From the NCBI RefSeq assembly GCF_040500525.1, contig NZ_CP159403.1, forward strand, positions 15,001 to 79,000: a DNA stretch of 64,000 nt. The letters are read 5' to 3'. This DNA is from Azospirillum formosense. Lineage in GTDB: Bacteria; Pseudomonadota; Alphaproteobacteria; Azospirillales; Azospirillaceae. Position 1 is the stretch's first letter. The number at the start of each line of letters is the position of its first letter. The position numbers and the translations under genes are program-made. Shown here one piece after another: positions 1 through 64,000 of this stretch. A model generated the notes under the pieces. That model did not search any database and had not been told where the DNA came from. It saw only the letters and a list, made by a program, of their open reading frames with translations.

Positions 1-108
1 GATAAGGTCCCTTAAACTGTGGGGGTTTCCGCCGCCGAGTGCACAGCGATGACCATGACCGCGCCCATCTCCGCCCCGTCCGACCGCAGCGCACCGGAGG
101 ATGGCCGA

Positions 109-1517
109 ATGGAGGATCAGGCGAAGCCCTCCATCCTGGTGGTGGACGACGAGGAGGGCATCTGCAGCTTCCTGTCCCGCGCGCTGGAGCGGCGCGGCTG
201 GCGGGTCGAGGTGGCGGGCAGCGCCGAGGAGGGCGCCCGGACGCTGGAGCGCGTCCACGCGGAGGTGATCATCCTCGACGTCGCCCTGCCGGGCCGCTCG
301 GGGCTGGACTGGCTGAAGGAGCTGATGGCCGGCGGCTACGCCGGCGAGGTGATCCTGGTCACCGCTTTCGCCGACATGGACACGGCCATCGACGCCCTGC
401 GCTCCGGCGCCGCGGATTTCGTGCTGAAGCCCTTCCGGGTCGAGCAGATCCTGAACTCCATCGACCGCTGCGTCGAGCGCACCCGGCTGACCCGCGAGAA
501 CTACGTGCTGCGCCGGCAGCTGTCAAAGAAGGACAGCGGGCGCGACGAGATCGTCGGGCGGTCGGACGCCATGATGCGGCTGCGCTCGCTGGTGCAGCGG
601 GTGGCGCCGACCCCGTCCACGGTGCTGATCCAGGGCGAGTCCGGCGTCGGCAAGGAGCTGGTCGCCCGCGCGCTGCACGATCTGTCGCCGCGTGCCGACC
701 GGCCCTTCGTGGCGGTGAACTGCGCGGCGATCTCCGCCGACCTGATCGAGGCGGAGCTGTTCGGCCACGCCCGCGGCGCCTTCACCGGGGCCAAGGACGC
801 GCGCAAGGGGCTGTTCTACTACGCCCATGGCGGCACGCTGTTCCTGGACGAGATCGGCGAGCTGTCGCTGACCCTGCAATCCAAGCTGCTGCGCGTTCTG
901 GAGGAGCGGCGCATCCGCCCGGTCGGCAGCGAGCAGGAGGTGCCGGTGGACGTCCGGGTGGTCACCGCCACCAACCGCGATCTGAAGGCGGAGGCCGCGG
1001 CGGGGCGCTTCCGCCCGGACCTGTTCTACCGGCTGGAGGTGATGACTCTGACCATTCCGCCGCTGCGCCAGCGCGCGGTGGACGTGCCGGAACTGGCCGC
1101 GCTGTTCATGCGCTTCCTGCCGGCGCGGCTGGCCGTGCCGCCGCTCACCCTGACGCCGGAGGTGACAAGGGCGCTGATGTGCCATTCCTGGCCCGGCAAC
1201 GTGCGGGAGCTGCGCAATTTCGTGGAGCGCTCGCTGCTGCTCGGCGAATTCCCGCTCGACGATCTCGACACCGCCAACGCCGCGGCGGTCGAGGCCGGCC
1301 TGGCCGCGGACCCCAGCCTGTGCGCCGCCGCGGTGGCCGGCAACCCGCCCTGCGCGCCTTGTCCGGTCCGCCATGTCCGCATGGACGGCGACAATGACGT
1401 GCTGCCGCTGGCCGAGGTGGAGAAGCGCCACATCCTGACCGTGCTGGCGCGCTGCGACGGCAGCAAAGCGCGCGCCGCCGACCTGCTGGGCGTGTCGCGC
1501 AAGACGCTGGACCGGAA

Positions 1518-1539
<22 letters not shown>
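109..1539 (+). CDS. Sigma-54-dependent response regulator, NtrC family
   Basis: This is a transcription activator with three domains in the standard NtrC order. A receiver lies at about residues 5-125 with phosphoacceptor Asp57 (context IILDVALPG). An AAA+ domain lies at about 160-390 with Walker A GESGVGKE and the sigma-54 contact motif GAFTGA. A Fis-type helix-turn-helix lies at the C-terminus ([15 protein letters not shown]). I chose ATG 109 because a GGAGG at 96-100 precedes it by 8 nt and the receiver begins a few residues later; an in-frame ATG at 49 is possible. It overlaps the following sensor kinase by 22 nt, so the two form a two-component pair. A -24/-12 promoter and three palindromes upstream of the nearby formate dehydrogenase operon make that operon its likely target (inference). 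Confidence 0.93.
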
Positions 1540-3683
<2,144 letters not shown>

Positions 3684-3698
3684 TCACCCTTTACCCCC

Positions 3699-4598
3699 TT
3701 ACCCCGCAACCGCCAGGAACGGGTTGACGCCGATGCGCCGGTACTCCTCCTCGCCCAGCAGCAGGTCGAGCGCCAGGGTGGCGAGGTCGTCGGCCACCGG
3801 GTCGAGGTCAGGCGCCTTCTCCAGGAACAGCAGCTTCAGATAGCTGTGGCAGGCGTCGCAGGTCTCCGCCCGCACCGCGCCGTTGGGCTCCGTGCCGTCC
3901 GCCCCTTCGACGAAGCGCTGGGAGACGTCCTTGCCGTCGCCGCAGGCCACGCAGGACGAGCGCACATGGTGCCAGGCGGTGTGGCAGATCCCGCAGTGGA
4001 GATAGCGCAGGCCGCCGCTCTCCATGCCTACCTGCAGCACGCCGGCGACCGGCGCGCCGCCGCAGACCGGGCAGGTGGTCGCGGTGGCGTGGGTGGTCGC
4101 CGACGCCGGGTCGAGCGCCGCGGCGTGGCGCGTCCAGGCGGTCTGGAAGGCCGCGGCCAGGAAGGGCGCGGCGGCGAGGTCGCCGTCCTCCAGCGCGTCG
4201 CCGGCCCAGCGCCCGGCCAGCGCCTCCAGGGAGTCGGCATCGGACGCGGCGAGCGCCGCCAGGGCCTCGCGCGCGCCGCCGGGCAGGCTGTCCAGCCGGG
4301 CGGCCAGGGCGCGCAGGTCGGCGGCCCATTGCTCCTCCGGCGGCAGCGTGGCGGGTGTGGCGGCCACCGCGGCCTGGGCGTCGGCCAGCGTGGCGACGAA
4401 GCGCAGCCAGTCGCCCATGGCGTGGCCCTCCGCCAGCGCGCGCAGGCGCGCCGCCCGCCGGGCGAAGATCGCCGAGTCGGGCAGGCGCAGCGGAGCCGGC
4501 GACTGGCCCGGCACCAGACCGGCGGCGGCCATCGCGGCGGCGGTCGCTTCGGACATCGTCGCTTCGGAAATCGGGGCGTCGGAGGAGGAGGCGGTCAT
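3699..4598 (-). CDS. fdhE: Formate dehydrogenase accessory protein FdhE
   Basis: FdhE is a cytoplasmic rubredoxin-like iron protein needed to mature respiratory formate dehydrogenase before Tat export. The second half contains the diagnostic four CxxC pairs (CPVC, CGIC, CVAC, CDAC) and the family C-terminus with LALDLLL and a GVNPF ending. ATG 4598 is preferred over the upstream GTG at 4616, because a GGGAAAG stretch precedes it by about 5 nt. The 299-residue length is normal for the family. The gene is divergent from the fdn operon across a spacer holding a repeat element, palindromic operators and a sigma-54-type promoter. This arrangement lets enzyme and maturation factor share control. 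Confidence 0.93.
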   Translation of the reverse strand: MTASSSDAPISEATMSEATAAAMAAAGLVPGQSPAPLRLPDSAIFARRAARLRALAEGHAMGDWLRFVATLADAQAAVAATPATLPPEEQWAADLRALAARLDSLPGGAREALAALAASDADSLEALAGRWAGDALEDGDLAAAPFLAAAFQTAWTRHAAALDPASATTHATATTCPVCGGAPVAGVLQVGMESGGLRYLHCGICHTAWHHVRSSCVACGDGKDVSQRFVEGADGTEPNGAVRAETCDACHSYLKLLFLEKAPDLDPVADDLATLALDLLLGEEEYRRIGVNPFLAVAG

Positions 4599-4679
4599 GG
4601 TGGCTTTCCCGGTCACGGATCACGAACAGTCGGAAGGGATAGCACAGCGCAAGAACGGTGCCAGGGGGGGACCTGTATT

Positions 4680-4821
4680 CCCTCTCCCGCCCCGGGAGAG
4701 GGAAGGGGCCCACGCAAAGCGTGGGAAGGGTGAGGGTACCGGCAATGGGCAGGGCCTTGATTCTCGGACGACCCTCACCCGGCGCCTGCGGCGCCACCCT
4801 CTCCCGGGGCGGGAGAGGGAA
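4680..4821. repeat. Intergenic palindromic repeat element, copy 1
   Basis: An element of about 140 bp is bounded by the self-complementary block CCCTCTCCCGCCCCGGGAG plus AGGG and an inverted version of it. Internal inverted blocks AGGGTGAGGGT and ACCCTCACCC enclose a short variable core. Two related copies occur at 25324-25469 and 57824-58024. It looks like a REP/MITE-type non-coding repeat that can fold into a long hairpin; it encodes nothing. Confidence 0.85.
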
Positions 4822-4832
4822 TGGATACCCCC

Positions 4833-4896
4833 GACAGATTGTCCCCGACACGAACGTCAGGGACATTTTGTCCATCCTCGGCCGGACAAAATGTCC
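4833..4896. promoter_or_regulatory. Triple GACA-N3-TGTC operator array
   Basis: Three palindromes of the form GACA-N3-TGTC lie at 4833-4843 (GACAGATTGTC), 4861-4873 (GGACATTTTGTCC) and 4884-4896 (GGACAAAATGTCC). The second and third are also mirror images of each other: 4859-4873 and 4884-4898 form a perfect 15-bp inverted repeat around a 10-bp spacer. The centres lie about 107-160 bp before the start site expected from the -24/-12 promoter at 4972-4986. That is the usual place for enhancer sites of an NtrC-family activator, and one is encoded at 109-1539. Binding is inferred. Confidence 0.7.
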
Positions 4897-4971
4897 CTCG
4901 GCGCGGTGCGGGCATGGCCGTTCCGTCTGTCCGCCCCAGCAAACGCACCGCATTCCGCCATAAGCCCCGGC

Positions 4972-4986
4972 TGGCACGGAATCTGC
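4972..4986 (+). promoter_or_regulatory. Candidate sigma-54 (-24/-12) promoter of the formate dehydrogenase operon
   Basis: The sequence TGGCACGGAATCTGC matches the sigma-54 consensus TGGCACG-N4-TTGC at every defined position except one (C instead of T in the -12 TTGC), with exact spacing. A start site near 4997 would give a leader of about 107 nt before fdnG. The adjacent activator gene and the upstream palindromes support it. Confidence 0.72.
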
Positions 4987-5103
4987 CCTTTGGGGGATGC
5001 GCCGCTTCGGCCGGGTCATACCGGACGGCGCGGCGCCACCGGTTCCAGGCGCACGCGCCGGGCCGGCACATCCTGACACCAGGGCCGACATCAGGGAGGT
5101 TTC

Positions 5104-8100
5104 ATGCCCATCACACCCATGCAGGTATCACGGCGGCAGTTCTTGAAGGTCACGGCGGGCGGTCTCGCCGCCTCCAGCATGGGGGTTCTGGGCTTCCTGC
5201 CGTCCGAGGCGCTGGCCGAGGTGCGCCAGTTCCGCCTCGCCCGCGCCAAGGAGATCCGCAACACCTGCCCCTACTGCTCGGTCGGCTGCGGCCTGCTGAT
5301 GTACAGCCTGGGCGACGGCGCCAAGAACGCCAAGGCCGAGATCATCCACATCGAGGGCGACCCCGACCATCCGGTCAGCCGCGGCTCGCTCTGCCCAAAG
5401 GGCGCCGGCCTGCTGGACTTCATCCACAGCCCGAACCGCCTGAAGTACCCGGAGGTCCGCGAGGCCGGGTCGAACAGCTGGAAGCGCATCTCCTGGCATG
5501 AGGCGATCGAGCGCATCGCCCGTCACATCAAGGACGACCGCGACGCCAACTTCGTCACCAGGACCGCCGACGGCGTGACGGTGAACCGCTGGCTGTCCAC
5601 GGCGATGCTGACCGCGTCGGCCTCGTCCAACGAGACGGGCATCCTGACGCAGAAGGTCATGCGCGCGCTGGGCATCGTCGGCACCGACGCGCAGGCCCGC
5701 GTCTGCCACGGCCCGACGGTGTCGGCGCTGGCCTCGACCTTCGGGCGCGGGGCGATGACCAACACGTGGGTGGACATCTCCAACGCCGACTTCATCCTGA
5801 TCATGGGCGGCAACCCGGCGGAGGCGCACCCGGTCGGCTTCAAGTGGGCGGTCGAGGCGAAGAAGCGCGGCGCGCGCATCGTCGTCGTCGACCCGCGCTA
5901 CAACCGCTCCGCCGCGGTGGCCGACGAGTATCTGCCGATCCGCGCCGGCTCCGACATCGTGTTCCTGGGCGGCGTCATCAACTGGCTGGTCGCCAACGAC
6001 AAGATCCAGTGGGACTATGTCCGCGCCTACACCAACGCCGCCTACATCGTGAAGGAGGGCTACGGGTTCGAGGACGGGCTGTTCAGCGGCTACGACGCGG
6101 CCAAGGGCCAGTACGACCGCTCCAGCTGGAACTACGAGGTCGAGGCGGACGGCACGACGGCGAAGACCGATCCGACGCTCCAGCATCCGCGCTGCGTGTG
6201 GAACCTGATGAAAGCCCACTACGCGCGCTACACGCCGGAGCTGGTCGAGGACCTGACCGGCACGCCGAAGGACGGCTTCCTGCGCGTCTGCCAGCATCTC
6301 GGCTCCACGGCGGTCCGCGACCGGGTCGGCACGATCCTCTACGCCCTGGGCTGGACGCAGCACACGGTGGGCGCCCAGAACATCCGCACCATGGCGATGA
6401 TCCAGCTCCTGCTGGGCAACATCGGCATGCCGGGCGGCGGCGTGAACGCCCTGCGTGGCCATTCCAACATCCAGGGCCTGTCCGACCTCGGCCTGCTGTC
6501 CACCAACCTGCCGGGCTACCTGACGCTGCCGTCGGAGAAGGCGCACCCGACCTTCGCCGACTACATCGCCAAGACCGCGCCGAAGGCGCAGGCGCCGGGC
6601 CAGCTGAACTTCTGGGCCAACACGCCGAAATTCTTCGTCAGCCTGCTGAAGTGGTTCTGGGGCGACAAGGCGACGGCGGAGAACAATTGGGGCTACGACT
6701 GGCTGCCCAAGTGGGACAAGATGTACGACGTGCTGCAGGTCATGGACCTGATGCACAACGGCAAGGTCAACGGCTTCATCGTCCAGGGCTTCAACCCGCT
6801 GACCTCCTTCCCCGACGCGCGCAAGACGGCGGCGGACTTCGCCAAGCTGAAGTACATGGTGGTGATCGACCCGATCGCCACGGAGACCGCCTCCTTCTGG
6901 CAGAACCACGGCGAGGTCAACGAGGTCGACACCGCGTCGATCAAGACCGAGGTGTTCCGCCTGCCCTCCACCTGCTTCGCCGAGGAGGACGGCGCCATCG
7001 TCAACTCCTCGCGCTGGCTGCAGTGGCACTGGAAGGGCGCCAACCCGCCGGGCGAGGCGAAGACCGACCAGGAGATCCTGGCCGAGCTGTTCATGGCCGT
7101 CCGCAATCTCTACGCCAAGGAGGGCGGCACCGCGCCGGAGCCGATCCTCAACCTCTCCTGGCCCTACAAGAACCCGCTGGAGCCGACGCCGGAGGAGCTG
7201 GCGAAGGAGCTGAACGGCCGGGCGCTGGCCGACATCCCCGACCCCAAGGACCCGACGAAGTTTCTGGCGCGCAAGGGGGAGCAGATCCCGAACTTCGCCC
7301 TGCTGCGCGACGACGGCACGACGATGAGCGCCTGCTGGATCTTTGCCGGCTGCTGGACGCAGGCGGGCAACCAGATGGCCCGGCGCGACAACACCGACGC
7401 CGGCCTCGGCAACACGCCGGGCTGGGCCTGGGCGTGGCCGGCCAACCGCCGCATCATCTACAACCGCGCCTCCTGCGACCCGTCGGGCAAGCCCTGGGAC
7501 CCCAAGCGCAATCTGATCGCGTGGAACGGCACCGCCTGGGCGGGCGCCGACGTGCCGGACTTCAAGGTGGACTCGCCGCCGGCCGACGGGATGAACCCCT
7601 TCATCATGAACCCGGAGGGCGTCGGGCGGCTGTTCTGCACCGACAAGCTGGTGGACGGTCCCTTCCCCGAGCATTACGAGCCGATGGAAAGCCCGCTCGG
7701 CACCAACCCGCTGCACCCCAAGGTGGTCAGCAGCCCGGCGGTGCGAATCTTCAAGGCCGACCGCGAGCGGCTGGGCACCCATGACCAGTTCCCCTACGTC
7801 GGCACCACCTACCGCCTGACCGAGCATTTCCAGTTCTGGACCAAGAGCGTGCGGCTGAACGCCATCGCCCAGCCGGAGCAGTTCGTGGAGATCGGCGAGA
7901 CGCTGGCAGCGGAGAAGGGCATCCAGGCCGGCGACTGGGTCCAGGTCTCCTACAAGCGCGGCCACATCAAGGCCAAGGCGGTGGTGACCAAGCGCATCAA
8001 GGCCCTGAAGGTGGCGGGCCGCACTGTCCACCAGATCGGCATCCCCCTGCACTGGGGCTGGGAGACGGTGGCCAGGAAGGGCTTCCTGTCCAACACGCTG

Positions 8101-8184
8101 CCGCCCGCCGTCGGCGACTGCAACACCCAGACCCCGGAATACAAGGCGTTCCTCGTGAACGTCGAGAAGATCGGAGTGGCGTAA
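5104..8184 (+). CDS. fdnG: Formate dehydrogenase-N/O catalytic subunit, cysteine form
   Basis: This large periplasmic subunit oxidises formate to CO2 at a Mo or W bis-MGD centre and passes electrons to the beta subunit. The N-terminus carries a Tat signal (SRRQFLK at residues 9-15) cleaved near Ala38. A [4Fe-4S] site follows, with Cys55, Cys58, Cys62 and Cys97. In Escherichia coli the active-site residue is selenocysteine in the context ARV-U-HGPTV. Here codon TGC at 5704-5706 makes it Cys201 (ARVCHGPTV), so the enzyme is a natural non-selenium form with one uninterrupted frame. The length of 1026 is normal. A GGGAGG ribosome site precedes ATG 5104. It is the first gene of fdnGHI, with fdhD behind it. 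Confidence 0.96.
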   Translation: MPITPMQVSRRQFLKVTAGGLAASSMGVLGFLPSEALAEVRQFRLARAKEIRNTCPYCSVGCGLLMYSLGDGAKNAKAEIIHIEGDPDHPVSRGSLCPKGAGLLDFIHSPNRLKYPEVREAGSNSWKRISWHEAIERIARHIKDDRDANFVTRTADGVTVNRWLSTAMLTASASSNETGILTQKVMRALGIVGTDAQARVCHGPTVSALASTFGRGAMTNTWVDISNADFILIMGGNPAEAHPVGFKWAVEAKKRGARIVVVDPRYNRSAAVADEYLPIRAGSDIVFLGGVINWLVANDKIQWDYVRAYTNAAYIVKEGYGFEDGLFSGYDAAKGQYDRSSWNYEVEADGTTAKTDPTLQHPRCVWNLMKAHYARYTPELVEDLTGTPKDGFLRVCQHLGSTAVRDRVGTILYALGWTQHTVGAQNIRTMAMIQLLLGNIGMPGGGVNALRGHSNIQGLSDLGLLSTNLPGYLTLPSEKAHPTFADYIAKTAPKAQAPGQLNFWANTPKFFVSLLKWFWGDKATAENNWGYDWLPKWDKMYDVLQVMDLMHNGKVNGFIVQGFNPLTSFPDARKTAADFAKLKYMVVIDPIATETASFWQNHGEVNEVDTASIKTEVFRLPSTCFAEEDGAIVNSSRWLQWHWKGANPPGEAKTDQEILAELFMAVRNLYAKEGGTAPEPILNLSWPYKNPLEPTPEELAKELNGRALADIPDPKDPTKFLARKGEQIPNFALLRDDGTTMSACWIFAGCWTQAGNQMARRDNTDAGLGNTPGWAWAWPANRRIIYNRASCDPSGKPWDPKRNLIAWNGTAWAGADVPDFKVDSPPADGMNPFIMNPEGVGRLFCTDKLVDGPFPEHYEPMESPLGTNPLHPKVVSSPAVRIFKADRERLGTHDQFPYVGTTYRLTEHFQFWTKSVRLNAIAQPEQFVEIGETLAAEKGIQAGDWVQVSYKRGHIKAKAVVTKRIKALKVAGRTVHQIGIPLHWGWETVARKGFLSNTLPPAVGDCNTQTPEYKAFLVNVEKIGVA

Positions 8185-8187
8185 GTC

Positions 8188-9135
8188 ATGGCACTGCAAT
8201 CCCTCGATATCCTGCGCCGGTCCGCCACCCCGACGCCGACCCCGCAGGCCCGCAACCCGCAGGAGGTGGCGAAGCTGATCGACACCACGGTCTGCATCGG
8301 CTGCAAGGCCTGCCAGGTCGCCTGCTCGGAATGGAACGAGCTGCGCGCCGAGGTCGGCACCTGCGTCGGCGTCTACGACAACCCAACCGACCTGTCCTCG
8401 CAGGCCTGGACGGTCATGCGCTTCAACGAGGTGGAGGAGAAGGGCAAGCTGGAGTGGCTGATCCGCAAGGACGGCTGCATGCACTGCGCCGACCCCGGCT
8501 GCCTGAAGGCCTGCCCGTCGCCGGGCGCCATCGTGCAGTTCAAGAACGGCATCGTGGACTTCCATCAGGAGAACTGCATCGGCTGCGGCTACTGCATCTC
8601 CGGCTGCCCGTTCAACGTGCCGCGCCTCAGCCCGGCCGACAGCAAGGCGTACAAGTGCAACCTGTGCTCCGACCGCGTGGCGGTGGGGCAGGAGCCGGCC
8701 TGCGTCAAGACCTGCCCGACCGGCGCCATCCAGTTCGGCAGCAAGGAGGACATGATGGAGGTCGCCCAGACCCGCATCACCGACCTCCAGTCGCGCGGCT
8801 ACGACCAAGCGGGCCTCTACGACCCCGCCGGGGTGGGCGGCACCCACGTCATGTACGTGCTGCACCACGCCGACAAGCCGGCGCTCTACTCCGGCCTGCC
8901 GGACAACCCGTCGATCAGCGCCGTCGTCGGGGTGTGGAAGGGCATGCTGAAGCCGCTGGCGACTCTGGGCGTCGCCGCCGCCGGCCTGTTCGGCTTCTTC
9001 CATTACATCACGGTCGGCCCGAACCGCGCCGATGACGAGGACGAGGCGGATCACGGCACGCCGCCGGCCCCGCCCGCCCAAGGAACCAAGCATGCCCATG
9101 GGATCAAAAACGAGGAACGGGAGAACGCGCTGTGA
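8188..9135 (+). CDS. fdnH: Formate dehydrogenase iron-sulfur (beta) subunit
   Basis: This is the electron-transfer subunit. Four cysteine groups typical of four [4Fe-4S] clusters are visible: [35 protein letters not shown], and the split CNLC with CVKTC. A single C-terminal membrane helix at about residues 253-273 ([13 protein letters not shown]) anchors it towards the gamma subunit, as in the E. coli FdnH structure. The start is 3 nt after the fdnG stop. The 315-residue length fits the family. The tail after the helix is acidic then basic and poorly conserved. Confidence 0.95.
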
Positions 9136-9764
9136 AGACGTCGGAAAAGCTGATCCAACGCTACTGCGCCGCGGAGCGCATCAACCACTGGATCGTGGCG
9201 GTCTGCTTCGTTCTGCTCGCCATTTCCGGGCTGGCCTTCTTTTACCCGGCCTTCTTCTGGCTGACCGGCGTGTTCGGCACGCCGCAGCTCGCCCGCATCG
9301 TCCATCCCTTCGTCGGGGTGGTGATGGTCCTGGCCTTCGCCCGCCAGTTCTTCCGCTACGCTCACCACAACCTCATCAACAAGGAGGATGTGACGTGGAT
9401 GATGTCGGTGAGGGAGGTGATGAAGGGCAACGAGGTCGGCGACATCGGCCGCTACAATGGCGGCCAGAAGGGCATGTTCTGGGTCATGGTGCTGTGCATG
9501 ATCCTGCTGCTGGTGTCGGGGGTGATCGCGTGGCGGCCCTATTTCGCGGGCTATTTCCCGATCCCGATCATCCGCGTGGCGCTTCTGGTCCACGCCGCCA
9601 GCGCGCTGGTGCTGATCGCCAGCATCATCGTCCATGTCTACGCCGCCCTGTGGGTGCAGGGCACGATCCGCGCGATGGTCGAGGGCGTGGTCACCCACGC
9701 CTGGGCGCGCAAGCACCATCCGCGCTGGTTCCGTCAGGTGACCGGCAAGGAAACCGGGCACTGA
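9132..9764 (+). CDS. fdnI: Formate dehydrogenase cytochrome b (gamma) subunit
   Basis: A 210-residue integral membrane cytochrome b of the FdnI type transfers electrons from the beta subunit to quinone. Four hydrophobic helices are visible (around [48 protein letters not shown] and [17 protein letters not shown]). Histidines in the first, second and fourth helices suit two haems. The GTG start at 9132 overlaps the fdnH stop in a GTGA junction, which indicates translational coupling. Confidence 0.93.
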
Positions 9765-9784
9765 TCGTTTGAGCGCGCTTATAG

Positions 9785-9807
9785 CCCTCCCCCGGAGGGG
9801 AGAGGGG
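9785..9807. repeat. Short GC palindrome related to the intergenic repeats
   Basis: A small CCCTCCCCCGGAGGGGAGAGG block lies between fdnI and fdhD. It resembles the end block of the larger repeats at 4680, 25324 and 57824 and can form a short hairpin, possibly attenuating read-through into fdhD. Confidence 0.45.
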
Positions 9808-9829
9808 AATTCCTAGGAAAGATTCGACC

Positions 9830-10648
9830 ATGAGCCTCGCCACCGATGTCGCCGCGCCGGCCACCACCCACCGCATGACCGTCCTGCGGCTGGGTCCGGA
9901 CGACGCCCAGCTCTGCGACGACGCGGTGGTCGAGGAGGTGCCCGTCGCCATCGCCTACAACGGCATCGTCCACGCGGTGATGCTCGCCACTCCCGACGAC
10001 CTGGAGGATTTCGGCCTCGGCTTCTCCCTGTCGGAGGGGATCATCGCCGACGCGGAGGAGTTGGAGGGGCTGCGGGTGGTGGAGGGCTGCGACGGGATCG
10101 AGGTCCGCATGGACATCCCGATGGAGCGCTTCATGGCGCTGAAGGGCAAGCGGCGGAGCATCGCCGGGCGGTCGGGCTGCGGCGTCTGCGGGGTGGAGAG
10201 CCTCCAGGCCATCGCCCGGTCCGGCCGGCCCGTCCCCTCGGGCGGGCGGCTGTCGGTGGCCGCGGTGGAGCGGGCGCTGGCCCGCTTCGCCGAACGCCAG
10301 ACCCTGCACCGCGCCACCGGAGCGGCCCACGGCGTCGCCTGGGTGGACGCTTCGGGGAGTATCCTGGCGGTGCGCGAGGACGTCGGCCGCCACAACGCGC
10401 TGGACAAGCTGATCGGCTGGCTGGTGCGCACGGGCGTGGACCGGCGGGGCGGCTTCGTCCTGACCTCCAGCCGGGCCAGCTACGAGCTGGTGCAGAAGGC
10501 CGCCCGGCTGGGCATCAGCGGGCTGGTCGCCATCTCGGCCCCCACCGGCATGGCGGTGCGCATGGCGGAAAGCTGCGGCGTGTCGCTGGCCGGCTTCGCC
10601 CGCGGCGACCGGCTGGTCGTCTACAGCCACGGCGACCGCTGGGTGTAG
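9830..10648 (+). CDS. fdhD: Formate dehydrogenase sulfurtransferase FdhD
   Basis: FdhD moves sulfur from the cysteine desulfurase to the Mo-bis-MGD cofactor, which is essential for formate dehydrogenase activity. The family signature is clear: the redox motif CGVC (Cys117 and Cys120) in the flexible loop, GFSLSEGII, TGAAHG, REDVGRHNALDKLIG and TSRASYELVQK. The 272-residue length is normal. AGGAAAG precedes ATG 9830. It lies 65 bp after fdnI on the same strand and completes a locus of catalytic subunits plus both maturation factors. A small G5/C5 hairpin (10678-10692) overlaps the stop codon of the convergent hybrid kinase and may end transcription. Confidence 0.95.
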   Translation: MSLATDVAAPATTHRMTVLRLGPDDAQLCDDAVVEEVPVAIAYNGIVHAVMLATPDDLEDFGLGFSLSEGIIADAEELEGLRVVEGCDGIEVRMDIPMERFMALKGKRRSIAGRSGCGVCGVESLQAIARSGRPVPSGGRLSVAAVERALARFAERQTLHRATGAAHGVAWVDASGSILAVREDVGRHNALDKLIGWLVRTGVDRRGGFVLTSSRASYELVQKAARLGISGLVAISAPTGMAVRMAESCGVSLAGFARGDRLVVYSHGDRWV

Positions 10649-10684
10649 GCGGCTCCGCGACGGACGTTGCGGGCGGCGGGGGCT

Positions 10685-12280
10685 TTACCCCCCCTCGCCC
10701 TTTTCCCCGCCTTCGCCTTCGTCCCCGCGCAGCCGCTCCAGGACCTGCCGCAGGTCGCCGGGGTGGAGGGGCTTGTGCAGGAAGGAGCAGCCGCGGCGCT
10801 GGCCTTCCAGAAGCGCGCTCTGGGCCGTCTCGCCGCTCAGCACCACGGCGGGAATCTCCCGCCCGTACAGGCGGCGCACCCGGTCGATCACGTCGAAGCC
10901 GGACACCTTCCCAGGCAACCGCAGGTCGGTCAGGATGACCGACGGCGCGTCGGGCAGGCCGTCCAGCACCGCGAAGACCTCCCGCATGTCGCCCGCGGCG
11001 GCGACGGTGCAGCCCCAGCTTTCCAGGATCATCTGCAGGCCGGTCAGCACCATCGCCTCGTCGTCCACGGCCAGCACCGTCATCCCGGTCAGGGGCGGCG
11101 CCGCGGCGGTGGAGGGCGGCGGGGAACCGTGGCTGCACGGCGGCTCGGCCAGCGGGCTCGCGGCCTCCAGCGAGACGGAGAAGACGGTGCCGCGTCCGAT
11201 GCGCGACCGCACCTCGACCTGGAGTCCGAGAAGCTCCGCCAGCCGGCGCACGATGGCGAGGCCGAGCCCGAGCCCGCGGGTGGGGTCGCGGTTGGGGTTC
11301 TGGAGCTGGTGGAACTCGTCGAAGATGGCCGACAGCTGCTCCTCGGGGATGCCGAAGCCGGTGTCCCAGACATCGATGCGCCAGCGGTTGCCGCGCCGCC
11401 GCATGGCGAGGAGCAGGCCGCCGTGCCGGGTGTAGCGGATGGCGTTGGTCAGCAGGTTGCGCATCACCCGGCCGAACAGCACGGGGTCGGTCTGCACCGT
11501 GCCGGGGCACAGGCGGGCGCGCAGGCGCAGGCCCTTCTCCTCGCTTTGCGGGCGGAACTCCTCGACGAGCTGGCCCAGAAGCTCGTCCAGGGCGACCGGC
11601 TGCGGGTCCGGGGTCACCGTGCCGGCATCCAGCGTGGAGATGTCGAGCAGCGCGTTCAGCAGCCGTTCGCCCGCCGTCATGGCGTAGCCCAGCATCTCGG
11701 CCGTGCTCAGCGCCTTCTCGTCGCTGATCTGGCTGCACAGGGCGTCGAGGAACAGGCGCATCGCCTGGAAGGGCTGGCGCAGGTCGTGGCTGGCCGAGGC
11801 CAGGAAGCGCGATCGCGCCGCGGTCGTCCGTTCGATCTCCGCGCGCATCGCCCGCTCCATGCGGGCGACGACCCGGTCATCGGGCGCCGCCTGGGTGGCC
11901 AGGGCCAGCACGGCGACCGTCTGCCCGTCCTGGGTCAGCGGCACGCCCTCGAACGCCGCGGGGTCGGCGTCGCCCACCGGCAGAAGCTCGATGCCGACCG
12001 GCTCCTCCGTGTCGCCGGAGAACAGCGGATCGACGGCCCCCAGAACCGCCGGCCAGACCGGCCCGAACCAGGCCGGGGCGGGCAGCCCGTCCGCCGCCGG
12101 CTCCTTGCCGAGCAGCGCGCAGAGCGCGTCGTTGGCGAAGAGGGTGGCGGCGTGCGGCGGTCCGGTCAGCACGAAGGCCGGCAGCACCGCGGTGCGGCAG
12201 ACGCGCAGCGCGTTCTCCACGCACTCCGTCTCCGCTGGCGCGGCGTCGATGCTGGTCCTGTTCCTGTGCCGAGGCGTCAC
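10685..12280 (-). CDS. Hybrid histidine kinase with C-terminal receiver
   Basis: The 531-residue protein has no obvious membrane helix. A PAS-like region occupies about residues 25-135, then a HisKA domain with His165 in SASHDLRQPFQAM. A HATPase follows (NLLTNAIRYT, DTGFGIPEE, GLGLGLAIVRRL), and a C-terminal receiver has Asp452 (ILTDLRLPG) and Lys502 (HKP). The SHDLRQP type of phosphorylation box is shared with other soluble hybrid kinases. It is the last gene of the chemosensory cluster, 90 bp beyond the double-receiver gene. A small hairpin at 12307-12321 sits just upstream of its start. By position it could correspond to the extra hybrid kinase (CheS3) of the Rhodospirillum centenum che3 system. 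Confidence 0.9.
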   Translation of the reverse strand: MTPRHRNRTSIDAAPAETECVENALRVCRTAVLPAFVLTGPPHAATLFANDALCALLGKEPAADGLPAPAWFGPVWPAVLGAVDPLFSGDTEEPVGIELLPVGDADPAAFEGVPLTQDGQTVAVLALATQAAPDDRVVARMERAMRAEIERTTAARSRFLASASHDLRQPFQAMRLFLDALCSQISDEKALSTAEMLGYAMTAGERLLNALLDISTLDAGTVTPDPQPVALDELLGQLVEEFRPQSEEKGLRLRARLCPGTVQTDPVLFGRVMRNLLTNAIRYTRHGGLLLAMRRRGNRWRIDVWDTGFGIPEEQLSAIFDEFHQLQNPNRDPTRGLGLGLAIVRRLAELLGLQVEVRSRIGRGTVFSVSLEAASPLAEPPCSHGSPPPSTAAAPPLTGMTVLAVDDEAMVLTGLQMILESWGCTVAAAGDMREVFAVLDGLPDAPSVILTDLRLPGKVSGFDVIDRVRRLYGREIPAVVLSGETAQSALLEGQRRGCSFLHKPLHPGDLRQVLERLRGDEGEGGEKGEGG

Positions 12281-12370
12281 GTCGGTCTCTCTAACCGCTA
12301 GAGCTGAAGGTGAAGCACCTTAACCTTTGGTGCGTTGGGGATGAAAGCGCCTGAAAGCCCTATATGCCTC

Positions 12371-13171
12371 CTATGCGGAAGGCATTGGCGGGGACAGGCG
12401 GGCGAGGTGGTCCTCCACCATGTATTTCCGGCGGAGCAGGGCCATCAGGCGGATCTTCAGGATGTCCATCGGCTGCGACTTGCCGACGAAGTCGTCGGCG
12501 CTGGCGGTCAGGCTGGCGGTCAGACGGTCGTCGCCCTCCTGGCTGGTCAGGATGACGATCTGGAAGAACAGGCCGCGGCGCCGGCGGAAGCGGTCGAACC
12601 GCTCGCACAGCTGGGTGCCGCTGGTGCCCGGCATCACGAGGTCGAGGATCACGCAGTCCAGCCCGCCGTCCTCCAGCGCCGCCACCGCCTCGTCGGCGTT
12701 GCGCGCGGCGACGACGTGGCAGCCGTCCTCCTCCAGCTCGGCGCGCAGGAACTCGCGGTAGGTCGCGCTGTCGTCCACCACCAGGATGCGCGCCCGCCGC
12801 AGGATGTCGGACACGGTCGGCGGCGCGTTGCGCCGGTCGAGCAGCGCCATGGCCTGCTGCACCACGCCCTGGGAATCGGCGGGGTCCACCCATTGCACAT
12901 CGGCGGGAACGCCGGACTCCGCCGCCCGCTCCGCCGAACCGAGCAGCATGGCCGGGGCCGGGCAGCGCCGCCGCAGCTCCGTGAGCGTGCGGGCGGCCTC
13001 GCCGTCGGCCTCCACCATCAGCAGGTCGAAGGGGCGGCGCGCCAGCTCGGCGACCGCGGGTTCCACCGTTTCGACGCAGCTCGCCTCGATGCCCTGCTCC
13101 TCCAGCATCAGCTTCAGGAGAAGTCCCTGCGTTTGCGAGGCGATGACGATCAGCGCCCTGGGTCCACTCAT
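12371..13171 (-). CDS. Double-receiver protein: degenerate REC plus canonical REC
   Basis: This 266-residue protein has two receiver domains and no output domain. The first (about 5-115) has lost its acidic pocket (ALIVIASQTQ) and carries Glu54 where the phosphoacceptor Asp should be, so it is probably a pseudo-receiver or locked-on form. The second (about 127-255) is canonical, with VVDDS, Asp177 in LDLVMPG and Lys231. It overlaps cheB by 4 nt and occupies the place held by WspR in wsp operons. It therefore probably takes phosphate from the CheA-type kinase and acts through protein contact or phosphorelay. Confidence 0.88.
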   Translation of the reverse strand: MSGPRALIVIASQTQGLLLKLMLEEQGIEASCVETVEPAVAELARRPFDLLMVEADGEAARTLTELRRRCPAPAMLLGSAERAAESGVPADVQWVDPADSQGVVQQAMALLDRRNAPPTVSDILRRARILVVDDSATYREFLRAELEEDGCHVVAARNADEAVAALEDGGLDCVILDLVMPGTSGTQLCERFDRFRRRRGLFFQIVILTSQEGDDRLTASLTASADDFVGKSQPMDILKIRLMALLRRKYMVEDHLARLSPPMPSA

Positions 13172-14274
13172 GAGGGCTCCACTCCCGTCGAAACCAGTTC
13201 CAGCAAACGGGCCGCCACCTTGTCGATGGGCAGCTCCTCGGTAACGCCTCCCAGCCGGACCGCGGTCCCCGGCATGCTGTGGATGACCGCGGTGGAGGCG
13301 TGCTCCGCGATGGTGTAGGCGCCCGTCCGGCGCATGTCGCTGAGGCCGCGCGCCCCGTCCTCCCCCATGCCGGTCAGCAGCACGCCGATGGCGGCGGCGC
13401 CGAAGGCCGAGGCCAGGGAGGAGAACAGCACGTCCCCGGACGGCTTCTGGCCGCAGACCGGCTCGCCGTGGACCAGCCGCATCCCGCCGGGCTCGGCGGT
13501 CAGATGAAGCTCGCCGGGGGCGACGTAGACGTGGCCGGGCCGGTGCGGCCCGTCAAAGGCCAGCGCCACCGGCAGCGGCGTGACCGACCCCAGCCAGGAG
13601 GCGAAGCCGGCCACGAAGGGGGCGCCGATGTGCTGCACGACGAAGACGGGCAGGGGAAAGTTGGTCGGCAGCCCGCGCAGCAGCTTCACCAGCGCCGCCG
13701 GTCCGCCGGTCGAGGCGGTGATCCCCAGCGCGCGGAACTGCCGCTTCACCACGGACGGCGGCAGTGGTGGCGGCGGTGGGACGGCGGCGCCCCGGCCGCG
13801 GCCCGCGCCGCCGCCGGACTCCTCGTCGCCGCCCCCGTTGCGCGGGCGGCCGCGCTGCCGGATGACCTTCACCTGGCTCATGATGGTGAGCTGGGTGCAG
13901 AGATGCCGGGCGACCGTCTGATAGTCGGCGCGGGCCATGCTGCCCGGCTTCTCCACCACCGCCAACGCCCCGGCCTGCAGCGCCCGCATGGGGATGTCGA
14001 GGTCGCGCACGTCGGAGGCGACGACGACGATCGGCACGGGATGGTCGCGCATCAGCCGCTGGGTCACGGCGAAGCCGTCGATGCCCGGCAGGCGGATGTC
14101 CAGCGACACCACGTCCGGCCGCAGCGAGTCGACCATGCGCAGCGCCTGCTCGCCGGACGCGGCGATGCCGGCCAGCTCCAGCCGCGGGTCCTCGCCGATG
14201 ACGTGGGCGAGCAGCTGCTGGACGACCGGCGAGTCCTCGACCACCAGGACGCGGATCTTGCGGGCGCCGGTCAC
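13168..14274 (-). CDS. cheB: Chemoreceptor methylesterase CheB
   Basis: A receiver (Asp59 in SLDIRLPG) is joined by a low-complexity Gly/Pro linker (about 145-175) to the CheB esterase domain. The catalytic triad is visible as Ser188 (ITASTGGP), His215 (VVQHIG) and Asp306 (TGMGEDGA). It removes methyl groups from the cluster's receptor, opposing the CheR at 18944-20410. It overlaps cheA by 4 nt upstream and the double-receiver gene by 4 nt downstream. Confidence 0.95.
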   Translation of the reverse strand: MTGARKIRVLVVEDSPVVQQLLAHVIGEDPRLELAGIAASGEQALRMVDSLRPDVVSLDIRLPGIDGFAVTQRLMRDHPVPIVVVASDVRDLDIPMRALQAGALAVVEKPGSMARADYQTVARHLCTQLTIMSQVKVIRQRGRPRNGGGDEESGGGAGRGRGAAVPPPPPLPPSVVKRQFRALGITASTGGPAALVKLLRGLPTNFPLPVFVVQHIGAPFVAGFASWLGSVTPLPVALAFDGPHRPGHVYVAPGELHLTAEPGGMRLVHGEPVCGQKPSGDVLFSSLASAFGAAAIGVLLTGMGEDGARGLSDMRRTGAYTIAEHASTAVIHSMPGTAVRLGGVTEELPIDKVAARLLELVSTGVEPS

Positions 14275-16532
14275 AGCAGCCGCCGGATGCCGGCCAGAAG
14301 CTCGTTCTGGTCGAAGCGGGTCTTGACGATGTAGGCGTCAGCGCCGAGGTCCAGCCCGCGCTCGCGGTCCTCGTCGCTGGCGCGCGAGGTGACCAGGATC
14401 ACCGGCAGGTCGGAGGTCATGGGGTTGCCCTTGACGGCCTGGAGCAGGGTGAACCCGTCCATCCTCGGCATCTCCACGTCGCTGATGATCAGGTCCACAT
14501 CCTCCAGCTCGCCGAGCGTTTCGACCGCCTCGCGTCCATCCACGCACAGCGTGACCCGGTAACCATGGGCCTCCAGGATGCTCTTTTCCAGGGTTCGCGT
14601 GGTGATGGAATCGTCCACAACCAAAATGTGCGGCCGCCGCCGCGCCGACTCGTCCGGCGGACGGACCAGCGGCGGCAGGGCGATGCCGGGACGCGGCGAC
14701 AGGGCGGCGGGATTCAGCACCAGCGCCGGCGACCCGTCGTCCATCAGCACGGTGCCGAGGAAGCGGGCGGCGTCGATTCCCACCTCCTCCGCCGGGGTGA
14801 CCACCGAGTCGCGCGTGGCCATCAGCGCGTCGACGACCAGCGCCAACCGCCGCCCGGCGGTGCGCAGGACGACCAGCGCCAGCGGCGCCCCGTTGCCGGG
14901 CGGCATGGCGCCGTCGTAACCGAGCAGGGCGGACAGCGGAGTCACCGGAACGTCCTCCTCGTCCAGCCGGATGGTCGGGGCGGCGAGGTCGGTGAACAGC
15001 GCGTCGCCCGGGACGCGCAGCACGCGCGCCACGTCGTTGCTGGGGATTGCCAGGATGTCGTCCTGGACCGCCACGAAGACGAGCCGCTGGCTGAGCAGGC
15101 TGAGCGGCACCTCCACCGTGACGACGGTCCCGCCGCCCTCGCGCGGGGCCAGCGTCACCGAGCCCTGGAGCCGGGTGACCTCGCGCCGCACGATGGCGAG
15201 GCCCATGCCGCGCCCGGCGTATTCGTTCGCGGTGGGGGCGGTGGAGAAGCCCGGCTCGAAGATCAGGTCGAGCAGCCGTTCCTCCGGCGCCGAGTCCGCC
15301 TCGTCGGCGGCCAGCAGGCCGCGCTCGACCGCGTGGCGGGCGATGGCCTCCCGGTTCGGGCCGCGCCCGTCGTCTTCGACCCGCAGGACGAGGCGGCGCC
15401 CGACCACCGAGGCTTCGAAGCGGACGGTTGCGGCGGCGCGCTTGCCCGCCGCCACACGCTCCTGCGGGGTTTCGACGCCGTGGCTGACGGCGTTGCGCGC
15501 GATGTGCAGCACCGGGTCCTTCAGCCGTTGCAGGACCACCCGGTCGGCCTGGGTCTCCAGCCCGCGGATGTCCGCCTCGACCTCCTTGCCCTGGGCGCGG
15601 CTGATGTCGCGGATCATCCGGCCGAGGTTGCTGAACTGCGACTCCGCCGGCAGCATGCGCAGCTGCCGCACCTCGTCCTGGAAGCCGCTGCCCCAGCGGC
15701 GCAGCGACCAGAGATGGCGGTCGTGGGCGCGGTGCGCCGCGTCCAGCGAGGCGCCGAGCGCGCGGAAGCGCCGCTCGAAGGAGGACAGGCGCAGGGCGGT
15801 CTCGTCGTCCGCGAAGCTGCCGGCGCCGGCCCCCGCCGCGTCGTGGGAGCCGCCGCGGTGCAGGCGGGGCCGCATGGCGTGCCAGCTCCGCTCCAGGGCC
15901 CGCCATTCGCCGCGCAGCTCGCGCAGCTCGGCGACCAGGGCGGACTGGTTCTCGATCTCCGGCAAAAGGCCGGCGGCGGCGGTGAACAGCCGTTCCAGCC
16001 CGGCGCTGCGGATGCGGACCAGGGCCGCGCTCTGGGCGGCGTCGCCGGCGCCGGCGCGGGCCGGGCGCGGTGCGGCGGCCGGCGTCGGTGCCGGGGCGCC
16101 CGCCGCCTCCGCCGCGGCGGGGCGGCGCTGGACGGGTTCCGGCCCGCCGGCCTCGCCGCCCATGCGGGTCAGTTCGGCCAGCACCTCGGCGATGTCCACC
16201 TCGCTGCCGCCGCGGGTCGCCCAGGCGACCACGTCCTCGATGGCGTCGAGCGCGCGGCGCACCACGTCGCGGGCGGCCGCGTCGAAGGGCACGGTGCCGC
16301 GCTGGATGGCCAGGAAGGCGGCCTCCAGCCAGTGGGACAGCCGCTCGACCTCCGGCAGGTCCACGGCGCGGGCGGCGCCCTTCAGGCTGTGGGCGCGGCG
16401 GTGGATCTCCACCAGATCGGGGTGGTGCGCCGGGTCCTTCTCGACCGCGCGCAGGGCCTCGCGGATGGCCGCGAGGTGCTCCTTGTGCTCCAGGTCGAAG
16501 GCGGCCAGCAGGCGCGTGCGGATGTCGTTCAT
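14271..16532 (-). CDS. cheA: Hybrid CheA kinase with C-terminal receiver (WspE/FrzE type)
   Basis: The 753-residue kinase has an Hpt domain with His48 (RRAHSLKGAAR), an Ala/Pro linker (130-165), and a dimerisation/kinase core containing HIARNAVSHGVETP, DDGRG and GRGMGLAIV. A CheW-like regulatory domain follows (about 475-610), then a receiver with Asp685 (ISDVEMPRMDG). The CheA-REC fusion is the hallmark of alternative chemosensory systems such as Wsp, Frz and Che3. The flagellar CheA lacks the receiver. The receiver may act as a phosphate sink or relay. Confidence 0.95.
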   Translation of the reverse strand: MNDIRTRLLAAFDLEHKEHLAAIREALRAVEKDPAHHPDLVEIHRRAHSLKGAARAVDLPEVERLSHWLEAAFLAIQRGTVPFDAAARDVVRRALDAIEDVVAWATRGGSEVDIAEVLAELTRMGGEAGGPEPVQRRPAAAEAAGAPAPTPAAAPRPARAGAGDAAQSAALVRIRSAGLERLFTAAAGLLPEIENQSALVAELRELRGEWRALERSWHAMRPRLHRGGSHDAAGAGAGSFADDETALRLSSFERRFRALGASLDAAHRAHDRHLWSLRRWGSGFQDEVRQLRMLPAESQFSNLGRMIRDISRAQGKEVEADIRGLETQADRVVLQRLKDPVLHIARNAVSHGVETPQERVAAGKRAAATVRFEASVVGRRLVLRVEDDGRGPNREAIARHAVERGLLAADEADSAPEERLLDLIFEPGFSTAPTANEYAGRGMGLAIVRREVTRLQGSVTLAPREGGGTVVTVEVPLSLLSQRLVFVAVQDDILAIPSNDVARVLRVPGDALFTDLAAPTIRLDEEDVPVTPLSALLGYDGAMPPGNGAPLALVVLRTAGRRLALVVDALMATRDSVVTPAEEVGIDAARFLGTVLMDDGSPALVLNPAALSPRPGIALPPLVRPPDESARRRPHILVVDDSITTRTLEKSILEAHGYRVTLCVDGREAVETLGELEDVDLIISDVEMPRMDGFTLLQAVKGNPMTSDLPVILVTSRASDEDRERGLDLGADAYIVKTRFDQNELLAGIRRLL

Positions 16533-16581
16533 GCCGCCCGCGCCTTCCGACCGTCATCGCCGCCGCGTGCCGTCGTCATGG

Positions 16582-18258
16582 TCACACGCGGTAGTTCCGC
16601 ACGGCCTCGACCAGACCCTGGCCGAGATCGTTGAGGTTGGTGGCGGCCCCTTCGAGCTGGCGGGTGCCGGCGGCGGTCTGGCTGCTCGCCTCGCGGATGT
16701 TCTGCAGCGCCTGGATCACCTGCTCCAGGCCGATCTGCTGCTGGTTGGTGCCGGCGACGATCTGCTGGAAGGCGAGCACGCTCTCCTGCACGCTCTCGGC
16801 GAGGTCGCGGATGGTCGACTGGGTGGCGTCGGTCTGGCGCTTGCCGGCGCCGACGCGCTTCACCGCCTCCTCCGTCAGCATGACCGAGGCGTTGATGCCG
16901 TGCTGGATCTCGCTGAGGTTGGAACGGACCTGGGCGGTGGCCTCCTTGGACTGGTCGGCGAGGCTCTTGATCTCGCTCGCCACCACGGCGAAGGTCCGGC
17001 CGTGCTCGCCGGCGGCGGCGGCCTCGATGGCGGCGTTCAGGGCCAGCAGGTGGCAGCGCTCGGCGATGTCGTTGACGGTCAGGATGATCTCGCCGATCGC
17101 CTGGGTGCGCTCCGACAGGATGACGATGTTCTCGGCGACGGCCTCCGCCTGCTCGCGGATGGCGTCCATCGCCTGGTTGGTGTCCTCCACCGCCTTCAGG
17201 CCGGTCTCGGAATTGGAGGCGGCGACCTGGGCGTTCTGCGCCACGTCCTGGGCGCGGCGGTTGATCTGCGCGCCGGACTCGGTGATCTCGCTGAGCGTCG
17301 CGGTCGTCTCCTCGACCGCGGCGAGCTGCTGGGCGACGCTGGCCGCCTGCTGCTGGGTCGAGGCGCGGATCTGCGCGGTGGCGGCGTGCATGCTCTCCGC
17401 GGTGGCGCGGGTGGTCCTGGCCATGCTGCGCAGGTTGCCGGTCATCTCGTTCAGGTGGGTGCCGAGTTCGGCCAGCTCGTCGTCGCCGGGCACGACCACC
17501 GTCTTGGTCAGGTCGCCCCTGCCCACCTGGGTCACGTAGCCGATGGCGGTGCCGAGCCGCCTGGTGACCGAGCTGCCGATCAGGATGGCGATGGCGACGG
17601 CCAGGGCGACCACGATGATCAGCGCCAGGATCGAGGAGCGCACCGCGTCGTCGTAGAGCGAGCGGATGTTCTGGCGTCCGGCCTCCGACAGGCGGCTGAT
17701 GTCGCTGTGCAGGTCGGACAGCTGGCCCGCCATGGCCACCCGCATCTCCTCCACCCGCGTCAGCCGCGCCAGCGCCTCCGGCTCGGTCCCGGCGGCCACC
17801 TTCTCCATCAGCGTGTTGGCCTCGTCGAGCATGCGGTGCGAATACTGGTCGAAGCTGTTGATCTGGGCGACCAGCTCGCCCCAGATGCGGCGGCGGTCCT
17901 CGGTGGTGCCCTCCTCGGCCCGTTCGGCGGCGATGCGCTTCAGCTTGTTGACCTGGTCGAACATGATCATCGAGCCGTCGCGGTAGCGCTGGCGCAGCTG
18001 CGTGATGTCCGGCACGCCGCCCTGGATCTGGGCCAGCGCCGCGGCGTGGGTCGCCGCCTCGCGGAGGCTGCGCAGGTTGCTTTCGGTCACCTCGATCTCG
18101 CGCACCGCCTCCGACACCTGGATGTCGTAGGTGGCGATGCCCATCATGACCTTCATGCCGTCCGCGAACCGCATCATCTGGAACGCCGCCAGCAGGCCGG
18201 TCAGCAGGCAGACGACCCCGAAGCTGAGCATCAGCTTGTGCTTGACCTTCAGTTTCAT
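16582..18258 (-). CDS. Methyl-accepting chemoreceptor
   Basis: The 558-residue receptor has a membrane helix at about 11-30 and a helical periplasmic four-helix-bundle-type sensor region. A second helix lies at about 206-232 (SILALIIVVALAVAIAILIG), followed by HAMP and a long signalling hairpin. The tip contains LLALNAAIEAAAAGEHG and FAVVASEIKSLADQS. The frame remains open far upstream, but ATG 18258 (MKLKVKH) is the natural start because it gives a proper N-terminal anchor and overlaps the upstream cheW stop by 4 nt. It is the only receptor in the cluster and presumably sets its input. Confidence 0.95.
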   Translation of the reverse strand: MKLKVKHKLMLSFGVVCLLTGLLAAFQMMRFADGMKVMMGIATYDIQVSEAVREIEVTESNLRSLREAATHAAALAQIQGGVPDITQLRQRYRDGSMIMFDQVNKLKRIAAERAEEGTTEDRRRIWGELVAQINSFDQYSHRMLDEANTLMEKVAAGTEPEALARLTRVEEMRVAMAGQLSDLHSDISRLSEAGRQNIRSLYDDAVRSSILALIIVVALAVAIAILIGSSVTRRLGTAIGYVTQVGRGDLTKTVVVPGDDELAELGTHLNEMTGNLRSMARTTRATAESMHAATAQIRASTQQQAASVAQQLAAVEETTATLSEITESGAQINRRAQDVAQNAQVAASNSETGLKAVEDTNQAMDAIREQAEAVAENIVILSERTQAIGEIILTVNDIAERCHLLALNAAIEAAAAGEHGRTFAVVASEIKSLADQSKEATAQVRSNLSEIQHGINASVMLTEEAVKRVGAGKRQTDATQSTIRDLAESVQESVLAFQQIVAGTNQQQIGLEQVIQALQNIREASSQTAAGTRQLEGAATNLNDLGQGLVEAVRNYRV

Positions 18259-18944
18259 TCTTCTTTCATGCTCCTCAGCGTCTCCAGGATCGCCGGCACG
18301 TCCAGCACGGCGACGCGGCTCCGGGTGATGGCGGTGACGAAGGGCCCGGCCTCGGGCGGGGCCTTCAGGCTGCTTTCCAGTTCCGTCACCGTGTCCACGG
18401 TGCGCAGGCGCAGCGCCACCGGCCGCTCCCCGCCGCGCAGCACGACGGCGAAGCCGCCGCCGGCGGGAACGGCGTTGCGCCCGCACAGCCGGTCCACGTC
18501 GAACAGGCGCATCACGCGCCCGTCGATGGCGATCAGCCCCAGCAGCTCCGGCGGCGCGTGGGGCACGCGGGCCACCCGCGGCAGCGGCACGATGCGGGAC
18601 AGGTGGCGCAGGTCCAGCCCGTACGACCCGTCCGCGCCCCGCCCGACCAGCAGGGCGACGGGCGCCTCGGCCTCCGCCGCGGCGTCGGCCTCGTCGGCGG
18701 AGGGGACGCGCGCCAGATCCTCGGCGCGGCGCAGCAGCAGAGCGTCGGCCCAGGCGCCGCCCGGCGCCGCGGCCTGCTCCGTATCCCGGCCCTGGCGGGA
18801 GATGCGCGCGCGGACGGCGGCCCAATCGATGCCGCCCTTGGCGAGACCGCCCGTATCGATGCCATCCATGGCCTTGGCCGGCTCCCCAGCCAAGGTCCCG
18901 GCCTGATCCCCGGCCGGTCTGCCGCTCGCGCTCCGCTCGTCCAT
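18255..18944 (-). CDS. cheW: CheW-type coupling protein (long N-terminal extension)
   Basis: A CheW domain occupies about residues 90-225 (LLVGRGADGSYGLDLRHLSRIVPL and LLGLIAIDGRVMRLFDVDRL in context). An unusual disordered extension of about 85 residues precedes it. ATG 18944 is preferred over GTG 18947, because GAGGAG lies 5 nt before it. The start codon touches the cheR stop. It couples receptor to CheA; the cluster has two CheW proteins, as in wsp (WspB and WspD). Confidence 0.88.
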   Translation of the reverse strand: MDERSASGRPAGDQAGTLAGEPAKAMDGIDTGGLAKGGIDWAAVRARISRQGRDTEQAAAPGGAWADALLLRRAEDLARVPSADEADAAAEAEAPVALLVGRGADGSYGLDLRHLSRIVPLPRVARVPHAPPELLGLIAIDGRVMRLFDVDRLCGRNAVPAGGGFAVVLRGGERPVALRLRTVDTVTELESSLKAPPEAGPFVTAITRSRVAVLDVPAILETLRSMKEE

Positions 18945-20410
18945 CACGGCTCCTCACCCGAGAACCAGAGGTCGATCATGCTGCGCAGCTCGGCCACGGT
19001 CAGGCCGCCGCCCTCGGCCACCAGCTCCGTCGCGTCGTGGGCGGCGACGGTGGCGCGGGCGTTGCGGAAATGGCGCTGCGCCGGGGCCAGCTTGCCACGC
19101 CGCCAATAGGCCAGCGCCAGATGATAGTCGGCCAGCGCGAAGTCCGAATCCAGATACAGCGCCCGCTTGAAGGCGGCGATCGGGTCGCCGACCCCCAGCT
19201 CCTCCTCCAGCAAGCCCAGCCGGTAATGGACCACCGGGTCGAGGCGGTTGCGCTCGGCCAGCGCGATGCAGGCGTCCAGCGCCGTCGCCCGGTCGCCGTC
19301 GACCACGGCGGGGCTGTCGGCCGTCGGGGGCGCTGCCGTCGGCGGGGCGGGAGTCGGCGCGGGCTTCGCCGCCGAGGCGCGCAGCCGCGCCGCGGGAGCC
19401 ATCGCCGTGTTCCGCTTCTTCGCGGTCTTCGGGTCGGCGGTCTTCGGATCAACAGGCTTTGCTTCGGCGGCCTTCGGCTCGGCGAGCGTGGGGGGTGTGA
19501 GGATGGGAGGCGTCGCCGGAGGGACCGCCGGGAAAGCCGCCGGGGGGGCGGCGCCGGGGCGCGGCTTGCGGTAGATGGTGGCGCCCGGCACCGGCACGGG
19601 GGTGAACAGGCTGTTGACCTGCTGCCCCGTCTCGGCGTGGCCGACCACCAGCCAGCCGTTGGGCACCAGCACGTCGTGCAGGTTGTTCAGCAGGCGGGTG
19701 CGCGTCGGCTCGTCGAAATAGATCATGACGTTGCGGCACAGCACGACGTCCAGCGCGCCCAGCCCCCGCGGGTAGTTGGGCAACGGCCCGTCGACGAGGT
19801 TGAAGACGGAGAAGCTCGTCCATTCGCGGAAGCGCGGCTTGACCGACCACAGCTCGCCCTGCCGGTCGAAGCATTCCGCCAGGACCGCCGGGTCGAGCCC
19901 GCGCACCGCCCAGTTCCCGTAGACGCCGCGCCGCGCCGTTTCGATGAAGCTGGCGTTCAGGTCGGTGCCGACGATGCTGACCTGCCAGTCGCGCAGCTGC
20001 TCGGCGAAATGCCGCTTCAGCAGGATCTCCAGCGTGTAGGCCTCCGGCCCGATCGAGCAGCCGGCGCTCCAGATGCGCAGCAGGCGGCTCTCCCGGTTGC
20101 GGCGCAGGCATTCCGGGATGGCGACGGCGCACAGCGCCTCGAACTGCTCGGCGTAGCGGAAGAAGAAGGTCTCGCCGACCGTCAGCTCGTTGATGAGCGC
20201 CTGGTACTCCGGCCCGGTCGGCCCCTCCCCGGCGAGCTGCGCCAGATAGGCGGCGAGGCCGAGGGTCGGCTTGTCCGACAGGCGGCGGTTGATGCGCTCC
20301 GCCAGGGCGGCGTCCTTGTCGGCGTAGTAGGCGAGCCCGGTCGCCCCGATGACGGCGGCCTTGATCCGGGGAAAGACGGGGTCGCGCAGGATGGCGTCGA
20401 TGCGGTTCAT
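18944..20410 (-). CDS. cheR: CheR methyltransferase with C-terminal TPR region (WspC-like)
   Basis: The 488-residue protein starts with a CheR alpha domain, then a SAM-binding fold (WSAGCSIGPEAYTLEILL, VGTDLN, VVLCRNVMIYFD). It methylates receptor glutamates. After residue 280 comes a Pro/Ala/Lys-rich linker with repeated PKTADPKTA-like units, then a TPR-like segment (about 405-470, with ALYLDSDFALADYHLALAYWRRG). CheR-TPR proteins such as WspC are typical of alternative chemosensory systems. ATG 20410 overlaps the upstream cheW stop by 4 nt; the much longer open frame upstream is antisense or other-frame noise. Confidence 0.93.
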   Translation of the reverse strand: MNRIDAILRDPVFPRIKAAVIGATGLAYYADKDAALAERINRRLSDKPTLGLAAYLAQLAGEGPTGPEYQALINELTVGETFFFRYAEQFEALCAVAIPECLRRNRESRLLRIWSAGCSIGPEAYTLEILLKRHFAEQLRDWQVSIVGTDLNASFIETARRGVYGNWAVRGLDPAVLAECFDRQGELWSVKPRFREWTSFSVFNLVDGPLPNYPRGLGALDVVLCRNVMIYFDEPTRTRLLNNLHDVLVPNGWLVVGHAETGQQVNSLFTPVPVPGATIYRKPRPGAAPPAAFPAVPPATPPILTPPTLAEPKAAEAKPVDPKTADPKTAKKRNTAMAPAARLRASAAKPAPTPAPPTAAPPTADSPAVVDGDRATALDACIALAERNRLDPVVHYRLGLLEEELGVGDPIAAFKRALYLDSDFALADYHLALAYWRRGKLAPAQRHFRNARATVAAHDATELVAEGGGLTVAELRSMIDLWFSGEEP

Positions 20411-20949
20411 CGCGCCGTCCCCCCGGCGGCCCCGGCCGTCCCCTCCACCGCTTCGGCGGCGCCGAGCCGGGCCAGGCGCTCGTCGGCGATGGCCTGGAAG
20501 GCGGCGAGCAGCCGGTCCTCCGCCTCGGTCAGCAGGCGGGACGGGTCGATCACCGTGGCCGTGCCGGTGCCGTGGGGAATGGTCGCCACGGCGCAGCCGT
20601 TGAAGGACAGGCCGGGATCGGCCGCCGTCCGCTCCGCGTCGGGGACGGGCAGGATGTTGAACACCCGGTCGGCCAGCAGCGCCAGCGGCCGGCCGTCCCA
20701 GTCGGTCAGGAACAGCGGCGCGTACAGCTCCGGCGGCGCGGCCTCGAAGCCGAACAGCAGGTCGAGCCGCAGGACCGGGACGGCGCGGCCCTGGTAGCGG
20801 AACAGGCCGGCGACCAGGGTGGGCGCCGCCGGCGGGCGGTCGAGCCGGGGCAGCGGCAGGAATCGGCGCACGGACTCCGCCGGCAGGGCCAGTGTCCTGC
20901 CGGAGACGGAAAAGATCACGTACCGTGTCGCGGATGCCGTCGCAGCCAT
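20407..20949 (-). CDS. cheW: CheW-type coupling protein, first gene of the chemosensory cluster
   Basis: A 180-residue CheW domain protein (YVIFSVSGRTLALPAESVRR, LVAGLFRYQGRAVPVLRLD, ADRVFNIL) with a short acidic/Ala tail. ATG 20949 places the start directly before the CheW fold; the frame continues upstream without supporting similarity. It leads the operon that runs to 12371 or further, and each junction to cheB and the double-receiver gene is an overlap except the 49-bp gap between the receptor and cheA. Confidence 0.88.
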   Translation of the reverse strand: MAATASATRYVIFSVSGRTLALPAESVRRFLPLPRLDRPPAAPTLVAGLFRYQGRAVPVLRLDLLFGFEAAPPELYAPLFLTDWDGRPLALLADRVFNILPVPDAERTAADPGLSFNGCAVATIPHGTGTATVIDPSRLLTEAEDRLLAAFQAIADERLARLGAAEAVEGTAGAAGGTAR

Positions 20950-21269
20950 CGCGGGCGCACACCTTCCTCTATCAGTTGTCGGGCCTGTGCCAGTTGCCGG
21001 GCGCGGGAAGCGCCGCCGGACCCTGGACCCTATTATTGGGTGACGCCGGGGGGCTTGAAACCGGCGCAGAACATGCCGCATCGCACCCGGGATGGAAATA
21101 CCACCAAAGGCAAAAGCCTCAGCCCAAGGTGGCGGTATGACGCCGGTCATACAGCGGACGCCGGAACGCTTGCTGTTTTCGCAATTGCGGTTACAAACAT
21201 CCCGGTCGCCGTCCGGCCCCGCGGCCGCCGATCAACAGCCATTGCCAGCCGCACCGTCCGGAGGGGATC
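20950..21269. other. Divergent spacer between the chemosensory cluster and panD
   Basis: These 320 bp must hold the promoters for cheW (leftward) and panD (rightward). GGAGGGG at 21260-21265 is the panD ribosome site. Two short inverted stretches, TATGACGCCGGTCATA (21136-21151) and a GC-rich block near 21000, are visible. I see no gene and cannot place a promoter with confidence. Confidence 0.5.
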
Positions 21270-21704
21270 ATGATCAAGGTTGTCCGAGCAAAACTGCATT
21301 GCCTGCGCGTCACCGACGCCAACCTGAACTATCAGGGGTCGATCACCCTCGATCCGGAGCATTGCGAGGCGGTGGGGATCTACCCGCTGGAATTCGTGGA
21401 GATCTGGAACAAGAACTCCGGCGCGCGGATCAGCACCTACGTGATCTACGGCGAGCGCGGCTCGCGCTGCTGCGTGCTGAACGGCTCGGCGGCGCGGAGC
21501 TGCCAGCCGGGCGACGAGGTGATCATCGCCGCCTCCTGGTACTGCCAGCCGACGGAACTGGCGACGCTGCGGCCGCGGGTGCTGACCTTCAACGCCGACA
21601 ACGGCATCGACCGCTCGCTGACCTACGACGTGACGGCTCTGGACGGCGGCCGCTTCGATTTCGCGATTCGCGAGGGTGTCTTCCTGGAGCCGGAACCGGC
21701 CTGA
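21270..21704 (+). CDS. panD: Aspartate 1-decarboxylase PanD
   Basis: This pyruvoyl enzyme makes beta-alanine from aspartate for pantothenate and CoA synthesis. The processing site is visible as Gly23-Ser24 (YQGSITL), along with [26 protein letters not shown] and GDEVIIA. At 144 residues it is about 18 residues longer than the E. coli protein. The extra C-terminus ([18 protein letters not shown]) replaces the usual short tail and could be a divergent cap. No panB or panC is nearby. Confidence 0.9.
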
Positions 21705-21781
21705 CCCGTCGGTTCCACCGTCCCGCAAACAAAAGCAGCGGCCTCGCGCGGGTCCTCGCGCAAAGCGAGCGCATCGCCGAT

Positions 21782-21796
21782 TTGCACGTGACTTGC
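21782..21796 (+). promoter_or_regulatory. Possible sigma-54-type promoter
   Basis: TTGCACGTGACTTGC fits TGGCAC-N5-TTGC with one mismatch (T for G in the -24 GG). The match is moderate, because the conserved -24 GG is broken. It lies about 90 bp before the small gene at 21886. Confidence 0.3.
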
Positions 21797-21819
21797 GAGG
21801 AGCGGTCCGTGAGTCCCAC

Positions 21820-21848
21820 TTGAACGCGCGGCAATTTTTGCCTACTCT
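21820..21848 (+). promoter_or_regulatory. Sigma-70-type promoter of the small gene at 21886
   Basis: TTGAAC (21820-21825) and TACTCT (21843-21848) are separated by exactly 17 bp, which suits a housekeeping promoter. The spacer contains the small palindrome GGCAATTTTTGCC (21831-21843), a possible operator. A start near 21856 gives a leader of about 30 nt. Confidence 0.6.
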
Positions 21849-21885
21849 ACCTGGGTGGGAGTGCGGACAGCGAGGAGTGCGTGTC

Positions 21886-22128
21886 ATGGGCGTCAGCGGC
21901 ATAGGGGGCTATCAACAGCAGGCCTTCACGACACCGTTAAGCAGCGGCCCGGCGGCCCTGCAGCAGACCCGGGGAACCGACGCGAACCAGCAGGCCCAGA
22001 AGGCCGAAGAGGATCGCCGCCAGCAGGTCCAGGCCCAGGACCAGCAGGCGCAGCAGAGCCAGCAGGCCCTGGCGTCGGGCGGCAACACCACCCCGACCCG
22101 CGGACAGAACCTCAACATCACGGTCTGA
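21886..22128 (+). CDS. Small Gln/Ala-rich protein with LNITV tail
   Basis: I do not recognise this 80-residue protein. It starts MGVSGIGGYQQQ and has a Gln/Asp/Ala-rich central region (QQAQKAEEDRRQQVQAQDQQ) likely to be helical or disordered. It ends in a hydrophobic LNITV. The ATG at 21886 has GAGGAG at 21872-21877, 8 nt upstream, and a good promoter before it, so it is very probably expressed. The following gene ends in the similar IVSVTV, which suggests a shared C-terminal recognition tail. Confidence 0.72.
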   Translation: MGVSGIGGYQQQAFTTPLSSGPAALQQTRGTDANQQAQKAEEDRRQQVQAQDQQAQQSQQALASGGNTTPTRGQNLNITV

Positions 22129-22198
22129 TCGCGCGTCGTCCAATCGGGGCCCGCCCGGCCGGTGCGGGGCCGGGTCCGCAGGGGAAAGGCGGCCAGCC

Positions 22199-22807
22199 AT
22201 GGACATCCGAAGCGTTTCCGGCATCCAGGCGAACCGGCCGACTCCGGCATCGGCGGTTCCGACGCCGCAATCCGCGGCCGATGCCGCGGCACCGACTTCC
22301 CAATCCGCGTCCGGCGTTGCGGACCGACCCACCGCCCCGGCGTCCCCGTCCGATCCGGTGGTGGTGGCCGGCGGCTACATCAGCCCGGTCCTGCGCTACG
22401 ACCAGGGCGCCCGGCTGGCCGTCATCTATTTCCGCGACCGGTCGTCCGGCGAAACCCAGAACCAGATCCCGGCGCAACAGGTGGTGGAGGAATACCGCCG
22501 CACCGCCAGCCGCCTGGGCGTCGCGACCGATGGGGCGGCGGGCGGCCACGACACCGGCAAAGCGACCGCGGCATCCGGCGGCACCGCCACACCGGGCGGC
22601 GCCGGACGGGTCGTCGGGTCGGGGTACGGCGCCGCCGAGTCGAGCGGCGCCCAGTCCACCGGATTGCCGGCCACCGGATTGCCGGCCACCGCAACGCCGC
22701 CCGCGACGGGCGCCGGTCCGGGGCTCACCGGTTCGGCTGCCGCTCCCCGTGTCGCGGGGGCCTACGGCGCCGGTTCGCCGGGCGCCATCGTCTCCGTCAC
22801 CGTCTGA
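22199..22807 (+). CDS. Hypothetical protein with FlaG-like core and VSVTV tail
   Basis: The 202-residue protein has a low-complexity Ala/Pro/Thr N-terminus (1-55) and a small conserved-looking core at about 58-105 (YISPVLRYDQGARLAVIYFRD, then QNQIPAQQVVEEYRR). A Gly/Ala/Thr-rich segment and the tail IVSVTV follow. The core recalls the FlaG/YvyC pattern (strand, RD or VD, QIP, short helix), but the match is weak and I do not claim it. AGGGGAAAGG precedes ATG 22199. Its 3' end overlaps the convergent gene on the minus strand by 46 bp. Confidence 0.7.
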   Translation: MDIRSVSGIQANRPTPASAVPTPQSAADAAAPTSQSASGVADRPTAPASPSDPVVVAGGYISPVLRYDQGARLAVIYFRDRSSGETQNQIPAQQVVEEYRRTASRLGVATDGAAGGHDTGKATAASGGTATPGGAGRVVGSGYGAAESSGAQSTGLPATGLPATATPPATGAGPGLTGSAAAPRVAGAYGAGSPGAIVSVTV

Positions 22808-23784
22808 TCCGGCAGTTCGAAGCGGGCCACCAGCGGCGCGTGGTAGCTTTCCGGAGAATGGCTGACCGTGGCGTGGGCCACCAGCTCGTCGCCCAGCGCC
22901 TCGTTGTGGATCTCGGCGGAGCGGAACCAGCCCAGCAGGGCGCGCGACACCAGCAGATGGTCGAGCATCACCGCGTCGCCGCCGTGCAGCACGGTGAAGC
23001 GCCGCTCCTCCGGGACGGAGCGCTCCAGCGGTACCAGCGACCGCCCGGCGAGATGGCCATTGCCGGTCTCATCGAGGTCGGCGCGGATGATGCGGACGGG
23101 GGTCTGCTCGATCTCGGCGTTGAGGTCGCCGGCCACCAGGATCAGCGCCTGCGGGTCGGCGTCGAACACCCGCTCCACCGCCAGCCGGGCCTCCAGCGCC
23201 TGGCCGGCCCGCTTGATCGAGGCGAGGTAGAAGCCCTCCGCCCAGCCGCCGACGCTCTTCCAGGTGGAGGCGTTCTTCTTCTGCCCCGGCACCGGCGCGG
23301 CGATCGGCGCGCGCAGATGCAGGTTGAAGACGTGCAGCCGCCGGCCGCCGGGCAACTCGATCTCGCCGTGCAGCACCGGGCGGTCCCAGCTCACCGCGTC
23401 GCCGCCGGGCTGGGCCGGGTCGGCGGTGACCATGCGGACCTGCGGGGAGGGCACCAGATCGTGCCGGTACTGCCGCGCCGCCAGGATCGGCCAGCGGCTC
23501 ACCAGCACGAGGTTGTGGCGGTCGGCCAGCCTGGTCCCCTCGCCGCCGGAGGTCCGGTGGAAATCGGCGTAGGGGCCGCCCTCCAGCAGCCGGTTCAGAG
23601 CGCGCAGGGTCCGCGGCTCCCCCTTCGCGTCGCGCTGGCCGTTGACCTCCTGAAGGCACAGGATGTCGGCGTCCAGCCGCTCCAGCTGCGGGCGCAGCAC
23701 GGCGGCGCGCTCCTCGAAGGACAGGTCGCCGGTGTCGTCCAGGCTTTCCAGGTTGAAGGTGGCGATGCGGATGCTGCGGCTCAT
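22762..23784 (-). CDS. Endonuclease/exonuclease/phosphatase (EEP) family protein
   Basis: The 340-residue metal-dependent phosphodiesterase fold shows the EEP residues in order: Asn11 (ATFNLESL), Glu46 (CLQEVNG), the His in FNLHLRAP, Asp/Asn in AGDLNAE, a second Asp in MLDHLLVS, and the terminal SHSPESYHAPL. The substrate cannot be told; relatives cut DNA, RNA, lipids or inositol phosphates. No signal peptide is visible, so it is probably cytoplasmic. It overlaps the methyltransferase upstream by 4 nt. Confidence 0.88.
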   Translation of the reverse strand: MSRSIRIATFNLESLDDTGDLSFEERAAVLRPQLERLDADILCLQEVNGQRDAKGEPRTLRALNRLLEGGPYADFHRTSGGEGTRLADRHNLVLVSRWPILAARQYRHDLVPSPQVRMVTADPAQPGGDAVSWDRPVLHGEIELPGGRRLHVFNLHLRAPIAAPVPGQKKNASTWKSVGGWAEGFYLASIKRAGQALEARLAVERVFDADPQALILVAGDLNAEIEQTPVRIIRADLDETGNGHLAGRSLVPLERSVPEERRFTVLHGGDAVMLDHLLVSRALLGWFRSAEIHNEALGDELVAHATVSHSPESYHAPLVARFELPDQTVTETMAPGEPAP

Positions 23785-24602
23785 GACCCCTCCCCGGACG
23801 CCCGGCCCGCCGCGGCGCGCGGGCGAGCCAGGAACAGGTGGTTGCGGTTGATGCGCCGCCGCCGCCGCCGGTGCGCGCTCAGCATCGCCGTGGAGGCGAC
23901 GAGCGTGGCGTCCAGCCCGGACTCGGCCATGCGCCGGGGGGTATCCGTACCATAAATCCGGTAGTGATAGGGATGGCCGAAGGCGGCCAGCCGCTTGGCG
24001 GGGGTGTCCATCGCCGGGTCCTCCCGCGTCGGCCCCTTCGGATCGTAGGGGAACAGCAGGACGGCGCGGCCCGAGGGCTTCAGCACGCGGGCGATCTCGC
24101 GCAGCGCGGCGCGGTCGTCGGGGACATGCTCCAGAACGTGGCTGGACAGAACGAGGTCGAACCGGCCGTCCGGAAAGGGCAGGTCGGTCAGGTCGGCCTG
24201 CACGTCGGCGGCCGGGTTGAAGCGGTCCAGCGTGACGTAGCGCCGGCCGTGCCGCGCCCGCAGCAGCGGCTCCAGGCAGGGCTCCGGGGCGGTGTGCAGG
24301 ATGCGCAGCGACCGTCGCAGCACGTCCGTCCGCTCCGCCAGGAAGCTCCACAGGAAGCGGTGGCGCTCCAGCGACCCGCAGTCCGGGCAGCGGGCGTTGC
24401 GCCGCCCGCCCAGGCCGAAGGGCAGGAAGCGCGCGGCCTCCCGCCCGCAGAGCGGGCAGAGCAGCGGCCCGGCGGCGGGGATCAGGCCGCGGGCCCCCTC
24501 GTAGCGCGGGCGCTCGTACAGCGACTCCCGCCGGTAGACGGCGGCCTCGTCGAGATTCTGGTCCGCGATGGCGGGCAGCAGGCGGGACAATCCATGGAGC
24601 AT
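23781..24602 (-). CDS. SAM-dependent methyltransferase with N-terminal zinc-ribbon
   Basis: The 273-residue protein has four cysteines at about residues 48-78 (CPLCG and CPDCGSLERHRF) that look like a zinc ribbon. A class I methyltransferase of the Methyltransf_11 type follows (VTLDRFNPAADVQADLTDLP, LVLSSHVLEHVPDD, REIARVLKPSGRAVLL). The CPLC/CPDCGSLERHR layout is typical of methyltransferases acting on glycans or small polar groups in cell-surface gene clusters, but the target is unknown. It starts 5 nt after the cheD stop and overlaps the EEP gene, so the three form an operon. Confidence 0.88.
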   Translation of the reverse strand: MLHGLSRLLPAIADQNLDEAAVYRRESLYERPRYEGARGLIPAAGPLLCPLCGREAARFLPFGLGGRRNARCPDCGSLERHRFLWSFLAERTDVLRRSLRILHTAPEPCLEPLLRARHGRRYVTLDRFNPAADVQADLTDLPFPDGRFDLVLSSHVLEHVPDDRAALREIARVLKPSGRAVLLFPYDPKGPTREDPAMDTPAKRLAAFGHPYHYRIYGTDTPRRMAESGLDATLVASTAMLSAHRRRRRRINRNHLFLARPRAAAGRASGEGS

Positions 24603-24607
24603 GGGGA

Positions 24608-25240
24608 TCAGAACAGCTCCACGTCGCCATCGATCCCGGTCTTGCGCAGCCGGTCCATGAAGGAGGACTCGGACCGCGCGATGTCCCGCACCGTCTCCTC
24701 CCCGATCAGGCGGCGCTGGGTGCGGCCCGAGGTGGGGTAGAAGCGCACCGCGCGGGCCGCCGTGCCGCCGACGTCCCAGCTCATCGTCGGGATGCCTTCG
24801 GCCGCCAGATACTCCATAACGAACTCGACGTTGCGCTGGCCGATGCCGGCGCTGCGCGGGGCGCCGTTCACGCTGGCCCCGCCGAAGATCTTGGCGCGCA
24901 GCCGGTCGCGCCGCCCTGTCGCCCCCAGCAGCCGGTTGATGAGCTGCTCCATGGCGGCACTGCCGTAGCGGGAGGAGATCGACAGCCGGTCGCCGTTGTG
25001 GTCGGGCAGCAGGAAGTGGTTCATCCCGCCGATCGCCGCGACGGGATCGAACAGGCAGGCGGCGATGCAGGAGCCCAGCGTCGTGGTGATGACGACGTTC
25101 GGGTCGTCGCTGACCACGCAGCCGCCGACCACGATGTTGACCACCTCCGCGCCCAGCTGCCGGTCGTGGTAGCGGTTGGCCGCGATGTCCGGTGTGTCGG
25201 AACCCTGCTGGAGTCGGCGCGCGCGCGGGGTGATCGGCAT
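24608..25240 (-). CDS. cheD: Chemoreceptor glutamine deamidase CheD
   Basis: CheD deamidates specific glutamines on receptors. The catalytic pair is visible as Cys58 (TTLGSCIAAC) and His75 (GGMNHFLLP), with the family motifs KIFGGASV and IGQRNVEFV. ATG 25240 is preferred, with a GAGG about 8 nt upstream; the longer frame adds 16 residues without similarity. It is encoded away from the chemosensory cluster at 12371-20949 and next to two enzymes not otherwise tied to chemotaxis. Confidence 0.92.
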   Translation of the reverse strand: MPITPRARRLQQGSDTPDIAANRYHDRQLGAEVVNIVVGGCVVSDDPNVVITTTLGSCIAACLFDPVAAIGGMNHFLLPDHNGDRLSISSRYGSAAMEQLINRLLGATGRRDRLRAKIFGGASVNGAPRSAGIGQRNVEFVMEYLAAEGIPTMSWDVGGTAARAVRFYPTSGRTQRRLIGEETVRDIARSESSFMDRLRKTGIDGDVELF

Positions 25241-25323
25241 CCAGAACCTCGGTGGGACATTCGGTCGCAGTGTACAACCGACCGTCACCCTTCGCCAAGC
25301 GCCGCGGTTGCGGGTGCCATTGC

Positions 25324-25469
25324 CCCCTCTCCCGCCCCGGGAGAGGGAAGGGGCCCACGCCGCAGGCGTGGGAAGGGTGAGGGTCGTTCGAGAATCAGCG
25401 CCTTGATTCTCGAACGACCCTCACCCGCCCGCTGTCGTGGGCCCCCTCTCCCGGGGCGGGAGAGGGGGG
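25324..25469. repeat. Intergenic palindromic repeat element, copy 2
   Basis: This is the clearest copy of the element. Terminal palindromes lie at 25324-25346 and 25445-25468. Inner inverted blocks, around the core TCGTTCGAGAATCAG and its near-complement, make almost the whole 145 bp foldable into one stem. It fills the space between cheD and the peptidase gene. Confidence 0.88.
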
Positions 25470-25477
25470 AAGGCCCG

Positions 25478-26929
25478 TCACAAGCCGGCGATCCACAACG
25501 CCAGCAGGTCGGCCTGGAGCTTGCGGGAGCGGGCCAGCCAGGCGCGGGCCTCCGGGGGGATCTCCGCGATGCGGCGGTCCATCGTGCGGTCCATGGCGGC
25601 GCGCCGCTCCTCGTCGGTGACGAAGAAGGCGAAGCCGAGCGTCCGCCCGCTCGCCGTCGTCAGCGTGCCGGCCAGCGCCTTGGCGTAGGCCAGCGTCCCC
25701 GACTTGGCGCGCACGCCGGGGGGCAGGGCCTTGCCCTCGTCCTCGCCGGGCAGAAGGGCCAGCACCGCCGGGCCGGCGCCCTGGATCAGCGCCATGGTCT
25801 GGGCCGGGGTGATCCGCGACGCGGCGCTGAGCCCCGAATGGTTGAGCAGCCGCAGCCCTGTCCAGTCGGTGCGCGGGGCCGCCAGCATGGCCGGAGCGGT
25901 CAGCACCGCCGCCGACTCCGGCAGCGTCCGCACCGCCGGGTCGAGCTGCCGCGCGGCGGCCAGCCCGATCAGCTCCGCCGACAGGTTGTTGGAGTAGCGC
26001 AGGACCTGCCGGGCCAGGACCTCCAGCGGCTCGCTGCGGTGCAGGGCGGCCAGCGTGGCGGTCGGCGGCACCGCGCCGGGGGCCGGGGCGGGCAGGACGA
26101 TCCCCGCCTCCGCGGCCAGACGGCGGAAGACGTGGGCCGCCGCCAGACCGGGGTGCGTGACCGGAAGCCACAGGCTGGCCGCCATGCCCGGCTGCGGGGC
26201 GAAGCGCCAGTGCTCGCCTTCCGCTGCCCCATCCGTGGCGGTGAGCGGGGTAAAGGCGGCGCCCACTCCGGCGCCGAGCTGCACCGTCACGCTGTCCAGC
26301 GGCACGCGCCCGGTGTCGGACACCGACCAGGCGCTGACCCGCACCGGCTGGCCGGCGGCGGCGGGGCGCGCCCAGTCGAAGCGGAAGCGGTTGAAGTTCA
26401 GCGACAGCGCCCCGACCCCGGTGTTGTAGCCGGCGGTCCAGGGCTGCCCGGCGTCGATCTCCGCCAGTTCGGGCAGGGCGGAGGTGTCGTAGAGGAAACG
26501 CCCGGTCACCCGCGTGACGCCCAGCGCGCCGAGGTCGCGCAACAGCTCCGCCAGCCCTTCGCTGGACAGCGACGGGTCGCCGCCGCCCTTCAGGATCAGG
26601 TCGCCGTCGAGCACGCCGTTCCCCAGCCGTCCGGTGACGTGCAGCGTGGTCTCGAACCGGTGCTCCGGTCCCAGCACCGCCAGGGCGGCGGCCATCGCCG
26701 GCAGCTTGGCGACGGAGGCCGGGACGAAGGGCTTGGCCGGCTGCCGCTCCGCCAGCATGGCGCCGCTGTCCGGGTCGAACAGCACATAGCCGACGTCGTC
26801 GGCGGAAAAGCCATTGCGGGCGATCGCCTCGCGGTCGTCCGGACCGGTGGCGGCCATGGGGGAGGCGCAGGCCGACACCGCGGAGACGCAGGCCAGCAGG
26901 AGCAGGATGGAGAAGGTGTGAATCCGCAT
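25478..26929 (-). CDS. D-alanyl-D-alanine carboxypeptidase/endopeptidase, PBP4 (DacB) family
   Basis: A 483-residue S13-family peptidase acts on peptidoglycan in the periplasm. The N-terminus is a lipoprotein signal with a probable lipobox VSAC (Cys21). Active-site motifs are SVAK (Ser72 and Lys75), SNN (in RYSNNLSAE) and KSG (AKSGTL). The large insertion between the first two motifs is typical of PBP4. ATG 26929 (MRIHTF) is chosen because it opens the signal peptide; the frame upstream has no such support. Lipidation would be somewhat unusual, since E. coli PBP4 is soluble. Confidence 0.9.
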   Translation of the reverse strand: MRIHTFSILLLLACVSAVSACASPMAATGPDDREAIARNGFSADDVGYVLFDPDSGAMLAERQPAKPFVPASVAKLPAMAAALAVLGPEHRFETTLHVTGRLGNGVLDGDLILKGGGDPSLSSEGLAELLRDLGALGVTRVTGRFLYDTSALPELAEIDAGQPWTAGYNTGVGALSLNFNRFRFDWARPAAAGQPVRVSAWSVSDTGRVPLDSVTVQLGAGVGAAFTPLTATDGAAEGEHWRFAPQPGMAASLWLPVTHPGLAAAHVFRRLAAEAGIVLPAPAPGAVPPTATLAALHRSEPLEVLARQVLRYSNNLSAELIGLAAARQLDPAVRTLPESAAVLTAPAMLAAPRTDWTGLRLLNHSGLSAASRITPAQTMALIQGAGPAVLALLPGEDEGKALPPGVRAKSGTLAYAKALAGTLTTASGRTLGFAFFVTDEERRAAMDRTMDRRIAEIPPEARAWLARSRKLQADLLALWIAGL

Positions 26930-27095
26930 GATGCGCAGTCTAGCGCAACGCGCCGCCCCGCATCCGCGCCAATCGTTGGCCGGGCCCCGATCAGGACGGG
27001 GGTGGGCCAGGAATCTTGCTGCGCGGACAGTCCGCTTACCGTACGATGAAGTCCTCGTAAGACGCCACGCCTCTGGGGAATGAGTTGAAAAGCCC

Positions 27096-28973
27096 ATGAT
27101 GTCACGGCGCCGCAGCGTCACGTTCGAAGTGGTCGTCGAGCAGGGCGGCAAACCCAACATCGACGGGGTTTTTGCCGACGAGCCCGCAGCGCGGGAGCGC
27201 GCCGCTTACCTGCTTCGTCTTGCGAAATTTCCGGTTGTCCGGATTTTGAAGGTGAATCAGGCGGGCAAGGAAGAGGTCATCTTCCAGAAGTCCACCTCCG
27301 GTGGCGGCACGCCGACCACCATCTCCCCCATCGACGAGGCCGACGTCGGTCCCGCCACCCTGTGCACCGACGCGTTCCAGCTCTTTTCCTACGAGAGCCG
27401 GATGCTGCTGCTGCGCCTGCTGCGCGGCTATTGGGACGATCAGGCGGTGATCCCGGCCGAGCAGCTCCACCGCTACTACCCGCTGCGCTACTTCGAGCGG
27501 GAGGCCCTGCTGTTCAACCCGGCGGTCAGCCGGCTCGCCACCCTTCAGGCGCCCCTGCTGGGCGTGAAGCCGTTCGACCGCCACGACCAGCTGATGCGGA
27601 TGTTCGCCCGGCTGAAGGAGATGGCGCAGGCGTCGGACGCGCTGGCGCCCTTCGACGCGGCGCTGGCCCGCGGCGGGGTGGGCGGCCTGCTGGCGGCGGC
27701 GGCGGAGCGCCCGCCCGAGGAGCGCGACCGGCTGGTCACCCACGCCTTCGCCGCGGTGCTGGAGCCCTGCCGCGACTGGCCCGGCAAGGTCAAGGCGCTG
27801 CTGCGCTTCCACCGCGAGGACGGGGAAGAGGAGGCGAACCGCCGCCTGCTCGACCAGATGCTGGCGGAGACGGTGGACGGGCGGGAGCCGGTGCGCGCGC
27901 TGATCGGCTACGCGCCCGACCTGGGGGCGGCGCTGCACAGCCTGATCGCGGCGGTGCACGGCGACCTCGACGACCGGTTGCCCCACACCGATGAGCTGCT
28001 GGCCCTGTCCAACGCGCTGGGCGGCGGTGGGTTCGACGAGACGCGCAAGGCGCTGCTGCGCCGCATCCAGGGCGGTCTGGCCGGCCTGACCCCGCTGACC
28101 CGCACCGGCGCCGTCGCGGAGGGCAAGGCCTTCGGAGTCATCGTCGACCGGCTGACCCATTTCGATGGCTTCCTCGGCGGCGCCGGCATGGCCGAGGCGC
28201 TGACCCGGCGCGCCAAGACGGTGTGGAGTCACGGCGGGCAGGACGCGTCCTTCGACACGGCGGTGCAGCGTCTGGCCACCCGCCTGCCGGCGCCGGCGCA
28301 GCGCATCGGCTATCTGCTGGACCTCGCCACCAGCCCCTTCGGGCGCAACAAGCTGAGCGTCCTGATCCGGCAGGTCGCCACCGAGTTCGAGAGCATCACC
28401 TCGGCCCGCGAGCTGGTCGCCCCCGGCGTCAGCTCGGACGACGTGCGCGGCGGGCTGGGCCGCCGCCTGCGCGCCGCCGGCATCCCCCGCGCGCTGGCCG
28501 AAGGGCTGATCGCCAAGATCGCCGCGATTCCGGACGCCGAACGGTCGCTCGGCATCCCCTTGCTGGCCGCTCCCGCCGGGGAGGCCGTGACGCGGGCGAC
28601 CGAGGAGACGGTCCTTTTCGAGGTGTCGAAGGCGGCGGCGGAGCGGCTGGTGCTGTTCTGGCGCGGCCAGACCCGGTCGATTCCGGAGGACGGGACGCAG
28701 ATCGTCGTCGGGCGTTCGTCGCAGTGCCAGTTCGTCCTCGACATCGCCTCGGCCTCGCGGCGGCACGCGGCGGTGTCGCGCCAGGACGGCGTCTTCGTGG
28801 TGGAGGATCTCAGCCGCAACGGCACGCAGATCGCCGTGCCGGGCGTGGCCGAGCCGCGGCGTCTGACGCCGGGCGAACCGCTGCCGCTGCCGCCGCGCGG
28901 CGAGATCGTCATCGGCTCGACGGAGCTGGGCGAGGAGCCGGCGCGCATCGCCTGGGAAATCGTCAAGCGCTGA
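27096..28973 (+). CDS. FHA-domain protein of unknown function
   Basis: The 625-residue protein has a C-terminal FHA phosphopeptide-binding domain at about 530-605. Its conserved signature reads [18 protein letters not shown] and DLSRNGTQI. The N-terminal 50 residues ([20 protein letters not shown]) look like a small beta domain. The long middle (90-500) is helical and rich in Leu, Ala and Arg without a family I recognise. FHA domains bind phosphothreonine, so a Ser/Thr kinase elsewhere is expected. Its last 11 bp overlap the convergent phosphopantetheinyl transferase gene. Confidence 0.82.
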
Positions 28974-29676
28974 AGGCTTCGTCCAGCGGGCGGAACACGG
29001 TGCGCCAGCCGCCGCCGCGCACCGCCAGCGCGCCGACCAGCCCCGGCGCCGGGCGCAGGTCGAACAGCGACCAGTCCGCGGCACTCCCGGCCTCCAGCGC
29101 GCCGTCCAGGCTCAGCAGGCGGGCGGGGCGGCCCGGCACCAGCTCCACCGCGAAGCGGTCGAGCGGCGTGGACAGCCCCTGGCCGGTCGCCTTGATGAAG
29201 GCTTCCTTGCGGGTCCAGCCGTTCAGGAACGCCTCGTCGCGCAGCGCCTCGGGCAGGGCGGCGAAGGCGGCGCGCTCCTCCGGCGCGAAGAAGCGCTCGG
29301 CGATTCCGGCGGCGTCCGGGACGGACCGCAGCCGTTCGACGTCCACGCCCAACTCCACCGTCTCATGGGGAGCGATGGCGATCAGCACGTGATCCTTGCA
29401 GTCGGCGAGGTTGAAGGCCGGGCCGCCGGGCAGGGAGGGCTTGCCCATCGGCCCATAGGCGAAGGCCAGGGCCGCCGGGTCGCGGCCGACCACCCGTCCG
29501 AGCAGATGGCGCAGCAGCCCGCGCCGCAGCGCGCAGCGGGCGCGCAGCGCCTCCGTTGCGAAACGGGCGGCCCGCGCCGCCTCGTCGGGGGAGAGCAGGG
29601 CGCGGAACTCCTCCAGCCGGTGCGCCAGCCCGCGCAGGTCGGCATAACAGAGTTGAATTTCTCCCGTTTCCCGCAT
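28963..29676 (-). CDS. 4'-phosphopantetheinyl transferase, Sfp/Gsp type
   Basis: This enzyme transfers phosphopantetheine from CoA to carrier proteins. The two family motifs are present: GVDVE (Asp112 and Glu114 for Mg) and [15 protein letters not shown] (Trp154, Lys157, Glu158). The upstream FNLSHS motif is altered to FNLADCKD (residues 88-95), a sign of a diverged clade. ATG 29676 gives 237 residues, the normal size. No carrier-protein synthase occurs in the window. It is divergent from purC. Confidence 0.88.
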
Positions 29677-29772
29677 CGGATGTCCCCATTCCCCGGATTC
29701 GGGACTATAACCGCGCTGGCCCCGCGCGGCGATTGCGCTATCATGCGCCTCCCTTTTGCCGGATCTGGAATC

Positions 29773-30756
29773 ATGGTCGATACCGCTCAGCTTGCTCCGC
29801 ATCTGTCCAACGTCGTCAAGGACGCCGCCATTCCCGAGCTGCCCAACCACTACCGGGGCAAGGTGCGCGAGAATTACGACCTTCCCGACGGGCGGCGCGT
29901 CATCATCGCCACCGACCGGCTGTCGGCCTTCGACATCATCCTGACCGCCATCCCCTTCAAGGGGCAGGTGCTGACCCAGATCGCCCGCTACTGGTTCGAG
30001 GCGACGAAGGACCTCTGCCCGAACCATGTCCTGGAATACCCGGACCCCAACGTCGTGGTCGCCAAGCGGCTGACCATCATGCCGGTGGAGATCGTGGTCC
30101 GCGACTATCTGGCCGGCACCACCGGCACCTCGCTGTGGACGATGTACAAGAAGGGCCGGCGCGAGATGTACGGCCACGTCTTCCCCGACGGGCTGCGCGA
30201 GAACCAGAAGCTGCCCGAAACGATCATCACCCCGACCACCAAGGCCTTCGACGCCGGCCATGACGAGGAGCTGACCGCCGCCCAGATCGTCGAGCGCGGG
30301 CTGCTGACCCAGGCCCAGTGGGACGAGGTGACGGCGAAGGCGCTGGCCCTGTTCGCCCGCGGGCGCGAGATCGCGGCGGCGCGCGGCCTGATCCTGGTGG
30401 ACACCAAATACGAGTTCGGCTTCGACGAGGCCGGCAACATCATCCTGGCCGACGAGATCCACACGCCGGACAGCAGCCGCTACTGGTTCGCCGCCAGCTA
30501 TCCGGAGCGGTACGAGGCCGGGCAGCGCCCGGAGAGCTTCGACAAGGACTTCGTGCGGAGCTGGGTGACCCAGCGCTGCGACCCCTACAAGGACGCCATC
30601 CCGGAGATCCCGGCGGAGGTCGTGCTCGAGGCCGCCCGCATCTACATCGAGGCGTTCGAGACCATCACCGGCCAGACCTTCCAGGTTCCCACGGACGTCA
30701 CGCCGGCGGTGGAGCGCATCCGGGCCAACCTGGCGCCGTACGTCGCGACGCCGTGA
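29773..30756 (+). CDS. purC: SAICAR synthase PurC
   Basis: This enzyme joins CAIR and aspartate in purine synthesis. Motifs [43 protein letters not shown] and [11 protein letters not shown] are clear. The 327-residue form, with an extended C-terminus, belongs to the longer PurC type also seen in eukaryotic ADE1. A second ATG 30 nt upstream in the same frame is possible. It is followed, with a 1-nt stop/start overlap, by a dehydrogenase rather than by purS, purQ or purL. Confidence 0.95.
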
Positions 30757-31700
30757 TGAAGATCGCCATCCTCGACGATTACCAGAACGTCGCGCGCGAT
30801 CTGGCGGAGTGGCATCGCCTGCCCAACGGCAGCGCGCTGACGGTCTTCGAGCGGCCGATCCCGGCGGCGGAACTGGCGGGCACGCTGGCTCCCTACAGCG
30901 TCCTGGTGATCATGCGGGAACGCACGCCGTTCCCCGCGTCGCTGATCGACGCGCTGCCGAACCTGCGGCTTCTGGTCACCACCGGGGGGCGCAACAACGC
31001 CATCGACCTGGAGGCCTGCAAGGCCCGCGGCATCACCGTCTGCGGGACCGGCATGGTCGGCACCCCGACGGCGGAGCTGACCTGGGGCCTGATCCTGGCG
31101 CTGGTCAAGCGCATCCCGCAGGAGGAGCGCGGCCTGCGCGCCGGGCGCTGGCAGGCCGGCCTGACCCAGGGGCTGGCCGGCAAGCGCCTCGGCCTTGTCG
31201 GGCTGGGCAAGCTGGGCACCCAGGTGGCGCGGGTCGGCCAGGCCTTCGGGATGGAGGTCGCGGCCTGGAGCCCCAACCTGACCGACGAGCGGGCCGCCGC
31301 CGCGGGCGTCGCCCGTCTGGACAAGCGCGACCTGTTCGCCACCTCCGACATCGTCAGCGTCCATCTGGTGCTGGGCGAACGGACGCGCGGCGTGGTCGGG
31401 GCGGAGGACATCGACGCGATGAAACCCTCCGCCTTCTTCGTGAACACGTCGCGCGCCGGTCTGGTGGATGGGGACGCCCTGCTGGCGGCCCTGCACGAGC
31501 ACCGTATCGCGGGCGCCGGTCTGGACGTCTTCCCCGTGGAGCCGCTGCCGGTGGACAGTCCCTGGCTGGAGGCGCCGAACACGGTGCTGACGCCGCATCT
31601 GGGCTATGTCACCCGCGAGAACTACGACGTCTTCTACCGCGACGCGCTGGACGACATCCTCGCCTGGCACGCGGGCGAGCCGGTGCGCATGCTCGCCTGA
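30756..31700 (+). CDS. D-2-hydroxyacid dehydrogenase family protein
   Basis: The 314-residue NAD(P)-dependent oxidoreductase has a formate/glycerate-type fold. The nucleotide motif is GLVGLGKLG. The catalytic Arg lies in NTSRAGLVD, the Glu-bearing segment is LDVFPVEPLP and the catalytic His is in LTPHLGYVT. The N-terminal [13 protein letters not shown] is typical of a bacterial subgroup of unclear substrate. The ATG shares a base with the purC stop (TGATG), so the two are co-translated. Confidence 0.92.
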   Translation: MKIAILDDYQNVARDLAEWHRLPNGSALTVFERPIPAAELAGTLAPYSVLVIMRERTPFPASLIDALPNLRLLVTTGGRNNAIDLEACKARGITVCGTGMVGTPTAELTWGLILALVKRIPQEERGLRAGRWQAGLTQGLAGKRLGLVGLGKLGTQVARVGQAFGMEVAAWSPNLTDERAAAAGVARLDKRDLFATSDIVSVHLVLGERTRGVVGAEDIDAMKPSAFFVNTSRAGLVDGDALLAALHEHRIAGAGLDVFPVEPLPVDSPWLEAPNTVLTPHLGYVTRENYDVFYRDALDDILAWHAGEPVRMLA

Positions 31701-31712
31701 GGCACGATGGCG

Positions 31713-31755
31713 CCGCCCCGCCCCTCCTCCATAGTGTGGAGGAGGGGCGGGGCGG
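31713..31755. terminator. Perfect 19-bp hairpin after the purC operon
   Basis: Arms 31713-31731 and 31737-31755 are fully complementary around the 5-nt loop TAGTG. The stem is very GC-rich. No T-run follows, so it may terminate by stem strength alone, protect the mRNA 3' end, or be a repeat remnant. Confidence 0.65.
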
Positions 31756-32196
31756 TCCGGACGGGCACAGGCCGTTGATGTTTTTGCAAAGTCCCATGCC
31801 CTGACGGCATCGGTTTTCCGGGCGTCGACGCGCGCGATGCGTCCCGCTTCGCTCGTCCGTTTTTCGCCCCCGCAGCGCGGATTGTGGGATTACAGCCGCG
31901 GCCAAGACGTAGATGGAAGGCGCCCCCGCCACTTGCGGGGCGCGACTCCATTCCCAAAATGGGTGGGGAGGCTCCAGGCAAGGGCGGGAGAGGAACGAGG
32001 CGTTTTGCGGGGCGCGGGCCTGACCGGGGCTGCACGTCCGCGGGGTGGGGCGGCCACCGGTCCGGGCAGCGGTCGACGCCGTGGGCGTTGGCACTGTGGA
32101 CAAGGCGTGCCGAATTTGATTGGAAGTCTGTTGGTTCACGGCCATCCCGGCACGGACCGCGGACGGCCGGGACGGGAGATTGAAGGTTTGCCACCC
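31756..32196. other. Gene-free spacer before ptsN
   Basis: These 441 bp have no supported gene on either strand; the open frames there lack ribosome sites and similarity. One bulged GC hairpin lies at about 31920-31943. GAAGG at 32182-32186 is the ptsN ribosome site. No promoter could be placed. Confidence 0.5.
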
Positions 32197-32697
32197 ATGG
32201 AGACAGGAATGAACATCTCGGACCTCTTGTCCGCACACAACGTCATTCTCGATGCCGGGCCGGCCAACAAGGAAACCCTGCTCGACCTTCTCGCCACCGA
32301 GGCGGCCAGCCGCATCGGGACCCCCAAGGAAGAGATTTTCAAGGCCCTGCTGGCGCGGGAGCACATCGGTTCCACGGCGTTGGGCAAGGGCGTGGCGCTT
32401 CCCCACACGGAGCTGCGCGGGACCGAAAGCCCGCTGGTGCTGTTCGCCCGGCTCCGCAAACCCATCGATTTCGAGGCCCGCGACGACGAGCCGGTGGACC
32501 TGTTCTTCCTCGTGCTCTGGCCGACCGCGACCCGCAAGGGCCTGCTGCCCGTCATGGGCGAGATCTGCCAGGCCCTGCGCGACCCGCAATCCCTGCGCAA
32601 GCTGCGCCAGGCGGAAACGCCCGACGCGGTGGTTCAGCTCGTCCGGCAGGCGCTTCCCCCCAACGCCGAGCGGGAGCTTGACGACGACGATTTCTGA
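32197..32697 (+). CDS. ptsN: Nitrogen PTS IIA protein PtsN (EIIA-Ntr)
   Basis: This is the phosphorylatable regulator at the end of the PTS-Ntr chain. The phosphorylation site is in GVALPHTEL (His70 from this start). ATG 32197 (METGMNISDLL) is preferred over ATG 32209, because GAAGG lies 10 nt upstream of it and the inner start has no properly spaced site. The C-terminus ends in an acidic DDDDF. It usually neighbours rpoN and hpf, but here it stands alone before the Mrp antiporter. EIIA-Ntr commonly controls potassium transport, which makes that neighbour interesting. Confidence 0.92.
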   Translation: METGMNISDLLSAHNVILDAGPANKETLLDLLATEAASRIGTPKEEIFKALLAREHIGSTALGKGVALPHTELRGTESPLVLFARLRKPIDFEARDDEPVDLFFLVLWPTATRKGLLPVMGEICQALRDPQSLRKLRQAETPDAVVQLVRQALPPNAERELDDDDF

Positions 32698-32812
32698 CCG
32701 AGCGACTTCTGGCCGGCGCGGCGAGGGACCCCCATCCTTCCTATATTCGTAAAGCCGACAGTTCTCTGCATTTTGGCCCCTCCGATTGCCCGAGACTCCC
32801 TTGTCACAGACC

Positions 32813-35791
32813 ATGTCCGACGCCCTGTTGCTTCTGGCCGCCACCGGCCTTCCGTTCGCCGGCGCGATCGTTGCCGGGATGTTGCCGACGCACGCGCGCA
32901 ACACCGCGGCGTGGCTGGCCGGTGCGATCGCGATGACCGGGCTGGGTCTGGTGTGGGCCGCCTACCCGACGGTGGCGGCGGGTGGGGTGATCCGCCATTC
33001 GATGGCCTGGATGCCGTCGCTCGGCCTCGATTTCGTGCTGCGGATGGACGGCTTCGCGTGGCTGTTCGCCGGTCTGGTCTTTGGGGTCGGCGCGCTCGTC
33101 GTGCTGTACGCGCGCTATTACATGTCGGCGGACGATCCGGTCCCGCGCTTCTTCGCGTTCCTGCTGGCCTTCATGGGGTCGATGACGGGGGTGGTGCTCT
33201 CCGGCAACCTGATCCAGATCGCCTTCTTCTGGGAGCTGACCAGCCTCTTCTCCTTCCTGCTGATCGGATACTGGCACCACACCGCGGCGGCGCGCGACGG
33301 CGCGCGCATGGCGCTGACCATCACCGCGACGGGCGGGCTGTGCCTGTTCGCGGGGGTGCTGCTGCTCGGCCACATCGTCGGCAGCTACAACCTCGACGTC
33401 GTTCTGGCCTCGGGCGACAAGATCCGCGAGCACGCGCTCTACCTGCCGGCGCTGGTCCTGATCCTGATGGGCGCGCTGACCAAGAGCGCGCAGTTCCCGT
33501 TCCATTTCTGGCTGCCGCACGCCATGGCGGCGCCCACCCCCGTCTCGGCCTACCTGCATTCGGCGACCCTGGTGAAGGCCGGCGTCTTCCTGATGGCCCG
33601 GCTGTGGCCGGTGCTGGCGGGAACGGAGGCGTGGTTCTGGATCGTCGGCAGCGCCGGTCTGGCCACCCTGCTGATCGGCGCCTATGTGGCGATCTTCCAG
33701 AACGATCTGAAAGGACTTCTGGCCTATTCGACCATCAGCCATCTCGGGCTGATCACGCTGCTGCTCGGGCTCAACAGCGAACTCGCCATGGTCGCGGCGA
33801 TCTTCCACATCCTCAACCACGCCGCCTTCAAGGCGTCGCTGTTCATGGCCGCCGGCATCATCGACCATGAGACGGGAACCCGCGACATCCGGCGCCTGTC
33901 CGGCCTGAACCGCTTCATGCCCTTCACAACGCGGCTGGCGATGGTGGCGGCGGCGGCCATGGCGGGCGTGCCGCTGATGAACGGCTTCATCTCGAAGGAG
34001 ATGTTCTTCGCCGAGACGCTGACGGCCCAGGGGTCCGTGACCTTCCTGCTCGACATCCTGCCCTTCGCCGCGATGGTGGCGAGCGCCTTCGCCGTGGCCT
34101 ATTCGCTGCGCTTCATCCATGGCGCCTTCTTCGGCCCCGACCCGGTCGACCTGCCGCACCTGCCGCACGAGCCGCCGGCCTGGATGCGCCTTCCCGTCGA
34201 GATCCTGGCGCTGGCCTGCATCATCATCGGCCTGCTGCCCGCGGCCACCGTGGGGCCGTACCTGGACATGGCGGCCCACGCCGCGCTCGGCGCCGCGACG
34301 CCCGAGTACAGCCTGGCGGTCTGGCACGGCTTCAACACGCCGCTGGTGATGAGCCTGCTTGCGCTGGCGGCCGGCGTGACGCTCTATTTCCTGCTGCAGC
34401 CGCTGTTCCGCCGGAACATCGAGGGCCCGCCCTTCATCAGCCGGCTGGAAGGCCGCCGCATCTTCGAGCGCAGCATGGTCTTCCTGTCCTGGCGGCTCGC
34501 CCGGTCGCTGGAGGGTCTGCTGGGCACCCGGCGGCTGCAGCCCCAGCTCCGCCTGGTCGTCTGCGTCGCCATCCTGGCCGGGGGCTGGGCGGTCTACCGG
34601 CGCGGCCTCGGCCCCGGCAATCTGGTGCCGCAGGGCATCGATCCGGTGCTCGCCCTGATCTGGGTGATCGGCGCGGCCTGCGCGCTGGGCGCCGCGTGGC
34701 AGGCCAAGTTCCACCGCCTCGCCGCGCTGATCCTGCTCGGCGGCACCGGTCTGGTCACCTGCGTCACCTTCGTCTGGTTCTCCGCCCCCGACCTCGCGCT
34801 GACCCAGCTGCTGGTCGAGATCGTCACCACCATCCTTCTGCTGCTCGGCCTGCGCTGGCTGCCCAAGCGGCTGCCCGGCACCGGCACGTCGGAGGTGATG
34901 CGGACGGGCCGCCGCCTGCGCGACCTCGCCATCGCCATCACCGCCGGGCTCGGCATGGCCGGGCTGGCCTTCGGCGTGATGACCCGCTTCCCGCCGGAAA
35001 TCCTGGCGCAGCATTTCCTGGAGCGCGCCTACACCGAGGGCGGCGGCACCAACGTCGTCAACGTGATCCTGGTCGATTTCCGCGGCTTCGACACGCTGGG
35101 CGAGATCGCCGTGCTGGGCGTGGTGGCTCTGACCGCCTACGCGCTGCTGCGCCGCTTCCGCCCGGCCCCCGACAGCGTGGACGTGCCGGAGCAGCAGCGC
35201 GACCAGAGCGCCTACGACATCGCCCGGCCGGAGCGGCGGGAGGGCGACACGGTGGCCGACTGGCTGCTGGTTCCGTCGGTGATCGCGCGCCTGCTGTTCC
35301 CGGTGGTCGGCATGGTCGCGCTGTTCCTGTTGCTGCGCGGCCACGACCTGCCCGGCGGCGGCTTCGCCGCGGGACTGATGGGCTCCATCGCCATGATCCT
35401 GCAGTACATGCTGGGCGGAACGCAGTGGGTGGAGGCGCGGCTGCGCGTGCTGCCGCTGCGCTGGATGGGCCTCGGGTTGCTGCTGGCCGCCGGCACGGGC
35501 CTGGGCGCCCTGCTGTTCGGGCGGCCCTTCCTGACCACCTATTTCGCCTACGCGGACCTGCCGCTCATCGGGAAGATTCCCACGGCGAGCGCGCTGCTGT
35601 TCGACATCGGCGTGTTCGCGCTGGTCATCGGCGCGACCATGCTGACCCTGATCGCGCTGGCCCGCCAGTCGGTCCGCGGCCACCGCGCCGCCGCACCCCG
35701 CGCCCCGGCGGCGAGCGCCCCCGCGGCGCCCGCTCCGGCCGCCCCCGCGGCCCCGACCGGCGCGCCGACCGCCGCAACCGGAGACGATTGA
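32813..35791 (+). CDS. mrpA: Mrp Na+(K+)/H+ antiporter subunit A fused to subunit B
   Basis: The 992-residue polytopic protein is related to NADH dehydrogenase NuoL. The antiporter core shows FFWELTSLFSFLLIGYWHH, LMGALTKSAQFPFHFWLPHAM, APTPVSAYLHSATLVKAG and FHILNHAAFKASLFM. After an MrpA C-terminal region with VNVILVDFRGFDTLGE, an MrpB domain follows (about 830-955; GGGFAAGLMGS). The A-B fusion is typical of alphaproteobacteria (PhaAB). A Pro/Ala tail closes the protein. A TTG 27 nt upstream is an alternative start; neither has a strong ribosome site. It begins the operon A(B)-C-D-E-F-G. Confidence 0.94.
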   Translation: MSDALLLLAATGLPFAGAIVAGMLPTHARNTAAWLAGAIAMTGLGLVWAAYPTVAAGGVIRHSMAWMPSLGLDFVLRMDGFAWLFAGLVFGVGALVVLYARYYMSADDPVPRFFAFLLAFMGSMTGVVLSGNLIQIAFFWELTSLFSFLLIGYWHHTAAARDGARMALTITATGGLCLFAGVLLLGHIVGSYNLDVVLASGDKIREHALYLPALVLILMGALTKSAQFPFHFWLPHAMAAPTPVSAYLHSATLVKAGVFLMARLWPVLAGTEAWFWIVGSAGLATLLIGAYVAIFQNDLKGLLAYSTISHLGLITLLLGLNSELAMVAAIFHILNHAAFKASLFMAAGIIDHETGTRDIRRLSGLNRFMPFTTRLAMVAAAAMAGVPLMNGFISKEMFFAETLTAQGSVTFLLDILPFAAMVASAFAVAYSLRFIHGAFFGPDPVDLPHLPHEPPAWMRLPVEILALACIIIGLLPAATVGPYLDMAAHAALGAATPEYSLAVWHGFNTPLVMSLLALAAGVTLYFLLQPLFRRNIEGPPFISRLEGRRIFERSMVFLSWRLARSLEGLLGTRRLQPQLRLVVCVAILAGGWAVYRRGLGPGNLVPQGIDPVLALIWVIGAACALGAAWQAKFHRLAALILLGGTGLVTCVTFVWFSAPDLALTQLLVEIVTTILLLLGLRWLPKRLPGTGTSEVMRTGRRLRDLAIAITAGLGMAGLAFGVMTRFPPEILAQHFLERAYTEGGGTNVVNVILVDFRGFDTLGEIAVLGVVALTAYALLRRFRPAPDSVDVPEQQRDQSAYDIARPERREGDTVADWLLVPSVIARLLFPVVGMVALFLLLRGHDLPGGGFAAGLMGSIAMILQYMLGGTQWVEARLRVLPLRWMGLGLLLAAGTGLGALLFGRPFLTTYFAYADLPLIGKIPTASALLFDIGVFALVIGATMLTLIALARQSVRGHRAAAPRAPAASAPAAPAPAAPAAPTGAPTAATGDD

Positions 35792-36135
35792 TGGAACTTA
35801 TCCTCGCCCTCGGGATCGGGGTGCTGACGGGCTCCGGCGTCTGGCTGCTGCTGCGTCCCCGCACCTTCCAGGTCATCATCGGCCTGTCGCTGCTCTCCTA
35901 CGCCGTCAACCTCTTCATTTTCTCGACCGGCGGCCTGCGCACGGGGGCGGCCCCGGTGCTGGAGCGCGGCATGGCCGGCAGCCTCGCCAGCCACGCCGAC
36001 CCGGTGCCCCAGGCCCTGGTCCTCACGGCCATCGTCATCAGCTTCGCGACGACGGCGCTGTTCCTCGTCCTGCTCCTCGCCGCGCGGGGCCTGACGGGAA
36101 CCGACCATGTGGACGGTAAGGAGAAGTCCCGGTGA
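35791..36135 (+). CDS. mrpC: Mrp antiporter subunit C
   Basis: A 114-residue NuoK-like subunit with three membrane helices. Its features are GVLTGSGVWLLLRPRTFQVI, LLSYAVNLFIFS and PQALVLTAIVISFATTALFL. The ATG shares a base with the mrpA stop. It is required for assembly of the Mrp complex. Confidence 0.94.
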   Translation: MELILALGIGVLTGSGVWLLLRPRTFQVIIGLSLLSYAVNLFIFSTGGLRTGAAPVLERGMAGSLASHADPVPQALVLTAIVISFATTALFLVLLLAARGLTGTDHVDGKEKSR

Positions 36136-37778
36136 ACGGGTGGCCAATGAGCGCTTGGATAAATCATCTGGTGATCGCGCCGATCGTCATCCCGTTGCTG
36201 GTCGGCGCCCTGCTGATGCTGATCGACGAGCGGCGGCGGGCGCTGAAGGCCACGCTCGGGGTGGCGTCGGCCTCGGTGCTGCTGGCGCTGGCGGTGCTGC
36301 TGCTCTATCTCACGGACCACACCGCCACGGGGGCGGACGCCACCGTGCGCGTCTACCGGCTGGGCGACTGGCCGTCGCTGTTCGGCATCGTCCTGGTGCT
36401 CGACCGGCTGTCGGCGATGATGCTGGTGCTGACCGGCATCCTGGGGCTGTCCGCCCTGGTCTTCGCGCTGGCGCGCTGGCAGAAGGCGGGCGCCCATTTC
36501 CATTCGCTGTTCCAGTTCCAGCTGATGGGGCTGAACGGCGCCTTCCTGACCGGCGACCTGTTCAACCTCTTCGTCTTCTTCGAGATCATGCTGGCCGCCT
36601 CCTACGGTCTGGCCCTGCACGGCTCCGGCCTCGCCCGCGTGCGCGCCGGGCTGCATTACATCGCGATCAACCTGGCGGCGTCCCTGCTCTTCCTGATCGG
36701 GGTGAGCATGATCTACGGCGTGTCCGGCACGCTGAACATGGCCGAGCTGGCCGTGCGCATCGCCGGGGTCGCTCCGGAGGACCGCGGGCTGCTGGAGGCC
36801 GGGGCGGCGATCCTCGGCGTCGCCTTCCTGATCAAGGCGGGCATGTGGCCGCTGGGCTTCTGGCTGCCGAACACCTACACGACGGTCGGGGCGCCGTCGG
36901 CCGCGATCATCTCGATCCTCAGCAAGGTCGGCATCTACGCGATCATCCGGATCTGGCTGCTCATCTTCGGCGACAGCGCCGGGGCCTCGGCGGGCTTCGG
37001 CGGGCACTGGCTGCTGATCGGCGGGGTCCTCACCATCGCCTTCGGCTCCATCGCGGTGCTGGCGACGCAAAATCTGGCGCGGCTGGCCGGGGCCAGCGTG
37101 CTGGTCTCATCCGGCACGCTGCTGGCCGCCATCGGCGCCGGGCAGGCGGCGGTGACCGGCGGCGCGCTGTTCTACATGACCAGCTCCGTCCTGGCGATCG
37201 CCGGGCTGTTCCTGCTGATCGAGCTGGTCGAGCGCGGCCGCATGGTCGGCGCCGACGTTCTGGCGGTGACGCGCGAGGCCTTCGGCGAGGGCGAGGACGA
37301 GGAGTCGGACGATGACGACGCCATCGGCGTGTCGATCCCGGCGATCATGGCGATCCTCGGCATCGCCTTCATGGCCTGCGCGCTTCTGCTCGCCGGCCTG
37401 CCGCCGCTGTCCGGCTTCCTCGCCAAGTTCGCCATCCTGGCGCCGATGCTGGCGCAGGGGGCGGAGGGGCTGCCCTTCACCACCTGGGCGCTGATGGCGG
37501 CGCTGATCCTGTCCGGTCTGGCGACCGTGGTCGCGATGAGCCGCACCGGCATCGACGTCTTCTGGGCGTCGCCCGCGGGCGAACTGCCGCGCGTGCGCCT
37601 CGTCGAACTCGGGCCGGTCATGCTGCTGCTGGCGCTGTGCGTGGCGCTGACCGTCCAGGCCGGTCCGGTGATGCGCTACATGGAGGACACCGCCCGCTCG
37701 CTGCACGGGCCGGAGCGCTACGTCCAGGGGGTGATGACGCCCGCGGCGCCGGGGACCGGCAAGGGGGTCGCGCCATGA
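36132..37778 (+). CDS. mrpD: Mrp antiporter subunit D
   Basis: A 548-residue NuoM/NuoN-like proton-channel subunit, with FQLMGLNGAFLTGDLFNLFVFFEIM, LIKAGMWPLGFWLPNTY and GAPSAAIISILSKVG. The GTG at 36132 overlaps the mrpC stop and has AAGGAG at 36118-36123, 8 nt upstream, which favours it over ATG 36147. A very acidic cytoplasmic loop (EGEDEESDDDD, about residues 386-396) is unusual for the family. Confidence 0.94.
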   Translation: MNGWPMSAWINHLVIAPIVIPLLVGALLMLIDERRRALKATLGVASASVLLALAVLLLYLTDHTATGADATVRVYRLGDWPSLFGIVLVLDRLSAMMLVLTGILGLSALVFALARWQKAGAHFHSLFQFQLMGLNGAFLTGDLFNLFVFFEIMLAASYGLALHGSGLARVRAGLHYIAINLAASLLFLIGVSMIYGVSGTLNMAELAVRIAGVAPEDRGLLEAGAAILGVAFLIKAGMWPLGFWLPNTYTTVGAPSAAIISILSKVGIYAIIRIWLLIFGDSAGASAGFGGHWLLIGGVLTIAFGSIAVLATQNLARLAGASVLVSSGTLLAAIGAGQAAVTGGALFYMTSSVLAIAGLFLLIELVERGRMVGADVLAVTREAFGEGEDEESDDDDAIGVSIPAIMAILGIAFMACALLLAGLPPLSGFLAKFAILAPMLAQGAEGLPFTTWALMAALILSGLATVVAMSRTGIDVFWASPAGELPRVRLVELGPVMLLLALCVALTVQAGPVMRYMEDTARSLHGPERYVQGVMTPAAPGTGKGVAP

Positions 37779-38263
37779 AGCGCTGGTGGCCTTACCCGCT
37801 GCTGACCGCCGCGCTCGTGGCGATGTGGCTTCTGCTGACCGAGAGCGTAGCGCTCGGCTCCATCCTGATGGGCGGCGTCCTGGCGACCGTCGCGGTCTGG
37901 GGATTCGCGGCGCTCGACCCGCCGGGCGGCCGGCTGAAGCGGCCGCGCGCCGCCGTCGCGCTGGCCGCGCTGGTGATGGGCGACATCGCGCGTTCCAACC
38001 TCGCGGTCGTCAAGATCATCCTCAACCCGCGCAAGACGGACCGGGTGTCCGGATTCCTCCACATCCCGCTCGACATGCGGGCGCCCTACGGTCTGGCGAC
38101 GCTGGCCTGCATCATCACGGCGACGCCGGGGACGATCTGGGTGGAGTACAATTCCGCGAACAACACCATCCTTCTCCACATCCTCGATCTGGTCGACGAG
38201 AGCACCTGGATCGACACCATCAAGGGACGGTACGAGAAGCGCCTGATGGAGATCTTCGAATGA
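37775..38263 (+). CDS. mrpE: Mrp antiporter subunit E
   Basis: A 162-residue subunit with two N-terminal membrane helices. The family ending is present: TPGTIWVEYN, LLHILD and a charged C-terminal helix. It overlaps mrpD by 4 nt and supports complex assembly. Confidence 0.93.
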   Translation: MKRWWPYPLLTAALVAMWLLLTESVALGSILMGGVLATVAVWGFAALDPPGGRLKRPRAAVALAALVMGDIARSNLAVVKIILNPRKTDRVSGFLHIPLDMRAPYGLATLACIITATPGTIWVEYNSANNTILLHILDLVDESTWIDTIKGRYEKRLMEIFE

Positions 38264-38541
38264 CCGCCACGCTGCTGCTCTGGTCGATCTTCCTGGCGCA
38301 GATCCTGCTGGTCGTCGCGATGGCCTGCGCGACGTACCGCGTGCTGCGCGGGCCGCGGGCGCAGGACCGCGTGCTCGGGCTCGACACGCTGTACGTCAAC
38401 GCCACGATGCTGCTGCTGACCTTCGGCATCCGCACCGGCAGCACGCTCTATTTCGAGGCGGCGCTGATCATCGCGCTGCTCGGCTTCGTCGCGACGGCGG
38501 CGCTCGCGAAGTTCCTCATGCGCGGAGAGGTGATCGAATGA
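38260..38541 (+). CDS. mrpF: Mrp antiporter subunit F
   Basis: A 93-residue three-helix subunit with the family motif VLRGPRAQDRVLGLDTL and a C-terminal LGFVATAALAKFLMRGE. It overlaps mrpE and mrpG by 4 nt each. Confidence 0.93.
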   Translation: MTATLLLWSIFLAQILLVVAMACATYRVLRGPRAQDRVLGLDTLYVNATMLLLTFGIRTGSTLYFEAALIIALLGFVATAALAKFLMRGEVIE

Positions 38542-38960
38542 CGCATCTGGCCGACCTGCCCGCCTGGGCGGCGATCCCGGTGGCGCTGCTCCTCCTGCTC
38601 GGCGCCTCGCTGGCGCTGATCGGGTCCATCGGGTTCGTGCGGCTGCGCAGCTTCTACGAGCGCGTCCACGCCCCGACGCTGGGCACCACCATGGGCATCG
38701 GCTCCGTGCTGCTGGCCTCGATGCTGTGCTTCACCGTCCTGCAGTCGCGGCTGGTGCTGCACGAGCTTCTGATCGCCGTCTTCATGGTGGTGACCACGCC
38801 GATCACGCTGATGCTGCTCGCCCGCGCCGCCCTCTACCGCGACCGCAGCGAGGGCAGCGACGGCGTGCCGCCGGCGCCGCCGGCGCAGACGACGGCATCC
38901 TCGGCCGCCGTCCCCCCGGCTCCCGCTCCCTTGGCCCCGGACGCCGCTCCGCCGGTGTAG
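38538..38960 (+). CDS. mrpG: Mrp antiporter subunit G
   Basis: A 140-residue three-helix subunit with GSIGFVRLRSFYERVHAPTLG and ITLMLLARAALYRD. A Pro/Ala-rich tail of about 35 residues extends beyond the usual end, echoing the tail of MrpA. It is the last gene of the complete Mrp operon. Confidence 0.93.
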   Translation: MTHLADLPAWAAIPVALLLLLGASLALIGSIGFVRLRSFYERVHAPTLGTTMGIGSVLLASMLCFTVLQSRLVLHELLIAVFMVVTTPITLMLLARAALYRDRSEGSDGVPPAPPAQTTASSAAVPPAPAPLAPDAAPPV

Positions 38961-38980
38961 GGTTTCCGGCCGAGCCGGCG

Positions 38981-39403
38981 TCAGGTCGCCTCGACCTGGG
39001 CGAACATGCCGGAGTCGTCGGTGAAGCTCTTGAACTCCAGCCCGTTGCCCGACGGGTCGAGGATGAAGAAGGTCCCCTGCTCCGACGGCTTGCCGGGGTA
39101 GCGGATCTGCGGCTCCAGGAGGAAGGTCGCGCCGGCGGCCTCCAGCCGCTCCCGCAGCGCGTCCCAGACCGGGCGCGGCAGCACCGCCCCGAAATGATGC
39201 AGCGGCACCGCCTTGCCGTCGACCATGCTGGTCTCGGCCGAGCGCGGCTCGGACGAGCGGTGGGCGGAGATCTGGTTGCCGAAGAAGTCGAAATCGATCC
39301 ACCGCTCGGTGGAGCGCCCTTCGCGGCAGCCCAGCACATCGACGTAGAAACGGCGGGTTTCCTCGATGTCCCGGATGGGAAAGGCGAGATGAAACGCGAA
39401 CAC
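38981..39403 (-). CDS. Glyoxalase/VOC superfamily protein
   Basis: A 140-residue protein of the vicinal-oxygen-chelate fold has paired beta-alpha-beta-beta-beta units. His in FHLAFPIRD, His in VPLHHFGAVL, and Glu in GLEFKSF probably bind metal. GTG 39403 is chosen because AGGG precedes it by 6 nt and the fold begins immediately; an ATG at 39466 is in frame. The substrate is unknown. It converges on mrpG with 20 bp between. Confidence 0.82.
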   Translation of the reverse strand: MFAFHLAFPIRDIEETRRFYVDVLGCREGRSTERWIDFDFFGNQISAHRSSEPRSAETSMVDGKAVPLHHFGAVLPRPVWDALRERLEAAGATFLLEPQIRYPGKPSEQGTFFILDPSGNGLEFKSFTDDSGMFAQVEAT

Positions 39404-39501
39404 CGGCGCACCCTTTTGACGTTGATTCGGGTGGCCAGGGTAGACCGCGCTCCGTGGTGCCAACAAACGATTTAAGCGGGGGTCGATCGCGCGAAAACGC
39501 T

Positions 39502-39534
39502 GCGGCCCCGGTCCGCGATGCGAACCGGGGCCGC
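39502..39534 (-). terminator. Rho-independent-type terminator after the porin gene
   Basis: Arms 39502-39512 and 39524-39534 form a perfect 11-bp GC stem with an 11-nt loop. On the minus strand it is followed by AGCGTTTTCG. It lies 15 bp past the porin stop and probably ends the long minus-strand operon. Confidence 0.75.
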
Positions 39535-39548
39535 GTCGCCCGGCGCGA

Positions 39549-40733
39549 TCAGAAGGACAGACGGGTGTCGAGCATCACGATGTGCGCGCGGTCCTTCAGG
39601 TCGCCGCCGTCGGGACGGCCCGCCTGCAGGGTGGACCGCACATAGTCGTACTCCAGCCCGGCGGTGAAGCCGGGGGCGACGGTCCAGGTGACGCCGCCCT
39701 GCCAGATGTCCGCCTTGCTCGGCGTGGACATGGTCGCGCTGTCGTTGCCCAGCGCCCGCAGGTAGTTGGCGGCGAGCAGCAGCGGCCCGGCGCCGTACTG
39801 CGCGCCGAAGATCCAGTTCTGCTGCGCCCGCGTCTGGGCGAGGCCCTCGGCGTAGCCGCTGTCGCCGCTGTAGGCGTAGCTGGCGCCGACCTTCACCGGA
39901 CCGTAGCCGACGTTGGCGCCGACATGGACGGAGTTCAGGTCCTCGAAGGACTGGCTGACGACGCCGTCGGTCTGGCGCACCGCCTTGCCGGTCGCGTAGA
40001 AGGCGCTGCCCTCGACGCTGACCTCGCCGACCGCGGTCTGGAAGGCGCCGCCGACCTCGACCACATCGCGGAAGGACAGCAGGTCACCCAGCGCGTCGGT
40101 GGTGCGGCGGTTGACCGACGCGTTGGAGTCGCCGCTGCGCGGCATGTAGGACACCGCCGCCGACAGGCCGCCGAAGCTCGGCGTGATGTAGACGAATTTG
40201 GTCCCGGTGTCGTAGGCGATCAGCGTGCGCAGGCTGGTGGCGGCCAGCGGCAGGGCGCCGAAGGTCGAGGAGCCGTTCAGGAACAGGATGCCGTTGCTGT
40301 CCGGGCTGCCCGCCACGCCTTCCACGTTCGGGCCGATCATCCCGTATTCGTCCGACAGGCCGTTGATGACGCCGGCCTGGATCGTGCCGAAGCCGCCGTT
40401 GGCGAAGAGGAAGGCGCGGTCGTTCTCGATGTTGCGGGTCGAGACGGTCGGATCGCCGTTGCCCGCCACGATGCGCAGCCGCGCGCCGTAGGTCAGGCCG
40501 TTGTCGGCGGTGGCCGTCGGGGTGACGACCAGACGGTAGCGGTTGGCGAACTCGCGCGAGCGCAGGCCCTCATCCCGGTCCTGGCGGATGTAGGCGCCCT
40601 GGAAATAGGCGTCGCCGCCGAGGATCAGGTCGAAGCTCGGCTCGGCCAGGGCCGGAGCCGACGTCAGGGCGGCGAAGGCGGTGCCGGCGAGAGCGGCGGC
40701 GCGAAGGGAGAAGGCGTTCATGGGCGTCGTCAT
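39549..40733 (-). CDS. Outer-membrane porin
   Basis: A 394-residue beta-barrel porin of the Gram-negative general type. The signal peptide is MNAFSLRAAALAGTAFAAL followed by a cleavage near APALA. Alternating strands follow, with GFGTIQAGVINGLSDEYG as the pore-loop region and a terminal Phe (MLDTRLSF) as the BAM recognition signal. ATG 40733 overlaps the upstream stop in an ATGA junction; ATG 40721 would also keep the signal intact. As last gene of the ten-gene run, it could provide the outer-membrane path for whatever that system moves, or be coincidental. Confidence 0.88.
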   Translation of the reverse strand: MTTPMNAFSLRAAALAGTAFAALTSAPALAEPSFDLILGGDAYFQGAYIRQDRDEGLRSREFANRYRLVVTPTATADNGLTYGARLRIVAGNGDPTVSTRNIENDRAFLFANGGFGTIQAGVINGLSDEYGMIGPNVEGVAGSPDSNGILFLNGSSTFGALPLAATSLRTLIAYDTGTKFVYITPSFGGLSAAVSYMPRSGDSNASVNRRTTDALGDLLSFRDVVEVGGAFQTAVGEVSVEGSAFYATGKAVRQTDGVVSQSFEDLNSVHVGANVGYGPVKVGASYAYSGDSGYAEGLAQTRAQQNWIFGAQYGAGPLLLAANYLRALGNDSATMSTPSKADIWQGGVTWTVAPGFTAGLEYDYVRSTLQAGRPDGGDLKDRAHIVMLDTRLSF

Positions 40734-41488
40734 TCCAGGGTCGAGAGAGGAGGGCTGCCGGGAAACCAGCGGCGGCCGAAGGGGGTGAGGTTGGCGTCCT
40801 CTAGCCGGGCGAGGCAGAGGATCTCCACGCTGTCGGCCCAGCGCGGGTTGATGCGGCGGAACCGGGCGACCGCCGGGCTGTCCAGCTTGGCCTCGCTGAT
40901 GGCGCGGGCCTCCTCGGTCAGACCGTAGCCTTGCCATTGCCAGTCCACGGTGCCGGTTTCGGCGTCGTAGTATTGGGCGAAGCATTCCCGCCCGATGTGG
41001 TCGCGGAACGCCCGGTCGAGGCCGTCGGGGGGCTGGTCCGGTTGCGGCGTGTGGCGGACGAACAGCATCGGCATGTAGCGGTAGGAGCGGTAGCCGACCG
41101 CGCTGTAGCTCCAGTACCACAGCCGTCCCGAACGGTCGGCGCGGGCGCGGGCGACCATTTCGGCGACCATCGAGCGGACCAGCTCGTTCGATCCCCAGAA
41201 GCGGCGCTCCAGGATGCAGTGGGCGGTGTGGAAGGCGCCGACGGCGGTGCCGCCGATCTCCGTCGCCTGCCGGTAGACGGTGGCGAAGCCGACCAGCTCC
41301 CCGGTCCCGGCGTCCTCCTGCAGAACGCAGTGGTCGAGGCCGTCCAACTCCTCGTTGAAATAGTCCTCGCCGTAGCCTTCGAACCAGACGCTGAGCAGGG
41401 CGAACATCGCCGCCCGCCGCTCGGGCGTCAGGGCCGCCGGCGCGACGAAGCTGGTCCGCAGGGGAGGGCGCGCCGCGGGCGTGGTCAT
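40730..41488 (-). CDS. Acetyltransferase-like protein of unknown function
   Basis: The 252-residue protein has no confident family. Its pattern LVGFATVYRQ, then a strand, HCILERRFWGSNELVRSMVAEMVARA, then a Trp/Tyr-rich stretch (RLWYWSYSAVGYRSYRYMPM) recalls a GNAT N-acetyltransferase fold with a divergent acetyl-CoA loop. The C-terminal third adds a separate helical region. It overlaps the SET-domain gene by 4 nt, so the two are co-translated. Confidence 0.7.
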   Translation of the reverse strand: MTTPAARPPLRTSFVAPAALTPERRAAMFALLSVWFEGYGEDYFNEELDGLDHCVLQEDAGTGELVGFATVYRQATEIGGTAVGAFHTAHCILERRFWGSNELVRSMVAEMVARARADRSGRLWYWSYSAVGYRSYRYMPMLFVRHTPQPDQPPDGLDRAFRDHIGRECFAQYYDAETGTVDWQWQGYGLTEEARAISEAKLDSPAVARFRRINPRWADSVEILCLARLEDANLTPFGRRWFPGSPPLSTLE

Positions 41489-41910
41489 TCCCCGGCTCCG
41501 GCCCCGGCCCCGGTCAGATAGAGCGCCGCCCCGGCCTCGCGCACGTCGGCGCAGATGTCCTCATAGTTGCAGGTGATCTCCTCCCCGGCGGCGATGTCGC
41601 GGCGGGCGACGAAGCGCCGCCAGTCGCCGGGATCGGCCCGCCCGATCGATGGACCGTCCGCGTGGTTGAGGAACCGGGCGTCGTCCCCCGGCAGAAGGAC
41701 GCCGACGCCCTCGATCACGCAGCCGTGGAAATCGACCAGCCGGGCGACCTGCGGAAACTCCGCCAGCAAGGCGTCGTCGGGCTCCAGCAGGCGATCGATG
41801 CGGGCGTCGAACGCCCACACCGGCGTGCCGGCGGCGACCGCCTCTTCGGCGAAGAGTCCCAGCCCGTGGATCGGGCTGGAGGCGAGGCGGGTGGCGATGA
41901 GGAGCGGCAT
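41485..41910 (-). CDS. SET-domain protein (putative protein lysine methyltransferase)
   Basis: A compact 141-residue SET domain has the expected order: IHGLGLFAEEAVAAGT, the NH motif RFLNHADGPSI and GEEITCNYEDI. It lacks pre- and post-SET cysteines. Bacterial SET proteins methylate lysines of various cellular proteins; the target here is unknown, but the co-translated neighbour is one candidate. The C-terminal Gly/Ala tail is short and disordered. Confidence 0.85.
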   Translation of the reverse strand: MPLLIATRLASSPIHGLGLFAEEAVAAGTPVWAFDARIDRLLEPDDALLAEFPQVARLVDFHGCVIEGVGVLLPGDDARFLNHADGPSIGRADPGDWRRFVARRDIAAGEEITCNYEDICADVREAGAALYLTGAGAGAGE

Positions 41911-41934
41911 GGCGTCCTTCTCCGGCGATGAGAC

Positions 41935-43098
41935 TCAGGCGGCGGCGGTGGCCGCCTCGGCGGGAGCCAGCGACTCGTCGAACTCGAAGCTGGCGGCGTC
42001 GTCGACGAACTGCTCGGCGATGGTCGTGCCGGGGTTGGTCAGGCAGACGCCGATGTAGTCGGCGAAGCGCGGCGGCGGGGTGAAGCCCTCGGCCAGCAGG
42101 CGGCTGTTGTCGAAGGCGATGTCCTGCGCGGTGAAGCGGTGGTACTTGCGCCCGCCGGCCATCATCGTCCGGTGCAGGATGTCGCGCTGCGGGAAGGCCA
42201 GGCGGAAGGCGCGGTCGAAGGGCTTCCAGCCTTCCGGACCCTTCGGGTCGAAGAAGCTGTAGGGGCGGGTGCCCTCATGGCCGTGCGCGGCGAAGGCGGC
42301 CTGGAAGTCGCTCCACAGGGTGCGGCTGCCGAGGCCGGCGGAGATGTGGTAGAGGCTGTGCTTCAGGTCGGGCTTGCGCAGCAGGTCGTGCAGCCGGGCC
42401 GAGGCCCAGTCCACCGGAACGATGTCGATGAAGCCGTCCGGCGAGCAGGGCAGGACGCCGGTGCGGTCGACCAGCCGGAAGAACCAGAAGATGCTGGCGC
42501 TCGGGCGCACGCCCATCGCGGTGTGGCCGACGACGATGGACGGGCGGCAGACGACGATCGGCAGGTCGGGGAAGCCGGCGGCCAGGGCGCGTTCCGCCGC
42601 CGCCTTGCTGCGGGTGTATTCGACGATGTGCGGCGTGTCGTGGCCGGGGGCCGGAGCCTCCTCGACCATCTCCAGCCACGGCGTCTCGCCGCAGCAGAAG
42701 GCGGTGCCGATGTGCAGGAAGCGCTGCAGGTGCTTCATGCGGCGGGCGCGGGCGGCCAGCGCCAGCGTGCCGTCGACGTTGATCTGCCAGACCGAGTGGC
42801 GGCTGTCGAAGGAGGTGTCGGCGGCGACGTGGACGATGTGGGTCACCGCGTCCAGCCGCGGGTCGGCGCTGGTCGCCAGCGACTGCAGGTCGCCCGGGAT
42901 GATCTGGCAGAGATCGGCGTAGGCCTGGGCCGTGGCGCGGTCGACGCAGCGGGACAGGTTGGTGGCGAGACGGGCGCGGCAGGCGGCCTCGTCGGCGCCG
43001 CGGATCAGCAGCAGGCAGTCCGCCGCGGTCCCGTTCTTGACGGCGTCGAGGTAGAAGGAACCACCGAGAAAGCCGGTGCCGCCGGTGAGAAGGATCAT
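41935..43098 (-). CDS. Thioester-reductase-like extended SDR
   Basis: A 387-residue NAD(P)-binding protein of the male-sterility/thioester-reductase group. The glycine motif is GGTGFLGG at the very N-terminus. Other motifs are HVAADTSFDS, the catalytic Tyr/Lys in YTRSKAAAE, and RPSIVVGHT. This family reduces acyl or peptidyl thioesters to aldehydes or alcohols. It is a stand-alone domain here, with no attached carrier protein. Position between exporters and a SET protein suggests tailoring of an exported lipid or peptide (inference). Confidence 0.82.
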   Translation of the reverse strand: MILLTGGTGFLGGSFYLDAVKNGTAADCLLLIRGADEAACRARLATNLSRCVDRATAQAYADLCQIIPGDLQSLATSADPRLDAVTHIVHVAADTSFDSRHSVWQINVDGTLALAARARRMKHLQRFLHIGTAFCCGETPWLEMVEEAPAPGHDTPHIVEYTRSKAAAERALAAGFPDLPIVVCRPSIVVGHTAMGVRPSASIFWFFRLVDRTGVLPCSPDGFIDIVPVDWASARLHDLLRKPDLKHSLYHISAGLGSRTLWSDFQAAFAAHGHEGTRPYSFFDPKGPEGWKPFDRAFRLAFPQRDILHRTMMAGGRKYHRFTAQDIAFDNSRLLAEGFTPPPRFADYIGVCLTNPGTTIAEQFVDDAASFEFDESLAPAEAATAAA

Positions 43099-43180
43099 GG
43101 TGTGCCTCAGTCTCGCGTCTGGGGGAGGGGAGGGTTCGGTCGGTGGCTCCGATCCGCTGGCCCCGATCCGCTGGTCTGGA

Positions 43181-44845
43181 TCAGGCGGGCAGCAGGTCGG
43201 GGGCCGGAAGGGCGGGGGTGTCGAGCCGGCGGATACCGCCCTGCTCCACCTGGATCTGCACGTCGGCGGCGTCGAAATACGCGTCGTCGTGGGTCACGGC
43301 GATCACGGTGATGCCGCGCGCCTTCATCCAGGGAATGATCTCGCGGTAGAATTTCCGCCGGAAGTAGGGGGACTGGTCGGCGGCCCATTCGTCGAGCACC
43401 AGCACGGGCTTGCGCTCCAGCAGGGCGGCGGCCAGCGCGAGGCGCTTCTTCTGCCCCTGCGACAGGTCCACCGTCGTGAAGGCGCGGCCTTCGACCGCCA
43501 CCTTGTCCGACATCTCCAGCAGGTCGAGCAGCTCGTCGGCGAAGCCGTCCTCCAGCGACACCGCGCCGTAGAGCTGGCGGGTGACGTGGTTGTCGGAGAA
43601 GACGACGGAGAACAGGTCGCGGTAGGAGCCCAGCGTGTCCGCCGTCACCACCGCGCCGTCCACCGTCAGGCTGCCGCGTTGCGCCGGGTAGAGGCCGAGC
43701 AGCATGTGGATCAGCGTGCTCTTGCCGGCGCCGTTGTGGCCGGTGACGAAGACGACGTTGCCGCGCTCCACCGTCAGGTCGATGGGACCGACGGTGAAGG
43801 AGCCGGTGCCGTCGCGTCCGGGGTGGCGGTACGACGCGCCGTCGAGCGCGATGGTGGAGAAGTCGCCGAAACCGGTCGGCGGCGCGTCCTTGACCCGGCG
43901 CTGCGCAGGGCGCGGCGGCGCCTTCAGCTCCGCCTCCACCGCCAGATACGACCGGGCGGCGGTCTCGGCGCTGATGTAGGAGGGGTAGGAGGCGACGATG
44001 GTGATGACCGGGTAGGCGATGAAGGCGGCGGCGTGGCCGGCCAGCACGACGGTCGCGATGTCGGTGCTCGTCACCGCCGGCAGCAGGAAGATGATCCCGG
44101 CCAGCGCCGCGTAATAGGTCAGCTCGCTCAGCGTGAAGTAGTGGCTGTACTCGGCGCCGAAGCGGTGGCGCTCCTTGCGCAGCGCCTCGGCGCAGGCGGT
44201 GGCGTCGGACAGCGCGTTGGCGGCGCGGCGGCGGTTCAGCTTGCACTCGCGCAGGGTCTGCAGGATGTGGTCCGACCGTTCCGACAGCGCGCCCTCGGCC
44301 TCGTGGATCGTCTCCGACAGCCGCTCCAGCCGCAGGACGGAGCGGGTGATCAGGACGCCGCCGACCGTCAGGAAGCCCAGCACGATCAGCACCGCGGCGT
44401 TCGACAGGGTGGCGAGGTAGAGCAGGCAGAGGAGGATCGCCGCGACCGACTGAAAGCTGATGACCAGCGTCGGCACCGCCTGGGCGAGAAGCTGAAGCTC
44501 CGGCCCGGCGACCTGGGCGAGGCGGGTGGACCCGACCGCCATGGCATCGGGCAGGTCGGCGGCCACCGCGCGGCGCAGCAGGTCGACGCGCAGAACCGCC
44601 AGCGCCGCCTGCATCCGCTTGGACGCCGCGCTCATCATCCAGCCCTGGGCGAACCGCCAGGAGAAGGCGGACAGCAGGAAGATGAACAGCAGACGCTGCA
44701 ACCCCTCCGGATCGTCCATGATGACCAGAGCGCTGTTCAGCGAGGTCAGCAGGGCGAGGTTGAGGGCCGCCGCCAGCACCGCCAGCAGCATCAGCGGCTG
44801 CATGTTGCGCAGGGCGTCGCGTCTCAGGATGCGCCAGAGATCCAT
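43181..44845 (-). CDS. Cyclic-peptide-type ABC exporter (PvdE/SyrD-like), second of a pair
   Basis: A 554-residue half-transporter has six membrane helices then an ATPase. Walker A is GHNGAGKST (about 366-374), the signature is LSQGQKKRLAL, Walker B is VLVLDEWAADQ and the H-loop is VTHDD. The signature LSxGQ followed by KKR, and the DEWAADQ Walker B, are hallmarks of the PvdE/SyrD group that exports siderophore precursors or cyclic lipopeptides. ATG 44845 begins 7 nt after the SPFH gene stop. With the exporter at 46183-47907 it probably forms a heterodimer. Confidence 0.9.
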   Translation of the reverse strand: MDLWRILRRDALRNMQPLMLLAVLAAALNLALLTSLNSALVIMDDPEGLQRLLFIFLLSAFSWRFAQGWMMSAASKRMQAALAVLRVDLLRRAVAADLPDAMAVGSTRLAQVAGPELQLLAQAVPTLVISFQSVAAILLCLLYLATLSNAAVLIVLGFLTVGGVLITRSVLRLERLSETIHEAEGALSERSDHILQTLRECKLNRRRAANALSDATACAEALRKERHRFGAEYSHYFTLSELTYYAALAGIIFLLPAVTSTDIATVVLAGHAAAFIAYPVITIVASYPSYISAETAARSYLAVEAELKAPPRPAQRRVKDAPPTGFGDFSTIALDGASYRHPGRDGTGSFTVGPIDLTVERGNVVFVTGHNGAGKSTLIHMLLGLYPAQRGSLTVDGAVVTADTLGSYRDLFSVVFSDNHVTRQLYGAVSLEDGFADELLDLLEMSDKVAVEGRAFTTVDLSQGQKKRLALAAALLERKPVLVLDEWAADQSPYFRRKFYREIIPWMKARGITVIAVTHDDAYFDAADVQIQVEQGGIRRLDTPALPAPDLLPA

Positions 44846-44852
44846 CGCCGGC

Positions 44853-46181
44853 TCACTTGGGCTGGATGAGGTCGAGCAGGCGGGACGGCGACATGGTCGA
44901 CAGGATGGGGGCCGCCGCGGCCTTCCCGTCCTTGGCTGGTCCGCTGGCGGCCCCCGCGGCACCACCCGCCGCCTGGGGCTTGACGCCGGGGACCGGCGCC
45001 GTCGGCGCGTGGCCCGCCGCGGACGGCGCGGGTTCGGCGCCCGCGGTGTTCAGGCTGGGCATCTGGGCGACCGGCACCTGTCCGGGGGTGCCCTCGCCGC
45101 TCAGCGAGGGGAGCTGCGCGGCGGGCGGCACCGGCAGGCCGCTCGGCATGGTGACCGTCGCGGCCCCCGCCTGCGGCGCGCCGGGTGCGGGGGCGCCCGG
45201 CATCGGGAGGGTGGCGCCCTGGCCCGAGGCGGCGTCGAGGATCAGGGGCAGCCCGCCGCTGGCGGCGTTGCCGATGACGACGATCTTGGCGTTGGGCGAA
45301 TGGGCCAGCTCCAGCGTCGCCTCGATGCCGCGCCAGCGCAGGTAGTTCTCGGTCAGGTTGGCCTGCACCGTCTCCTGGAAGGCGCGGATGCCCTGGCCTT
45401 CGAGCTGCTTGCGCTGGCTCTCGAACAGCTCGCGCTGCAGGCGGAACTGGTATTCCTGGGCGGCCTGGTCCTGCTGGATCTTGCGCTCGATCGACACCAT
45501 GATCGCCTCGGGCAGCGAGACGTTGCGGATCAGGATGTCCTGGATCAGCAGGTAGCCGGTCTTGGTCCGCCCGTCGGGCTTCGGCGTGTCCTCGGCCCCG
45601 ATGATCTGGGCGTACATCACGCGGTCGGCGACCTGCTCGAAGGTCTCGGTCTGAACGCGCAGGCGGCGGTGGGCGTACAGCTCGTCGGCCTTGAAGCGCG
45701 ACACGATCTCGCGCGAGACCGACCCGACCTCCGGCACCAGCAGCACTTCCAGGTAGTTCGGCCCGACGTTCTTGTGCAGGGCGGCCAGCATCTCCGCGTA
45801 GGGGCGGTAGCGCACCGTGATCTCGATGCTGACGTTCAGGCCGTCGTTGGCGATGGCCGAGTAGGAGCGGGTGTCCTCCTGCAGGCGCAGGTCGTAGACC
45901 TCGATCTTGTCCCAGGGGAAGATGACGTGCACGCCCTCGGCCAGGGCCGGACCCATCTGGGTGCCCTGATGGAAGCGCTTCCACAGCACGCCGCCGTGGC
46001 CGGCGGGGATGAAGACGACGATCGACGGCGCGAAGTAGAGGAAGATCAGGATGCCGACCAGCAGCGTGCACAGCAGCGACCGGCGGTGCTCGTCGTACCA
46101 GTTGCCGAGCAGCGCGCGCAGGCGCGACTTCGGCTGCGGCGTCGCGTCGGCGTCGTCGTAGGTGAAGGCCTGGTCAGCCAT
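44853..46181 (-). CDS. SPFH/band-7 (prohibitin-like) membrane protein
   Basis: The 442-residue protein has one N-terminal membrane helix at about 37-58 and an SPFH domain at about 60-240 (VFIPAGHGGVLWKRF, ITVRYRPYAEMLA, VSREIVSRFKADELYA). A helical coiled-coil stretch follows to about 280, then a long Pro/Ala/Gly-rich tail. It lies exactly between two paired exporter genes, 1 nt from one and 7 nt from the other. SPFH proteins form ring-like microdomain scaffolds, so it may organise the exporter pair in the inner membrane; no protease partner (FtsH/HflC) is encoded here. Confidence 0.9.
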   Translation of the reverse strand: MADQAFTYDDADATPQPKSRLRALLGNWYDEHRRSLLCTLLVGILIFLYFAPSIVVFIPAGHGGVLWKRFHQGTQMGPALAEGVHVIFPWDKIEVYDLRLQEDTRSYSAIANDGLNVSIEITVRYRPYAEMLAALHKNVGPNYLEVLLVPEVGSVSREIVSRFKADELYAHRRLRVQTETFEQVADRVMYAQIIGAEDTPKPDGRTKTGYLLIQDILIRNVSLPEAIMVSIERKIQQDQAAQEYQFRLQRELFESQRKQLEGQGIRAFQETVQANLTENYLRWRGIEATLELAHSPNAKIVVIGNAASGGLPLILDAASGQGATLPMPGAPAPGAPQAGAATVTMPSGLPVPPAAQLPSLSGEGTPGQVPVAQMPSLNTAGAEPAPSAAGHAPTAPVPGVKPQAAGGAAGAASGPAKDGKAAAAPILSTMSPSRLLDLIQPK

Positions 46182-46182
46182 G

Positions 46183-47907
46183 TCACGCGGTCTCCTGGAG
46201 CAAAGCCGTGGCGGGGCGGGACGCGGCCTTGTCGGCCGGCGTGCCCGTCTGCCCGTTCGTCATGTGGCCGTTGGTCATGTGAATGGTCACGTCGCAGACC
46301 GACGCGGCGTTGCCGTCGTGCGACACGAAGATCACGGTGCGGCCGAGCGCCCGCAGCTTGCCGATGATCTCGTTGGTGAAGCGGGTGCGGAACTCGGCGT
46401 CCTGGTCGGACGTCCATTCGTCGAGGATGATGATCGGACGCCCCTCCGCGACCGCGACGGCCAGGGCGACGCGGCGGCGCTGGCCCTTGGAGAGGTCGCG
46501 GTTCAGCAGGCCATCGCCGGTCTCCGGAACCAGATGGTCGATCTTGAGATAGGCCAGCATCTCGCGGAACAGCTCCGCGTCGAAGGTCGGCCCCTGCGGC
46601 AGGCGGGTGAACAGGTGGTGGTCCTGGAACACCGCGCAGAACAGGTCGCGGTAGGATTCCAGCCGGTCGCCCTCCACCGCCTGCCCGTCGAGCAGCACCT
46701 GCCCCTCGTCCGGGCGGAACAGCAGCGGGATGACGCGCAGCAGGGTGGACTTGCCCGACCCGTTGGCGCCGACGATGCCGACGACGCTGCCCGCCGGGAT
46801 GGTCATGTCGATGGGACCGATCACGAAGGGCTCGGGCCGCAGCCCGGCGCGGTAGGCGAAGCGCACGTTGCGCAGCTCGATGGCGGAGAAGCGGCGCGGC
46901 GCGCGGGCCAGCTTCGACGGCGCGTACTCCGCCGCCGGCATGGCGGCCAGCAGGGTGGTGAGCTGGTTCGCCGCATCCTCCGCCGCGATGTAGTCGGGCA
47001 CGGCGTTGAGGAACTTCGACAGCGGCCGGGCGAGGAACAGGATGACCGAGGTGACCAGCGGCAGCTCCGCCGCCGACAGCGCGCCCATGCGCGGGAAGAT
47101 GAAGACGAAGACCGCGGAGAAGCCGATGACGATGGTGGCGATCCAGGAGAACAGCTCGCCCAGATTGCGCCCGTGGCGCCGCTTCAGGTCCTCCCATTGG
47201 GCGACGTCGGCCTCGACCGCCTGGGCCAACTCGTCGCGCCGCGCCTTGCCCAGCTTGATCTCGGCGTTGCCGCCGACGATCTCGGAGAAGCCCTGGAGCA
47301 TCCGCACCTCGGACTCCTTGGCTTGGCCGAGGAGGGCACGGGTCCGCTGCGCCTCGCGCACGTACCAGCCGCCGATCATCGCGCCGGCCACCAGAAGCAG
47401 CGTCGCGCCCACGGTGGTCAGCGTCCACAGGTAGAGGTAGGCCACGACCGCCACCAGCATCATGTTGGCGGCGATCGACAGGTTGGGCAGCAGCGCCGCG
47501 ATGCGCTCCAGATGGTGGTTGCCGAGGTCGAAGGAGCGGCGGGCCTGCATGTCGAGGATGTCGGCGTGGTTGCCCAGCGTGACGGTCTGCAGGAAGCGCC
47601 GCCGCACCCCGGCCAGCGCGCTGAAGCCGGTGGTCAGCACCAGCCCGACGAAGCGCTTGCTGAAGCTGTAGGAGACCAGCAGCGCCAGGCAGAAGATCAG
47701 GAAGGGCGTGTCCAGCACCTCGCCGCGCATCCAACCGTTCAGCTCGGCGCTGAGGCTCATCAGGCTGATGAGGTTGGCGGCGGCGGCGACGCAGCCGGTG
47801 ACCACCAGCCGGGTCAGGATCTCACGGTCGGCCAGCCCGATCAGGGGCAGCAGGGCCGAGACGGGCCGGCTGGGGGCGGCACGCTTGCTTGTCTTGCTTT
47901 TGCTCAT
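46183..47907 (-). CDS. Cyclic-peptide-type ABC exporter (PvdE/SyrD-like), first of a pair
   Basis: A 574-residue half-transporter with six helices. Its ATPase has Walker A GANGSGKST (about 377-385), signature LSKGQRRRVAL, Walker B IIILDEWTSDQ and H-loop VSHDG. It differs enough from the exporter at 43181-44845 to suggest an old, specialised heterodimer rather than a recent copy. A charged N-terminus (MSKSKTSKR) and an extra C-terminal tail with MTNGHMTNG are visible. Confidence 0.9.
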   Translation of the reverse strand: MSKSKTSKRAAPSRPVSALLPLIGLADREILTRLVVTGCVAAAANLISLMSLSAELNGWMRGEVLDTPFLIFCLALLVSYSFSKRFVGLVLTTGFSALAGVRRRFLQTVTLGNHADILDMQARRSFDLGNHHLERIAALLPNLSIAANMMLVAVVAYLYLWTLTTVGATLLLVAGAMIGGWYVREAQRTRALLGQAKESEVRMLQGFSEIVGGNAEIKLGKARRDELAQAVEADVAQWEDLKRRHGRNLGELFSWIATIVIGFSAVFVFIFPRMGALSAAELPLVTSVILFLARPLSKFLNAVPDYIAAEDAANQLTTLLAAMPAAEYAPSKLARAPRRFSAIELRNVRFAYRAGLRPEPFVIGPIDMTIPAGSVVGIVGANGSGKSTLLRVIPLLFRPDEGQVLLDGQAVEGDRLESYRDLFCAVFQDHHLFTRLPQGPTFDAELFREMLAYLKIDHLVPETGDGLLNRDLSKGQRRRVALAVAVAEGRPIIILDEWTSDQDAEFRTRFTNEIIGKLRALGRTVIFVSHDGNAASVCDVTIHMTNGHMTNGQTGTPADKAASRPATALLQETA

Positions 47908-47916
47908 CGGTCCGCG

Positions 47917-48678
47917 TCACTCCGCCAGCCAGGAGTCGAGGATGCGGGTGATCGTGCCGTTGTCGCGCAGCTTGACGAAGGCGGCCTGCAGCCGTTCGGC
48001 CTTCTCCTTGCGCGCCTTGGGCATGGCGATGTAGCGGGGGATCAGGCCGAGCGGCTTGGGCAGGACGCGCACGTCCTTCAGCCGCCCGTCCTGCTTGGCC
48101 ATGTGGTTCAGCACATGCAGGTCGCCGACGATCACGTCCACCCGGCCCAGGATCAGGCGGCGGAAGTTGACCACGTTGCTGCTCGACGGGATCTTTTCCA
48201 GATAGGTCGCGGCGTCGAAGTCCGGCGCGTAGGCGAAGCCGTCGACCACGCCGATGCGGTAGGGGGTCAGGTCCTCCAGCCGCTCGAAGGCGATGGGGGA
48301 GTCCTTGCGCACCATGAAGACGGTCGTGCCGGTGCGGAACGGGCCGATCATGTTGTATTGCGCGAAACGGGCGGGCGAGGCGATGAACTGGAACCCGACG
48401 TCGGCGGTGTTCTCGTCCATCGACCGGACGACCTCGGTCCAGGACAGCGGCCGGTGGACCGGGGTGATGGTCAGCTCCTTCAGCAGGGCGACGACGATCT
48501 CGGTGTCGATCCCCGTGCGGGTGCCGTTGAAGGAGTAGTTGTAGGGCGGGAAATGATCTTCCGACGCGATGGTCCAGTATTCGGCGCGCGCCGGGAGAAC
48601 CGCGGCGAACAGCGCCAGCAGGACCGGCAGCAGGAGCCGCAGCGCCGGGCGGAGGACGGACGCCGTCGCCGCCGTCAT
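47917..48678 (-). CDS. Periplasmic solute-binding protein, family 3
   Basis: A 253-residue protein with a signal peptide ending near Ala32 (LPARA) and a PBP-II fold of the amino-acid-binding type (ASEDHFPPYNYSFNG, ADVGFQFIASPARF, YRIGVVDGFAYAP). No importer permease is encoded nearby, so it may act as a sensor or chaperone for the exporter rather than in uptake. ATG 48678 overlaps the stop of the 56-residue gene (ATGA). Confidence 0.87.
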   Translation of the reverse strand: MTAATASVLRPALRLLLPVLLALFAAVLPARAEYWTIASEDHFPPYNYSFNGTRTGIDTEIVVALLKELTITPVHRPLSWTEVVRSMDENTADVGFQFIASPARFAQYNMIGPFRTGTTVFMVRKDSPIAFERLEDLTPYRIGVVDGFAYAPDFDAATYLEKIPSSSNVVNFRRLILGRVDVIVGDLHVLNHMAKQDGRLKDVRVLPKPLGLIPRYIAMPKARKEKAERLQAAFVKLRDNGTITRILDSWLAE

Positions 48679-48845
48679 GCCTTCGCCCGCTTCTTGGCGC
48701 GGGTGGTCAGCAGGATCATCACGAGAAGGGCGCCGGGCGGTGTCAGGACCACCGCCAGGAAGGCGTAAAGCAGGAAGCCGCCGCGGCGGCCGATCCCCAG
48801 AAACCCGACCAGCAGGCAGAGACCGATGTAGATCAGCTCGAACAC
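48675..48845 (-). CDS. Small 56-residue two-helix membrane protein
   Basis: GTG 48845 opens a 56-residue frame with GAGGGAAG about 7 nt upstream. Two hydrophobic helices (LIYIGLCLLVGFLGIG and LLYAFLAVVLTPPGALLVMI) are followed by a basic tail TTRAKKRAKA. Its stop overlaps the next start by 4 nt, and the spacing to DUF697 (42 bp) is operon-like. It belongs to no family I know. The basic end should lie in the cytoplasm. Confidence 0.78.
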   Translation of the reverse strand: MFELIYIGLCLLVGFLGIGRRGGFLLYAFLAVVLTPPGALLVMILLTTRAKKRAKA

Positions 48846-48887
48846 GGCGATGCTTCCCTCTTTGCCCGGCGCCCCGGCGTCGTGCCC

Positions 48888-49403
48888 TTAGCCGGCCTTC
48901 TGGACCGGCTGCTCTTCCATCTGCGGCGCGGCGGCCGGAGCCTCGCCGGCCTCGTCCTTGGCGGCCTCGTTCCGGGCGGCCTCGAACTCCTTGCGGAAAT
49001 GCTCGCGCATCGCCTCGACGTCGAAGTCCAGCAGCGTGCCGCCGGTCTCGAAATGCTGCGCGAACACGCGGCCGAGCGCCTGGGTGGCGGCCAGAGACAG
49101 GGCCGGCATGACGGCGACGCCCAGGGCGGTGCCGATGAACGGAACGGCCTTCACGGCGGAGCCGAGCACGCTGGAGCTGAGCGCGCCGGGCATGACGCCG
49201 CCCATCAGCGCGCCGATGATCGCGCGGGTGCGCTCCTGCGCGAACTCGATCTCATAGAGCTTGGCGAGCTTATGGATCAGGTTGAGCTGGGCCACGCTGA
49301 CCGCGGCGACGTCCGCGCCGGGAACGGGGATGAGTCCGAAGGCGCCCGAGGCGTAGCTGTGGTACTTGATCAGTTCCTGGGCGCGCTTCTTGCGGTCTAC
49401 CAT
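48888..49403 (-). CDS. DUF697/YcjF-type membrane-associated protein
   Basis: The 171-residue protein matches the pattern of DUF697: SYASGAFGLIPVPGADVAAV, LAKLYEIEF, RAIIGALMGGVMPG and VPFIGTALGVAVMPALSL. Two hydrophobic segments may insert into the membrane. An acidic/Ala/Pro tail closes it. In many genomes the domain accompanies dynamin-like or small GTPases, but no GTPase is here. It is the first gene of the ten-gene minus-strand run, preceded by AAAGG and an AT-rich region. Confidence 0.8.
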   Translation of the reverse strand: MVDRKKRAQELIKYHSYASGAFGLIPVPGADVAAVSVAQLNLIHKLAKLYEIEFAQERTRAIIGALMGGVMPGALSSSVLGSAVKAVPFIGTALGVAVMPALSLAATQALGRVFAQHFETGGTLLDFDVEAMREHFRKEFEAARNEAAKDEAGEAPAAAPQMEEQPVQKAG

Positions 49404-49784
49404 GATCCGAAACCTTTCGAGGGTCAGGTGAGGTTGATTTCAGGTGGAAACTTCTGTTTTCGATACACGCCTTAGGACGTTATGCGTCGCAAGATCAGCA
49501 TTCCGAAAGAAACAAAACATCGCCAATCAACCGCCATCGAGGCGACTGGTAAAAGAATGCCCATATTGCTGCTGGTAAATTAGGCGGGGGTCCCTGGGAC
49601 CGTCGCTGGACAGAGAACGACTGTCCAACGATCCAATATGCCCCAACGACTTGATACATATTCAGTACTTAACAACGCATTAAATGCCTATGACCACTGG
49701 TGGTGTTTTTGTCGGAAGCTGCTTCATCTTTCTACGAATTGTAACAAAGTCCATCATGAGCTTTTCTTTGTGTAATGAACTTCA
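49404..49784. other. AT-rich spacer between the two minus-strand gene blocks
   Basis: These 381 bp are far richer in A and T than the rest of the window. They probably hold the promoter of the DUF697-to-porin operon (read leftward) and end signals for the TssM-like gene. Two palindromes are visible: GGTCCCTGGGACC at 49589-49601, and TGGACA/TGTCCA arms at 49607-49612 and 49622-49627. Short frames in it lack ribosome sites. I could not place -35/-10 boxes with confidence. Confidence 0.6.
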
Positions 49785-52700
49785 CTACCTTTGCGGGAAG
49801 CGAACCGGCAGGTCGAGGGCGCGCGCCGGAAGCTCGTTGCGCGTTCCGGCGCTGATCGCCGCCCCCAGGACCAGGACGGTGTCGCGCACCGGCTGTCCGT
49901 CGATGGTCTGCGTCGGCAGGGCGACGCGCAGCAGCAGGCCGTCCCGCGACGACGACGGGGCGTGGCCTTTCAGCAGGCGCAGCAGCGCCCACGGCCCGCG
50001 TTCCGCCAGGGTGATGGTGTCGCCGGTCGCCGCGGCGGTTCCGCCCGCCGGCGCGCCCTTCGGACGGAAGGGCGACCCGGCGGCCCAGCGGGCGCTCAGC
50101 AAAACCGGCTGGCCTGGCGTCCAGGCGAGCGTTCCGCCGTTGGCTGCCGCGCCCACCGCGCTGGAGCCGGAGCGCACCGACCAGTCGATGATGTGCTCCG
50201 CCCCGACCTCCTGCGCGCGGTTGGCGCCGTAGGTGAGGCGGACGCCGACCGGCGCTGGGCGCGCGACGGCTTCCAGCAGGGGGCGGGCGGCCTCCATCCG
50301 CTCCATGAAGGCGGCGACCTCGGGGGTCGCGGTCCGCATCACCGCCGCCCGGTGCTCGTCGAGCTGCCGGTAGAAGCGGCGGACGTCCTGCGGGTCGGCG
50401 TCCGGCGCGCCGCGCGCCTGTTCGGAGCCGACGAAGGGGAAGCGCCCGGCGAGGGTCTGCGCGAAGGCGGCGGACAGCTTCGACAGGGCGACGTCGCTGT
50501 CCGGGATCGTGGCCTCCACCGGCGGTCGGGGCGGGATCGGCAGATGCGCGACGACGGCCGGCTCCTCTGTGATGGCGGGCGCGACGGCGGGCGGCGGCGC
50601 CACGGGGTCCGGCGAGGGGCGCGCGGCAGGCGGAGCCGCCGCGACGGGCTTGGCCGGCTCGGCTTCGGGCGCAACGGGCTTTGGTTGCGCAGGCTTGGCT
50701 TCGGCGGGTTTGGCTTCGGCGGGCTTGGCTTGTTCAGGCTTCGGCGGCTCCGGCTTCGGCTCGGCCGGCTTGGCAACCACGGCGGGCGGAGCCTCGGGAG
50801 CCGGTGCGGGCAGGGCGGCGGCCAGGGCGTCCGGCAGCGCGATCACCGCCGGGTTCAGGGTCAAGGCCCCGCCCTCGCCCACCGCGAACAGGGCGCCGGT
50901 CTGCGGCGCGTCCAGCGCCAGGACGGCGGCGCGGGCGCCGGTTGCGGCGGTGGACAGGGCCTCGGTGATGCGGTCGGTGGTGTCCCGGCCCGGCAGATCG
51001 GCGATGGCGGCCTTCTGAAGCACCACACGGATCGCGTCGGGCAGGCCGCGGGCGGGGTCCTGCAAGGCACCGGCGATGGGCCAGGCGACGGCCTCGGCGA
51101 CGGCGCCGGTCAGGCGGCGGACGTCGTCGACGTCCTCGGCGGTCGGCGCCTCCGGCAGGCCGCGCAGCCGCTCGGCCAGGGCCTCGGCGCGCTGGCGGAG
51201 CGGGTTGCGGCCGTACAGCTCCTCGGCCAGCGGGGCGGCGAGCTGCACCGATTCCGCGCGCACCGCCGCGGCGATGGTCCGGGCGTCGAGGTTGGGCAGG
51301 TCGGCGCCCGCGGCGATGCGCGTGATGTAGCCGTCCGTCGCCGTCATCGGCGAACGGGGGACGGCGCCGTAGACGCTTTCGGCCAGCGCGTTCAGCTCGT
51401 CGAAGCCGCTGTTGCGGCGGAAGCGGTCGTAGCGCTCTAGCGCGTCGCGCCGCCCGCCGATGCGGTCGAGCTGCTCGGCGAGGCGGCGGAAGGCGGGCAG
51501 GTCTTCCACCCGCTGCGGGTTGGCCACCGGCGGCAGGTCGGCCATGGTGGCGCTGGGCAGCAGCGCGTCACGGATCGGCCGCAGCACCGAGCGGCGCAGC
51601 GTGACCGAGGCGAGCCGCTTCTTGTCCTCGTCGAAGGCGCTGAACAGCGAGGTCGGCAGCAGCGGCGTGGCGAGGGGACTGCGCTCCATCACCGCCGTGG
51701 CGGCGATCACGTGCCCGACCAGAGGCCCGTCGGTCACGGCGTCGCGCGCCAGCAGCGCCCGGCGGAGGTCGGCGGTGGCGGCGGCGACCGGCGGGCTGCC
51801 GGCGGACACGCTGGACACGCCCTGCCACGCGGCGACCGACAGGCCGGCGACCGAGGCGGCGAGCGCCGCCTGCGCCATCCGGCGGCGCTTGTGGGCCTGC
51901 TGGTAGGCGGCGTCGGACGGCCGCCCATAGCCGGCCTCGGCGAAGGCCCGGCCCGGCAGCAGGTCGCGGGCGAAGACCGGACGGCGCCCGCCAGTGGCCG
52001 GGGCGTAGGCGCCGGTCAGGGCGATGCCGCGCAGCGGGAAGGGCTCCGCCTGATCGTCGCCGCCTCCATCTCCTCCCAGGGCGCCGTCGAGGAACAGCGC
52101 CAGCGGATGGCGCAGCGTGTCCAGGGACGCCGGCAGCAGCGGCAGGCGCACCCCGGCGGTGCCGGCGGCGAAGGCGTCGGCCTCCAGAACGGCGATGTCG
52201 GCGGCGATGGCCTCGAACGCCTCGTCGATGCGGCGCGGCTCGAAGGGCTTCGCCCAGTCCTGCGGGTTGGTCCATCCCAGCACGCCGTCCAGCAGGGCCG
52301 ACGGCATGGCGGCGCAGAGGTCGGCGAAGCCGTCCAGCGCCTCGGCGCGAACCACGACCACATGCACGGGGGCGACCACGCCGAGATCGTCGCGCAGGGT
52401 CCGCAGGCGCTCCCGCAGGGCGGCGCCCCGCTTGGCCAGCGCGTCGCGCGGGCCATGGTGCTTGGCGGGGCGCTCGGCGGCGGCGCTCAGCTCGTCGGCG
52501 CCGACCATCAGCAGGACGCCGTCCAGCGGGCGGCGCATCGGCCGCTTGCGCATCGCCGCGACCAGCGCCGGCCAGGACGCGCCCAGCCGGGAGCCGTCGG
52601 CGGAATCGGCGCCAGCGTGCAGGATCGCCGCCCCTTCGCAGAACCACCAGCAGCCGTTCTCGCCGTTGCCGTCCTCGGGCCAGCGGACATGGGTCGGGTC

Positions 52701-53120
52701 GGTGGCGAGCAGGGCCGGGCCGCCGACGCCGAAGGCGAGGAACCACGGGATGTCGCCGCGGCGCAGGGGACCGCGCATCTGCCGCGTCAGGATGTCCAGC
52801 CCCTCGCCGTAGATGCGGGCGTTGGGCGGCGTGTCGGCGGCGGCCTTCTTCGGCGGTGGCACCTCTGCGCGGACGCGCAGCGGCGCTGGCGGGGCGGTCC
52901 GGCGCGCGGGCGCCTTCTTCCGGACGGTGCCCTTGGCGGCGGGCTTGCGCCGCCAGCCGCGCAGCGTCGGCCAGACCATCCGGCCGAGGCGGTAGAAGAT
53001 GTAGAGCGGCAGCGCCAGCAGCGCGTAGGGCGCCAGCGTGACGGCGAAGGACAGCAGAGTGACGATGGCGGAGCCGATGGTGGAGAGCACCAGCTCCAGC
53101 GTGAGCATCAGTAGGACCAT
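49785..53120 (-). CDS. Divergent TssM/IcmF-like protein without Walker A
   Basis: The 1111-residue protein has the TssM architecture. An N-terminal membrane hairpin (6-45) is followed by a cytoplasmic domain (PWFLAFG, CWWFCEGAAIL, PLDGVLLMVGADEL, APVHVVVVRAEALDGFADL). A third helix lies at about 413-438, then a large periplasmic region. Its C-terminal end holds the TssM-type ARW...GPWALLRLLKG block. The nucleotide site is lost: where TssM has GxxGSGKT/S, this has GVGGPALLAT (131-140). A Pro/Ala/Lys-rich insert (about 768-843, with KPAEAKPAEAKPA repeats) interrupts the periplasmic part. It overlaps the TssL-like gene by 13 nt. Confidence 0.83.
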   Translation of the reverse strand: MVLLMLTLELVLSTIGSAIVTLLSFAVTLAPYALLALPLYIFYRLGRMVWPTLRGWRRKPAAKGTVRKKAPARRTAPPAPLRVRAEVPPPKKAAADTPPNARIYGEGLDILTRQMRGPLRRGDIPWFLAFGVGGPALLATDPTHVRWPEDGNGENGCWWFCEGAAILHAGADSADGSRLGASWPALVAAMRKRPMRRPLDGVLLMVGADELSAAAERPAKHHGPRDALAKRGAALRERLRTLRDDLGVVAPVHVVVVRAEALDGFADLCAAMPSALLDGVLGWTNPQDWAKPFEPRRIDEAFEAIAADIAVLEADAFAAGTAGVRLPLLPASLDTLRHPLALFLDGALGGDGGGDDQAEPFPLRGIALTGAYAPATGGRRPVFARDLLPGRAFAEAGYGRPSDAAYQQAHKRRRMAQAALAASVAGLSVAAWQGVSSVSAGSPPVAAATADLRRALLARDAVTDGPLVGHVIAATAVMERSPLATPLLPTSLFSAFDEDKKRLASVTLRRSVLRPIRDALLPSATMADLPPVANPQRVEDLPAFRRLAEQLDRIGGRRDALERYDRFRRNSGFDELNALAESVYGAVPRSPMTATDGYITRIAAGADLPNLDARTIAAAVRAESVQLAAPLAEELYGRNPLRQRAEALAERLRGLPEAPTAEDVDDVRRLTGAVAEAVAWPIAGALQDPARGLPDAIRVVLQKAAIADLPGRDTTDRITEALSTAATGARAAVLALDAPQTGALFAVGEGGALTLNPAVIALPDALAAALPAPAPEAPPAVVAKPAEPKPEPPKPEQAKPAEAKPAEAKPAQPKPVAPEAEPAKPVAAAPPAARPSPDPVAPPPAVAPAITEEPAVVAHLPIPPRPPVEATIPDSDVALSKLSAAFAQTLAGRFPFVGSEQARGAPDADPQDVRRFYRQLDEHRAAVMRTATPEVAAFMERMEAARPLLEAVARPAPVGVRLTYGANRAQEVGAEHIIDWSVRSGSSAVGAAANGGTLAWTPGQPVLLSARWAAGSPFRPKGAPAGGTAAATGDTITLAERGPWALLRLLKGHAPSSSRDGLLLRVALPTQTIDGQPVRDTVLVLGAAISAGTRNELPARALDLPVRFPQR

Positions 53121-53836
53121 GACAGCCCCATGTCCTCGACCGCGGCGCGGGCGCCGCTCAGATCGCGTTGGATGCCGCCGACGGCGCCGGCCCACAGCAG
53201 GTGCGAGACCACCAGGAACAGCACGGCGGTCCCGCCGACCGCCCACCACCAGCGGCGTGCGGACGGCGCGGGGTAGCCGGGCACGGCGCCTTCCGGCGGC
53301 TCGCAGGCGCGCGGGCTGGGGTGGCTGGCCGCGGCGCGCTCGCCGACGACGATGCGGTGCAGGGCGGGGCGGCGGGCGGTCGCCTGGGCGTCGTCGGGAA
53401 AGCCCAGAGCCAGCGCCGCGAGATAGACGGCGGCCAGCCCGCGGTCGGCCTTGGCGCCCTGGCGGATCAGGTCGTCGGCCTGGACGAACAGGGTCTGCAG
53501 CGTGGCGTTCGCGCCGAACAGACGGCTGGAGACCACGGCGTCGGCGGGCCGCGTCTGGGCCAGCGCGCGATCGGCCAGCATGGCCATGGCGAAGGCCGCC
53601 TTGACCACCGTGCCGTGCGCGCCCGGCCCCTGCGAGACGGCGGCGCCGCTCATCCCGTGGAGCGTCGCGGTCAGGCGGTCGGCCACCGTCCCCGCCGGGG
53701 CCTGCGCGTCGGCGCAGCCGGCGAGCAGGTCCTCCTGGAAGGCGCGGAACAGGGCCAGCGTGCCGGCGGGCTTGCTCCCGGCGGGCATGGCCTTCGGTGC
53801 AGGGGCGGATTGGGCCGCAGCGGTTTGGGTGGTCAC
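53108..53836 (-). CDS. Divergent TssL/DotU-like protein
   Basis: The 242-residue protein has a helical cytoplasmic domain and one C-terminal membrane helix at about 201-220 (WWWAVGGTAVLFLVVSHLLW). The domain shows the DotU pattern: KAAFAMAMLADRALA, LFGANATLQTLFVQADDL and AAVYLAALALGFPD. The tail-anchored topology is that of TssL. A short Pro-rich stretch precedes the helix. GTG 53836 overlaps the TssJ-like stop (GTGA). Confidence 0.78.
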   Translation of the reverse strand: MTTQTAAAQSAPAPKAMPAGSKPAGTLALFRAFQEDLLAGCADAQAPAGTVADRLTATLHGMSGAAVSQGPGAHGTVVKAAFAMAMLADRALAQTRPADAVVSSRLFGANATLQTLFVQADDLIRQGAKADRGLAAVYLAALALGFPDDAQATARRPALHRIVVGERAAASHPSPRACEPPEGAVPGYPAPSARRWWWAVGGTAVLFLVVSHLLWAGAVGGIQRDLSGARAAVEDMGLSWSY

Positions 53837-54306
53837 GGCGTTCCCTCCGTCAGCGGAGCCACGGTGAAGCTGTCCCGTCCCAGCCGCACGTCCAGGGCGC
53901 CGGCGCCGTCCAGACTCTGCCGGTGGGCGCCGGACGCGCCGTACCGGGCGTAGACGAGGGTTCGGGTCGGGGTGGCAGGAGATGGAGCGAAGGGAGGCAG
54001 GCTGTGCAGCAGCACGCTCTGGCCCGGCACCATCTCCCAGGAGGCGATGGCGATGCGGTTGCCGGCCTCGGCGCTCAGCGCCTCGCGGTCGCGGAACCAG
54101 CCGGCGGCGTCGAGACCGGCCAGCCGCCCGGCCAGCGCCGGATCGGCCACCCGCACCACGTCGACGGCGACCGGGCGGCGCCCGTTGGCGTCGGGCTCGG
54201 CGACGATGCGCAGCACGGGGGCGTCGGCGCGCCCCGCGCCGGGCGTGGGGACGCCCGCGGCGCAGCCGGCAAGCGTCAGGGACAGGATGATCGCGAGGCG
54301 CTTCAT
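53833..54306 (-). CDS. Putative TssJ-like outer-membrane lipoprotein
   Basis: The 157-residue lipoprotein has the lipobox LAGC (Cys15). A compact beta-rich domain follows, with RRPVAVDVVRVADPALAGRL, WFRDREALSAEAG and VPGQSVLLHSLPP. The order of basic strand, DxxALxxE-type segment and PGQ turn recalls TssJ/SciN, but similarity is weak. Assignment leans on its place directly before TssL- and TssM-like genes. ATG 54306 is preferred, with GAGG 11 nt upstream, over GTG 54315. Confidence 0.62.
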   Translation of the reverse strand: MKRLAIILSLTLAGCAAGVPTPGAGRADAPVLRIVAEPDANGRRPVAVDVVRVADPALAGRLAGLDAAGWFRDREALSAEAGNRIAIASWEMVPGQSVLLHSLPPFAPSPATPTRTLVYARYGASGAHRQSLDGAGALDVRLGRDSFTVAPLTEGTP

Positions 54307-54319
54307 GTCAGCCACCGCC

Positions 54320-54715
54320 TCAGCCCCCGCCGCCGGGCGCCGACTGGCCGACGCAGACGTAGCCCGCCGGGGTATGGCGGTACCAGTTGCCGGTCGCCTC
54401 GGCGCAGGGGGCGAGGACGCGGTCGTTGCGCTGCGGCTCCGCTGCCGCCGGGGCCGGGGCGGGGTCCATTTCCCGGCCTGTGGCGGGACGGTTGGTCACG
54501 ACGAAGCCGTCCTCGTCCTCCTCCACGATCATCACGTAGCGCGCGCGCTTGGCGGGGTAGCGGATGCCCACGTCGTAGTCGCCGTCGGCCACCTTCTCCA
54601 GGATCGCGCCGGGGCGGTCGCCGCCCAGCGGCGCGCAGCCCGTCCCGGCGAGCAGGACCGGCAGCAGCGCCGTCGCGGCGATCAGGGTTCGCATCATCGG
54701 GGTGTTCCTGCTCAT
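54320..54715 (-). CDS. Small lipoprotein, unknown function
   Basis: The 131-residue protein has a lipoprotein signal with lipobox GTGC near residue 27. Its body has a strand-rich region (DYDVGIRYPAKRARYVMIVEEDEDGFVVTNRP), a Pro/Ala linker, and two cysteines (LAPCAEATG, YVCVGQ) that could form a disulfide. I do not recognise the family. ATG 54715 overlaps the channel gene stop by 4 nt. It sits between the channel fusion and the TssJ-like gene, and could bridge them. Confidence 0.7.
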   Translation of the reverse strand: MSRNTPMMRTLIAATALLPVLLAGTGCAPLGGDRPGAILEKVADGDYDVGIRYPAKRARYVMIVEEDEDGFVVTNRPATGREMDPAPAPAAAEPQRNDRVLAPCAEATGNWYRHTPAGYVCVGQSAPGGGG

Positions 54716-57700
54716 GCCGGAATCGCCTTGCGCTGGGCGTTGATCGCGGCGGCGGGGCCGGCGGCCTCCATCAGGTCGGGCGGGGTCGGTTCGATGCCGG
54801 CCTCGGCCAGCGTCCGGTAGACGGAGCGCCAGACCAGCTCGGGCACGACGAAGCTGGCGTCGTAGTCCTCGACCCAGAAGAACAGGTTGTACTTGCACAG
54901 CCATTGGCCGTTGACGCCGCGGATGCCGTCGTAGCGGACGAAGGGCGGGCCGCCGGTGGCGCTGGGCATCACCTTGTCGGCGTTCTGCAGGGCGGTGGTC
55001 AGCAGGCCGCCCATCTGGCCGGGGTCGTGGCGGGCGTCGGCGTAATATTCCAGCTTCATCGACACCCGCTCGACCGCGCTGAAGTTGACGACGGTCGCCT
55101 CCGACACCTTGGCGTTGGGCATGGCGACGATGAAGCCGGCGACGTTGCGGATCCGCACCGTGCGCCACGTCATGTCGACCACGACGCCGCGCACCAGATC
55201 GGTGATCTGGATGCTGTCGCCGATCTGGAACGGCCGCTCGATGTTCAGGACGATGCCGGAGAAGACGTTGGCGATGTTCGCCTGGATGGCGAGGCCGATG
55301 ACCATGCCGACGAGGCCGGAGGCGGCGAGCAGGCTGGTGATCGGCTGCTTCAGCACGAAGGCGATGATGCCGCAGCCGGCGAAGCCGAAGACGATCAGGG
55401 TCGAGAAGCGGCGGACGATGCCGGGAATCTTGCGCTGGGTGCGGATTTCCAGCGGGGTCCAGACGAAGCGTTCCAGCGTGCGGTCGACCAGGATGGCCGG
55501 CACAATCCACCACAGCACGTTGACGCCGTTCACCACCATGGCGATCCCGCTCGGCGGCAGCGTCGCCACCGCCTGGTCCAGCGCGATGTTGCCGGCGGAC
55601 ATCAGCAGCAGCGGCCAGGACAGAATGCGCATGAACAGCGTCTGGATCTTCCAGAACTGGCCGCGGTCGCGGCGGTCCATGACGGCGGCGAAGACCGCCA
55701 GCACGGCGCTGAAGATGGCGATGTAGACGAAGAAGTCGCGGTGGATGAAGTCGCGCGCCGCCGGGGCGTCCGGGGTGGCGACCACGCCGAAATCGACCCG
55801 CGAGAAGTCCGGCTGCGGGCGCCCGAAACCGACGTAGTTGGGATCGCCCTCGCTGCCGACCGAGGCGACGTCCTGCGAGATCCAGGCGCGCGACAGCCGC
55901 CAGCCGGGCGACGGCGCCAGCACCCGCTTGGCGCGGAGCTGGTCGAGCAGGGTGGAGCTTTCGCTCTCGCCCTCCAGCGCGCGGCGGAAGCGGTCGGCGA
56001 GGCCGGGATCGACGGCGGACGCGGTTTCCGCGGCGGCCATCGCCTTCAGCTTCTCCACGAAGTCGTTGGTGTCGACCAGCGACATGCCGAGAACGTCGGT
56101 GACGAACATCACCGTGTTCCGGTTCTGCGTCCGGTGGCGGAAGCTGACGCCGACCGTCTGGCTGCCGTAGGGCGGGCGCTGGTCGAAGACGTTCAGGGCG
56201 AAGCGCCCCTCGATCCGGTAGGCGACGTAGGTGGTGACCTCGCCGCGCTCCTCGCGGTAGGGCTTGCCCAGCTCGACCGGCTTGACCGCGTTGGTGAAGA
56301 CGACGTCCGCCGGGTTGAAGGCGCCGCGGTAGCGGAACCAGATCGTCAGGTTCAGCGTCGCCTCGTTGGCGTCCGGATTGAGGTCACGGATCTCGTGGAG
56401 CTGGACGCCGGTGTAGATGACGTCCGTCTTGTACATGAAGCGGTCGTTGACGTAGAGCGCCCGGCCCTTGGTGACCTCCTCCAGGAAGTTGGAGACGCCG
56501 GCCTCGCGGATCGGCTGGAGCTGGGTCAGCGCCGCCACCGGGTTCAGGCCGTTGTAGGAGGCCATCATCACCGGCAGGGTCGCTTGGCCCCGCGCGTCAA
56601 AGGTCCAGGTGCCGACCGTGCCCTGGAAGGCGGTCTCGGCGCGGTCGTGGTCGGCGATGGCGCGGCGGAGCGCCTCGCCGTCCGGCTTGCCGGCGGCGGT
56701 ATTCGTTTTAGCGATGGCTCCGGCTATGAGGTCCACGCCGTCGGCGCCCAGCGCCGCCGCCCAGTCGGGCACCGCGTTGAAGCGCTTCACATACTGGCCG
56801 TAGAAGCGCTGCGCCCGCTCGTTCGCCGTGTCGAACAGCACGGGCGAGGACACCAGCAGGCCGTGGCCGTAGGCCTCCGGCGTCAGCGCCTTGGGGTTGG
56901 CCTGGGCCTGGGCGACGATCTCGGTGCGGAAGGCCGACGAGGCCATCTCCGAGCTGCCGGCGATCAGGTTGCGCACCCCGGCGTCGCGCAGCGCCACCAC
57001 CACCCGCGCGCTGTCCACCGCCGACCCGATGACGATGACGGCGCCGGTCGGCATCTTCTCCTTGACCGCTTGGGCCAGCGCCGGCAGGGCGCCGGCACCG
57101 CCGCGGCCCGGCGCGAAGGTCCACTGGCCGACCAGCCTGGTGCCGAAGCGCTGGAGGATCGCGTCGAACTGCCCGGCCTGGAATGCTGCCTGCTCGCTGT
57201 CCTCGCGGACGATGGCGACGGTCGGCTCGCCCACCACGTTGCGCACGTAGTTGGCGAGGAAGCGCGTCTCGTGCGTGCGGTCCAGCGTGATGCTGAACAG
57301 CCAGGGGCTGGGCGCGGCGTCCGCCGGGCGGACCAGCGGGCGCGGGGCGATCAGCGGGATCTGCCGCTGGGCGTAGATCGCCGTCGCGCTGTCGGCGGCG
57401 TCCGGCGTGTGGCCGATCACCGCGAGGACCGAGGGATCGTTGGAGACGCGCCGGGCGATCTCCAGCGACTTGCCCTTGTCGCCCTCGTCGTCGAAGGGCT
57501 TGACCACCACGGGACGGCCGGCGACGCCGCCCGCCGCGTTGATGGTGTCGGCGCGCAGCGCCGCCCCCTTGCGCAGGGCCAGCCCCAGCGCCGCGTCCGG
57601 CCCGCTGAGCGGCCCGACGACGGCGACGGTCAGCGGCTCGCGCGCGCTGTCGCCGAGGAAGCCGGCGCGGACGACCAGGGAGACCAGCACGGTGACGAGC

Positions 57701-57795
57701 ATCGCCGCCGCCAGGATCAGCGCGAAGCGCGCCTTTTTGGTCAGGTGCGACCAGCGCAGCGGCGGCCGGGAGCGGGGCTGGAGCGAGCTCAGCAT
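54712..57795 (-). CDS. Ligand-binding/MscS channel fusion protein
   Basis: The 1027-residue protein joins several modules. An N-terminal membrane anchor lies at 23-45. A type I periplasmic-binding domain of the branched-chain amino acid receptor kind follows (about 53-430; LTVAVVGPLSGPDAALG, IGHTPDAADSATAIYAQ). A beta-rich domain at about 445-610 (KTDVIYTGVQLHEIRDLN, TIWFRYRG, YRIEGRFALNVF, PPYGSQTVGVSF) resembles the extracellular domain of pentameric ligand-gated channels. Four or more helices come next (about 690-860). An MscS pore and beta domain (822-1015; GLVGMVIGLAIQANIANVFSG, RPFQIGDSIQI) ends it. It looks like a ligand-gated or ligand-modulated small-conductance channel. ATG 57795 has no open neighbour before it; a repeat element lies upstream. 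Confidence 0.87.
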   Translation of the reverse strand: MLSSLQPRSRPPLRWSHLTKKARFALILAAAMLVTVLVSLVVRAGFLGDSAREPLTVAVVGPLSGPDAALGLALRKGAALRADTINAAGGVAGRPVVVKPFDDEGDKGKSLEIARRVSNDPSVLAVIGHTPDAADSATAIYAQRQIPLIAPRPLVRPADAAPSPWLFSITLDRTHETRFLANYVRNVVGEPTVAIVREDSEQAAFQAGQFDAILQRFGTRLVGQWTFAPGRGGAGALPALAQAVKEKMPTGAVIVIGSAVDSARVVVALRDAGVRNLIAGSSEMASSAFRTEIVAQAQANPKALTPEAYGHGLLVSSPVLFDTANERAQRFYGQYVKRFNAVPDWAAALGADGVDLIAGAIAKTNTAAGKPDGEALRRAIADHDRAETAFQGTVGTWTFDARGQATLPVMMASYNGLNPVAALTQLQPIREAGVSNFLEEVTKGRALYVNDRFMYKTDVIYTGVQLHEIRDLNPDANEATLNLTIWFRYRGAFNPADVVFTNAVKPVELGKPYREERGEVTTYVAYRIEGRFALNVFDQRPPYGSQTVGVSFRHRTQNRNTVMFVTDVLGMSLVDTNDFVEKLKAMAAAETASAVDPGLADRFRRALEGESESSTLLDQLRAKRVLAPSPGWRLSRAWISQDVASVGSEGDPNYVGFGRPQPDFSRVDFGVVATPDAPAARDFIHRDFFVYIAIFSAVLAVFAAVMDRRDRGQFWKIQTLFMRILSWPLLLMSAGNIALDQAVATLPPSGIAMVVNGVNVLWWIVPAILVDRTLERFVWTPLEIRTQRKIPGIVRRFSTLIVFGFAGCGIIAFVLKQPITSLLAASGLVGMVIGLAIQANIANVFSGIVLNIERPFQIGDSIQITDLVRGVVVDMTWRTVRIRNVAGFIVAMPNAKVSEATVVNFSAVERVSMKLEYYADARHDPGQMGGLLTTALQNADKVMPSATGGPPFVRYDGIRGVNGQWLCKYNLFFWVEDYDASFVVPELVWRSVYRTLAEAGIEPTPPDLMEAAGPAAAINAQRKAIPA

Positions 57796-57823
57796 GGGGT
57801 GTCCGTTTGGCGTTGGGCGGCTT

Positions 57824-58024
57824 CCCTCTCCCGCCTCGGGAGAGGGAAGGGGCCCGCGAAGCGGGAAGGGTGAGGGTGAGTGCAAGGATCAGGCGGTCGC
57901 GCCGTTGGACGACCCTCACCCTCCCGCGCTTCGCGCGGGTCCCTCCCTCTCCCGGGGCTCTCGGCGGCCAAAGGCCGCCTGACGCCGTCAGCGCCCGCAA
58001 GCGGGCGCGAGAGGCGGGAGAGGG
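57824..58024. repeat. Intergenic palindromic repeat element, copy 3 (longer)
   Basis: This is the longest copy, about 200 bp. It has the same outer blocks (CCCTCTCCCGCCTCGGGAG plus AGGG at the left, inverted at the right), and an extra inserted stretch in its right half (GGCGGCCAAAGGCCGCC). It lies between the MscS-fusion gene and the type I adaptor gene, and may separate the two transcription units. Confidence 0.8.
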
Positions 58025-58051
58025 AAATGGTGGCAACCGGTCCGGCCATCC

Positions 58052-59452
58052 TCATTGCTCCTGCATCGCGTGCTGGAGGCCGTTGAGGACCGGCGAGAAC
58101 ACGTAGTCGAGGATGGTGCGCCGCCCGGTCAGGATGCTGCAGGTCACGCGCACGCCGGGGAACAGCTCGTAGGTCTTGCCGCCGTAGTCGAAACGGGTCA
58201 CCGGCAGCTCGACGCGGACCTTGTAGTAGGACTGCTTGTTGGCGTCGAGGAGCGTGTCGGGGCTGATCGTCCGCACCCGCCCCTCGATGTGGCCGAAGCG
58301 CGAGGCGTCGCCGCCGGCCAGCGTCACCACCACCGGCTGGTCGGGGCGGACATAGCCGATGTCCTGCACCGGCAGGCGGGCGTCCACCACCAGCTTGCCG
58401 TCGCGCGGCACCAGCTCCACCACCGTCTCGCCGGCCTTGACCACAGCGCCCTTGGTGGAGACGGCCAGCGTCTTGACGATGCCGTCCATCGGGGCCCGCA
58501 GGCTGCTGCGGTCCAGGCTGTCCTGGTAGCGGGTCAGGCGCTGCGACAGCTCGTCGTGGTTGCGGCGGGCCTCGTCGAGGGCGTTGCGGCTCTCCTCCTC
58601 GTACTTGCGGCCGATCCACACCAGCTTGCTGCGCGCCTCGGCCAGCGCCGCCTCGGCCTGGGCCAGCGTGGCGCGGTCCTCGGCGATGGCGCTGCTGACG
58701 CGGGCGTCGTCGCGCAGCAACTCCAGATGCTTCATGCGGTTGGTGATCTCGCGCTTCAGCAGGGTCTCGCTGATGGAGAGCTGCTCGCGGATCAGCCCCT
58801 GCGCCACCTGGGAGCCGCCGATGCGCGCCCGCACGGCGGCCACCTGCTGCTCGCGCTGGGCGATGTCCTGGCGCTGGATGTCGAGGTCGGAGGCCAGCCG
58901 GTCGCGGCGGGCGCGGAACAGGTCGCGGGTCTGCGCCACCAGATCGGGCCGCTCGCGCAGCAGACGGTCGGGGAAGGCGATGGTCTCGCGGCGCCCGACC
59001 TCCGCTTCCAGCCGCGCGGTGTCGGCCGACAGCGAGCCGAGGCGCAGCTTCAGCTCCTCCAGGTCGGCGCGGATCTTGGTCTGGTCCAGCTCGACCAGCA
59101 CCTGTCCGGCGGTGACCGAATCGCCCTCCTGAACCAGGATGTCGCGGACGATGCCGCCCTCGAAATGCTGGACCGACTGGTTGTAGGACAGCGGCACCAC
59201 GTCGCCGGGCGCGCTGCTGGAAACGTTCAGCTCGGCGATGGCCGCCCAGCCGAGCGCGGCGAGGAAGGCGGCGATGCTGACGACGAACAGGCCGTCGCCG
59301 AACCGGCTTTCGCTGTCCGTGGGCGACGACCCCGTCAGGGAGGCCGGAAGGGCGGTCGGGATGCCTGTCGTGCCGGTGGTTGGGATGACCGGCGGCACGG
59401 CGGGAGCCGGGCCGGCGGCCGGCTTGCGGGTCAGCAGGGGAAGCGGCTTCAT
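58052..59452 (-). CDS. Type I secretion periplasmic adaptor (HlyD family)
   Basis: A 466-residue membrane-fusion protein has a membrane helix at about 53-70 (VSIAAFLAALGWAAIAELN). A lipoyl-like beta half (PGDVVPLSYNQSVQHFEGGIV, VQEGDSVTAGQVLVELD) is followed by a long coiled coil (about 120-300). The C-terminal HlyD signature reads LRAPMDGIVKTLAVSTKGAVV and ELVPRDGKLVVDARLPVQDIGYV. It links the ABC exporter to TolC. It overlaps the ABC gene by 4 nt (ATGA). Confidence 0.94.
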   Translation of the reverse strand: MKPLPLLTRKPAAGPAPAVPPVIPTTGTTGIPTALPASLTGSSPTDSESRFGDGLFVVSIAAFLAALGWAAIAELNVSSSAPGDVVPLSYNQSVQHFEGGIVRDILVQEGDSVTAGQVLVELDQTKIRADLEELKLRLGSLSADTARLEAEVGRRETIAFPDRLLRERPDLVAQTRDLFRARRDRLASDLDIQRQDIAQREQQVAAVRARIGGSQVAQGLIREQLSISETLLKREITNRMKHLELLRDDARVSSAIAEDRATLAQAEAALAEARSKLVWIGRKYEEESRNALDEARRNHDELSQRLTRYQDSLDRSSLRAPMDGIVKTLAVSTKGAVVKAGETVVELVPRDGKLVVDARLPVQDIGYVRPDQPVVVTLAGGDASRFGHIEGRVRTISPDTLLDANKQSYYKVRVELPVTRFDYGGKTYELFPGVRVTCSILTGRRTILDYVFSPVLNGLQHAMQEQ

Positions 59453-61131
59453 GGCGTCACCAGCCCCGCCGGCTCGCGGGCGGCCACGGTGCCGTTCGGT
59501 TGGTCGAGGTCGAGCACCAGCGAGGCGCCCTGGAGGATGCGCGGGTCGTGGGAGGCGATGATCACCGTGTGGCCGCTCCGCGCCAGCTCGATCAGCGTGC
59601 GGTAGACGGTGGCGGTGCCCTCGGAATCCAGCCCGTCGGTCGGCTCATCGAGCAGGATCAGCCGGCCGCCGACCGCCAGAGCGCGGGCCAGCGCCAGCCG
59701 GCGGCGGTGGCCGGTCGGCAGCTCGTGGCCGAAGTTGCGCAGCGGCGTGTCGAGCCCCTGGGCGCAGTCGGCCACCGTGCGGTCGGCCCCGGCGCGGTGC
59801 AGGACGGCGTGCAGCTCCGTCTCCGACAGGCGCGGGTTGGCGAGCAGCAGATTCTCGCGGATCGTCCGGTTGAGGAACACCGGCTCCTGCGGCAGCAGCC
59901 CGATCTGCTGGCGCCACCAGGAAGGGGCGAATTTGCGGATGTCCACGCCGTCGGCCAGCACGGCACCCTCCTGCGGGTCGGCCAGACCGGCGATCAGGCG
60001 GATCAGCGTCGATTTGCCGGAGCCGTTGCGGCCCTTCAGCACCAGGATGTTGCCGGCGGGCACCGACAGGTTGAGACGGCGCAGCAGCGGCGTGACGCCG
60101 CCCGGCGGGGTGAAGGTCAGGTCGCGCAGCTCCAGCGAGCCGGCGTAGCGGGGCAGACTGGTGCCGCCGGTCGGCTCGACCGCGGTGCGGGCGAACTGCT
60201 CCAGACGGACCTGCGCCTGACGGGCCATCGCCAGGGACTCGCCGATCTGCGCCAGCCGCGTGAAGGGGGCGAGCGCGCGGCCGACCAGCAGGTTGATGCC
60301 GATCAGCGAGCCGACGTCCAGCTCGCCGCGCACCACCAGGACGGCGCCGGTGGCGATCACCGCCACGCCCTGGAGCGCCTGGAGGCTTTGCGCGGCCGAC
60401 TGGGCGCGGCCCTGGCGCATCGACATGCGCTCGCGGACCACGCGCAGGGCCTTGGCCGCGCGCTGCCAATCGCCGAGAAGCGGCTTGGCGCCGCCGAACA
60501 GGGCGACCGCGTCGCGCCCGACGATGGCGGTGGTGACCAGCCCCTGGGCGTCGGCGCCGGCCTGGGCGAGGTCGCGCCCGACCGCCCGCATGTCCGCCTG
60601 GGCCAGCAGCCCGGCGGCGATGGCCAGCAGCGTGAAGACGAGGCAGATCGCCGCCAGCGGCCAGGAGATCAGCGCCACCACGAGGATGAAGCCGAGCGCG
60701 AAGGGCAGGTCGAACAGCGTCGCCAGATTGGCGGAGCCGAGCGCGGAGTCGATCTGCTCCGGCGCCCGCAGCGCCTCGCGCCGCGCCGCGTCGCCCTCGG
60801 CCGACCCGGCGCCGCTGCGCGCGGTCATCAGGATGCCGAAGGCCCCGGTGCTCAGGCGTTCGTGCTCGGCCCGCCCGATGCGCCCGGCGATGCCCAGCCG
60901 GACATGGCGGAACAGATGCTCGAAGGCGATGGACAGGACGACGCCGACGGTCAGCGCCGCCAGCGTGGAATCGACGCCGTGCGTCACGTAGCGGTTCAGC
61001 ACCAGCATCGTGTAGAAGGACGAGGCCAGCCCGAGCAGGTTCGCCGCCAGCGACGCCGCGAAGACGCGGGCGGTCAGCCGCAGGTTGGCGCGCAGCCGCA
61101 GCGCGAGAAGCCCGATGGCGCCGCCGTTCAT
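59449..61131 (-). CDS. Type I secretion ABC exporter
   Basis: A 560-residue half-transporter has six helices and no N-terminal C39 or C39-like domain. Its ATPase has Walker A GRNGSGKST, Walker B LILLDEPTDGLD and H-loop ASHD. The signature is LPTGHRRRLALARAL in place of LSGGQ, an uncommon variant. It exports a protein with an uncleaved C-terminal signal, most likely the large protein encoded at 62660-64000. It overlaps its TolC gene by 4 nt. Confidence 0.93.
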   Translation of the reverse strand: MNGGAIGLLALRLRANLRLTARVFAASLAANLLGLASSFYTMLVLNRYVTHGVDSTLAALTVGVVLSIAFEHLFRHVRLGIAGRIGRAEHERLSTGAFGILMTARSGAGSAEGDAARREALRAPEQIDSALGSANLATLFDLPFALGFILVVALISWPLAAICLVFTLLAIAAGLLAQADMRAVGRDLAQAGADAQGLVTTAIVGRDAVALFGGAKPLLGDWQRAAKALRVVRERMSMRQGRAQSAAQSLQALQGVAVIATGAVLVVRGELDVGSLIGINLLVGRALAPFTRLAQIGESLAMARQAQVRLEQFARTAVEPTGGTSLPRYAGSLELRDLTFTPPGGVTPLLRRLNLSVPAGNILVLKGRNGSGKSTLIRLIAGLADPQEGAVLADGVDIRKFAPSWWRQQIGLLPQEPVFLNRTIRENLLLANPRLSETELHAVLHRAGADRTVADCAQGLDTPLRNFGHELPTGHRRRLALARALAVGGRLILLDEPTDGLDSEGTATVYRTLIELARSGHTVIIASHDPRILQGASLVLDLDQPNGTVAAREPAGLVTP

Positions 61132-62525
61132 CGCTGGTCTCCCGTGCCGCGCCGGCCCGGATCGCGTCCGCCTTGATCGCGGAAAGCGCCGCGGCCCATC
61201 GGGGCCAGCTTCGGCATCGGCTTGGTCTGGATGTCGGTGGCGTTCAGCCGGCCCATGGCGGCGAGCAGACGGTAGCCGGCCAGCACCAGTTCCGTCTCCG
61301 CCGCCGCGGCGTCGCTGCGCGCGTTGATCAGCGTCGTCTCGCCCGACAGGATGTCGATCAGCGACCGGGTGCCCAGCTCGCGCTCCGACCGCGCCACGTC
61401 GAGGAAGCCGGCAGCGAGGCTCGCCTGATCGTTCAGCAGCTGCACCTGGGCGCGGGCGCTTTCCAGCCGGTTCCAGCTGTTGCGGACGGTCTCCAGCACC
61501 GTGCGCTCCTGGTCGGCCCAGCTGGCGTCCGCGGCCCGCAGGTCGGCCTCGGCCAGCCGGATGCTGTTGAGCGCGGTCAGGCCGGTGTTCAGCGAGAAGG
61601 TGACCTGGAGCTTGAACAGCAGCTCGTTCTGCCGCCCCGGCTGGCCGGCGACGTCGCGCTTGACATTGCGCTCCACGAAGCCGTCGATCCGCGGGTAGAG
61701 CGTGCGGCCGCGCACCGAGGTCACCGCCTCCTGCGCCGCCGCGGTGGTCAGGGCCAATTCCTGAAGGCGCGGGTTGTGGCGGCGCGCCTCCTCCACCGCC
61801 GCGTCCATCGAGACGGGCAGGCCGGCGCGGGTCATCGCCAGGACCTGGGCGTTGCCGACCTGGAAGGGAACATGGCCGAAGAAGGCCTGGAAGCGGCTGA
61901 GCGCGTTCTGCGTCGCCTCCTCCGCCGCGACGCGGCGGGCCTGGGCGCCGGCGAGCTGGCTCTTGGCCTGGAGCACGTCGGTGGAGAAGCCGAAGCCCTC
62001 CTGAAGGCGGACCTCCTCCAGCCCGGTCTGGCGGCGGATGTTGTCTTCGGACTGGCGCGCGAAGGCGAGCAGCTGATGGGCGCGGACGAGGCTGGCGTAG
62101 GCGGTGAGGCCCTCCACCAGCAGCTCCTGCCGGGTGCGCTCCACCGCGATGTCGGCGCGGACCAGCGTCACCTGGGCGCGCCGGATGTCGGCGTTGGTCG
62201 CGTCGAAGTCCCAGATCAGCTGCGTCGCCCGCGCCGAGAACTGCGAGGCGTTCATGTCGGTGTTGGGCAGGCCCGCCGGCTTGGTCGTGCTCTCGCGCCC
62301 GCCGTTCGCCGACAGGCTCAGCGTCGGGTACCAGCCGCCATGGCTGACCCGCAGGGCGTTGCGCGCCCCGTCGGCGGCGGCCTCCGCCCCGCGCAGGCGG
62401 TCGTGGCTCTCCGTCGCCTTGCCGATCAGCGCCACAACCTCATCGCGCGGTGCTGCAACCAGAGATTGTGGTGCTCCGGTCAGAAGCGGAAGCGCAACCG
62501 TGGCGATAAGACAAAACTTGTGCAT
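61128..62525 (-). CDS. TolC-family outer-membrane channel
   Basis: A 465-residue outer-membrane efflux protein has a signal peptide (MHKFCLIATVALPLLTGA). Two internally repeated long helical halves (GWYPTLSLSANGG, GFSTDVLQAKSQLAGAQARR; SIRLAEADLRAADASWADQ, LGTRSLIDILSGETTLINAR) are typical of type I secretion TolC proteins. A basic Gly/Arg tail ends it. It is the first gene of TolC-ABC-HlyD, an order seen in adhesin-exporting systems. Confidence 0.93.
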   Translation of the reverse strand: MHKFCLIATVALPLLTGAPQSLVAAPRDEVVALIGKATESHDRLRGAEAAADGARNALRVSHGGWYPTLSLSANGGRESTTKPAGLPNTDMNASQFSARATQLIWDFDATNADIRRAQVTLVRADIAVERTRQELLVEGLTAYASLVRAHQLLAFARQSEDNIRRQTGLEEVRLQEGFGFSTDVLQAKSQLAGAQARRVAAEEATQNALSRFQAFFGHVPFQVGNAQVLAMTRAGLPVSMDAAVEEARRHNPRLQELALTTAAAQEAVTSVRGRTLYPRIDGFVERNVKRDVAGQPGRQNELLFKLQVTFSLNTGLTALNSIRLAEADLRAADASWADQERTVLETVRNSWNRLESARAQVQLLNDQASLAAGFLDVARSERELGTRSLIDILSGETTLINARSDAAAAETELVLAGYRLLAAMGRLNATDIQTKPMPKLAPMGRGAFRDQGGRDPGRRGTGDQR

Positions 62526-62659
62526 GAGGGTCCTGGAGATCGCCGCATGACTAGGCCGTTCGGCCTAAAGCGATGATGATCTTAGTCGAGAACTCTCATA
62601 CTCATTTAGGACAAAACAGTATCCAAATACCTAAAAATGCGACGAATTTTGTCAGTCAT
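62526..62659. other. AT-rich spacer before the type I secretion genes
   Basis: These 134 bp separate the large secreted protein from TolC on the minus strand. They are locally AT-rich and hold a perfect 7-bp hairpin TAGGCCG/CGGCCTA (62552-62567). The space could hold a promoter for tolC or a partial terminator controlling adhesin-to-exporter ratio. No gene is visible. Confidence 0.55.
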
Positions 62660-64000
62660 TCATGAATTTTCTGCGACCGGCACAATCGTCGATGCATGGG
62701 TTGTGGCGTGGTGTGTGTCCGCGCTGTGAACGGCCATTGCCCAATCCCCCGCGTGCGCATCCAGACCATTCTGCACAACCGGAACGGTGTCCGGCAGCCC
62801 CAGCCCGGAGGAGAGCAGCGCCGCGTAGTCGAAGCGCCCGTGATCGGCCTGCGGCGAAGGCGACGCGGCCAGCGGCTGGCTGTGCAGCTGCGCCGCGACG
62901 GTGGCCTGCGCGTCGAAGGCGACGCCGGCCACCAGGCGGCTGCTGCCGTCGGCCATGGTCATGCTGGTGGTGCCGAGGATGTGGTTGCCGGCCAGCGTCG
63001 TGTCCGCCGGGGTGGCCGTGGTGGCGATGGACAGGATTCCGGCCTCGGCCAGCGTGCGCAGCTCGCCCGGCTGGCTCACCCCGTCGCCGTCGGCGTCCTG
63101 CCAGACCTGGAGCGTGGCGAAGCTCTCGTCCGCGGCGTCGATGCGCCCGTCATGGTTGCTGTCGAGCGAGGCGAGCGCCTCCAGGCTGCTGTTGAAGCCG
63201 CCACCGTTCGAGCCGGCTCCGAAATGCTCCGACACGAGTTCGCGTCCGTCGTCGATCCGCCCGTTGTGGTTGTCATCGCGCACCAGCAGCGCGTTACCCT
63301 TGCCGACCCAGCCGGTCCGGTCTGCCACGCCGTCGCCGCTGACGTCGAACAGGACGCCGTCCGTCAACGCCCGCAGGGCCAACCCGTCGCCGGCCATGTC
63401 CAGCACGATGGGGTCGCTGGCCACCGTGGTCAGCTTGACGTTGTCGATGCGCAGCACCGGGTTGACGCTGTTGTCGCTGGTGTCGGAGGTGCCGAAGCCC
63501 AGCGACAGGGTGCTGTTGGCCGGGATGACCACGCTGAACTTGCCGCTGGCGCTCGCGTCCTTGGCGAGCAGCGTGACCACGCCGTTGACGCTGACGAAGG
63601 CGAAGTCGTGATAGCCCGGGTCCGAGAAGATGAAGGTCCAGTCGAAGGTCAGCGTCGTGTCCTTCGCCACCGTGACGGTGCTGGCCAGCTTCATCGCGTG
63701 GCCGAAGGACGGGACGGTGCCGGTCGCCGCCGCGATGGAGCCGTGGGCGAGGCCGAGGAAATCCTCGAGTTGGGTCGGCGTCCGGCCGCCCGCCGAAGTC
63801 AGGGTGCCTTCGTGCCCGTCGCCGGTCGCGCCCACCGTGGCCCCGCCGGTGTAGCTCCAGCCGGTCAGCCCCTTGTCGAAGGAGCCGTTGGGGATCAGCA
63901 CGCCGGGATGCAGGGTGACGGTGTCCGTCGCGGCGGAGAAGGCGCTGCCCTCGCCGAGGGTGATGGCGGTCTTGGAGCCGGCGCTGCCGGTGGTCTGGTC
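62660..64000 (-). CDS. Large type I secreted protein, C-terminal part (runs off the window)
   Basis: The frame is open to the window edge, so only the last 446 residues are seen. Near the start is a carbohydrate-binding-like beta sandwich (VLIPNGSFDKGLTGWSY). After it come calcium-binding Asp-rich motifs of EF-hand or dockerin type: DVSGDGVADRTG, DDNHNGRIDDGREL, DSNHDGRIDAADE and DADGDGVSQPGEL. A His/Ala/Ser-rich end (HSADTHHATTHAS) follows, with no Cys, suiting an uncleaved C-terminal type I signal. It is probably an adhesin or surface protein exported by the adjacent system. Confidence 0.83.
   Translation of the reverse strand, partial: DQTTGSAGSKTAITLGEGSAFSAATDTVTLHPGVLIPNGSFDKGLTGWSYTGGATVGATGDGHEGTLTSAGGRTPTQLEDFLGLAHGSIAAATGTVPSFGHAMKLASTVTVAKDTTLTFDWTFIFSDPGYHDFAFVSVNGVVTLLAKDASASGKFSVVIPANSTLSLGFGTSDTSDNSVNPVLRIDNVKLTTVASDPIVLDMAGDGLALRALTDGVLFDVSGDGVADRTGWVGKGNALLVRDDNHNGRIDDGRELVSEHFGAGSNGGGFNSSLEALASLDSNHDGRIDAADESFATLQVWQDADGDGVSQPGELRTLAEAGILSIATTATPADTTLAGNHILGTTSMTMADGSSRLVAGVAFDAQATVAAQLHSQPLAASPSPQADHGRFDYAALLSSGLGLPDTVPVVQNGLDAHAGDWAMAVHSADTHHATTHASTIVPVAENS

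What the first reader, a model, noticed from the sequence alone, without database searches (positions are those of the whole stretch)
39549..49403. Ten-gene operon of unknown purpose
DUF697, a tiny membrane protein, a binding protein, two exporters, SPFH, a thioester-reductase-like SDR, a SET methyltransferase, an acetyltransferase-like protein and a porin run together with mostly overlapping or near-touching genes, ending in a clear terminator at 39502-39534. The mix of tailoring enzymes, exporters and an outer-membrane pore looks like a production and export route for a modified small molecule or peptide, but no synthase or precursor gene is visible.
Basis: partly seen in the sequence, partly recalled or inferred. 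Interest (0 to 1): 0.7.

Follow-up and report, generated by a model that had tools for sequence, protein, structure and literature searches.

The report
Giant-adhesin locus with tail-less TssJLM
The ten genes are real, but they are the lower half of a larger soil-bacterium gene cluster that pairs a giant surface adhesin and its secretion machine with a spare copy of the envelope-spanning base of the type VI "crossbow", plus a small-molecule export and tailoring kit, which suggests the crossbow's base has been reused for another job.

Summary
The ten ORFs at 39549-49403 are confirmed: one strand, gaps of -4 to 82 bp, purifying selection on all. The block is cut too short. Upstream on the same strand lie TssM, TssL and TssJ (omitted by the finding), an MscS/binding-protein fusion, a complete type I secretion system and the end of a 2,585-aa cadherin/CshA-repeat protein that leaves the window. 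The Tss trio are paralogues of the membrane complex of this genome's own type VI system, with no tail genes in the locus. All 29 of 82 order genomes with the GNAT gene also carry the MscS fusion at 68% or more; one of them has the locus but neither sheath (VipB) nor TssK anywhere. In two outlying genera the genes sit as separate divergent units, so the ten genes are at least two modules: SPFH/DUF697/SyrD-like export, whose relatives mostly sit near NRPS/PKS motifs, and SDR-SET-GNAT tailoring. Best reading: a giant-adhesin display system with a co-opted, tail-less T6SS-type envelope scaffold and a small-molecule tailoring/export arm. Anatomy and co-inheritance are shown; function is inferred.

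The parts
62660..64000 (-). C-terminal part of a giant (2,585 aa) T1SS-type surface protein; gene continues outside the window to about G000:C2:85417 (window coordinate about 70417)
   Evidence: Pfam Cadherin_4 E 3.3e-15, CshA_repeat E 1.8e-9; three D-x-D/N-x-D/N-G motifs near the C-terminus
61128..62525 (-). TolC-type outer membrane protein
   Evidence: PF02321 E 5e-47
59449..61131 (-). T1SS ABC permease/ATPase
   Evidence: PF00005, PF00664
58052..59452 (-). HlyD-type adaptor
   Evidence: PF13437 E 6e-19
54712..57885 (-). Fusion of periplasmic ligand-binding domain (Peripla_BP_6) and MscS channel
   Evidence: PF13458 E 6e-34 and PF00924 E 9e-16; 68% or more identity in 29 of 29 genomes with the GNAT plus G015
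54320..54715 (-). Small lipoprotein (131 aa), no Pfam family; start overlaps the MscS stop
   Evidence: lipobox read by eye
53833..54315 (-). TssJ (outer membrane lipoprotein of T6SS membrane complex), paralogue
   Evidence: 38% identity over 114 aa to TssJ of own T6SS, E 8e-20; hhalign E 1.9e-25; model matches TssJ structures at the top, VIA Z 12.6-11.1, next IglE 7.6
53108..53836 (-). TssL/DotU paralogue, one C-terminal TM segment
   Evidence: PF09850 in 8 of 8 relatives, best E 2.7e-13, window copy 22.8 bits under the 27-bit cut-off; hhalign to own T6SS TssL E 7.8e-8
49785..53120 (-). TssM/IcmF paralogue with Pro/Lys/Ala/Glu-rich linker, no GK[S/T] P-loop
   Evidence: PF14331 8 of 8, window E 3e-27; PF06744 weak in 6 of 8; blastp to own T6SS TssM 29% over 335 aa E 2e-19 and 33% over 195 aa E 1e-18; linker composition
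48888..49403 (-). DUF697 membrane protein
   Evidence: PF05128 44.6 bits, cut-off 27.7
48675..48845 (-). 56-aa protein with two TM segments
   Evidence: conserved next to DUF697
47917..48678 (-). Periplasmic amino-acid-type binding protein
   Evidence: PF00497 E 2e-19
46183..47907 (-). SyrD/YojI-like ABC exporter half a
   Evidence: NF007813 240.6 and TIGR01194 201.5 bits, both under cut-off; intact Walker A, LSxGQ, Walker B
44853..46181 (-). SPFH protein
   Evidence: PF01145 E 8e-21; tree
43181..44845 (-). SyrD/YojI-like ABC exporter half b
   Evidence: NF007813 286 bits (cut-off 604), TIGR01194 266.9 bits (cut-off 286.2); intact motifs
41935..43098 (-). NAD-dependent SDR of the thioester/fatty-acyl reductase type
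   Evidence: PF07993 E 8e-33; TGGTGFLG and YTRSK motifs
41485..41910 (-). SET-domain protein
   Evidence: PF00856 E 6.5e-10
40730..41488 (-). GNAT-fold acyltransferase-like protein
   Evidence: No Pfam; model pLDDT 83.8, VIA Z about 12 to GNAT enzymes
39549..40733 (-). Gram-negative porin
   Evidence: PF13609 E 2e-35
39485..39545 (-). Strong GC hairpin after the porin, probable terminator
   Evidence: not listed by the terminator scan

Best explanation
The ten genes are the downstream part of a roughly 31-kb, one-strand locus of Azospirillum and near relatives. I propose that it builds and controls a surface-display system. SHOWN (sequence, structure prediction, co-inheritance): a T1SS with a giant cadherin/CshA-repeat protein; an MscS/ligand-binding fusion; a second TssJ-TssL-TssM set with no tail genes; an SPFH/DUF697/small-TM/paired SyrD-like ABC/binding-protein module related to modules that accompany NRPS/PKS genes; an SDR-SET-GNAT trio; a porin. 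INFERRED: the T1SS exports the giant protein; the MscS fusion senses a ligand or tension and, with TssJLM spanning inner membrane to outer-membrane lipoprotein, holds or releases the adhesin, much as SiiAB does for SiiE. TssJLM has lost its tail-docking role and serves as a trans-envelope scaffold. SDR and GNAT tailor a small acyl- or amino-acyl compound, SET methylates a protein lysine, and the SPFH-organised ABC pair exports the compound, with the porin as outer-membrane pore.
For: Anatomy and overlaps. TssJ identity. TssL, TssM. Giant protein. Co-inheritance: GNAT in 29 of 82 order genomes, MscS fusion at 68% or more in those 29 plus one; in 26 of the 29 both lie on one contig within about 21 kb (places read). 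Modules shuffled within one locus in Arenibaculum and Skermanella. Tail-independence: G020 carries the whole locus but no VipB and no TssK. Constraint: dN/dS 0.0-0.5 on all 18 genes tested. Export-module ancestry. GNAT family beside GH3/exporter genes. T1SS + giant + MscS fusion occurs alone in G015 and, diverged, elsewhere.
Against: No expression, interaction or phenotype data. Only 1 of 29 locus genomes lacks a T6SS sheath, so tail-independence rests on one draft genome. The MscS/T1SS/giant core occurs without TssJLM (G015), so TssJLM is not needed for secretion as such. TssJ/L/M evolve faster than most of the rest (dN/dS 0.32-0.49 against G020). A 381-bp gap separates TssM from DUF697. Sequence-profile tests of the TssJ with Pfam, PDB sequences and PF12790-type TssJ were negative; only the structure and the own-genome TssJ comparison are positive. 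No physical link between adhesin, TssJLM and small-molecule arm is shown.
Confidence: 0.42

Rival explanations
1. The ten-gene block is its own pathway: SDR, GNAT and SET make or modify a small acyl/peptide compound, the SPFH-supported ABC pair exports it, the porin lets it out, and TssJLM/T1SS is merely an old neighbour.
For: Export-module relatives sit near NRPS/PKS motifs; distant GNAT relatives sit by GH3 and exporters; SDR-SET-GNAT is followed by its own SyrD-like ABC in G001 and G081; 381-bp gap before DUF697.
Against: GNAT and the MscS fusion co-occur in 29 of 29 genomes; in Skermanella the trio directly follows TssM on the same strand while the SPFH unit is divergent; no synthase in the locus; the only NRPS condensation domains of this genome are on C3 beside their own export module.
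Confidence: 0.28
2. The locus TssJLM is a second or alternative membrane complex for the genome's main T6SS, and the adhesin helps hold prey or host cells.
For: The three proteins are paralogues of the main T6SS proteins; 28 of 29 locus genomes have a sheath gene.
Against: Main T6SS has its own TssJ, TssL, TssM; one genome has the locus without VipB or TssK.
Confidence: 0.12
3. An uptake or stress system: binding protein, porin, MscS channel and SPFH/ABC proteins move an amino acid or osmolyte, with no adhesin or metabolite role.
For: SBP_bac_3 and Peripla_BP_6 are ligand-binding folds; porin at the end.
Against: ABC proteins are exporter-type; no ABC importer permease among the genes scanned; T1SS and giant protein in the same run.
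Confidence: 0.1
4. TssJLM is a decaying T6SS remnant.
For: P-loop missing in TssM in 8 of 8 rows (read), but the main T6SS TssM lacks it too; faster evolution.
Against: Intact frames and dN/dS under 0.5, also against the genome without a sheath.
Confidence: 0.04

Closest known systems
T6SS membrane complex TssJLM (E. coli SciN/TssJ, TssL, TssM; PMC4604203, passages read)
   Same: All three subunits; TssJ fold and TssM N- and C-terminal domains
   Different: No sheath, baseplate adaptor or other tail genes found in the locus; Pro/Lys-rich TssM linker; encoded with a T1SS
Salmonella SPI4 giant adhesin system SiiABCDEF (PMC6272769, passages read)
   Same: Giant repeat protein, dedicated TolC/HlyD/ABC T1SS, accessory inner-membrane channel; there the channel controls retention and release
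   Different: Channel is a binding-protein/MscS fusion, not MotAB-like SiiAB; TssJLM and tailoring genes added; no sequence test against SiiAB was made
Cyclic-peptide/siderophore ABC exporters (SyrD/PvdE/YojI type; names partly recalled, scores from TIGR01194 and NF007813)
   Same: Fused TM-ATPase architecture, best-scoring families
   Different: Both proteins below the curated cut-offs; no NRPS in the locus
NRPS/PKS clusters with SPFH-DUF697-ABC module (e.g. own C3 locus, L063/L088)
   Same: Same kind of export module, same gene neighbours
   Different: Synthase and type II thioesterase absent here
GNAT-GH3 clusters in Acinetobacter (L195) and a Citrobacter plasmid (L197)
   Same: Homologous GNAT; exporter genes nearby in Acinetobacter
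   Different: GH3 acyl-activating enzyme there, thioester-reductase SDR and SET here

Membership tests
Type VI secretion system | TssJ-TssL-TssM membrane complex | tested here: met
Type VI secretion system | Contractile sheath (TssC/VipB) in the system | tested here: not met
   PF05943 in own genome only at C2:1125882, about 1.05 Mb away; none at all in G020
Type VI secretion system | Baseplate adaptor TssK | tested here: not met
   PF05936 in G000 only at C2:1115199; none in G020
Type VI secretion system | Hcp, VgrG, ClpV genes | tested here: inconclusive
   None among the locus genes scanned with Pfam; no genome-wide family search for these was run
T1SS giant-adhesin system | TolC, HlyD and ABC genes next to a giant repeat protein | tested here: met
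T1SS giant-adhesin system | Protein is secreted by this T1SS and retained at the surface | not testable with these tools
   Needs experiment
SPI4-like SiiAB-controlled adhesin | SiiA/SiiB (MotAB-like) homologues | not tested
   Analogy only; the channel gene here is MscS-type
Cyclic peptide export ABC family TIGR01194 | Score above curated cut-off 286.2 bits | tested here: not met
   266.9 and 201.5 bits
NRPS/PKS biosynthetic cluster | Synthase in the locus | tested here: not met
   No C/A/PCP/KS/AT motifs in focal-type loci L065, L069, L136, L137, L154, L155; one AT-type motif in L067; own condensation domains only on C3
GNAT acyltransferase superfamily | GNAT fold | tested here: met
   VIA Z 12.1-10.5, acetyl/acyltransferases in the 50 rows shown; Foldseek E 3e-6; activity not tested

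The most novel reading that the evidence does not exclude
A tail-less TssJLM is a working envelope machine in its own right: a T6SS membrane complex freed from its contractile tail and rebuilt, with an MscS-type sensor, as the anchor and gate of a type I-secreted giant adhesin, physically coupled to export of a small molecule.
Probability: 0.3. Interest if true: 0.85.

Novelty: new variant of a known kind. Interest (0 to 1): 0.6.

Why it matters
TssJLM is known as the docking station for the type VI tail. A conserved, constrained second copy with no tail genes, beside a giant-adhesin T1SS, would show that the complex can do another job, and gives a clean test of what TssJLM does without its tail. 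It also points to a possible new way to control adhesins in plant-associated Azospirillum, and to a recurring SPFH/DUF697/ABC export module that accompanies NRPS/PKS genes. In the searches I ran I saw no paper describing either; those searches cover an open-access library only and I read listings, plus passages of five papers.

Tried and rejected
Reading the block as tailoring of a giant lysine-rich protein by SET/GNAT: the giant protein has 36 lysines, 16 of them at residues 400-600; suggestive at most, not pursued. Anti-phage defence: PADLOC hits are generic ATPase matches. TssJ by sequence profile: Pfam gave no TssJ match in 8 of 8, PDB sequences none, hhalign to 9 PF12790-type TssJ none; resolved by structure and by the own T6SS TssJ, which PF12790 also misses. 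TssL and TssM against PDB sequences: only chance-like hits. A separate uptake role and a decayed T6SS remnant are kept as low-probability rivals.

Errors and limits of mine: a wrong-frame ORF overwrote the giant-protein file, so the lysine counts and any 'giant' reference are void; corrected. Alignment A1 mixed strands and was dropped for A2, which holds 16 of the 29 GNAT copies (the first attempt failed because L020 was given on the wrong strand and showed a stop; L020 and L024 were then left out). The comparison windows were not random: they are 19 stretches already fetched. The 48 SPFH loci are not independent (same genera), and several are short contigs. One search returned a tool failure, so no protein search with TssM was obtained; PF14331 was used instead, whose listing was cut short. 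Gene calls in other genomes come from my own GC-bias script and can miss or overextend genes. A three-TM reading of TssM is only partly supported: the hydropathy scan shows two N-terminal segments.
Full report
WHAT WAS CHECKED. Their spacing is tight: nine gaps of -4 to 82 bp. The GC hairpin beyond the porin is far more stable than shuffles, with only a weak U-tract. The window lies at G000:C2:15001-79000 of a 6.1-Mb, six-contig genome; named relatives are Azospirillum species.

THE BLOCK IS LARGER. Upstream, after a 381-bp gap, the same strand carries TssM, TssL, a lipoprotein that proves to be TssJ, another lipoprotein, a Peripla_BP_6-MscS fusion, HlyD, ABC and TolC, with mostly overlapping starts and stops, and then a gene that leaves the window. 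Read from one contiguous stretch, that gene encodes 2,585 aa with Cadherin_4 and CshA repeats and EF-hand-like motifs near its end.

A SECOND TssJLM. TssM: PF14331 in 8 of 8 relatives, weak IcmF_C in 6 of 8, in the window copy at the expected C-terminal place, and two blastp segments to the TssM of the genome's own T6SS (29% over 335 aa, 33% over 195 aa). TssL: DotU in 8 of 8, the window copy under the cut-off, hhalign E 7.8e-8 to the own T6SS TssL. TssJ: Pfam, PDB-sequence and PF12790-type comparisons all failed, but the predicted structure (pLDDT 80.9) has T6SS TssJ entries as its five best VIA matches, Z 12.6 to 11.1, then Francisella IglE at 7.6 and 7.4 and unrelated chains from 6.9 down; Foldseek agrees. 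The own T6SS has a TssJ that PF12790 also misses, 38% identical over 114 aa to the locus protein (profile E 1.9e-25). An A. brasilense Sp7 paper lists that species' T6SS proteins, TssJ included, as fructose-induced (PMC11837500, passages read).

NO TAIL. The sheath gene VipB occurs once in G000, about 1.05 Mb from the locus, and TssK likewise. Of the 29 genomes with the GNAT gene, 28 have VipB and one, G020, has none and no TssK, yet holds the locus. G020's contig length equals that of the Azospirillum lipoferum Sp59b contig. dN/dS is under 0.5 for all 18 genes tested against G005 and G020.

CO-INHERITANCE AND MODULES. GNAT: 29 of 82 order genomes. The MscS fusion at 68% or more: exactly those 29 plus G015. 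In 26 of the 29 both lie on one contig within about 21 kb; in G019 and G022 they are on different contigs of drafts; in G033 they are about 75 kb apart because the locus is broken inside SET. Among 22 named GNAT loci, SET is adjacent in 22, SDR present in 21, porin in 20, TssM within the flank in 19. In Skermanella (G081) one strand runs giant-TolC-ABC-HlyD-MscS-lipoprotein-TssJ-TssL-TssM-SDR-SET-GNAT-ABC and the other, divergently, DUF697-small TM-SPFH-ABC-ABC-SBP; in Arenibaculum (G001) the SDR-SET-GNAT-ABC part lies on the far side of the SPFH unit, which again runs the other way, and TssM is followed by a second SBP. So the ten genes are at least two modules. The T1SS-giant-MscS core occurs without TssJLM in G015 (68%) and, more distantly, in others; at class level the fusion was found in 4 of 385 genomes.

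THE EXPORT MODULE. Of 36 further SPFH loci (L156-L191), 32 show DUF697 and 30 a SyrD-like ABC match. Over 48 non-focal SPFH loci, 33 carry an NRPS/PKS motif against 1 of 19 comparison windows; two of those without a motif (L157, L072) still show a type II thioesterase relative. In a maximum-likelihood tree the focal SPFH rows, with G047, fall in a 15-row clade (97/87) with NRPS-adjacent loci of three other genomes (L070, L078, L170); inner support is weaker (84/40). This genome's own second SPFH module is beside its only NRPS. Hence the module probably descends from secondary-metabolite exporters, but has no synthase here.

THE TAILORING TRIO. The SDR keeps its NAD and YxxxK motifs and SET its motifs (motif meaning recalled). 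The 252-aa protein is GNAT-fold. Its distant relatives in Acinetobacter and on a Citrobacter plasmid (23-28% identity; hhalign E 1.4e-16 and 3.1e-13) stand next to GH3 acyl-activating genes; the Acinetobacter one is also flanked by LuxR, amidase, HlyD, MFS and TolC genes. The neighbourhood of a Burkholderia hit was too poorly called to read.

MECHANISM. Closest working analogue: SPI4, where a T1SS, a giant adhesin and an inner-membrane channel (SiiAB) control retention and release (PMC6272769, passages read). Here an MscS/ligand-binding fusion takes the channel's place and TssJLM, which in T6SS links the inner membrane to an outer-membrane lipoprotein (PMC4604203, passages read), supplies a scaffold. 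TssM's Pro/Lys/Ala/Glu-rich stretch (78% of 110 residues) could span the periplasm. The trio plus ABC/SPFH arm would make and export a small acyl or aminoacyl compound. All of this paragraph is inference from anatomy.

VERDICT. Observation confirmed; interpretation partly right and too narrow. New variant of a known kind, with a bolder reading (tail-less TssJLM as a machine of its own) not excluded.

Noticed in passing
L152 8889-11557 (G000:C1, near 2419210): A second orphan: a 674-aa short IcmF (PF14331 and part of PF06761) beside a TagF_N gene. A roughly 700-aa IcmF match occurs in all six genus genomes without VipB (G017, G020, G030, G031, G040, G044).
   Followed up: partly
L063 and L088 (G000:C3, 380-401 kb): NRPS cluster with its own SPFH, DUF697, small TM, ABC pair and thioesterase; the only condensation domains of the genome.
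   Followed up: partly
window 54712-57885; L150, L151: Binding-protein/MscS fusion linked to T1SS or giant-protein genes also in two distant genomes of the class (41% identity).
   Followed up: partly
L076, L077 (G033; TSH64-like): The locus is broken inside the SET gene, halves about 75-90 kb apart: natural break or assembly fault.
   Followed up: no
L195; L197: GNAT-GH3-exporter cluster in Acinetobacter with LuxR and amidase genes; GH3, radical SAM and desaturase cluster with a related GNAT on a Citrobacter plasmid.
   Followed up: partly
L176 12285-12959: 225-aa protein with a short leader-like start and Pro/Ser-rich tail beside T1SS-like genes and the SPFH module; possible peptide precursor.
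   Followed up: no
window 32786-38960: Mrp/MBH-type antiporter genes directly downstream on the other strand.
   Followed up: no
window 27096-28973: 625-aa ORF with a C-terminal FHA domain, no other Pfam family.
   Followed up: no

Follow-up and report, generated by a model that had tools for sequence, protein, structure and literature searches.

A prohibitin-type SPFH protein encoded beside peptide exporters in Azospirillum: linkage with a DUF697 protein and a mini-protein suggests an accessory module of peptide export

The coupling of NRPS assembly lines and exporters at the membrane is understood in only a few systems. In the cereulide system, the NRPS CesAB is tethered to the membrane by the exporter CesCD (PMC7527721), a precedent for an exporter linked physically to an NRPS assembly line at this site, although the ABC type of CesCD differs from the one described here and the main text of that work does not mention SPFH proteins. 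By proximity labelling, an SPFH paraslipin was found close to Tba, the exporter of balhimycin, for which a membrane microcompartment was proposed (PMC11960670). As in the present case, an SPFH protein is found near an NRP exporter, although the actinomycete protein is a paraslipin found by labelling, whereas the association presented here is one of gene linkage. In Thalassobaculum sp. OXR-137, a cyclic peptide exporter and a prohibitin are encoded beside an NRPS/PKS cluster, and an interaction between them has been suggested (PMC12016528, 2025); the accessible part of this account deals with one case, called a novel prohibitin gene, and describes no general module, DUF697 protein or mini-protein. 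The most closely related systems known, the SPFH cages of the prohibitins PHB1/PHB2 and of HflK/HflC, share with the protein studied here a single N-terminal anchor, an SPFH domain and a long helix, but their partners are AAA proteases or NfeD, whereas the genomic partners of the subfamily considered here are peptide exporters, a DUF697 protein and a mini-protein. The text of a survey of SPFH proteins in P. aeruginosa (PMC13086221) contains no linkage to peptide exporters, and a search confined largely to the open-access literature yielded no description of a module combining SPFH, DUF697, mini-protein and exporter.

The genome, which belongs to the Azospirillum brasilense group, measures 6.1 Mb, and the locus is carried by C2, a secondary replicon. 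The window, i.e., the whole analysed stretch of 64,000 nucleotides, contains the following features:

48888-49403, minus strand: DUF697 protein (PF05128, E=1.7e-11)
48675-48845, minus strand: mini-protein of 56 aa with two predicted TM helices and an RRxGF...TP motif
47917-48678, minus strand: SBP3, periplasmic family-3 solute-binding protein (PF00497, E=2.4e-19)
46183-47907, minus strand: ABC1, 574 aa, divergent YojI/SyrD-like ABC exporter (TMD-NBD fusion; ABC_tran, E=6.9e-28)
44853-46181, minus strand: SPFH protein, 442 aa, prohibitin-type (PF01145, Band_7, E=8.4e-21)
43181-44845, minus strand: ABC2, 554 aa, YojI/SyrD-like ABC exporter
41935-43098, minus strand: TR, stand-alone thioester-reductase-like protein (NAD_binding_4, PF07993, E=7.6e-33)
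41485-41910, minus strand: SET-domain protein of the associated block (PF00856, E=6.5e-10)
40730-41488, minus strand: P252 of the associated block, with no Pfam match, conserved in Azospirillum and in locus L056

Direct inspection of the reading frames and junctions confirmed the triplet reported in the preliminary description, in which an SPFH gene on the minus strand is separated from ABC1 by 1 bp (46182) and from ABC2 by 7 bp (44846-44852). The start of ABC2 was placed at the ATG at 44845, where the exporter homology opens, the mechanical ORF beginning at 44965. An SD-like CAGGAGA is located within the 3' end of ABC1, ahead of the SPFH start, and the mini-protein gene overlaps the start of SBP3 by 4 bp. 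All these genes form part of a single long minus-strand run that extends from approximately 70.5 kb, past the window end, down to 39.5 kb. This run opens with a giant repeat protein (~2600 aa) and TolC-, ABC- and HlyD-type genes of type I secretion, continues with a periplasmic-binding-protein/MscS fusion, a 125-aa ORF, a short lipoprotein and DotU-like and IcmF-like proteins, and ends with DUF697, mini-protein, SBP3, ABC1, SPFH, ABC2, TR, SET, P252 and a porin. The IcmF-like and the weak DotU-like proteins are the sole T6SS-related Pfam matches in the stretch between 39.5 and 63.9 kb. The scan for promoters and terminators returned nothing exceeding chance, and no Rfam RNA family was found in the sequence searched. 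It is uncertain whether the block of TR, SET and P252, which also adjoins an ABC exporter in L056, is part of the exporter module.

The SPFH protein consists of an N-terminal TM segment, an SPFH domain, a long helix and a Pro/Ala-rich tail, which is variable among Azospirillum proteins with a nearly invariant core. It scores 75.2 bits against PF01145 (cut-off 23.6), and its nearest solved relatives by sequence are prohibitins (PHB2 8rrh, E=8.6e-14, residues 39-291). There are four K/R residues ahead of the single TM segment and none in the ten residues past it, a positive-inside pattern that predicts an N-in orientation and, therefore, a periplasmic SPFH domain. An AlphaFold2 monomer model built on a shallow alignment of 17 homologues provided no usable fold (pLDDT 42, pTM 0.23). 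Against the subfamily profile, its members score from 291 to more than 500 bits; no other Band_7 protein tested exceeded 62. When five other Band_7 proteins were included in a tree, the subfamily grouped together with weak support (0.2) and, thus, its monophyly rests on the profile scores. Judged by its sequence, the protein is a member of a distinct prohibitin-type subfamily, and no phage carrying it was found.

The order SBP3-ABC1-SPFH-ABC2 is present in 20 of the 20 Azospirillum loci fetched, with the same 1- and 7-bp spacing in L045 and L052, and in Paracraurococcus (L054) the triplet is kept with gaps of 68 and 24 bp while SBP3 has moved downstream. Hence, the neighbourhood survey that had been proposed to decide whether the triplet is unique to this strain gave a clear answer: the 20 Azospirillum loci and L054 share it. 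This SPFH gene was found in approximately 27 of the 45 sampled Azospirillum genomes, counted as high-identity matches, and is therefore accessory in the genus. Most relatives have one exporter adjoining SPFH, not two, and the exact ABC-SPFH-ABC sandwich is a local arrangement, not the general rule. The genome of the window carries on C3 a second SPFH gene of the subfamily (38% identity to that of the window). Next to it lie an NRPS that ends in a reductase domain, two exporters, DUF697 and genes for a thioesterase and a 65-aa protein; all four TIGR01194-type exporters of this genome are located at its two SPFH loci.

Like exporters of the YojI/SyrD/PvdE type, ABC1 and ABC2 are TMD-NBD half transporters with an LDEW(A/T)xDQ Walker-B region, but they differ in falling under the curated cut-offs of TIGR01194, the model of cyclic peptide export ABC transporters (201.5 and 266.9 bits, respectively; cut-off 286.2), and of the YojI model PRK10522 (240.6 and 286 bits; cut-off 604). 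These scores rule them out as PvdE or SyrD orthologues and, in place of the earlier label "PvdE/SyrD-like", both are best regarded as divergent YojI/SyrD-like exporters. The TIGR01194 cut-off is passed by several relatives adjoining the same SPFH subfamily. In the tree of exporters, ABC1 and ABC2 fall in separate clades (support 1.0 and 0.98), with Paracraurococcus in both, which indicates two old lineages and no recent duplicate.

It was also suggested that the SPFH protein organises the two exporters in a membrane microdomain as a heterodimer, a reading that, with the heterodimer taken as obligate, we consider possible, with the balance tilting somewhat against it. The two old clades are jointly kept in Azospirillum and Paracraurococcus, and NRPS loci of the A. 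brasilense type also have two ABC exporters. Furthermore, in L056 and L057 two exporters follow the SPFH gene, the first intact, the second with Gly in place of the Walker B Glu and Arg in place of the H-loop His; since the nucleotide-binding site of this second exporter is dead and could hardly work except in a heterodimer, pairing is likely, indeed all but required, in these two loci. However, an asymmetric heterodimer has one degenerate NBD site, and both NBDs of the window pair are canonical: Walker A and B, the LSKGQ signature and the H-loop are intact in ABC1, as are the Walker A, signature, Walker B and H-loop residues of ABC2. Moreover, ABC1-SPFH occurs in L055 and L084 without an adjacent ABC2, so that the association with SPFH is independent of a heterodimer; many relatives have one exporter only, and the genome G047 contains a single TIGR01194-type exporter in total. 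ABC2 may instead serve the TR-SET-P252 block, because in L056 this block is accompanied by an ABC2-like exporter of its own. Thus, pairing of ABC1 with ABC2 in the window is plausible, if unproven.

The association between SPFH and exporters was examined more widely by adding 42 neighbourhoods (L055-L096), drawn from samples at order, class and phylum level, with genes predicted by a trained caller. Together with L054, L004, L045, L052 and the window they form a set of 47 loci, in which the recurrent families are SPFH (47), DUF697 (39) and ABC exporters (36), with NRPS or thioesterase genes in many. As a control, all Band_7, TIGR01194 and DUF697 genes were located in 20 genomes picked for carrying the SPFH gene and not for its neighbours. 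These genomes contain 94 Band_7 genes, 28 from the subfamily and 66 others. A TIGR01194-type exporter lies within 3 kb of 26 of the 28 subfamily genes, one of the two exceptions being at a contig end (G019) and the other being separated by 26 kb from its exporter, which closes the same NRPS cluster (G015), whereas none of the 66 others has an exporter within 10 kb. Among 385 class members sampled, SPFH was present in 18 and the exporter in 26, all 18 SPFH carriers having an exporter. The corresponding p-values are 3.5e-21 (Fisher) and 4e-25, respectively. Neither takes shared ancestry into account, so that both exaggerate how many independent events there were, and the variety of gene orders and contexts is the better argument: the linkage spans Alphaproteobacteria and other classes at 35-40% identity, and a 4-bp overlap between ABC stop and SPFH start recurs in many distant loci. 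The pairing of SPFH with exporters, which had been flagged as unusual, is consequently far beyond chance and reaches well past this strain.

DUF697 and the mini-protein, two genes absent from the preliminary description, are tied to SPFH as consistently as the exporter. DUF697 lies within 6 kb of 25 of the 28 subfamily genes and of none of the 66 other Band_7 genes. The mini-protein, to which no Pfam family was assigned, was detected by a profile in 35 of the 43 loci L054-L096 and in 20 of the 20 Azospirillum loci, and all 26 matches in the 20 control genomes are within 6 kb of a subfamily SPFH gene. Public annotations agree with this picture: A. brasilense p2 lists an NRPS, two ABCs, DUF697, a 65-aa protein and a prohibitin, and exporter, prohibitin and DUF697 adjoin NRPS genes in Skermanella and in Rhodobacteraceae SC52. 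In the opposite direction, 38 of the 48 exporters of the control genomes are within 6 kb of SPFH and 10 are without it, including the top-scoring TIGR01194 proteins of the Tistrella genomes; therefore, SPFH is not essential for exporters of this type. In some SPFH relatives, C39-type ABC pairs replace the TIGR01194 type. The near-exclusive co-location of SPFH, DUF697, mini-protein and exporter in a four-part module is the most useful result of this analysis.

NRPS condensation domains are found beside or near most SPFH relatives, and NRPS clusters house most of the loci other than those of the window's subclade. In Tistrella mobilis KA081020-065, the module (C4:665975-670123, with coordinates matching NC_017958.1) adjoins a type II thioesterase and lies ~5-60 kb from a large NRPS-PKS block, and a CAAX-protease-like gene, read from ORFs, occurs near 735 kb (plausible ORF L102:18444-19484). 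The didemnin cluster is flanked by a TE (DidJ) and a CAAX-like esterase (DidK) according to the accessible part of its account, where no prohibitin-type gene is mentioned (PMC10811503). Since the thioesterase and the CAAX-like gene fit these flanks, the Tistrella module probably belongs to the didemnin cluster. The subclade of the window (the window itself, L045, L052, L054-L057 and L084) is exceptional in having SBP3 and no NRPS nearby; all eight loci with the SBP3 family fall in it, and two of its genomes (G001 and G047) contain no NRPS condensation domain genome-wide. Within the subclade, type I secretion genes are present in the window and L054, homologous giant repeat proteins in the window, L056 and L057, and a C39-peptidase ABC plus a second ABC in L055.

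These observations can be accommodated by a model in which the SPFH subfamily acts as an accessory scaffold of peptide exporters together with DUF697 and the mini-protein, a reading that we regard as evenly poised. The SPFH protein would be anchored via one N-terminal helix and, as its charge pattern predicts, face the periplasm, where it may oligomerise into a dome or ring on the inner membrane by analogy with prohibitins and with HflK/C around proteases. Such a dome could cluster or enclose YojI/SyrD-like ABC exporters, presumably through physical contact, and the mini-protein and DUF697 might act in the membrane as adaptors, placed towards the exporter or towards the cytoplasm. The client in most genomes would be an NRPS product that a membrane-tethered assembly line passes on to the exporter, while that of the window's subclade would be something other than an NRPS product. 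There the module is enlarged by SBP3, joined in Azospirillum and Paracraurococcus by a second exporter, and lies beside genes for type I secretion or C39-type export. In its most specific form, which we put forward tentatively and with less than even confidence, the undescribed module of prohibitin-type SPFH, mini-protein and DUF697 would build a periplasmic cage round proteobacterial peptide exporters, the export counterpart of SPFH-protease cages, and in Azospirillum it would have been re-used, with paired exporters, for a substrate of non-NRPS origin.

Alternatively, SPFH, DUF697 and the mini-protein could be an envelope-stress module that shields the inner membrane of the producer from its own membrane-active peptide instead of organising export. 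We consider this unlikely, although steady linkage to biosynthetic clusters would look identical under both readings. The DUF697 protein YcjF of E. coli belongs to the phage-shock regulon, which counts in favour of self-protection. So does a second phage-shock tie, that of an SPFH protein which, according to the part of the report available, connects a phage-shock protein with the membrane in Bacillus subtilis (PMC8581546). Nevertheless, the frequent overlap between ABC stop and SPFH start points at the exporter itself, no PspA-like partner was found among the genes scanned, and the window's subclade is present in the two genomes devoid of condensation domains. A role in gating a membrane protease, for which the homology to prohibitins speaks, in the manner of HflK/C and the mitochondrial prohibitins, would render the proximity to exporters incidental, and it is very improbable: the Pfam search of the 19 neighbouring window proteins revealed no NfeD family, and hence no SPFH-NfeD operon, nor any FtsH-type protease among the neighbouring genes, and it is exporters, DUF697 and the mini-protein that accompany SPFH from locus to locus. 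Finally, mere co-travelling of clusters and export genes on mobile or secondary replicons is scarcely credible, since, although many loci are on megaplasmids or chromids, the 66 other Band_7 genes of the same genomes lack such linkage, which holds across classes in varied orders and with overlapping genes.

The combination of an SPFH protein, an exporter and two little-known membrane proteins points to a hitherto undescribed module, accessory to the export of peptide natural products, which it would organise or protect. Its recurrence in many natural-product clusters makes it a testable four-gene set and a marker for export functions in such clusters, and Tistrella mobilis, in which knock-outs in the didemnin cluster already work as stated in the accessible part of the corresponding report (PMC10811503), offers a tractable host for its study. 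In the variant of the window, the module is retained without NRPS genes. If the cage model is true, peptide exporters would add a further class to the clients of SPFH scaffolds.

The exporters accompanying the SPFH gene vary among the neighbourhoods of related SPFH genes from other genomes (numbered L), and further gene groups lie beside or near the module in the window and elsewhere:

L056:6005-7597 and L057:5874-7421, ABC exporters whose nucleotide-binding site is dead
L055:1131-6029 (also L091, L092 and L095), C39-peptidase ABC paired with another large ABC
Window 41485-43098 and L056:1011-3529, block of thioester reductase, SET and P252 (a family without a Pfam match)
Window 32786-38960 (+), run of membrane-protein genes, read by eye
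Window 49785-54315 (-), IcmF-related protein, weakly DotU-like protein and short lipoprotein
Window 54712-57885 (-), Peripla_BP_6–MS_channel_2nd fusion protein
Window 62660 to 70468, giant repetitive protein of ~2600 aa, extending beyond the window end
L056:12222-18287 and L057:11857-19899, relatives of this giant protein
L070 and G339:C4:665186-735000, SPFH module and large NRPS-PKS block of Tistrella mobilis

In L056 and L057, sister loci within the window's subclade, the SPFH gene and an intact ABC exporter are followed directly by the dead-site exporter. In the four loci with C39-peptidase ABCs, the pair adjoins SPFH/DUF697 genes and replaces or supplements the YojI/SyrD-like exporter. An ABC exporter also adjoins the conserved thioester reductase block, in two arrangements (window and L056).

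Within the window, the fusion protein joins a mechanosensitive-channel domain to a periplasmic binding protein domain; unfused Peripla_BP_6 proteins adjoin SPFH in L075, L087 and L088-L090. The short lipoprotein looks TssJ-like, and no T6SS genes besides it and the IcmF-related and weakly DotU-like ones occur among the scanned neighbours. Judged by eye alone, the plus-strand membrane-protein genes resemble those of an Mrp/Mnh-type Na+/H+ antiporter with several subunits.

Type I secretion genes adjoin the giant repetitive protein, the relatives of which contain cadherin-like and CshA repeats and lie next to the SPFH module of two further genera. In Tistrella mobilis, the module flanks the NRPS-PKS block, which is probably the didemnin cluster.

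Follow-up and report, generated by a model that had tools for sequence, protein, structure and literature searches.

Fusions of a PBP to a pLGIC were described in 2004/2005 in M. magnetotacticum and B. japonicum (Tasneem et al., PMC549065; see also PMC12664993), and chemotaxis has been proposed as a role of bacterial pLGICs (PMC549065). Lap control serves type I adhesins and a type Vb adhesin in P. aeruginosa (PMC13090378). In the open-licence literature, accounts of Cys-loop receptor domains place them on the four-helix pore of their own family. No description was found there of a protein that combines PBP, Cys-loop and MscS parts, or of a receptor-channel linked to giant adhesins.

The window, meaning the whole stretch of 64,000 nucleotides of Azospirillum DNA that was analysed (G000:C2:15001-79000, from a 6.1-Mb genome), carries a receptor-channel of this kind beside a giant adhesin. 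The arrangement suggests an undescribed control of attachment by chemical signals. We interpret the locus as an adhesion island built around three things: a giant adhesin that is exported, the exporter for it, and a dedicated receptor-channel of the inner membrane. The probability of this reading, taken jointly with a mechanism in which ligand gating of the channel controls the adhesin, is approximately 0.55.

Gene content and borders of the locus

All genes of the adhesin island are read from the minus strand. Transcription runs from the giant adhesin, whose end lies in the window, through the TolC, type I ABC and HlyD genes to the channel. The channel is followed by lip1, lip2, the TssL-like and TssM-like genes, the DUF697 gene and the solute-binding protein gene, and the island ends with an ABC exporter, a Band 7 protein and a second ABC exporter. 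The features are as follows.

62660..64000, minus strand, giant adhesin, C-terminal 446 aa (whole protein 2,585 aa, to window-equivalent 70417)
61128..62525, minus strand, TolC-type outer membrane factor (PF02321 160.5 bits, TIGR01844 194.6 bits)
59449..61131, minus strand, type I secretion ABC transporter, LssB/PrtD-like (TIGR03375 352 bits, model position 144 onward)
58052..59452, minus strand, HlyD-type membrane fusion protein (TIGR01843 373.5 bits, cut-off 208.65)
57824..58024, no strand, palindromic repeat element between HlyD and the channel (four further copies of its core in the window)
54712..57795, minus strand, receptor-channel of 1,027 aa (PBP type I, Cys-loop receptor-like extracellular domain, MscS pore)
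54320..54697, minus strand, lip1, small lipoprotein (retained by the channel in genome G010, without downstream TssJLM)
53833..54306, minus strand, lip2, TssJ-like lipoprotein (38-41% identity to TssJ of complete T6SS clusters)
53108..53836, minus strand, TssL/DotU-like protein with one C-terminal membrane helix (PF09850 22.8 bits, cut-off 27)
49785..53120, minus strand, TssM/IcmF-like protein, no Walker A (PF14331 96 bits; E 1e-69 to the TssM of G010)
48888..49403, minus strand, DUF697 protein (51% match in the Paracraurococcus island L124)
47917..48678, minus strand, family 3 solute-binding protein (PF00497 69.9 bits; conserved in the genus)
46183..47907, minus strand, ABC exporter (49% match in the Paracraurococcus island)
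44853..46181, minus strand, Band 7/SPFH protein (71% match in the Paracraurococcus island)
43181..44845, minus strand, second ABC exporter (44% match in the Paracraurococcus island)

The preliminary description had given a set of genes on one strand, in this order and with overlaps of 4-13 bp, and all of this was confirmed. The overlap is 4 bp between TolC and ABC (61128/61131), ABC and HlyD (59449/59452), and lip2 and DotU (53833/53836), and 13 bp between DotU and TssM (53108/53120). The two breaks it had reported, at 62526-62659 and at the repeat 57824-58024, are both present and correspond to gaps between adhesin and TolC (62526-62659) and between HlyD and channel (57796-58051). The genes in its stretch, 49785-64000, are as it named them, but the borders were drawn too narrowly: the adhesin extends to 70417 and the conserved island reaches down to approximately 43181. 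The palindrome core of the repeat occurs in five copies in the window against 0 expected, and in several relatives HlyD and channel are only about 50 bp apart, so the repeat looks like a dispersed element. A promoter scan found 0 against 0.5 expected, and a terminator scan remained at chance level.

In Paracraurococcus (L124), the adhesin, channel, exporter, DUF697, ABC, Band 7 and ABC genes form one row, without TssJLM and without the solute-binding protein. This row indicates that 43181-49403 of the window belongs to an island found in at least two families.

The locus holds an ABC transporter, HlyD, TolC and a large substrate, the parts of a type I secretion system. The ABC transporter has no N-terminal peptidase-like domain. 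The adhesin has cadherin-like domains, with internal spacings of approximately 155 and 310 residues. The exported protein had been called Ca-binding, which we retain only as a tentative assignment: there are two EF-hand-like loops near the C-terminus (0.06 expected in shuffles), but the Pfam EF-hand match is below the Pfam cut-off.

Architecture of the receptor-channel

The channel has a three-part architecture, and the window channel shares 98% identity with its counterparts in Azospirillum tabaci and A. brasilense. Its parts are as follows.

56557..57636, minus strand, LivJ-type periplasmic binding domain, aa 54-413 (PF13458 118.7 bits; Foldseek 4gnr, E 6.9e-22)
55771..56460, minus strand, Cys-loop receptor-like beta-sandwich, aa 446-675 (hhalign, AlphaFold model, Foldseek, VIA)
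54787..55740, minus strand, five membrane helices and MscS beta/cytoplasmic domain, aa 686-1003 (PF00924 58.3 bits, cut-off 20.2; PRK10334; model)

Pfam places PBP_6 at aa 54-413 and MscS at aa 841-906 and leaves the stretch between them empty. The top PDB match of the PBP domain in Foldseek is of LivJ type, and its pocket loops, compared with LivJ-type proteins, are too variable to name a ligand. At the other end, aa 753-943 align to positions 27-216 of PRK10334 (E. coli MscS), and both the TM3 pore helix and the beta domain of the MscS family are present. The four-helix pore of pLGICs (PF02932) gave no match in the window channel even at E 10.

The preliminary description recognised a sensing, ligand-gated channel and missed the receptor-like domain in its middle. 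A Pfam search of the window channel for the Cys-loop receptor domain gave no match even at E 10, and profiles of the middle domain alone against the PDB returned nothing meaningful. The domain was recognised only via bridge proteins, hhalign and fold search. In L063 and L064, two proteins of the same family, this PBP and the domain after it lead into a pLGIC pore; BLAST aligns both with the window channel over approximately aa 80-567 (E 1e-29 and 1e-27). L064 has weak PF02931/PF02932 matches, and its C-terminal part matches solved bacterial pLGICs, including ELIC. An hhalign comparison of 54 family members with the Azospirillum pLGIC of L066 gave a probability of 94% (E 1.2e-7, 116 columns).

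The AlphaFold model of the isolated domain had a pLDDT of 73.7, and the 50 Foldseek matches listed were all acetylcholine-binding proteins or nicotinic receptors (best E 7.8e-10). VIA alignment of the domain gave Z 15.5 with the GABA-A receptor beta3 (rmsd 2.6 A, 154 residues) and Z 15.4 with ELIC. In the full-length model, calculated as a monomer (pLDDT 79.5), an anchor helix at the N-terminus leads into the PBP and then the sandwich, which are followed by five membrane helices and the cytoplasmic portion of MscS type. The extracellular beta-sandwich of pLGICs was recovered by VIA, Foldseek and hhalign alike, and alignments and models together show that the domain between the PBP and the MscS pore has the extracellular fold of Cys-loop receptors (pLGICs).

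Relatives combine this pair of sensor domains with a genuine pLGIC pore, so the pore has been swapped. The WFR motif of the sandwich is invariant in 55 family members. The pro-loop (FPFD), which in classical pLGICs couples the extracellular domain to its own pore, is not conserved in the channel family, where the consensus is R[PAS]YG. Such a loss would be expected if the sandwich no longer meets a pLGIC pore, and it implies that the Cys-loop-like domain may now be structural. A channel clade at approximately 28% identity has an added cyclic-nucleotide-binding domain (L057, PF00027 65 bits; L062 by alignment). The same sensor pair on an unrelated pore indicates that receptor domain and pore are exchangeable in nature. 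pLGICs are pentamers and MscS channels are heptamers, and the channel poses the question of how the two meet; it offers a system for studying the coupling of a ligand to a foreign pore.

Linkage of channel, adhesin and TssJLM across genomes

A scan of the genome collection found 228 channel relatives, and 80 loci were fetched from Alpha-, Beta- and Gammaproteobacteria, Magnetococcales and Desulfamplus. Linkage was assessed by tblastn (>100 bits per exporter gene) and by a compositional test for giant ORFs, which were thus called by composition, with domains checked in a few only. The well-flanked loci, with at least 6 kb on each side and no masked sequence, numbered 43. All three exporter genes lie by the channel in 37 of them, and 41 have two or more of these genes or a giant adhesin-like ORF there. 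Outside the Azospirillum-type clade, which is defined by a channel identity of 67% or more, two or more exporter genes are found in 17 of 22 well-flanked loci, and the count rises to 20 of 22 when a giant ORF is accepted in their place. The loci are not independent, so no probability is attached to these counts. For comparison, the window genome has only six HlyD-type places, and a random 23-kb stretch would meet one in approximately 2% of cases.

The full order from the adhesin to the ABC exporter is kept in the genus. The gene orders seen included adhesin-TolC-ABC-HlyD-channel, channel-ABC-HlyD-TolC, channel-TolC-ABC-HlyD and a divergent arrangement (L109, L114). Neither exporter nor adhesin was found near the channel in L158 and L159, and nine loci of a more distant channel clade (30% identity) are without the type I trio. 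At the betaproteobacterial channel loci, tblastn did not find type I genes; a giant ORF ends just before the channel in four of them (L149, L150, L155, L161). In Rhodocyclaceae L155, the channel follows a TPS-domain two-partner (FHA-type) adhesin, itself preceded by ShlB. In Magnetospirillum (L116, L118), ORFs of approximately 3,150 aa end just before the channel, and laminin G, Ig and cadherin domains were identified in the one from L116. These betaproteobacterial and Magnetospirillum loci indicate that the constant partner of the channel is a large exported adhesin, not a particular exporter. Conservation of gene order across genomes, which had been proposed as a check, showed channel and type I/adhesin genes to be one unit far beyond the genus, over several classes.

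The TssJLM-like genes follow a different pattern. The lipoboxes of lip1 and lip2 are LAGTGC and LAGC, and the TssL/DotU-like protein is 39% identical to the TssL of G010 (E 1.4e-35). In the island TssM, Walker A is absent, with GVGGP in place of GxxGxGKT; this motif is present in some TssM only, and the TssM of the G010 and G002 T6SS clusters retains GxGKT. Lip2, TssL and TssM are closer to their counterparts in those two clusters than to the T6SS of the window genome itself, and lip2 has its best E-value with G002. In G010, a T6SS lies directly before the adhesin N-terminus, in the same stretch as exporter and channel, which makes capture from a neighbouring T6SS a plausible origin of TssJLM. 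A functioning T6SS at the locus was rejected because the sheath (TssB/C), tube (Hcp) and baseplate genes are absent among the island genes, as is ClpV. A complete T6SS cluster lies elsewhere (L066+L162).

A search with the N-terminal part of TssM found the window type (at least 74% identity) in 21 Azospirillum genomes, always beside the channel; in G017, the only other searched genome with the same channel type, the contig ends within DotU. Outside Azospirillum, TssJLM lies by the channel only in Skermanella (L100) and Arenibaculum (L101). All three type I genes accompany the channel without TssJLM at 26 loci beyond the Azospirillum-type clade, and in G010 no TssJLM follows exporter, channel and lip1. 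This makes TssJLM a lineage-specific addition rather than the defining part. Of the integrated envelope system put forward in the preliminary description, channel and adhesin stand as the core, whereas TssJLM is accessory only: independent occurrence of the parts was found for TssJLM, but not for the channel and the type I genes.

Proposed working and comparison with known systems

We infer ligand gating, an ion flux and an effect of that flux on the adhesin. A small molecule would bind the periplasmic binding domain of the channel, the resulting change would be relayed by the receptor-type domain to the MscS pore, whose flux of ions or solutes would then alter adhesin export, surface display or retention. 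In Azospirillaceae, the added TssJLM-type complex, whose TssM has no Walker A, would probably be a passive link between the membranes near the exporter. We further propose, tentatively and with more doubt than confidence, that this is a new class of ligand-gated channel, in which PBP and Cys-loop domains gate an MscS pore and the ionic output controls giant adhesins of the type I or two-partner kind, free of LapD/LapG.

Linkage alone gives no direction of control. The channel could be an osmotic or chemical sensor that belongs to the same way of life as the adhesin, in biofilms or in contact with roots, and is transcribed together with it, without acting on it. The gene neighbourhood is indeed their sole tie, with no shared domain or channel-adhesin fusion seen, but the linkage has persisted through several gene orders, inversions of strand and a switch of secretion system, which is more than one would usually expect of a shared regulon alone, and we consider mere co-regulation unlikely. 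Alternatively, an adhesin held in the outer membrane might pass contact force to the MscS pore, with TssJLM strengthening the link in Azospirillum and the sensor domains tuning the response. Such a tether would suit a pore of the MscS family, whose members are gated by tension, and TssJLM, which in T6SS crosses the envelope; it would also fit the cadherin-like or bacterial Ig repeats of the adhesins and the pairing of the channel with the adhesin, not with the exporter. The contact between adhesin and channel is nevertheless purely hypothetical, and since most loci are without TssJLM, a trans-envelope link would need another partner; gating by a tether is quite improbable.

The T1SS operon, the channel and an orphan T6SS remnant could also be adjacent by chance, as might be argued from the lack of TssJLM in other lineages and from the repeat that divides HlyD from the channel. 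For channel and adhesin, this is already contradicted by the 41 of 43 well-flanked loci, and within the genus every window-type TssM that was found adjoins the channel, so that we give chance adjacency hardly any credence. An adhesion island with a dedicated receptor-channel remains our preferred reading. With an adhesin as its conserved neighbour, the channel points to a concrete role that a bacterial receptor-channel may have, and the linkage suggests that this root-colonising genus controls adhesion by a route other than LapD/LapG.

Lap control proper was rejected. A search for LapG (PF06035) found none in the window genome, with a positive Caulobacter control, and 16 of 21 channel-bearing genomes have no LapG homologue. 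The TAAG at residue 53 of the adhesin N-terminus first resembled a LapG site ([T/A/P]AAG), but it is not kept at that position in relatives L167-L171. The search for the LapD periplasmic domain (PF16448) gave no match, though no control matched either. The likeness to Lap, which had been proposed in logic and not in sequence, remains one of logic.

Like the pLGICs with an N-terminal PBP-I (PMC549065; homologues L063/L064), the window channel has a type I PBP followed by a Cys-loop ligand-binding domain. It differs from PBP-pLGICs in its MscS pore in place of the four-helix pore, in the lost pro-loop and in its link to an adhesin. With E. coli MscS it shares TM1-TM3 and the beta domain (PF00924, PRK10334), to which it adds an N-terminal sensor part of approximately 680 residues, mostly periplasmic, and two helices before the core. 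The TssJ-, TssL- and TssM-like genes stand in a row as in the T6SS membrane complex, whereas the island is without sheath, tube, baseplate and ClpV, and its TssM without Walker A. Unlike Lap, the locus has a channel as the inner-membrane partner, no LapG and no conserved cleavage motif. Like LapA/LapD/LapG and Dvh (PMC13090378), it joins a large type I adhesin and a dedicated exporter to an adjoining gene for a putative inner-membrane regulator. As Lap control serves two types of adhesin (PMC13090378), so the channel adjoins type I adhesins at some loci and two-partner adhesins at others.

Exported adhesin and other elements

L034:8428-9418, Ala-rich N-terminal domain of the adhesin
window 43181-47907 and L124:18517-22967, ABC exporter, Band 7 protein, ABC exporter
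window 4680-4819, 25325-25466 and 57824-57846, palindrome CCCTCTCCC...GGGAGAGGG

The Ala-rich N-terminal domain of the giant adhesin was common to Azospirillum and Arenibaculum, with 40-86% identity. This N-terminus, which carries no site for the protease LapG, is a candidate for the part that retains the protein in the outer membrane. The ABC exporter-Band 7-ABC exporter module was shared by Azospirillum (window) and Paracraurococcus (L124). The palindrome, with 5 copies within the window against 0 expected, appears to be a dispersed intergenic element. At the channel loci L113 and L122, the collection sequence is N at ~9.9 kb before the channel gene, where the upstream neighbour is uncallable.

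Channel relatives and pLGIC homologues

L057:8553-11873 (also L056, L058-L062), channel relatives, ~28% identity
L066:3259-4200 (G000:C2 ~1,107,000), pLGIC homologue (PF02931, 32 bits)

The relatives in L057 and L062 have a cyclic-nucleotide-binding domain at the C-terminus, so gating signals might reach a single pore from both sides. Two genes for pLGIC homologues lie close to the L057 relative, and in L150 (Sulfuritalea) a separate homologue (7580-8581) shortly follows the PBP/Cys-loop/MscS channel gene. Elsewhere in the A. formosense genome, a pLGIC homologue gene is enclosed by a complete T6SS cluster, comprising TssJKLM, A and Hcp (L066) and TssB/C, E, F, G, ClpV and VgrG (L162); its position there is kept in congeners, e.g., L163.

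Follow-up and report, generated by a model that had tools for sequence, protein, structure and literature searches.

The MscS superfamily (E. coli MscS, MscK, MscM, YnaI and YbiO) has in common with the protein described here a TM1-TM3 pore followed by a cytoplasmic domain, and extra transmembrane (TM) helices and periplasmic domains occur in its large members. In bCNG channels, the MscS pore is joined to a cyclic-nucleotide-binding domain. A ligand domain has been added to an MscS pore in bCNG channels as in our protein, some relatives of which also carry a cNMP_binding domain, but the sensor added in our protein is predicted to be periplasmic and is built from a type I periplasmic-binding protein (PBP) domain and the ligand-binding domain (LBD) of a pentameric Cys-loop-type channel (pLGIC). 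Among the MscS-family structures returned by a PDB sequence search, none is named as having a solute-binding or Cys-loop LBD domain, a statement that goes by the names of the entries only.

The front half of the protein has its closest described counterpart in the fusions of PBP-I to pLGICs reported from Magnetospirillum magnetotacticum and Bradyrhizobium japonicum (Tasneem et al. 2004, PMC549065), a study in which MscS is not mentioned. Both architectures begin with a type I PBP domain followed by a Cys-loop-type LBD. However, the described fusions end in the four-TM pLGIC pore (PMC549065), whereas the protein studied here continues into two extra TM helices and an MscS pore, and does not have the Pro-loop motif. 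No prior report of an MscS-pore version was found in the literature searched, which did not cover most subscription journals and preprints. For the genetic setting, the nearest precedent is Salmonella SPI4, where the proton channel SiiA/SiiB is reported to control retention of the type I secretion system (T1SS) adhesin SiiE (PMC6272769). There, too, an inner-membrane channel is encoded with a T1SS (SiiCDF) and a giant adhesin. SiiAB is described as MotAB-like (PMC6272769) and is another kind of channel, a precedent and not a relative; the parallel that we infer is one of function.

The channel gene and its parts

The window (the whole 64,000-nucleotide stretch of DNA that was analysed) belongs to a 6.1-Mb genome whose closest relatives are Azospirillum, in which channel orthologues lie on megaplasmids. 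The original prediction had placed a membrane anchor, a PBP module and an MscS pore in a single gene. Translation, Pfam and the AlphaFold2 (AF2) anchor helix bear this out: the gene is a single open frame without a stop, in which a TM anchor, a Peripla_BP_6 domain, a beta domain of ~230 aa, two extra TM helices and a full MscS pore follow one another.

54712-57795, minus strand: channel gene, 1,027 aa, ATG at 57795
57655-57738, minus strand: N-terminal TM anchor, residues 20-47 (AF2 helix 20-47, hydrophobic stretch)
56557-57636, minus strand: type I periplasmic-binding (Peripla_BP_6, LivJ-like) domain, residues 54-413 (Pfam, Foldseek)
56422-56466, minus strand: GRALYVNDRFMYKTD linker/first strand, residues 444-458 (alignments)
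55768-56460, minus strand: Cys-loop/pLGIC-type LBD, residues 446-676, helical insert at ~576-622 (AF2, Foldseek, profile matches)
56158-56175, minus strand: position of the pLGIC Pro-loop, residues 541-546, PPYGSQ (motif count)
55561-55740, minus strand: two extra TM helices between LBD and MscS core, residues 686-745 (AF2 helices 686-708 and 713-745)
55354-55554, minus strand: MscS TM1-TM2, residues 748-814 (AF2; phmmer match to E. coli MscS from query residue 754)
55237-55341, minus strand: MscS pore helix TM3, residues 819-853, starting at the ITSLLAASGLVGMVIGLAIQANIANVFSGIVL region (phmmer, AF2, conservation)
54796-55233, minus strand: MscS cytoplasmic beta and C-terminal vestibule domains, residues 855-1000 (MS_channel_2nd, AF2)

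The exact start is uncertain, because the ribosome site ahead of the ATG at 57795 is weak and an in-frame TTG lies at 57885. In the full-length AF2 monomer model (pLDDT 83.7, pTM 0.70) TM helices span residues 20-47, 686-708, 713-745, 748-786, 792-814 and 819-853. Counting these from a cytoplasmic N-terminus, the PBP and LBD domains are predicted to be periplasmic and the vestibule cytoplasmic. The latter is the placement that MscS requires.

The two ends of the protein were identified directly. At the C-terminal end, MS_channel_2nd (PF00924) matched residues 841-906 (Pfam, E 8.6e-16) and the E. coli MscS structure 2vv5 matched residues 754-944 (phmmer, E 2.5e-13), so that both the MS_channel beta domain and the MscS-type TM3 of the superfamily are found. 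The TM3 pore helix is the most conserved segment of the protein (80% on average; 14 of its 35 columns reach at least 90%), and a by-eye alignment retains the hydrophobic gate and the glycine hinge at what we take to be the corresponding E. coli MscS positions. Pfam finds no C-terminal cNMP_binding domain in the window protein. The four-TM pLGIC pore profile matched none of the MscS-pore proteins and, within the family set, only L117, L118 and L122. A plain osmotic MscS paralogue was considered and rejected: five other MscS genes were found elsewhere in the genome, in which the LBD query matches nothing else.

At the N-terminal end, Peripla_BP_6 covers residues 54-413 (Pfam, E 5.9e-34). The domain superposes on LivJ 4gnr over the two-lobed fold (Foldseek, E 8e-22, TM 0.91), and LivJ-type binding proteins are also the nearest solved structures by sequence to the first part of the channel. 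The loops that usually form the carboxylate site of a branched-chain amino-acid pocket (residues ~130-136 and ~150-156) vary across the family alignment, and the Ser and Thr of these loops are absent from the window protein in a by-eye alignment with 4gnr, from which the ligand is not readable.

The middle domain

The original prediction had read the segment behind the binding module as an LBD like that of pentameric receptors on the strength of short strand motifs, which are indeed present (VQLHEIRDLN from residue 464, TIWFRYRG from 484, YRIEGRFALNVF from 526 and PPYGSQTVGVSF from 541). The Neur_chan_LBD profile search that it proposed would, taken alone, have misled. Pfam placed no domain at residues 420-690 of the window protein and gave no pLGIC/Neur_chan_LBD match for the LBD, whether alone or in a scan of 48 members; nor did profile searching of the PDB with the LBD return a significant match. 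Structure and profile-profile comparison were hence needed.

These agree with the reading. The AF2 model of residues 437-686 is a beta sandwich (pLDDT 82.7, pTM 0.74, strands mostly >90), for which AChBP or nAChR extracellular domains make up 50 of the 50 PDB matches listed by Foldseek (E ~1e-9, probability 1.00, TM to target ~0.6). The predicted fold is thus the pentameric-receptor sandwich that had been foreseen. In a viral library the best match was an annotated neurotransmitter-gated channel LBD, only two matches passing 1e-3. An alignment of the middle domain with 47 relatives (A1, 38-49% identity over the domain) matched the LBDs of PBP-linked pLGICs (E 1.5e-19), which in turn matched ordinary pLGIC LBDs (E 8e-19); A1 also matched the ordinary ones directly (E 1e-6). 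The hhalign scores of A1 were 127 with the PBP-linked and 48 with the ordinary LBDs; the highest score among 30 column shuffles was 25, and a reversed-profile control scored 13-14. In a search of 398 genomes, A1 recovered PBP+LBD proteins as well as ordinary pLGICs; the window's own genome encodes one of the latter (E 6.5e-7, an E-value for the search of that one genome).

These results support the assignment of residues 446-676 to the Cys-loop/pLGIC-type LBDs. The lack of a direct Pfam or PDB profile match would be expected if the domain were an unrelated beta sandwich, similar by coincidence, but we rejected this explanation as having almost no probability: the structural matches are specific to AChBP and nAChR, the top viral-library match is again an LBD, the direct and chained profile matches far exceed the shuffled controls, and proteins that do have a pLGIC pore place the domain identically, behind the same PBP domain. 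On sequence and predicted structure, the chimeric architecture (PBP, Cys-loop-type LBD, two extra TM helices and a complete MscS pore) is real.

Relatives with MscS and pLGIC pores

About 75 further genomes encode the same domain order in a single frame, split frames occurring only in a few short or fragmented assemblies. Since orthologues at 30-70% identity keep one frame, the gene is not a chance reading frame, and no frameshift separating the binding domain from the channel, which would have spoken against the original prediction, was found in related genomes. Of the 82 genomes of the order, 38 contain a close orthologue (at least 46% identity over ~255 aa). A wider scan located 77 loci, distributed over Rhodospirillales, Magnetococcales, Beta- and Gammaproteobacteria and Desulfamplus, so that the MscS-pore family spans two phyla; many of these relatives come from short metagenomic contigs. 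The C-terminal tail is longer in some Azospirillum and Magnetococcales-like proteins, and in L114 and L120 Pfam identified it as a cNMP-binding domain. At least one such chimeric protein carries only a substrate-binding protein annotation.

The PBP+LBD front also occurs on the pLGIC four-helix pore, in 13 proteins (L117, L118, L121, L122, L178, L180 and L182-L188) against dozens with the MscS pore. These 13 come from the same bacterial family and from other Pseudomonadota. In a quick LBD tree with some long branches, PBP-linked LBDs stand apart from ordinary ones (support 97), and all 34 MscS-pore LBDs fall in one clade (SH-aLRT 97). In a tree of the binding protein only, which is weakly supported, the MscS forms are not recovered as one clade, leaving a single origin unsettled. 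The LBD face that meets the pore differs sharply between the two forms. The Pro-loop motif P-x-[DE] is present in 25 of 25 pLGIC-pore proteins (13/13 PBP-linked and 12/12 ordinary) but in none of 62 with an MscS pore, where [YF]-G usually occupies the site; because the sequences counted are related, the numbers do not stand for separate events, but they establish that the difference is fixed and goes with the type of pore. Likewise, the arginine before M1 is found in all pLGICs compared and is not kept in MscS-pore forms. Conversely, YVNDRFMY, within the GRALYVNDRFMYKTD stretch, is invariant among aligned MscS-pore orthologues but not conserved in pLGIC-pore forms, and 44 of 231 LBD columns are at least 90% conserved within the MscS-pore family.

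The MscS version therefore appears to be a natural pore swap, and the simplest history suggested by these sequences would be one in which an MscS pore took the place of the pLGIC pore once and the interface was remodelled. Because known LBDs are pentameric and MscS is heptameric, an LBD on MscS may depart from the known mode of assembly or gating.

Gene neighbourhood and possible function

In the window the channel gene lies among genes for a putative adhesin, a T1SS, two small putative lipoproteins and DotU- and IcmF-like proteins, all on its strand:

62660-64000, minus strand: 3' end of a 2,630-aa cadherin-like putative adhesin/T1SS substrate, extending past the window (ORF L192:1164-9050:-; Pfam Cadherin_4, E 4.7e-15)
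61128-62525, minus strand: TolC-family outer membrane protein (Pfam OEP, E 5e-47; TIGR01844)
59449-61131, minus strand: type I secretion permease/ATPase (domain profile matches)
58052-59452, minus strand: HlyD-family type I secretion adaptor (TIGR01843, E 1e-111)
54320-54715, minus strand: small putative lipoprotein (conserved in Azospirillum and near kin)
53833-54315, minus strand: second small putative lipoprotein, 160 aa (conserved neighbourhood)
53108-53836, minus strand: DotU/TssL-like protein (weak Pfam DotU match, E 8e-5, below cut-off; conserved neighbourhood)
49785-53249, minus strand: IcmF/TssM-like protein, true start probably inside the frame (Pfam IcmF-related_N, E 3.5e-27; conserved neighbourhood)

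The channel and the first lipoprotein are probably translationally coupled, as the lipoprotein ATG overlaps the channel stop (ATGA). Azospirillum and its near kin keep the order cadherin-like giant, TolC, ABC, HlyD, channel, two small putative lipoproteins, DotU-like and IcmF-like, and same-strand T1SS genes are present at every locus of this group. Elsewhere the order changes, being channel-ABC-HlyD-TolC in other Rhodospirillales and in Magnetococcales, channel-TolC-ABC-HlyD in Desulfamplus and TolC-ABC-HlyD-channel in Methylovulum. That the same member genes recur in different orders speaks for a functional link and not just for common descent of the block.

Outside the Azospirillum group, 22 of 48 non-redundant loci have a same-strand T1SS, 21 a giant upstream frame (1,000 aa or longer, with its end no more than 700 bp upstream of the channel) and 37 at least one of the two; the count is slightly generous, two of the upstream frames, those of L070 and L078, being largely masked sequence. 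Many loci lie on short contigs, and some have neither feature. Pfam identifies LamG, cadherin and Ig-like adhesin domains in the example giants L075, L113 and L093, and no domain in the giant frame of L065. A T1SS link general to all PBP+LBD channels was ruled out by the pLGIC-pore cousins, of which none of ten loci checked has a same-strand T1SS (one has a T1SS on the other strand), and by the cNMP-type loci, with a T1SS at neither of the two checked.

Most lineages that could be scored thus have the MscS-pore gene in an adhesin/T1SS cluster, unlike the pLGIC-pore cousins. Since the gene lies in adhesin/T1SS clusters across two phyla, the channel probably has a role with the adhesin and, by analogy with SPI4, perhaps tunes its secretion or retention. 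The reading that we favour, and hold to be somewhat probable, is a natural chimeric channel, a ligand-tuned or ligand-gated MscS that works with adhesin secretion or retention. Its ancestor would have been a binding protein joined to an LBD and a pLGIC pore, the last exchanged for MscS while the Pro-loop face of the LBD was remodelled. In the periplasm the PBP domain would bind a solute, through pocket loops that vary between species, and change shape. This change would reach the membrane by way of the near-invariant YVNDRFMY junction and the conserved LBD, and there the two extra helices, together with MscS TM1-TM2, could determine the tension at which the MscS gate opens or its open probability. 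The channel would then probably adjust turgor, or the flow of ions or solutes, at the envelope to match the secretion of the giant adhesin or its retention on the surface. Variable pocket loops next to a conserved LBD, junction and TM3 are the pattern expected of a changeable sensor feeding a fixed transducer. We put forward more tentatively, and at somewhat less than even chances, the fuller version in which a single pore swap produced a ligand-gated MscS, a neurotransmitter-receptor-type LBD driving an unrelated pore, possibly of another symmetry, and coupling a periplasmic solute to the type I secretion, or the retention, of a giant adhesin.

The conserved adhesin/T1SS context, the loss of the pLGIC coupling residues and the poorly conserved PBP pocket loops would fit an LBD and binding domain of structural use, anchoring a purely tension-gated MscS to the secretion apparatus or adhesin. 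We consider this unlikely, though worth keeping in view, as the PBP domain retains its full LivJ-like fold, the conserved LBD and junction columns are more than a spacer needs, and the cNMP-binding domain of a subset suggests regulated gating. Less likely still is a protein whose MscS part has no useful conduction and which acts as a transmembrane receptor, signalling through the cytoplasmic vestibule or partners; the conservation of TM3 above every other segment argues against it, as do the gate and hinge, presumably kept. A ligand-tuned or ligand-gated MscS thus remains our preferred reading.

The chimera offers natural evidence that the extracellular domain of a Cys-loop receptor can serve a wholly different pore. 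It makes testable LBD signalling without the usual Pro-loop contact to the pore, the placing of a five-fold domain on a seven-fold channel and the chemical tuning of tension-gated valves, for which the matched natural sets, with the same front on two pores, are ready-made comparisons. Furthermore, it suggests a new channel component of adhesin/type I secretion clusters, present in the tractable, plant-associated Azospirillum brasilense.

Setting and annotation

In the window, IcmF/TssM-like and DotU/TssL-like genes (49785-53836) adjoin the type I secretion/adhesin cluster, and the gap between the HlyD gene and the channel gene (57800-58050) is packed with GC-rich palindromic repeats of the CCCTCTCCCGAGGCGGGAGAGGG type, which are REP-like. 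The relative in Azospirillum sp. B510 (match H9, NC_013856.1 126140-129154) carries as its sole annotation 'ABC transporter substrate-binding protein', a label that conceals the channel.

An ordinary pLGIC in the same genome

The window's genome also encodes an ordinary pentameric ligand-gated ion channel (pLGIC), whose Pro-loop reads FPLD, and hence brings both channel types together in one cell:

L127:745-2328 (- in L127), G000:C2 about 1,106,900-1,107,650: ordinary pLGIC, ligand-binding domain (LBD) and four-helix pore

Carriers and four-module relatives

Magnetotactic lineages, namely Magnetospirillum, Magnetospira, Magnetococcales and Desulfamplus, account for many of the non-Azospirillum carriers (loci L059-L113), a share that may reflect either database bias or biology. 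One Magnetococcales-like genome, G426, holds five LBD-family matches (L172-L175 and L144), some of which lie on fragmented contigs.

Some relatives have four modules, namely a periplasmic-binding domain, a Cys-loop-type LBD, an MscS pore and, in those that were scanned, a cytoplasmic cNMP-binding domain. The last was identified in L114 and L120, to which L115, L116, L119, L172 and L173 are similar in length. Such four-module proteins could potentially sense from both sides of the membrane.
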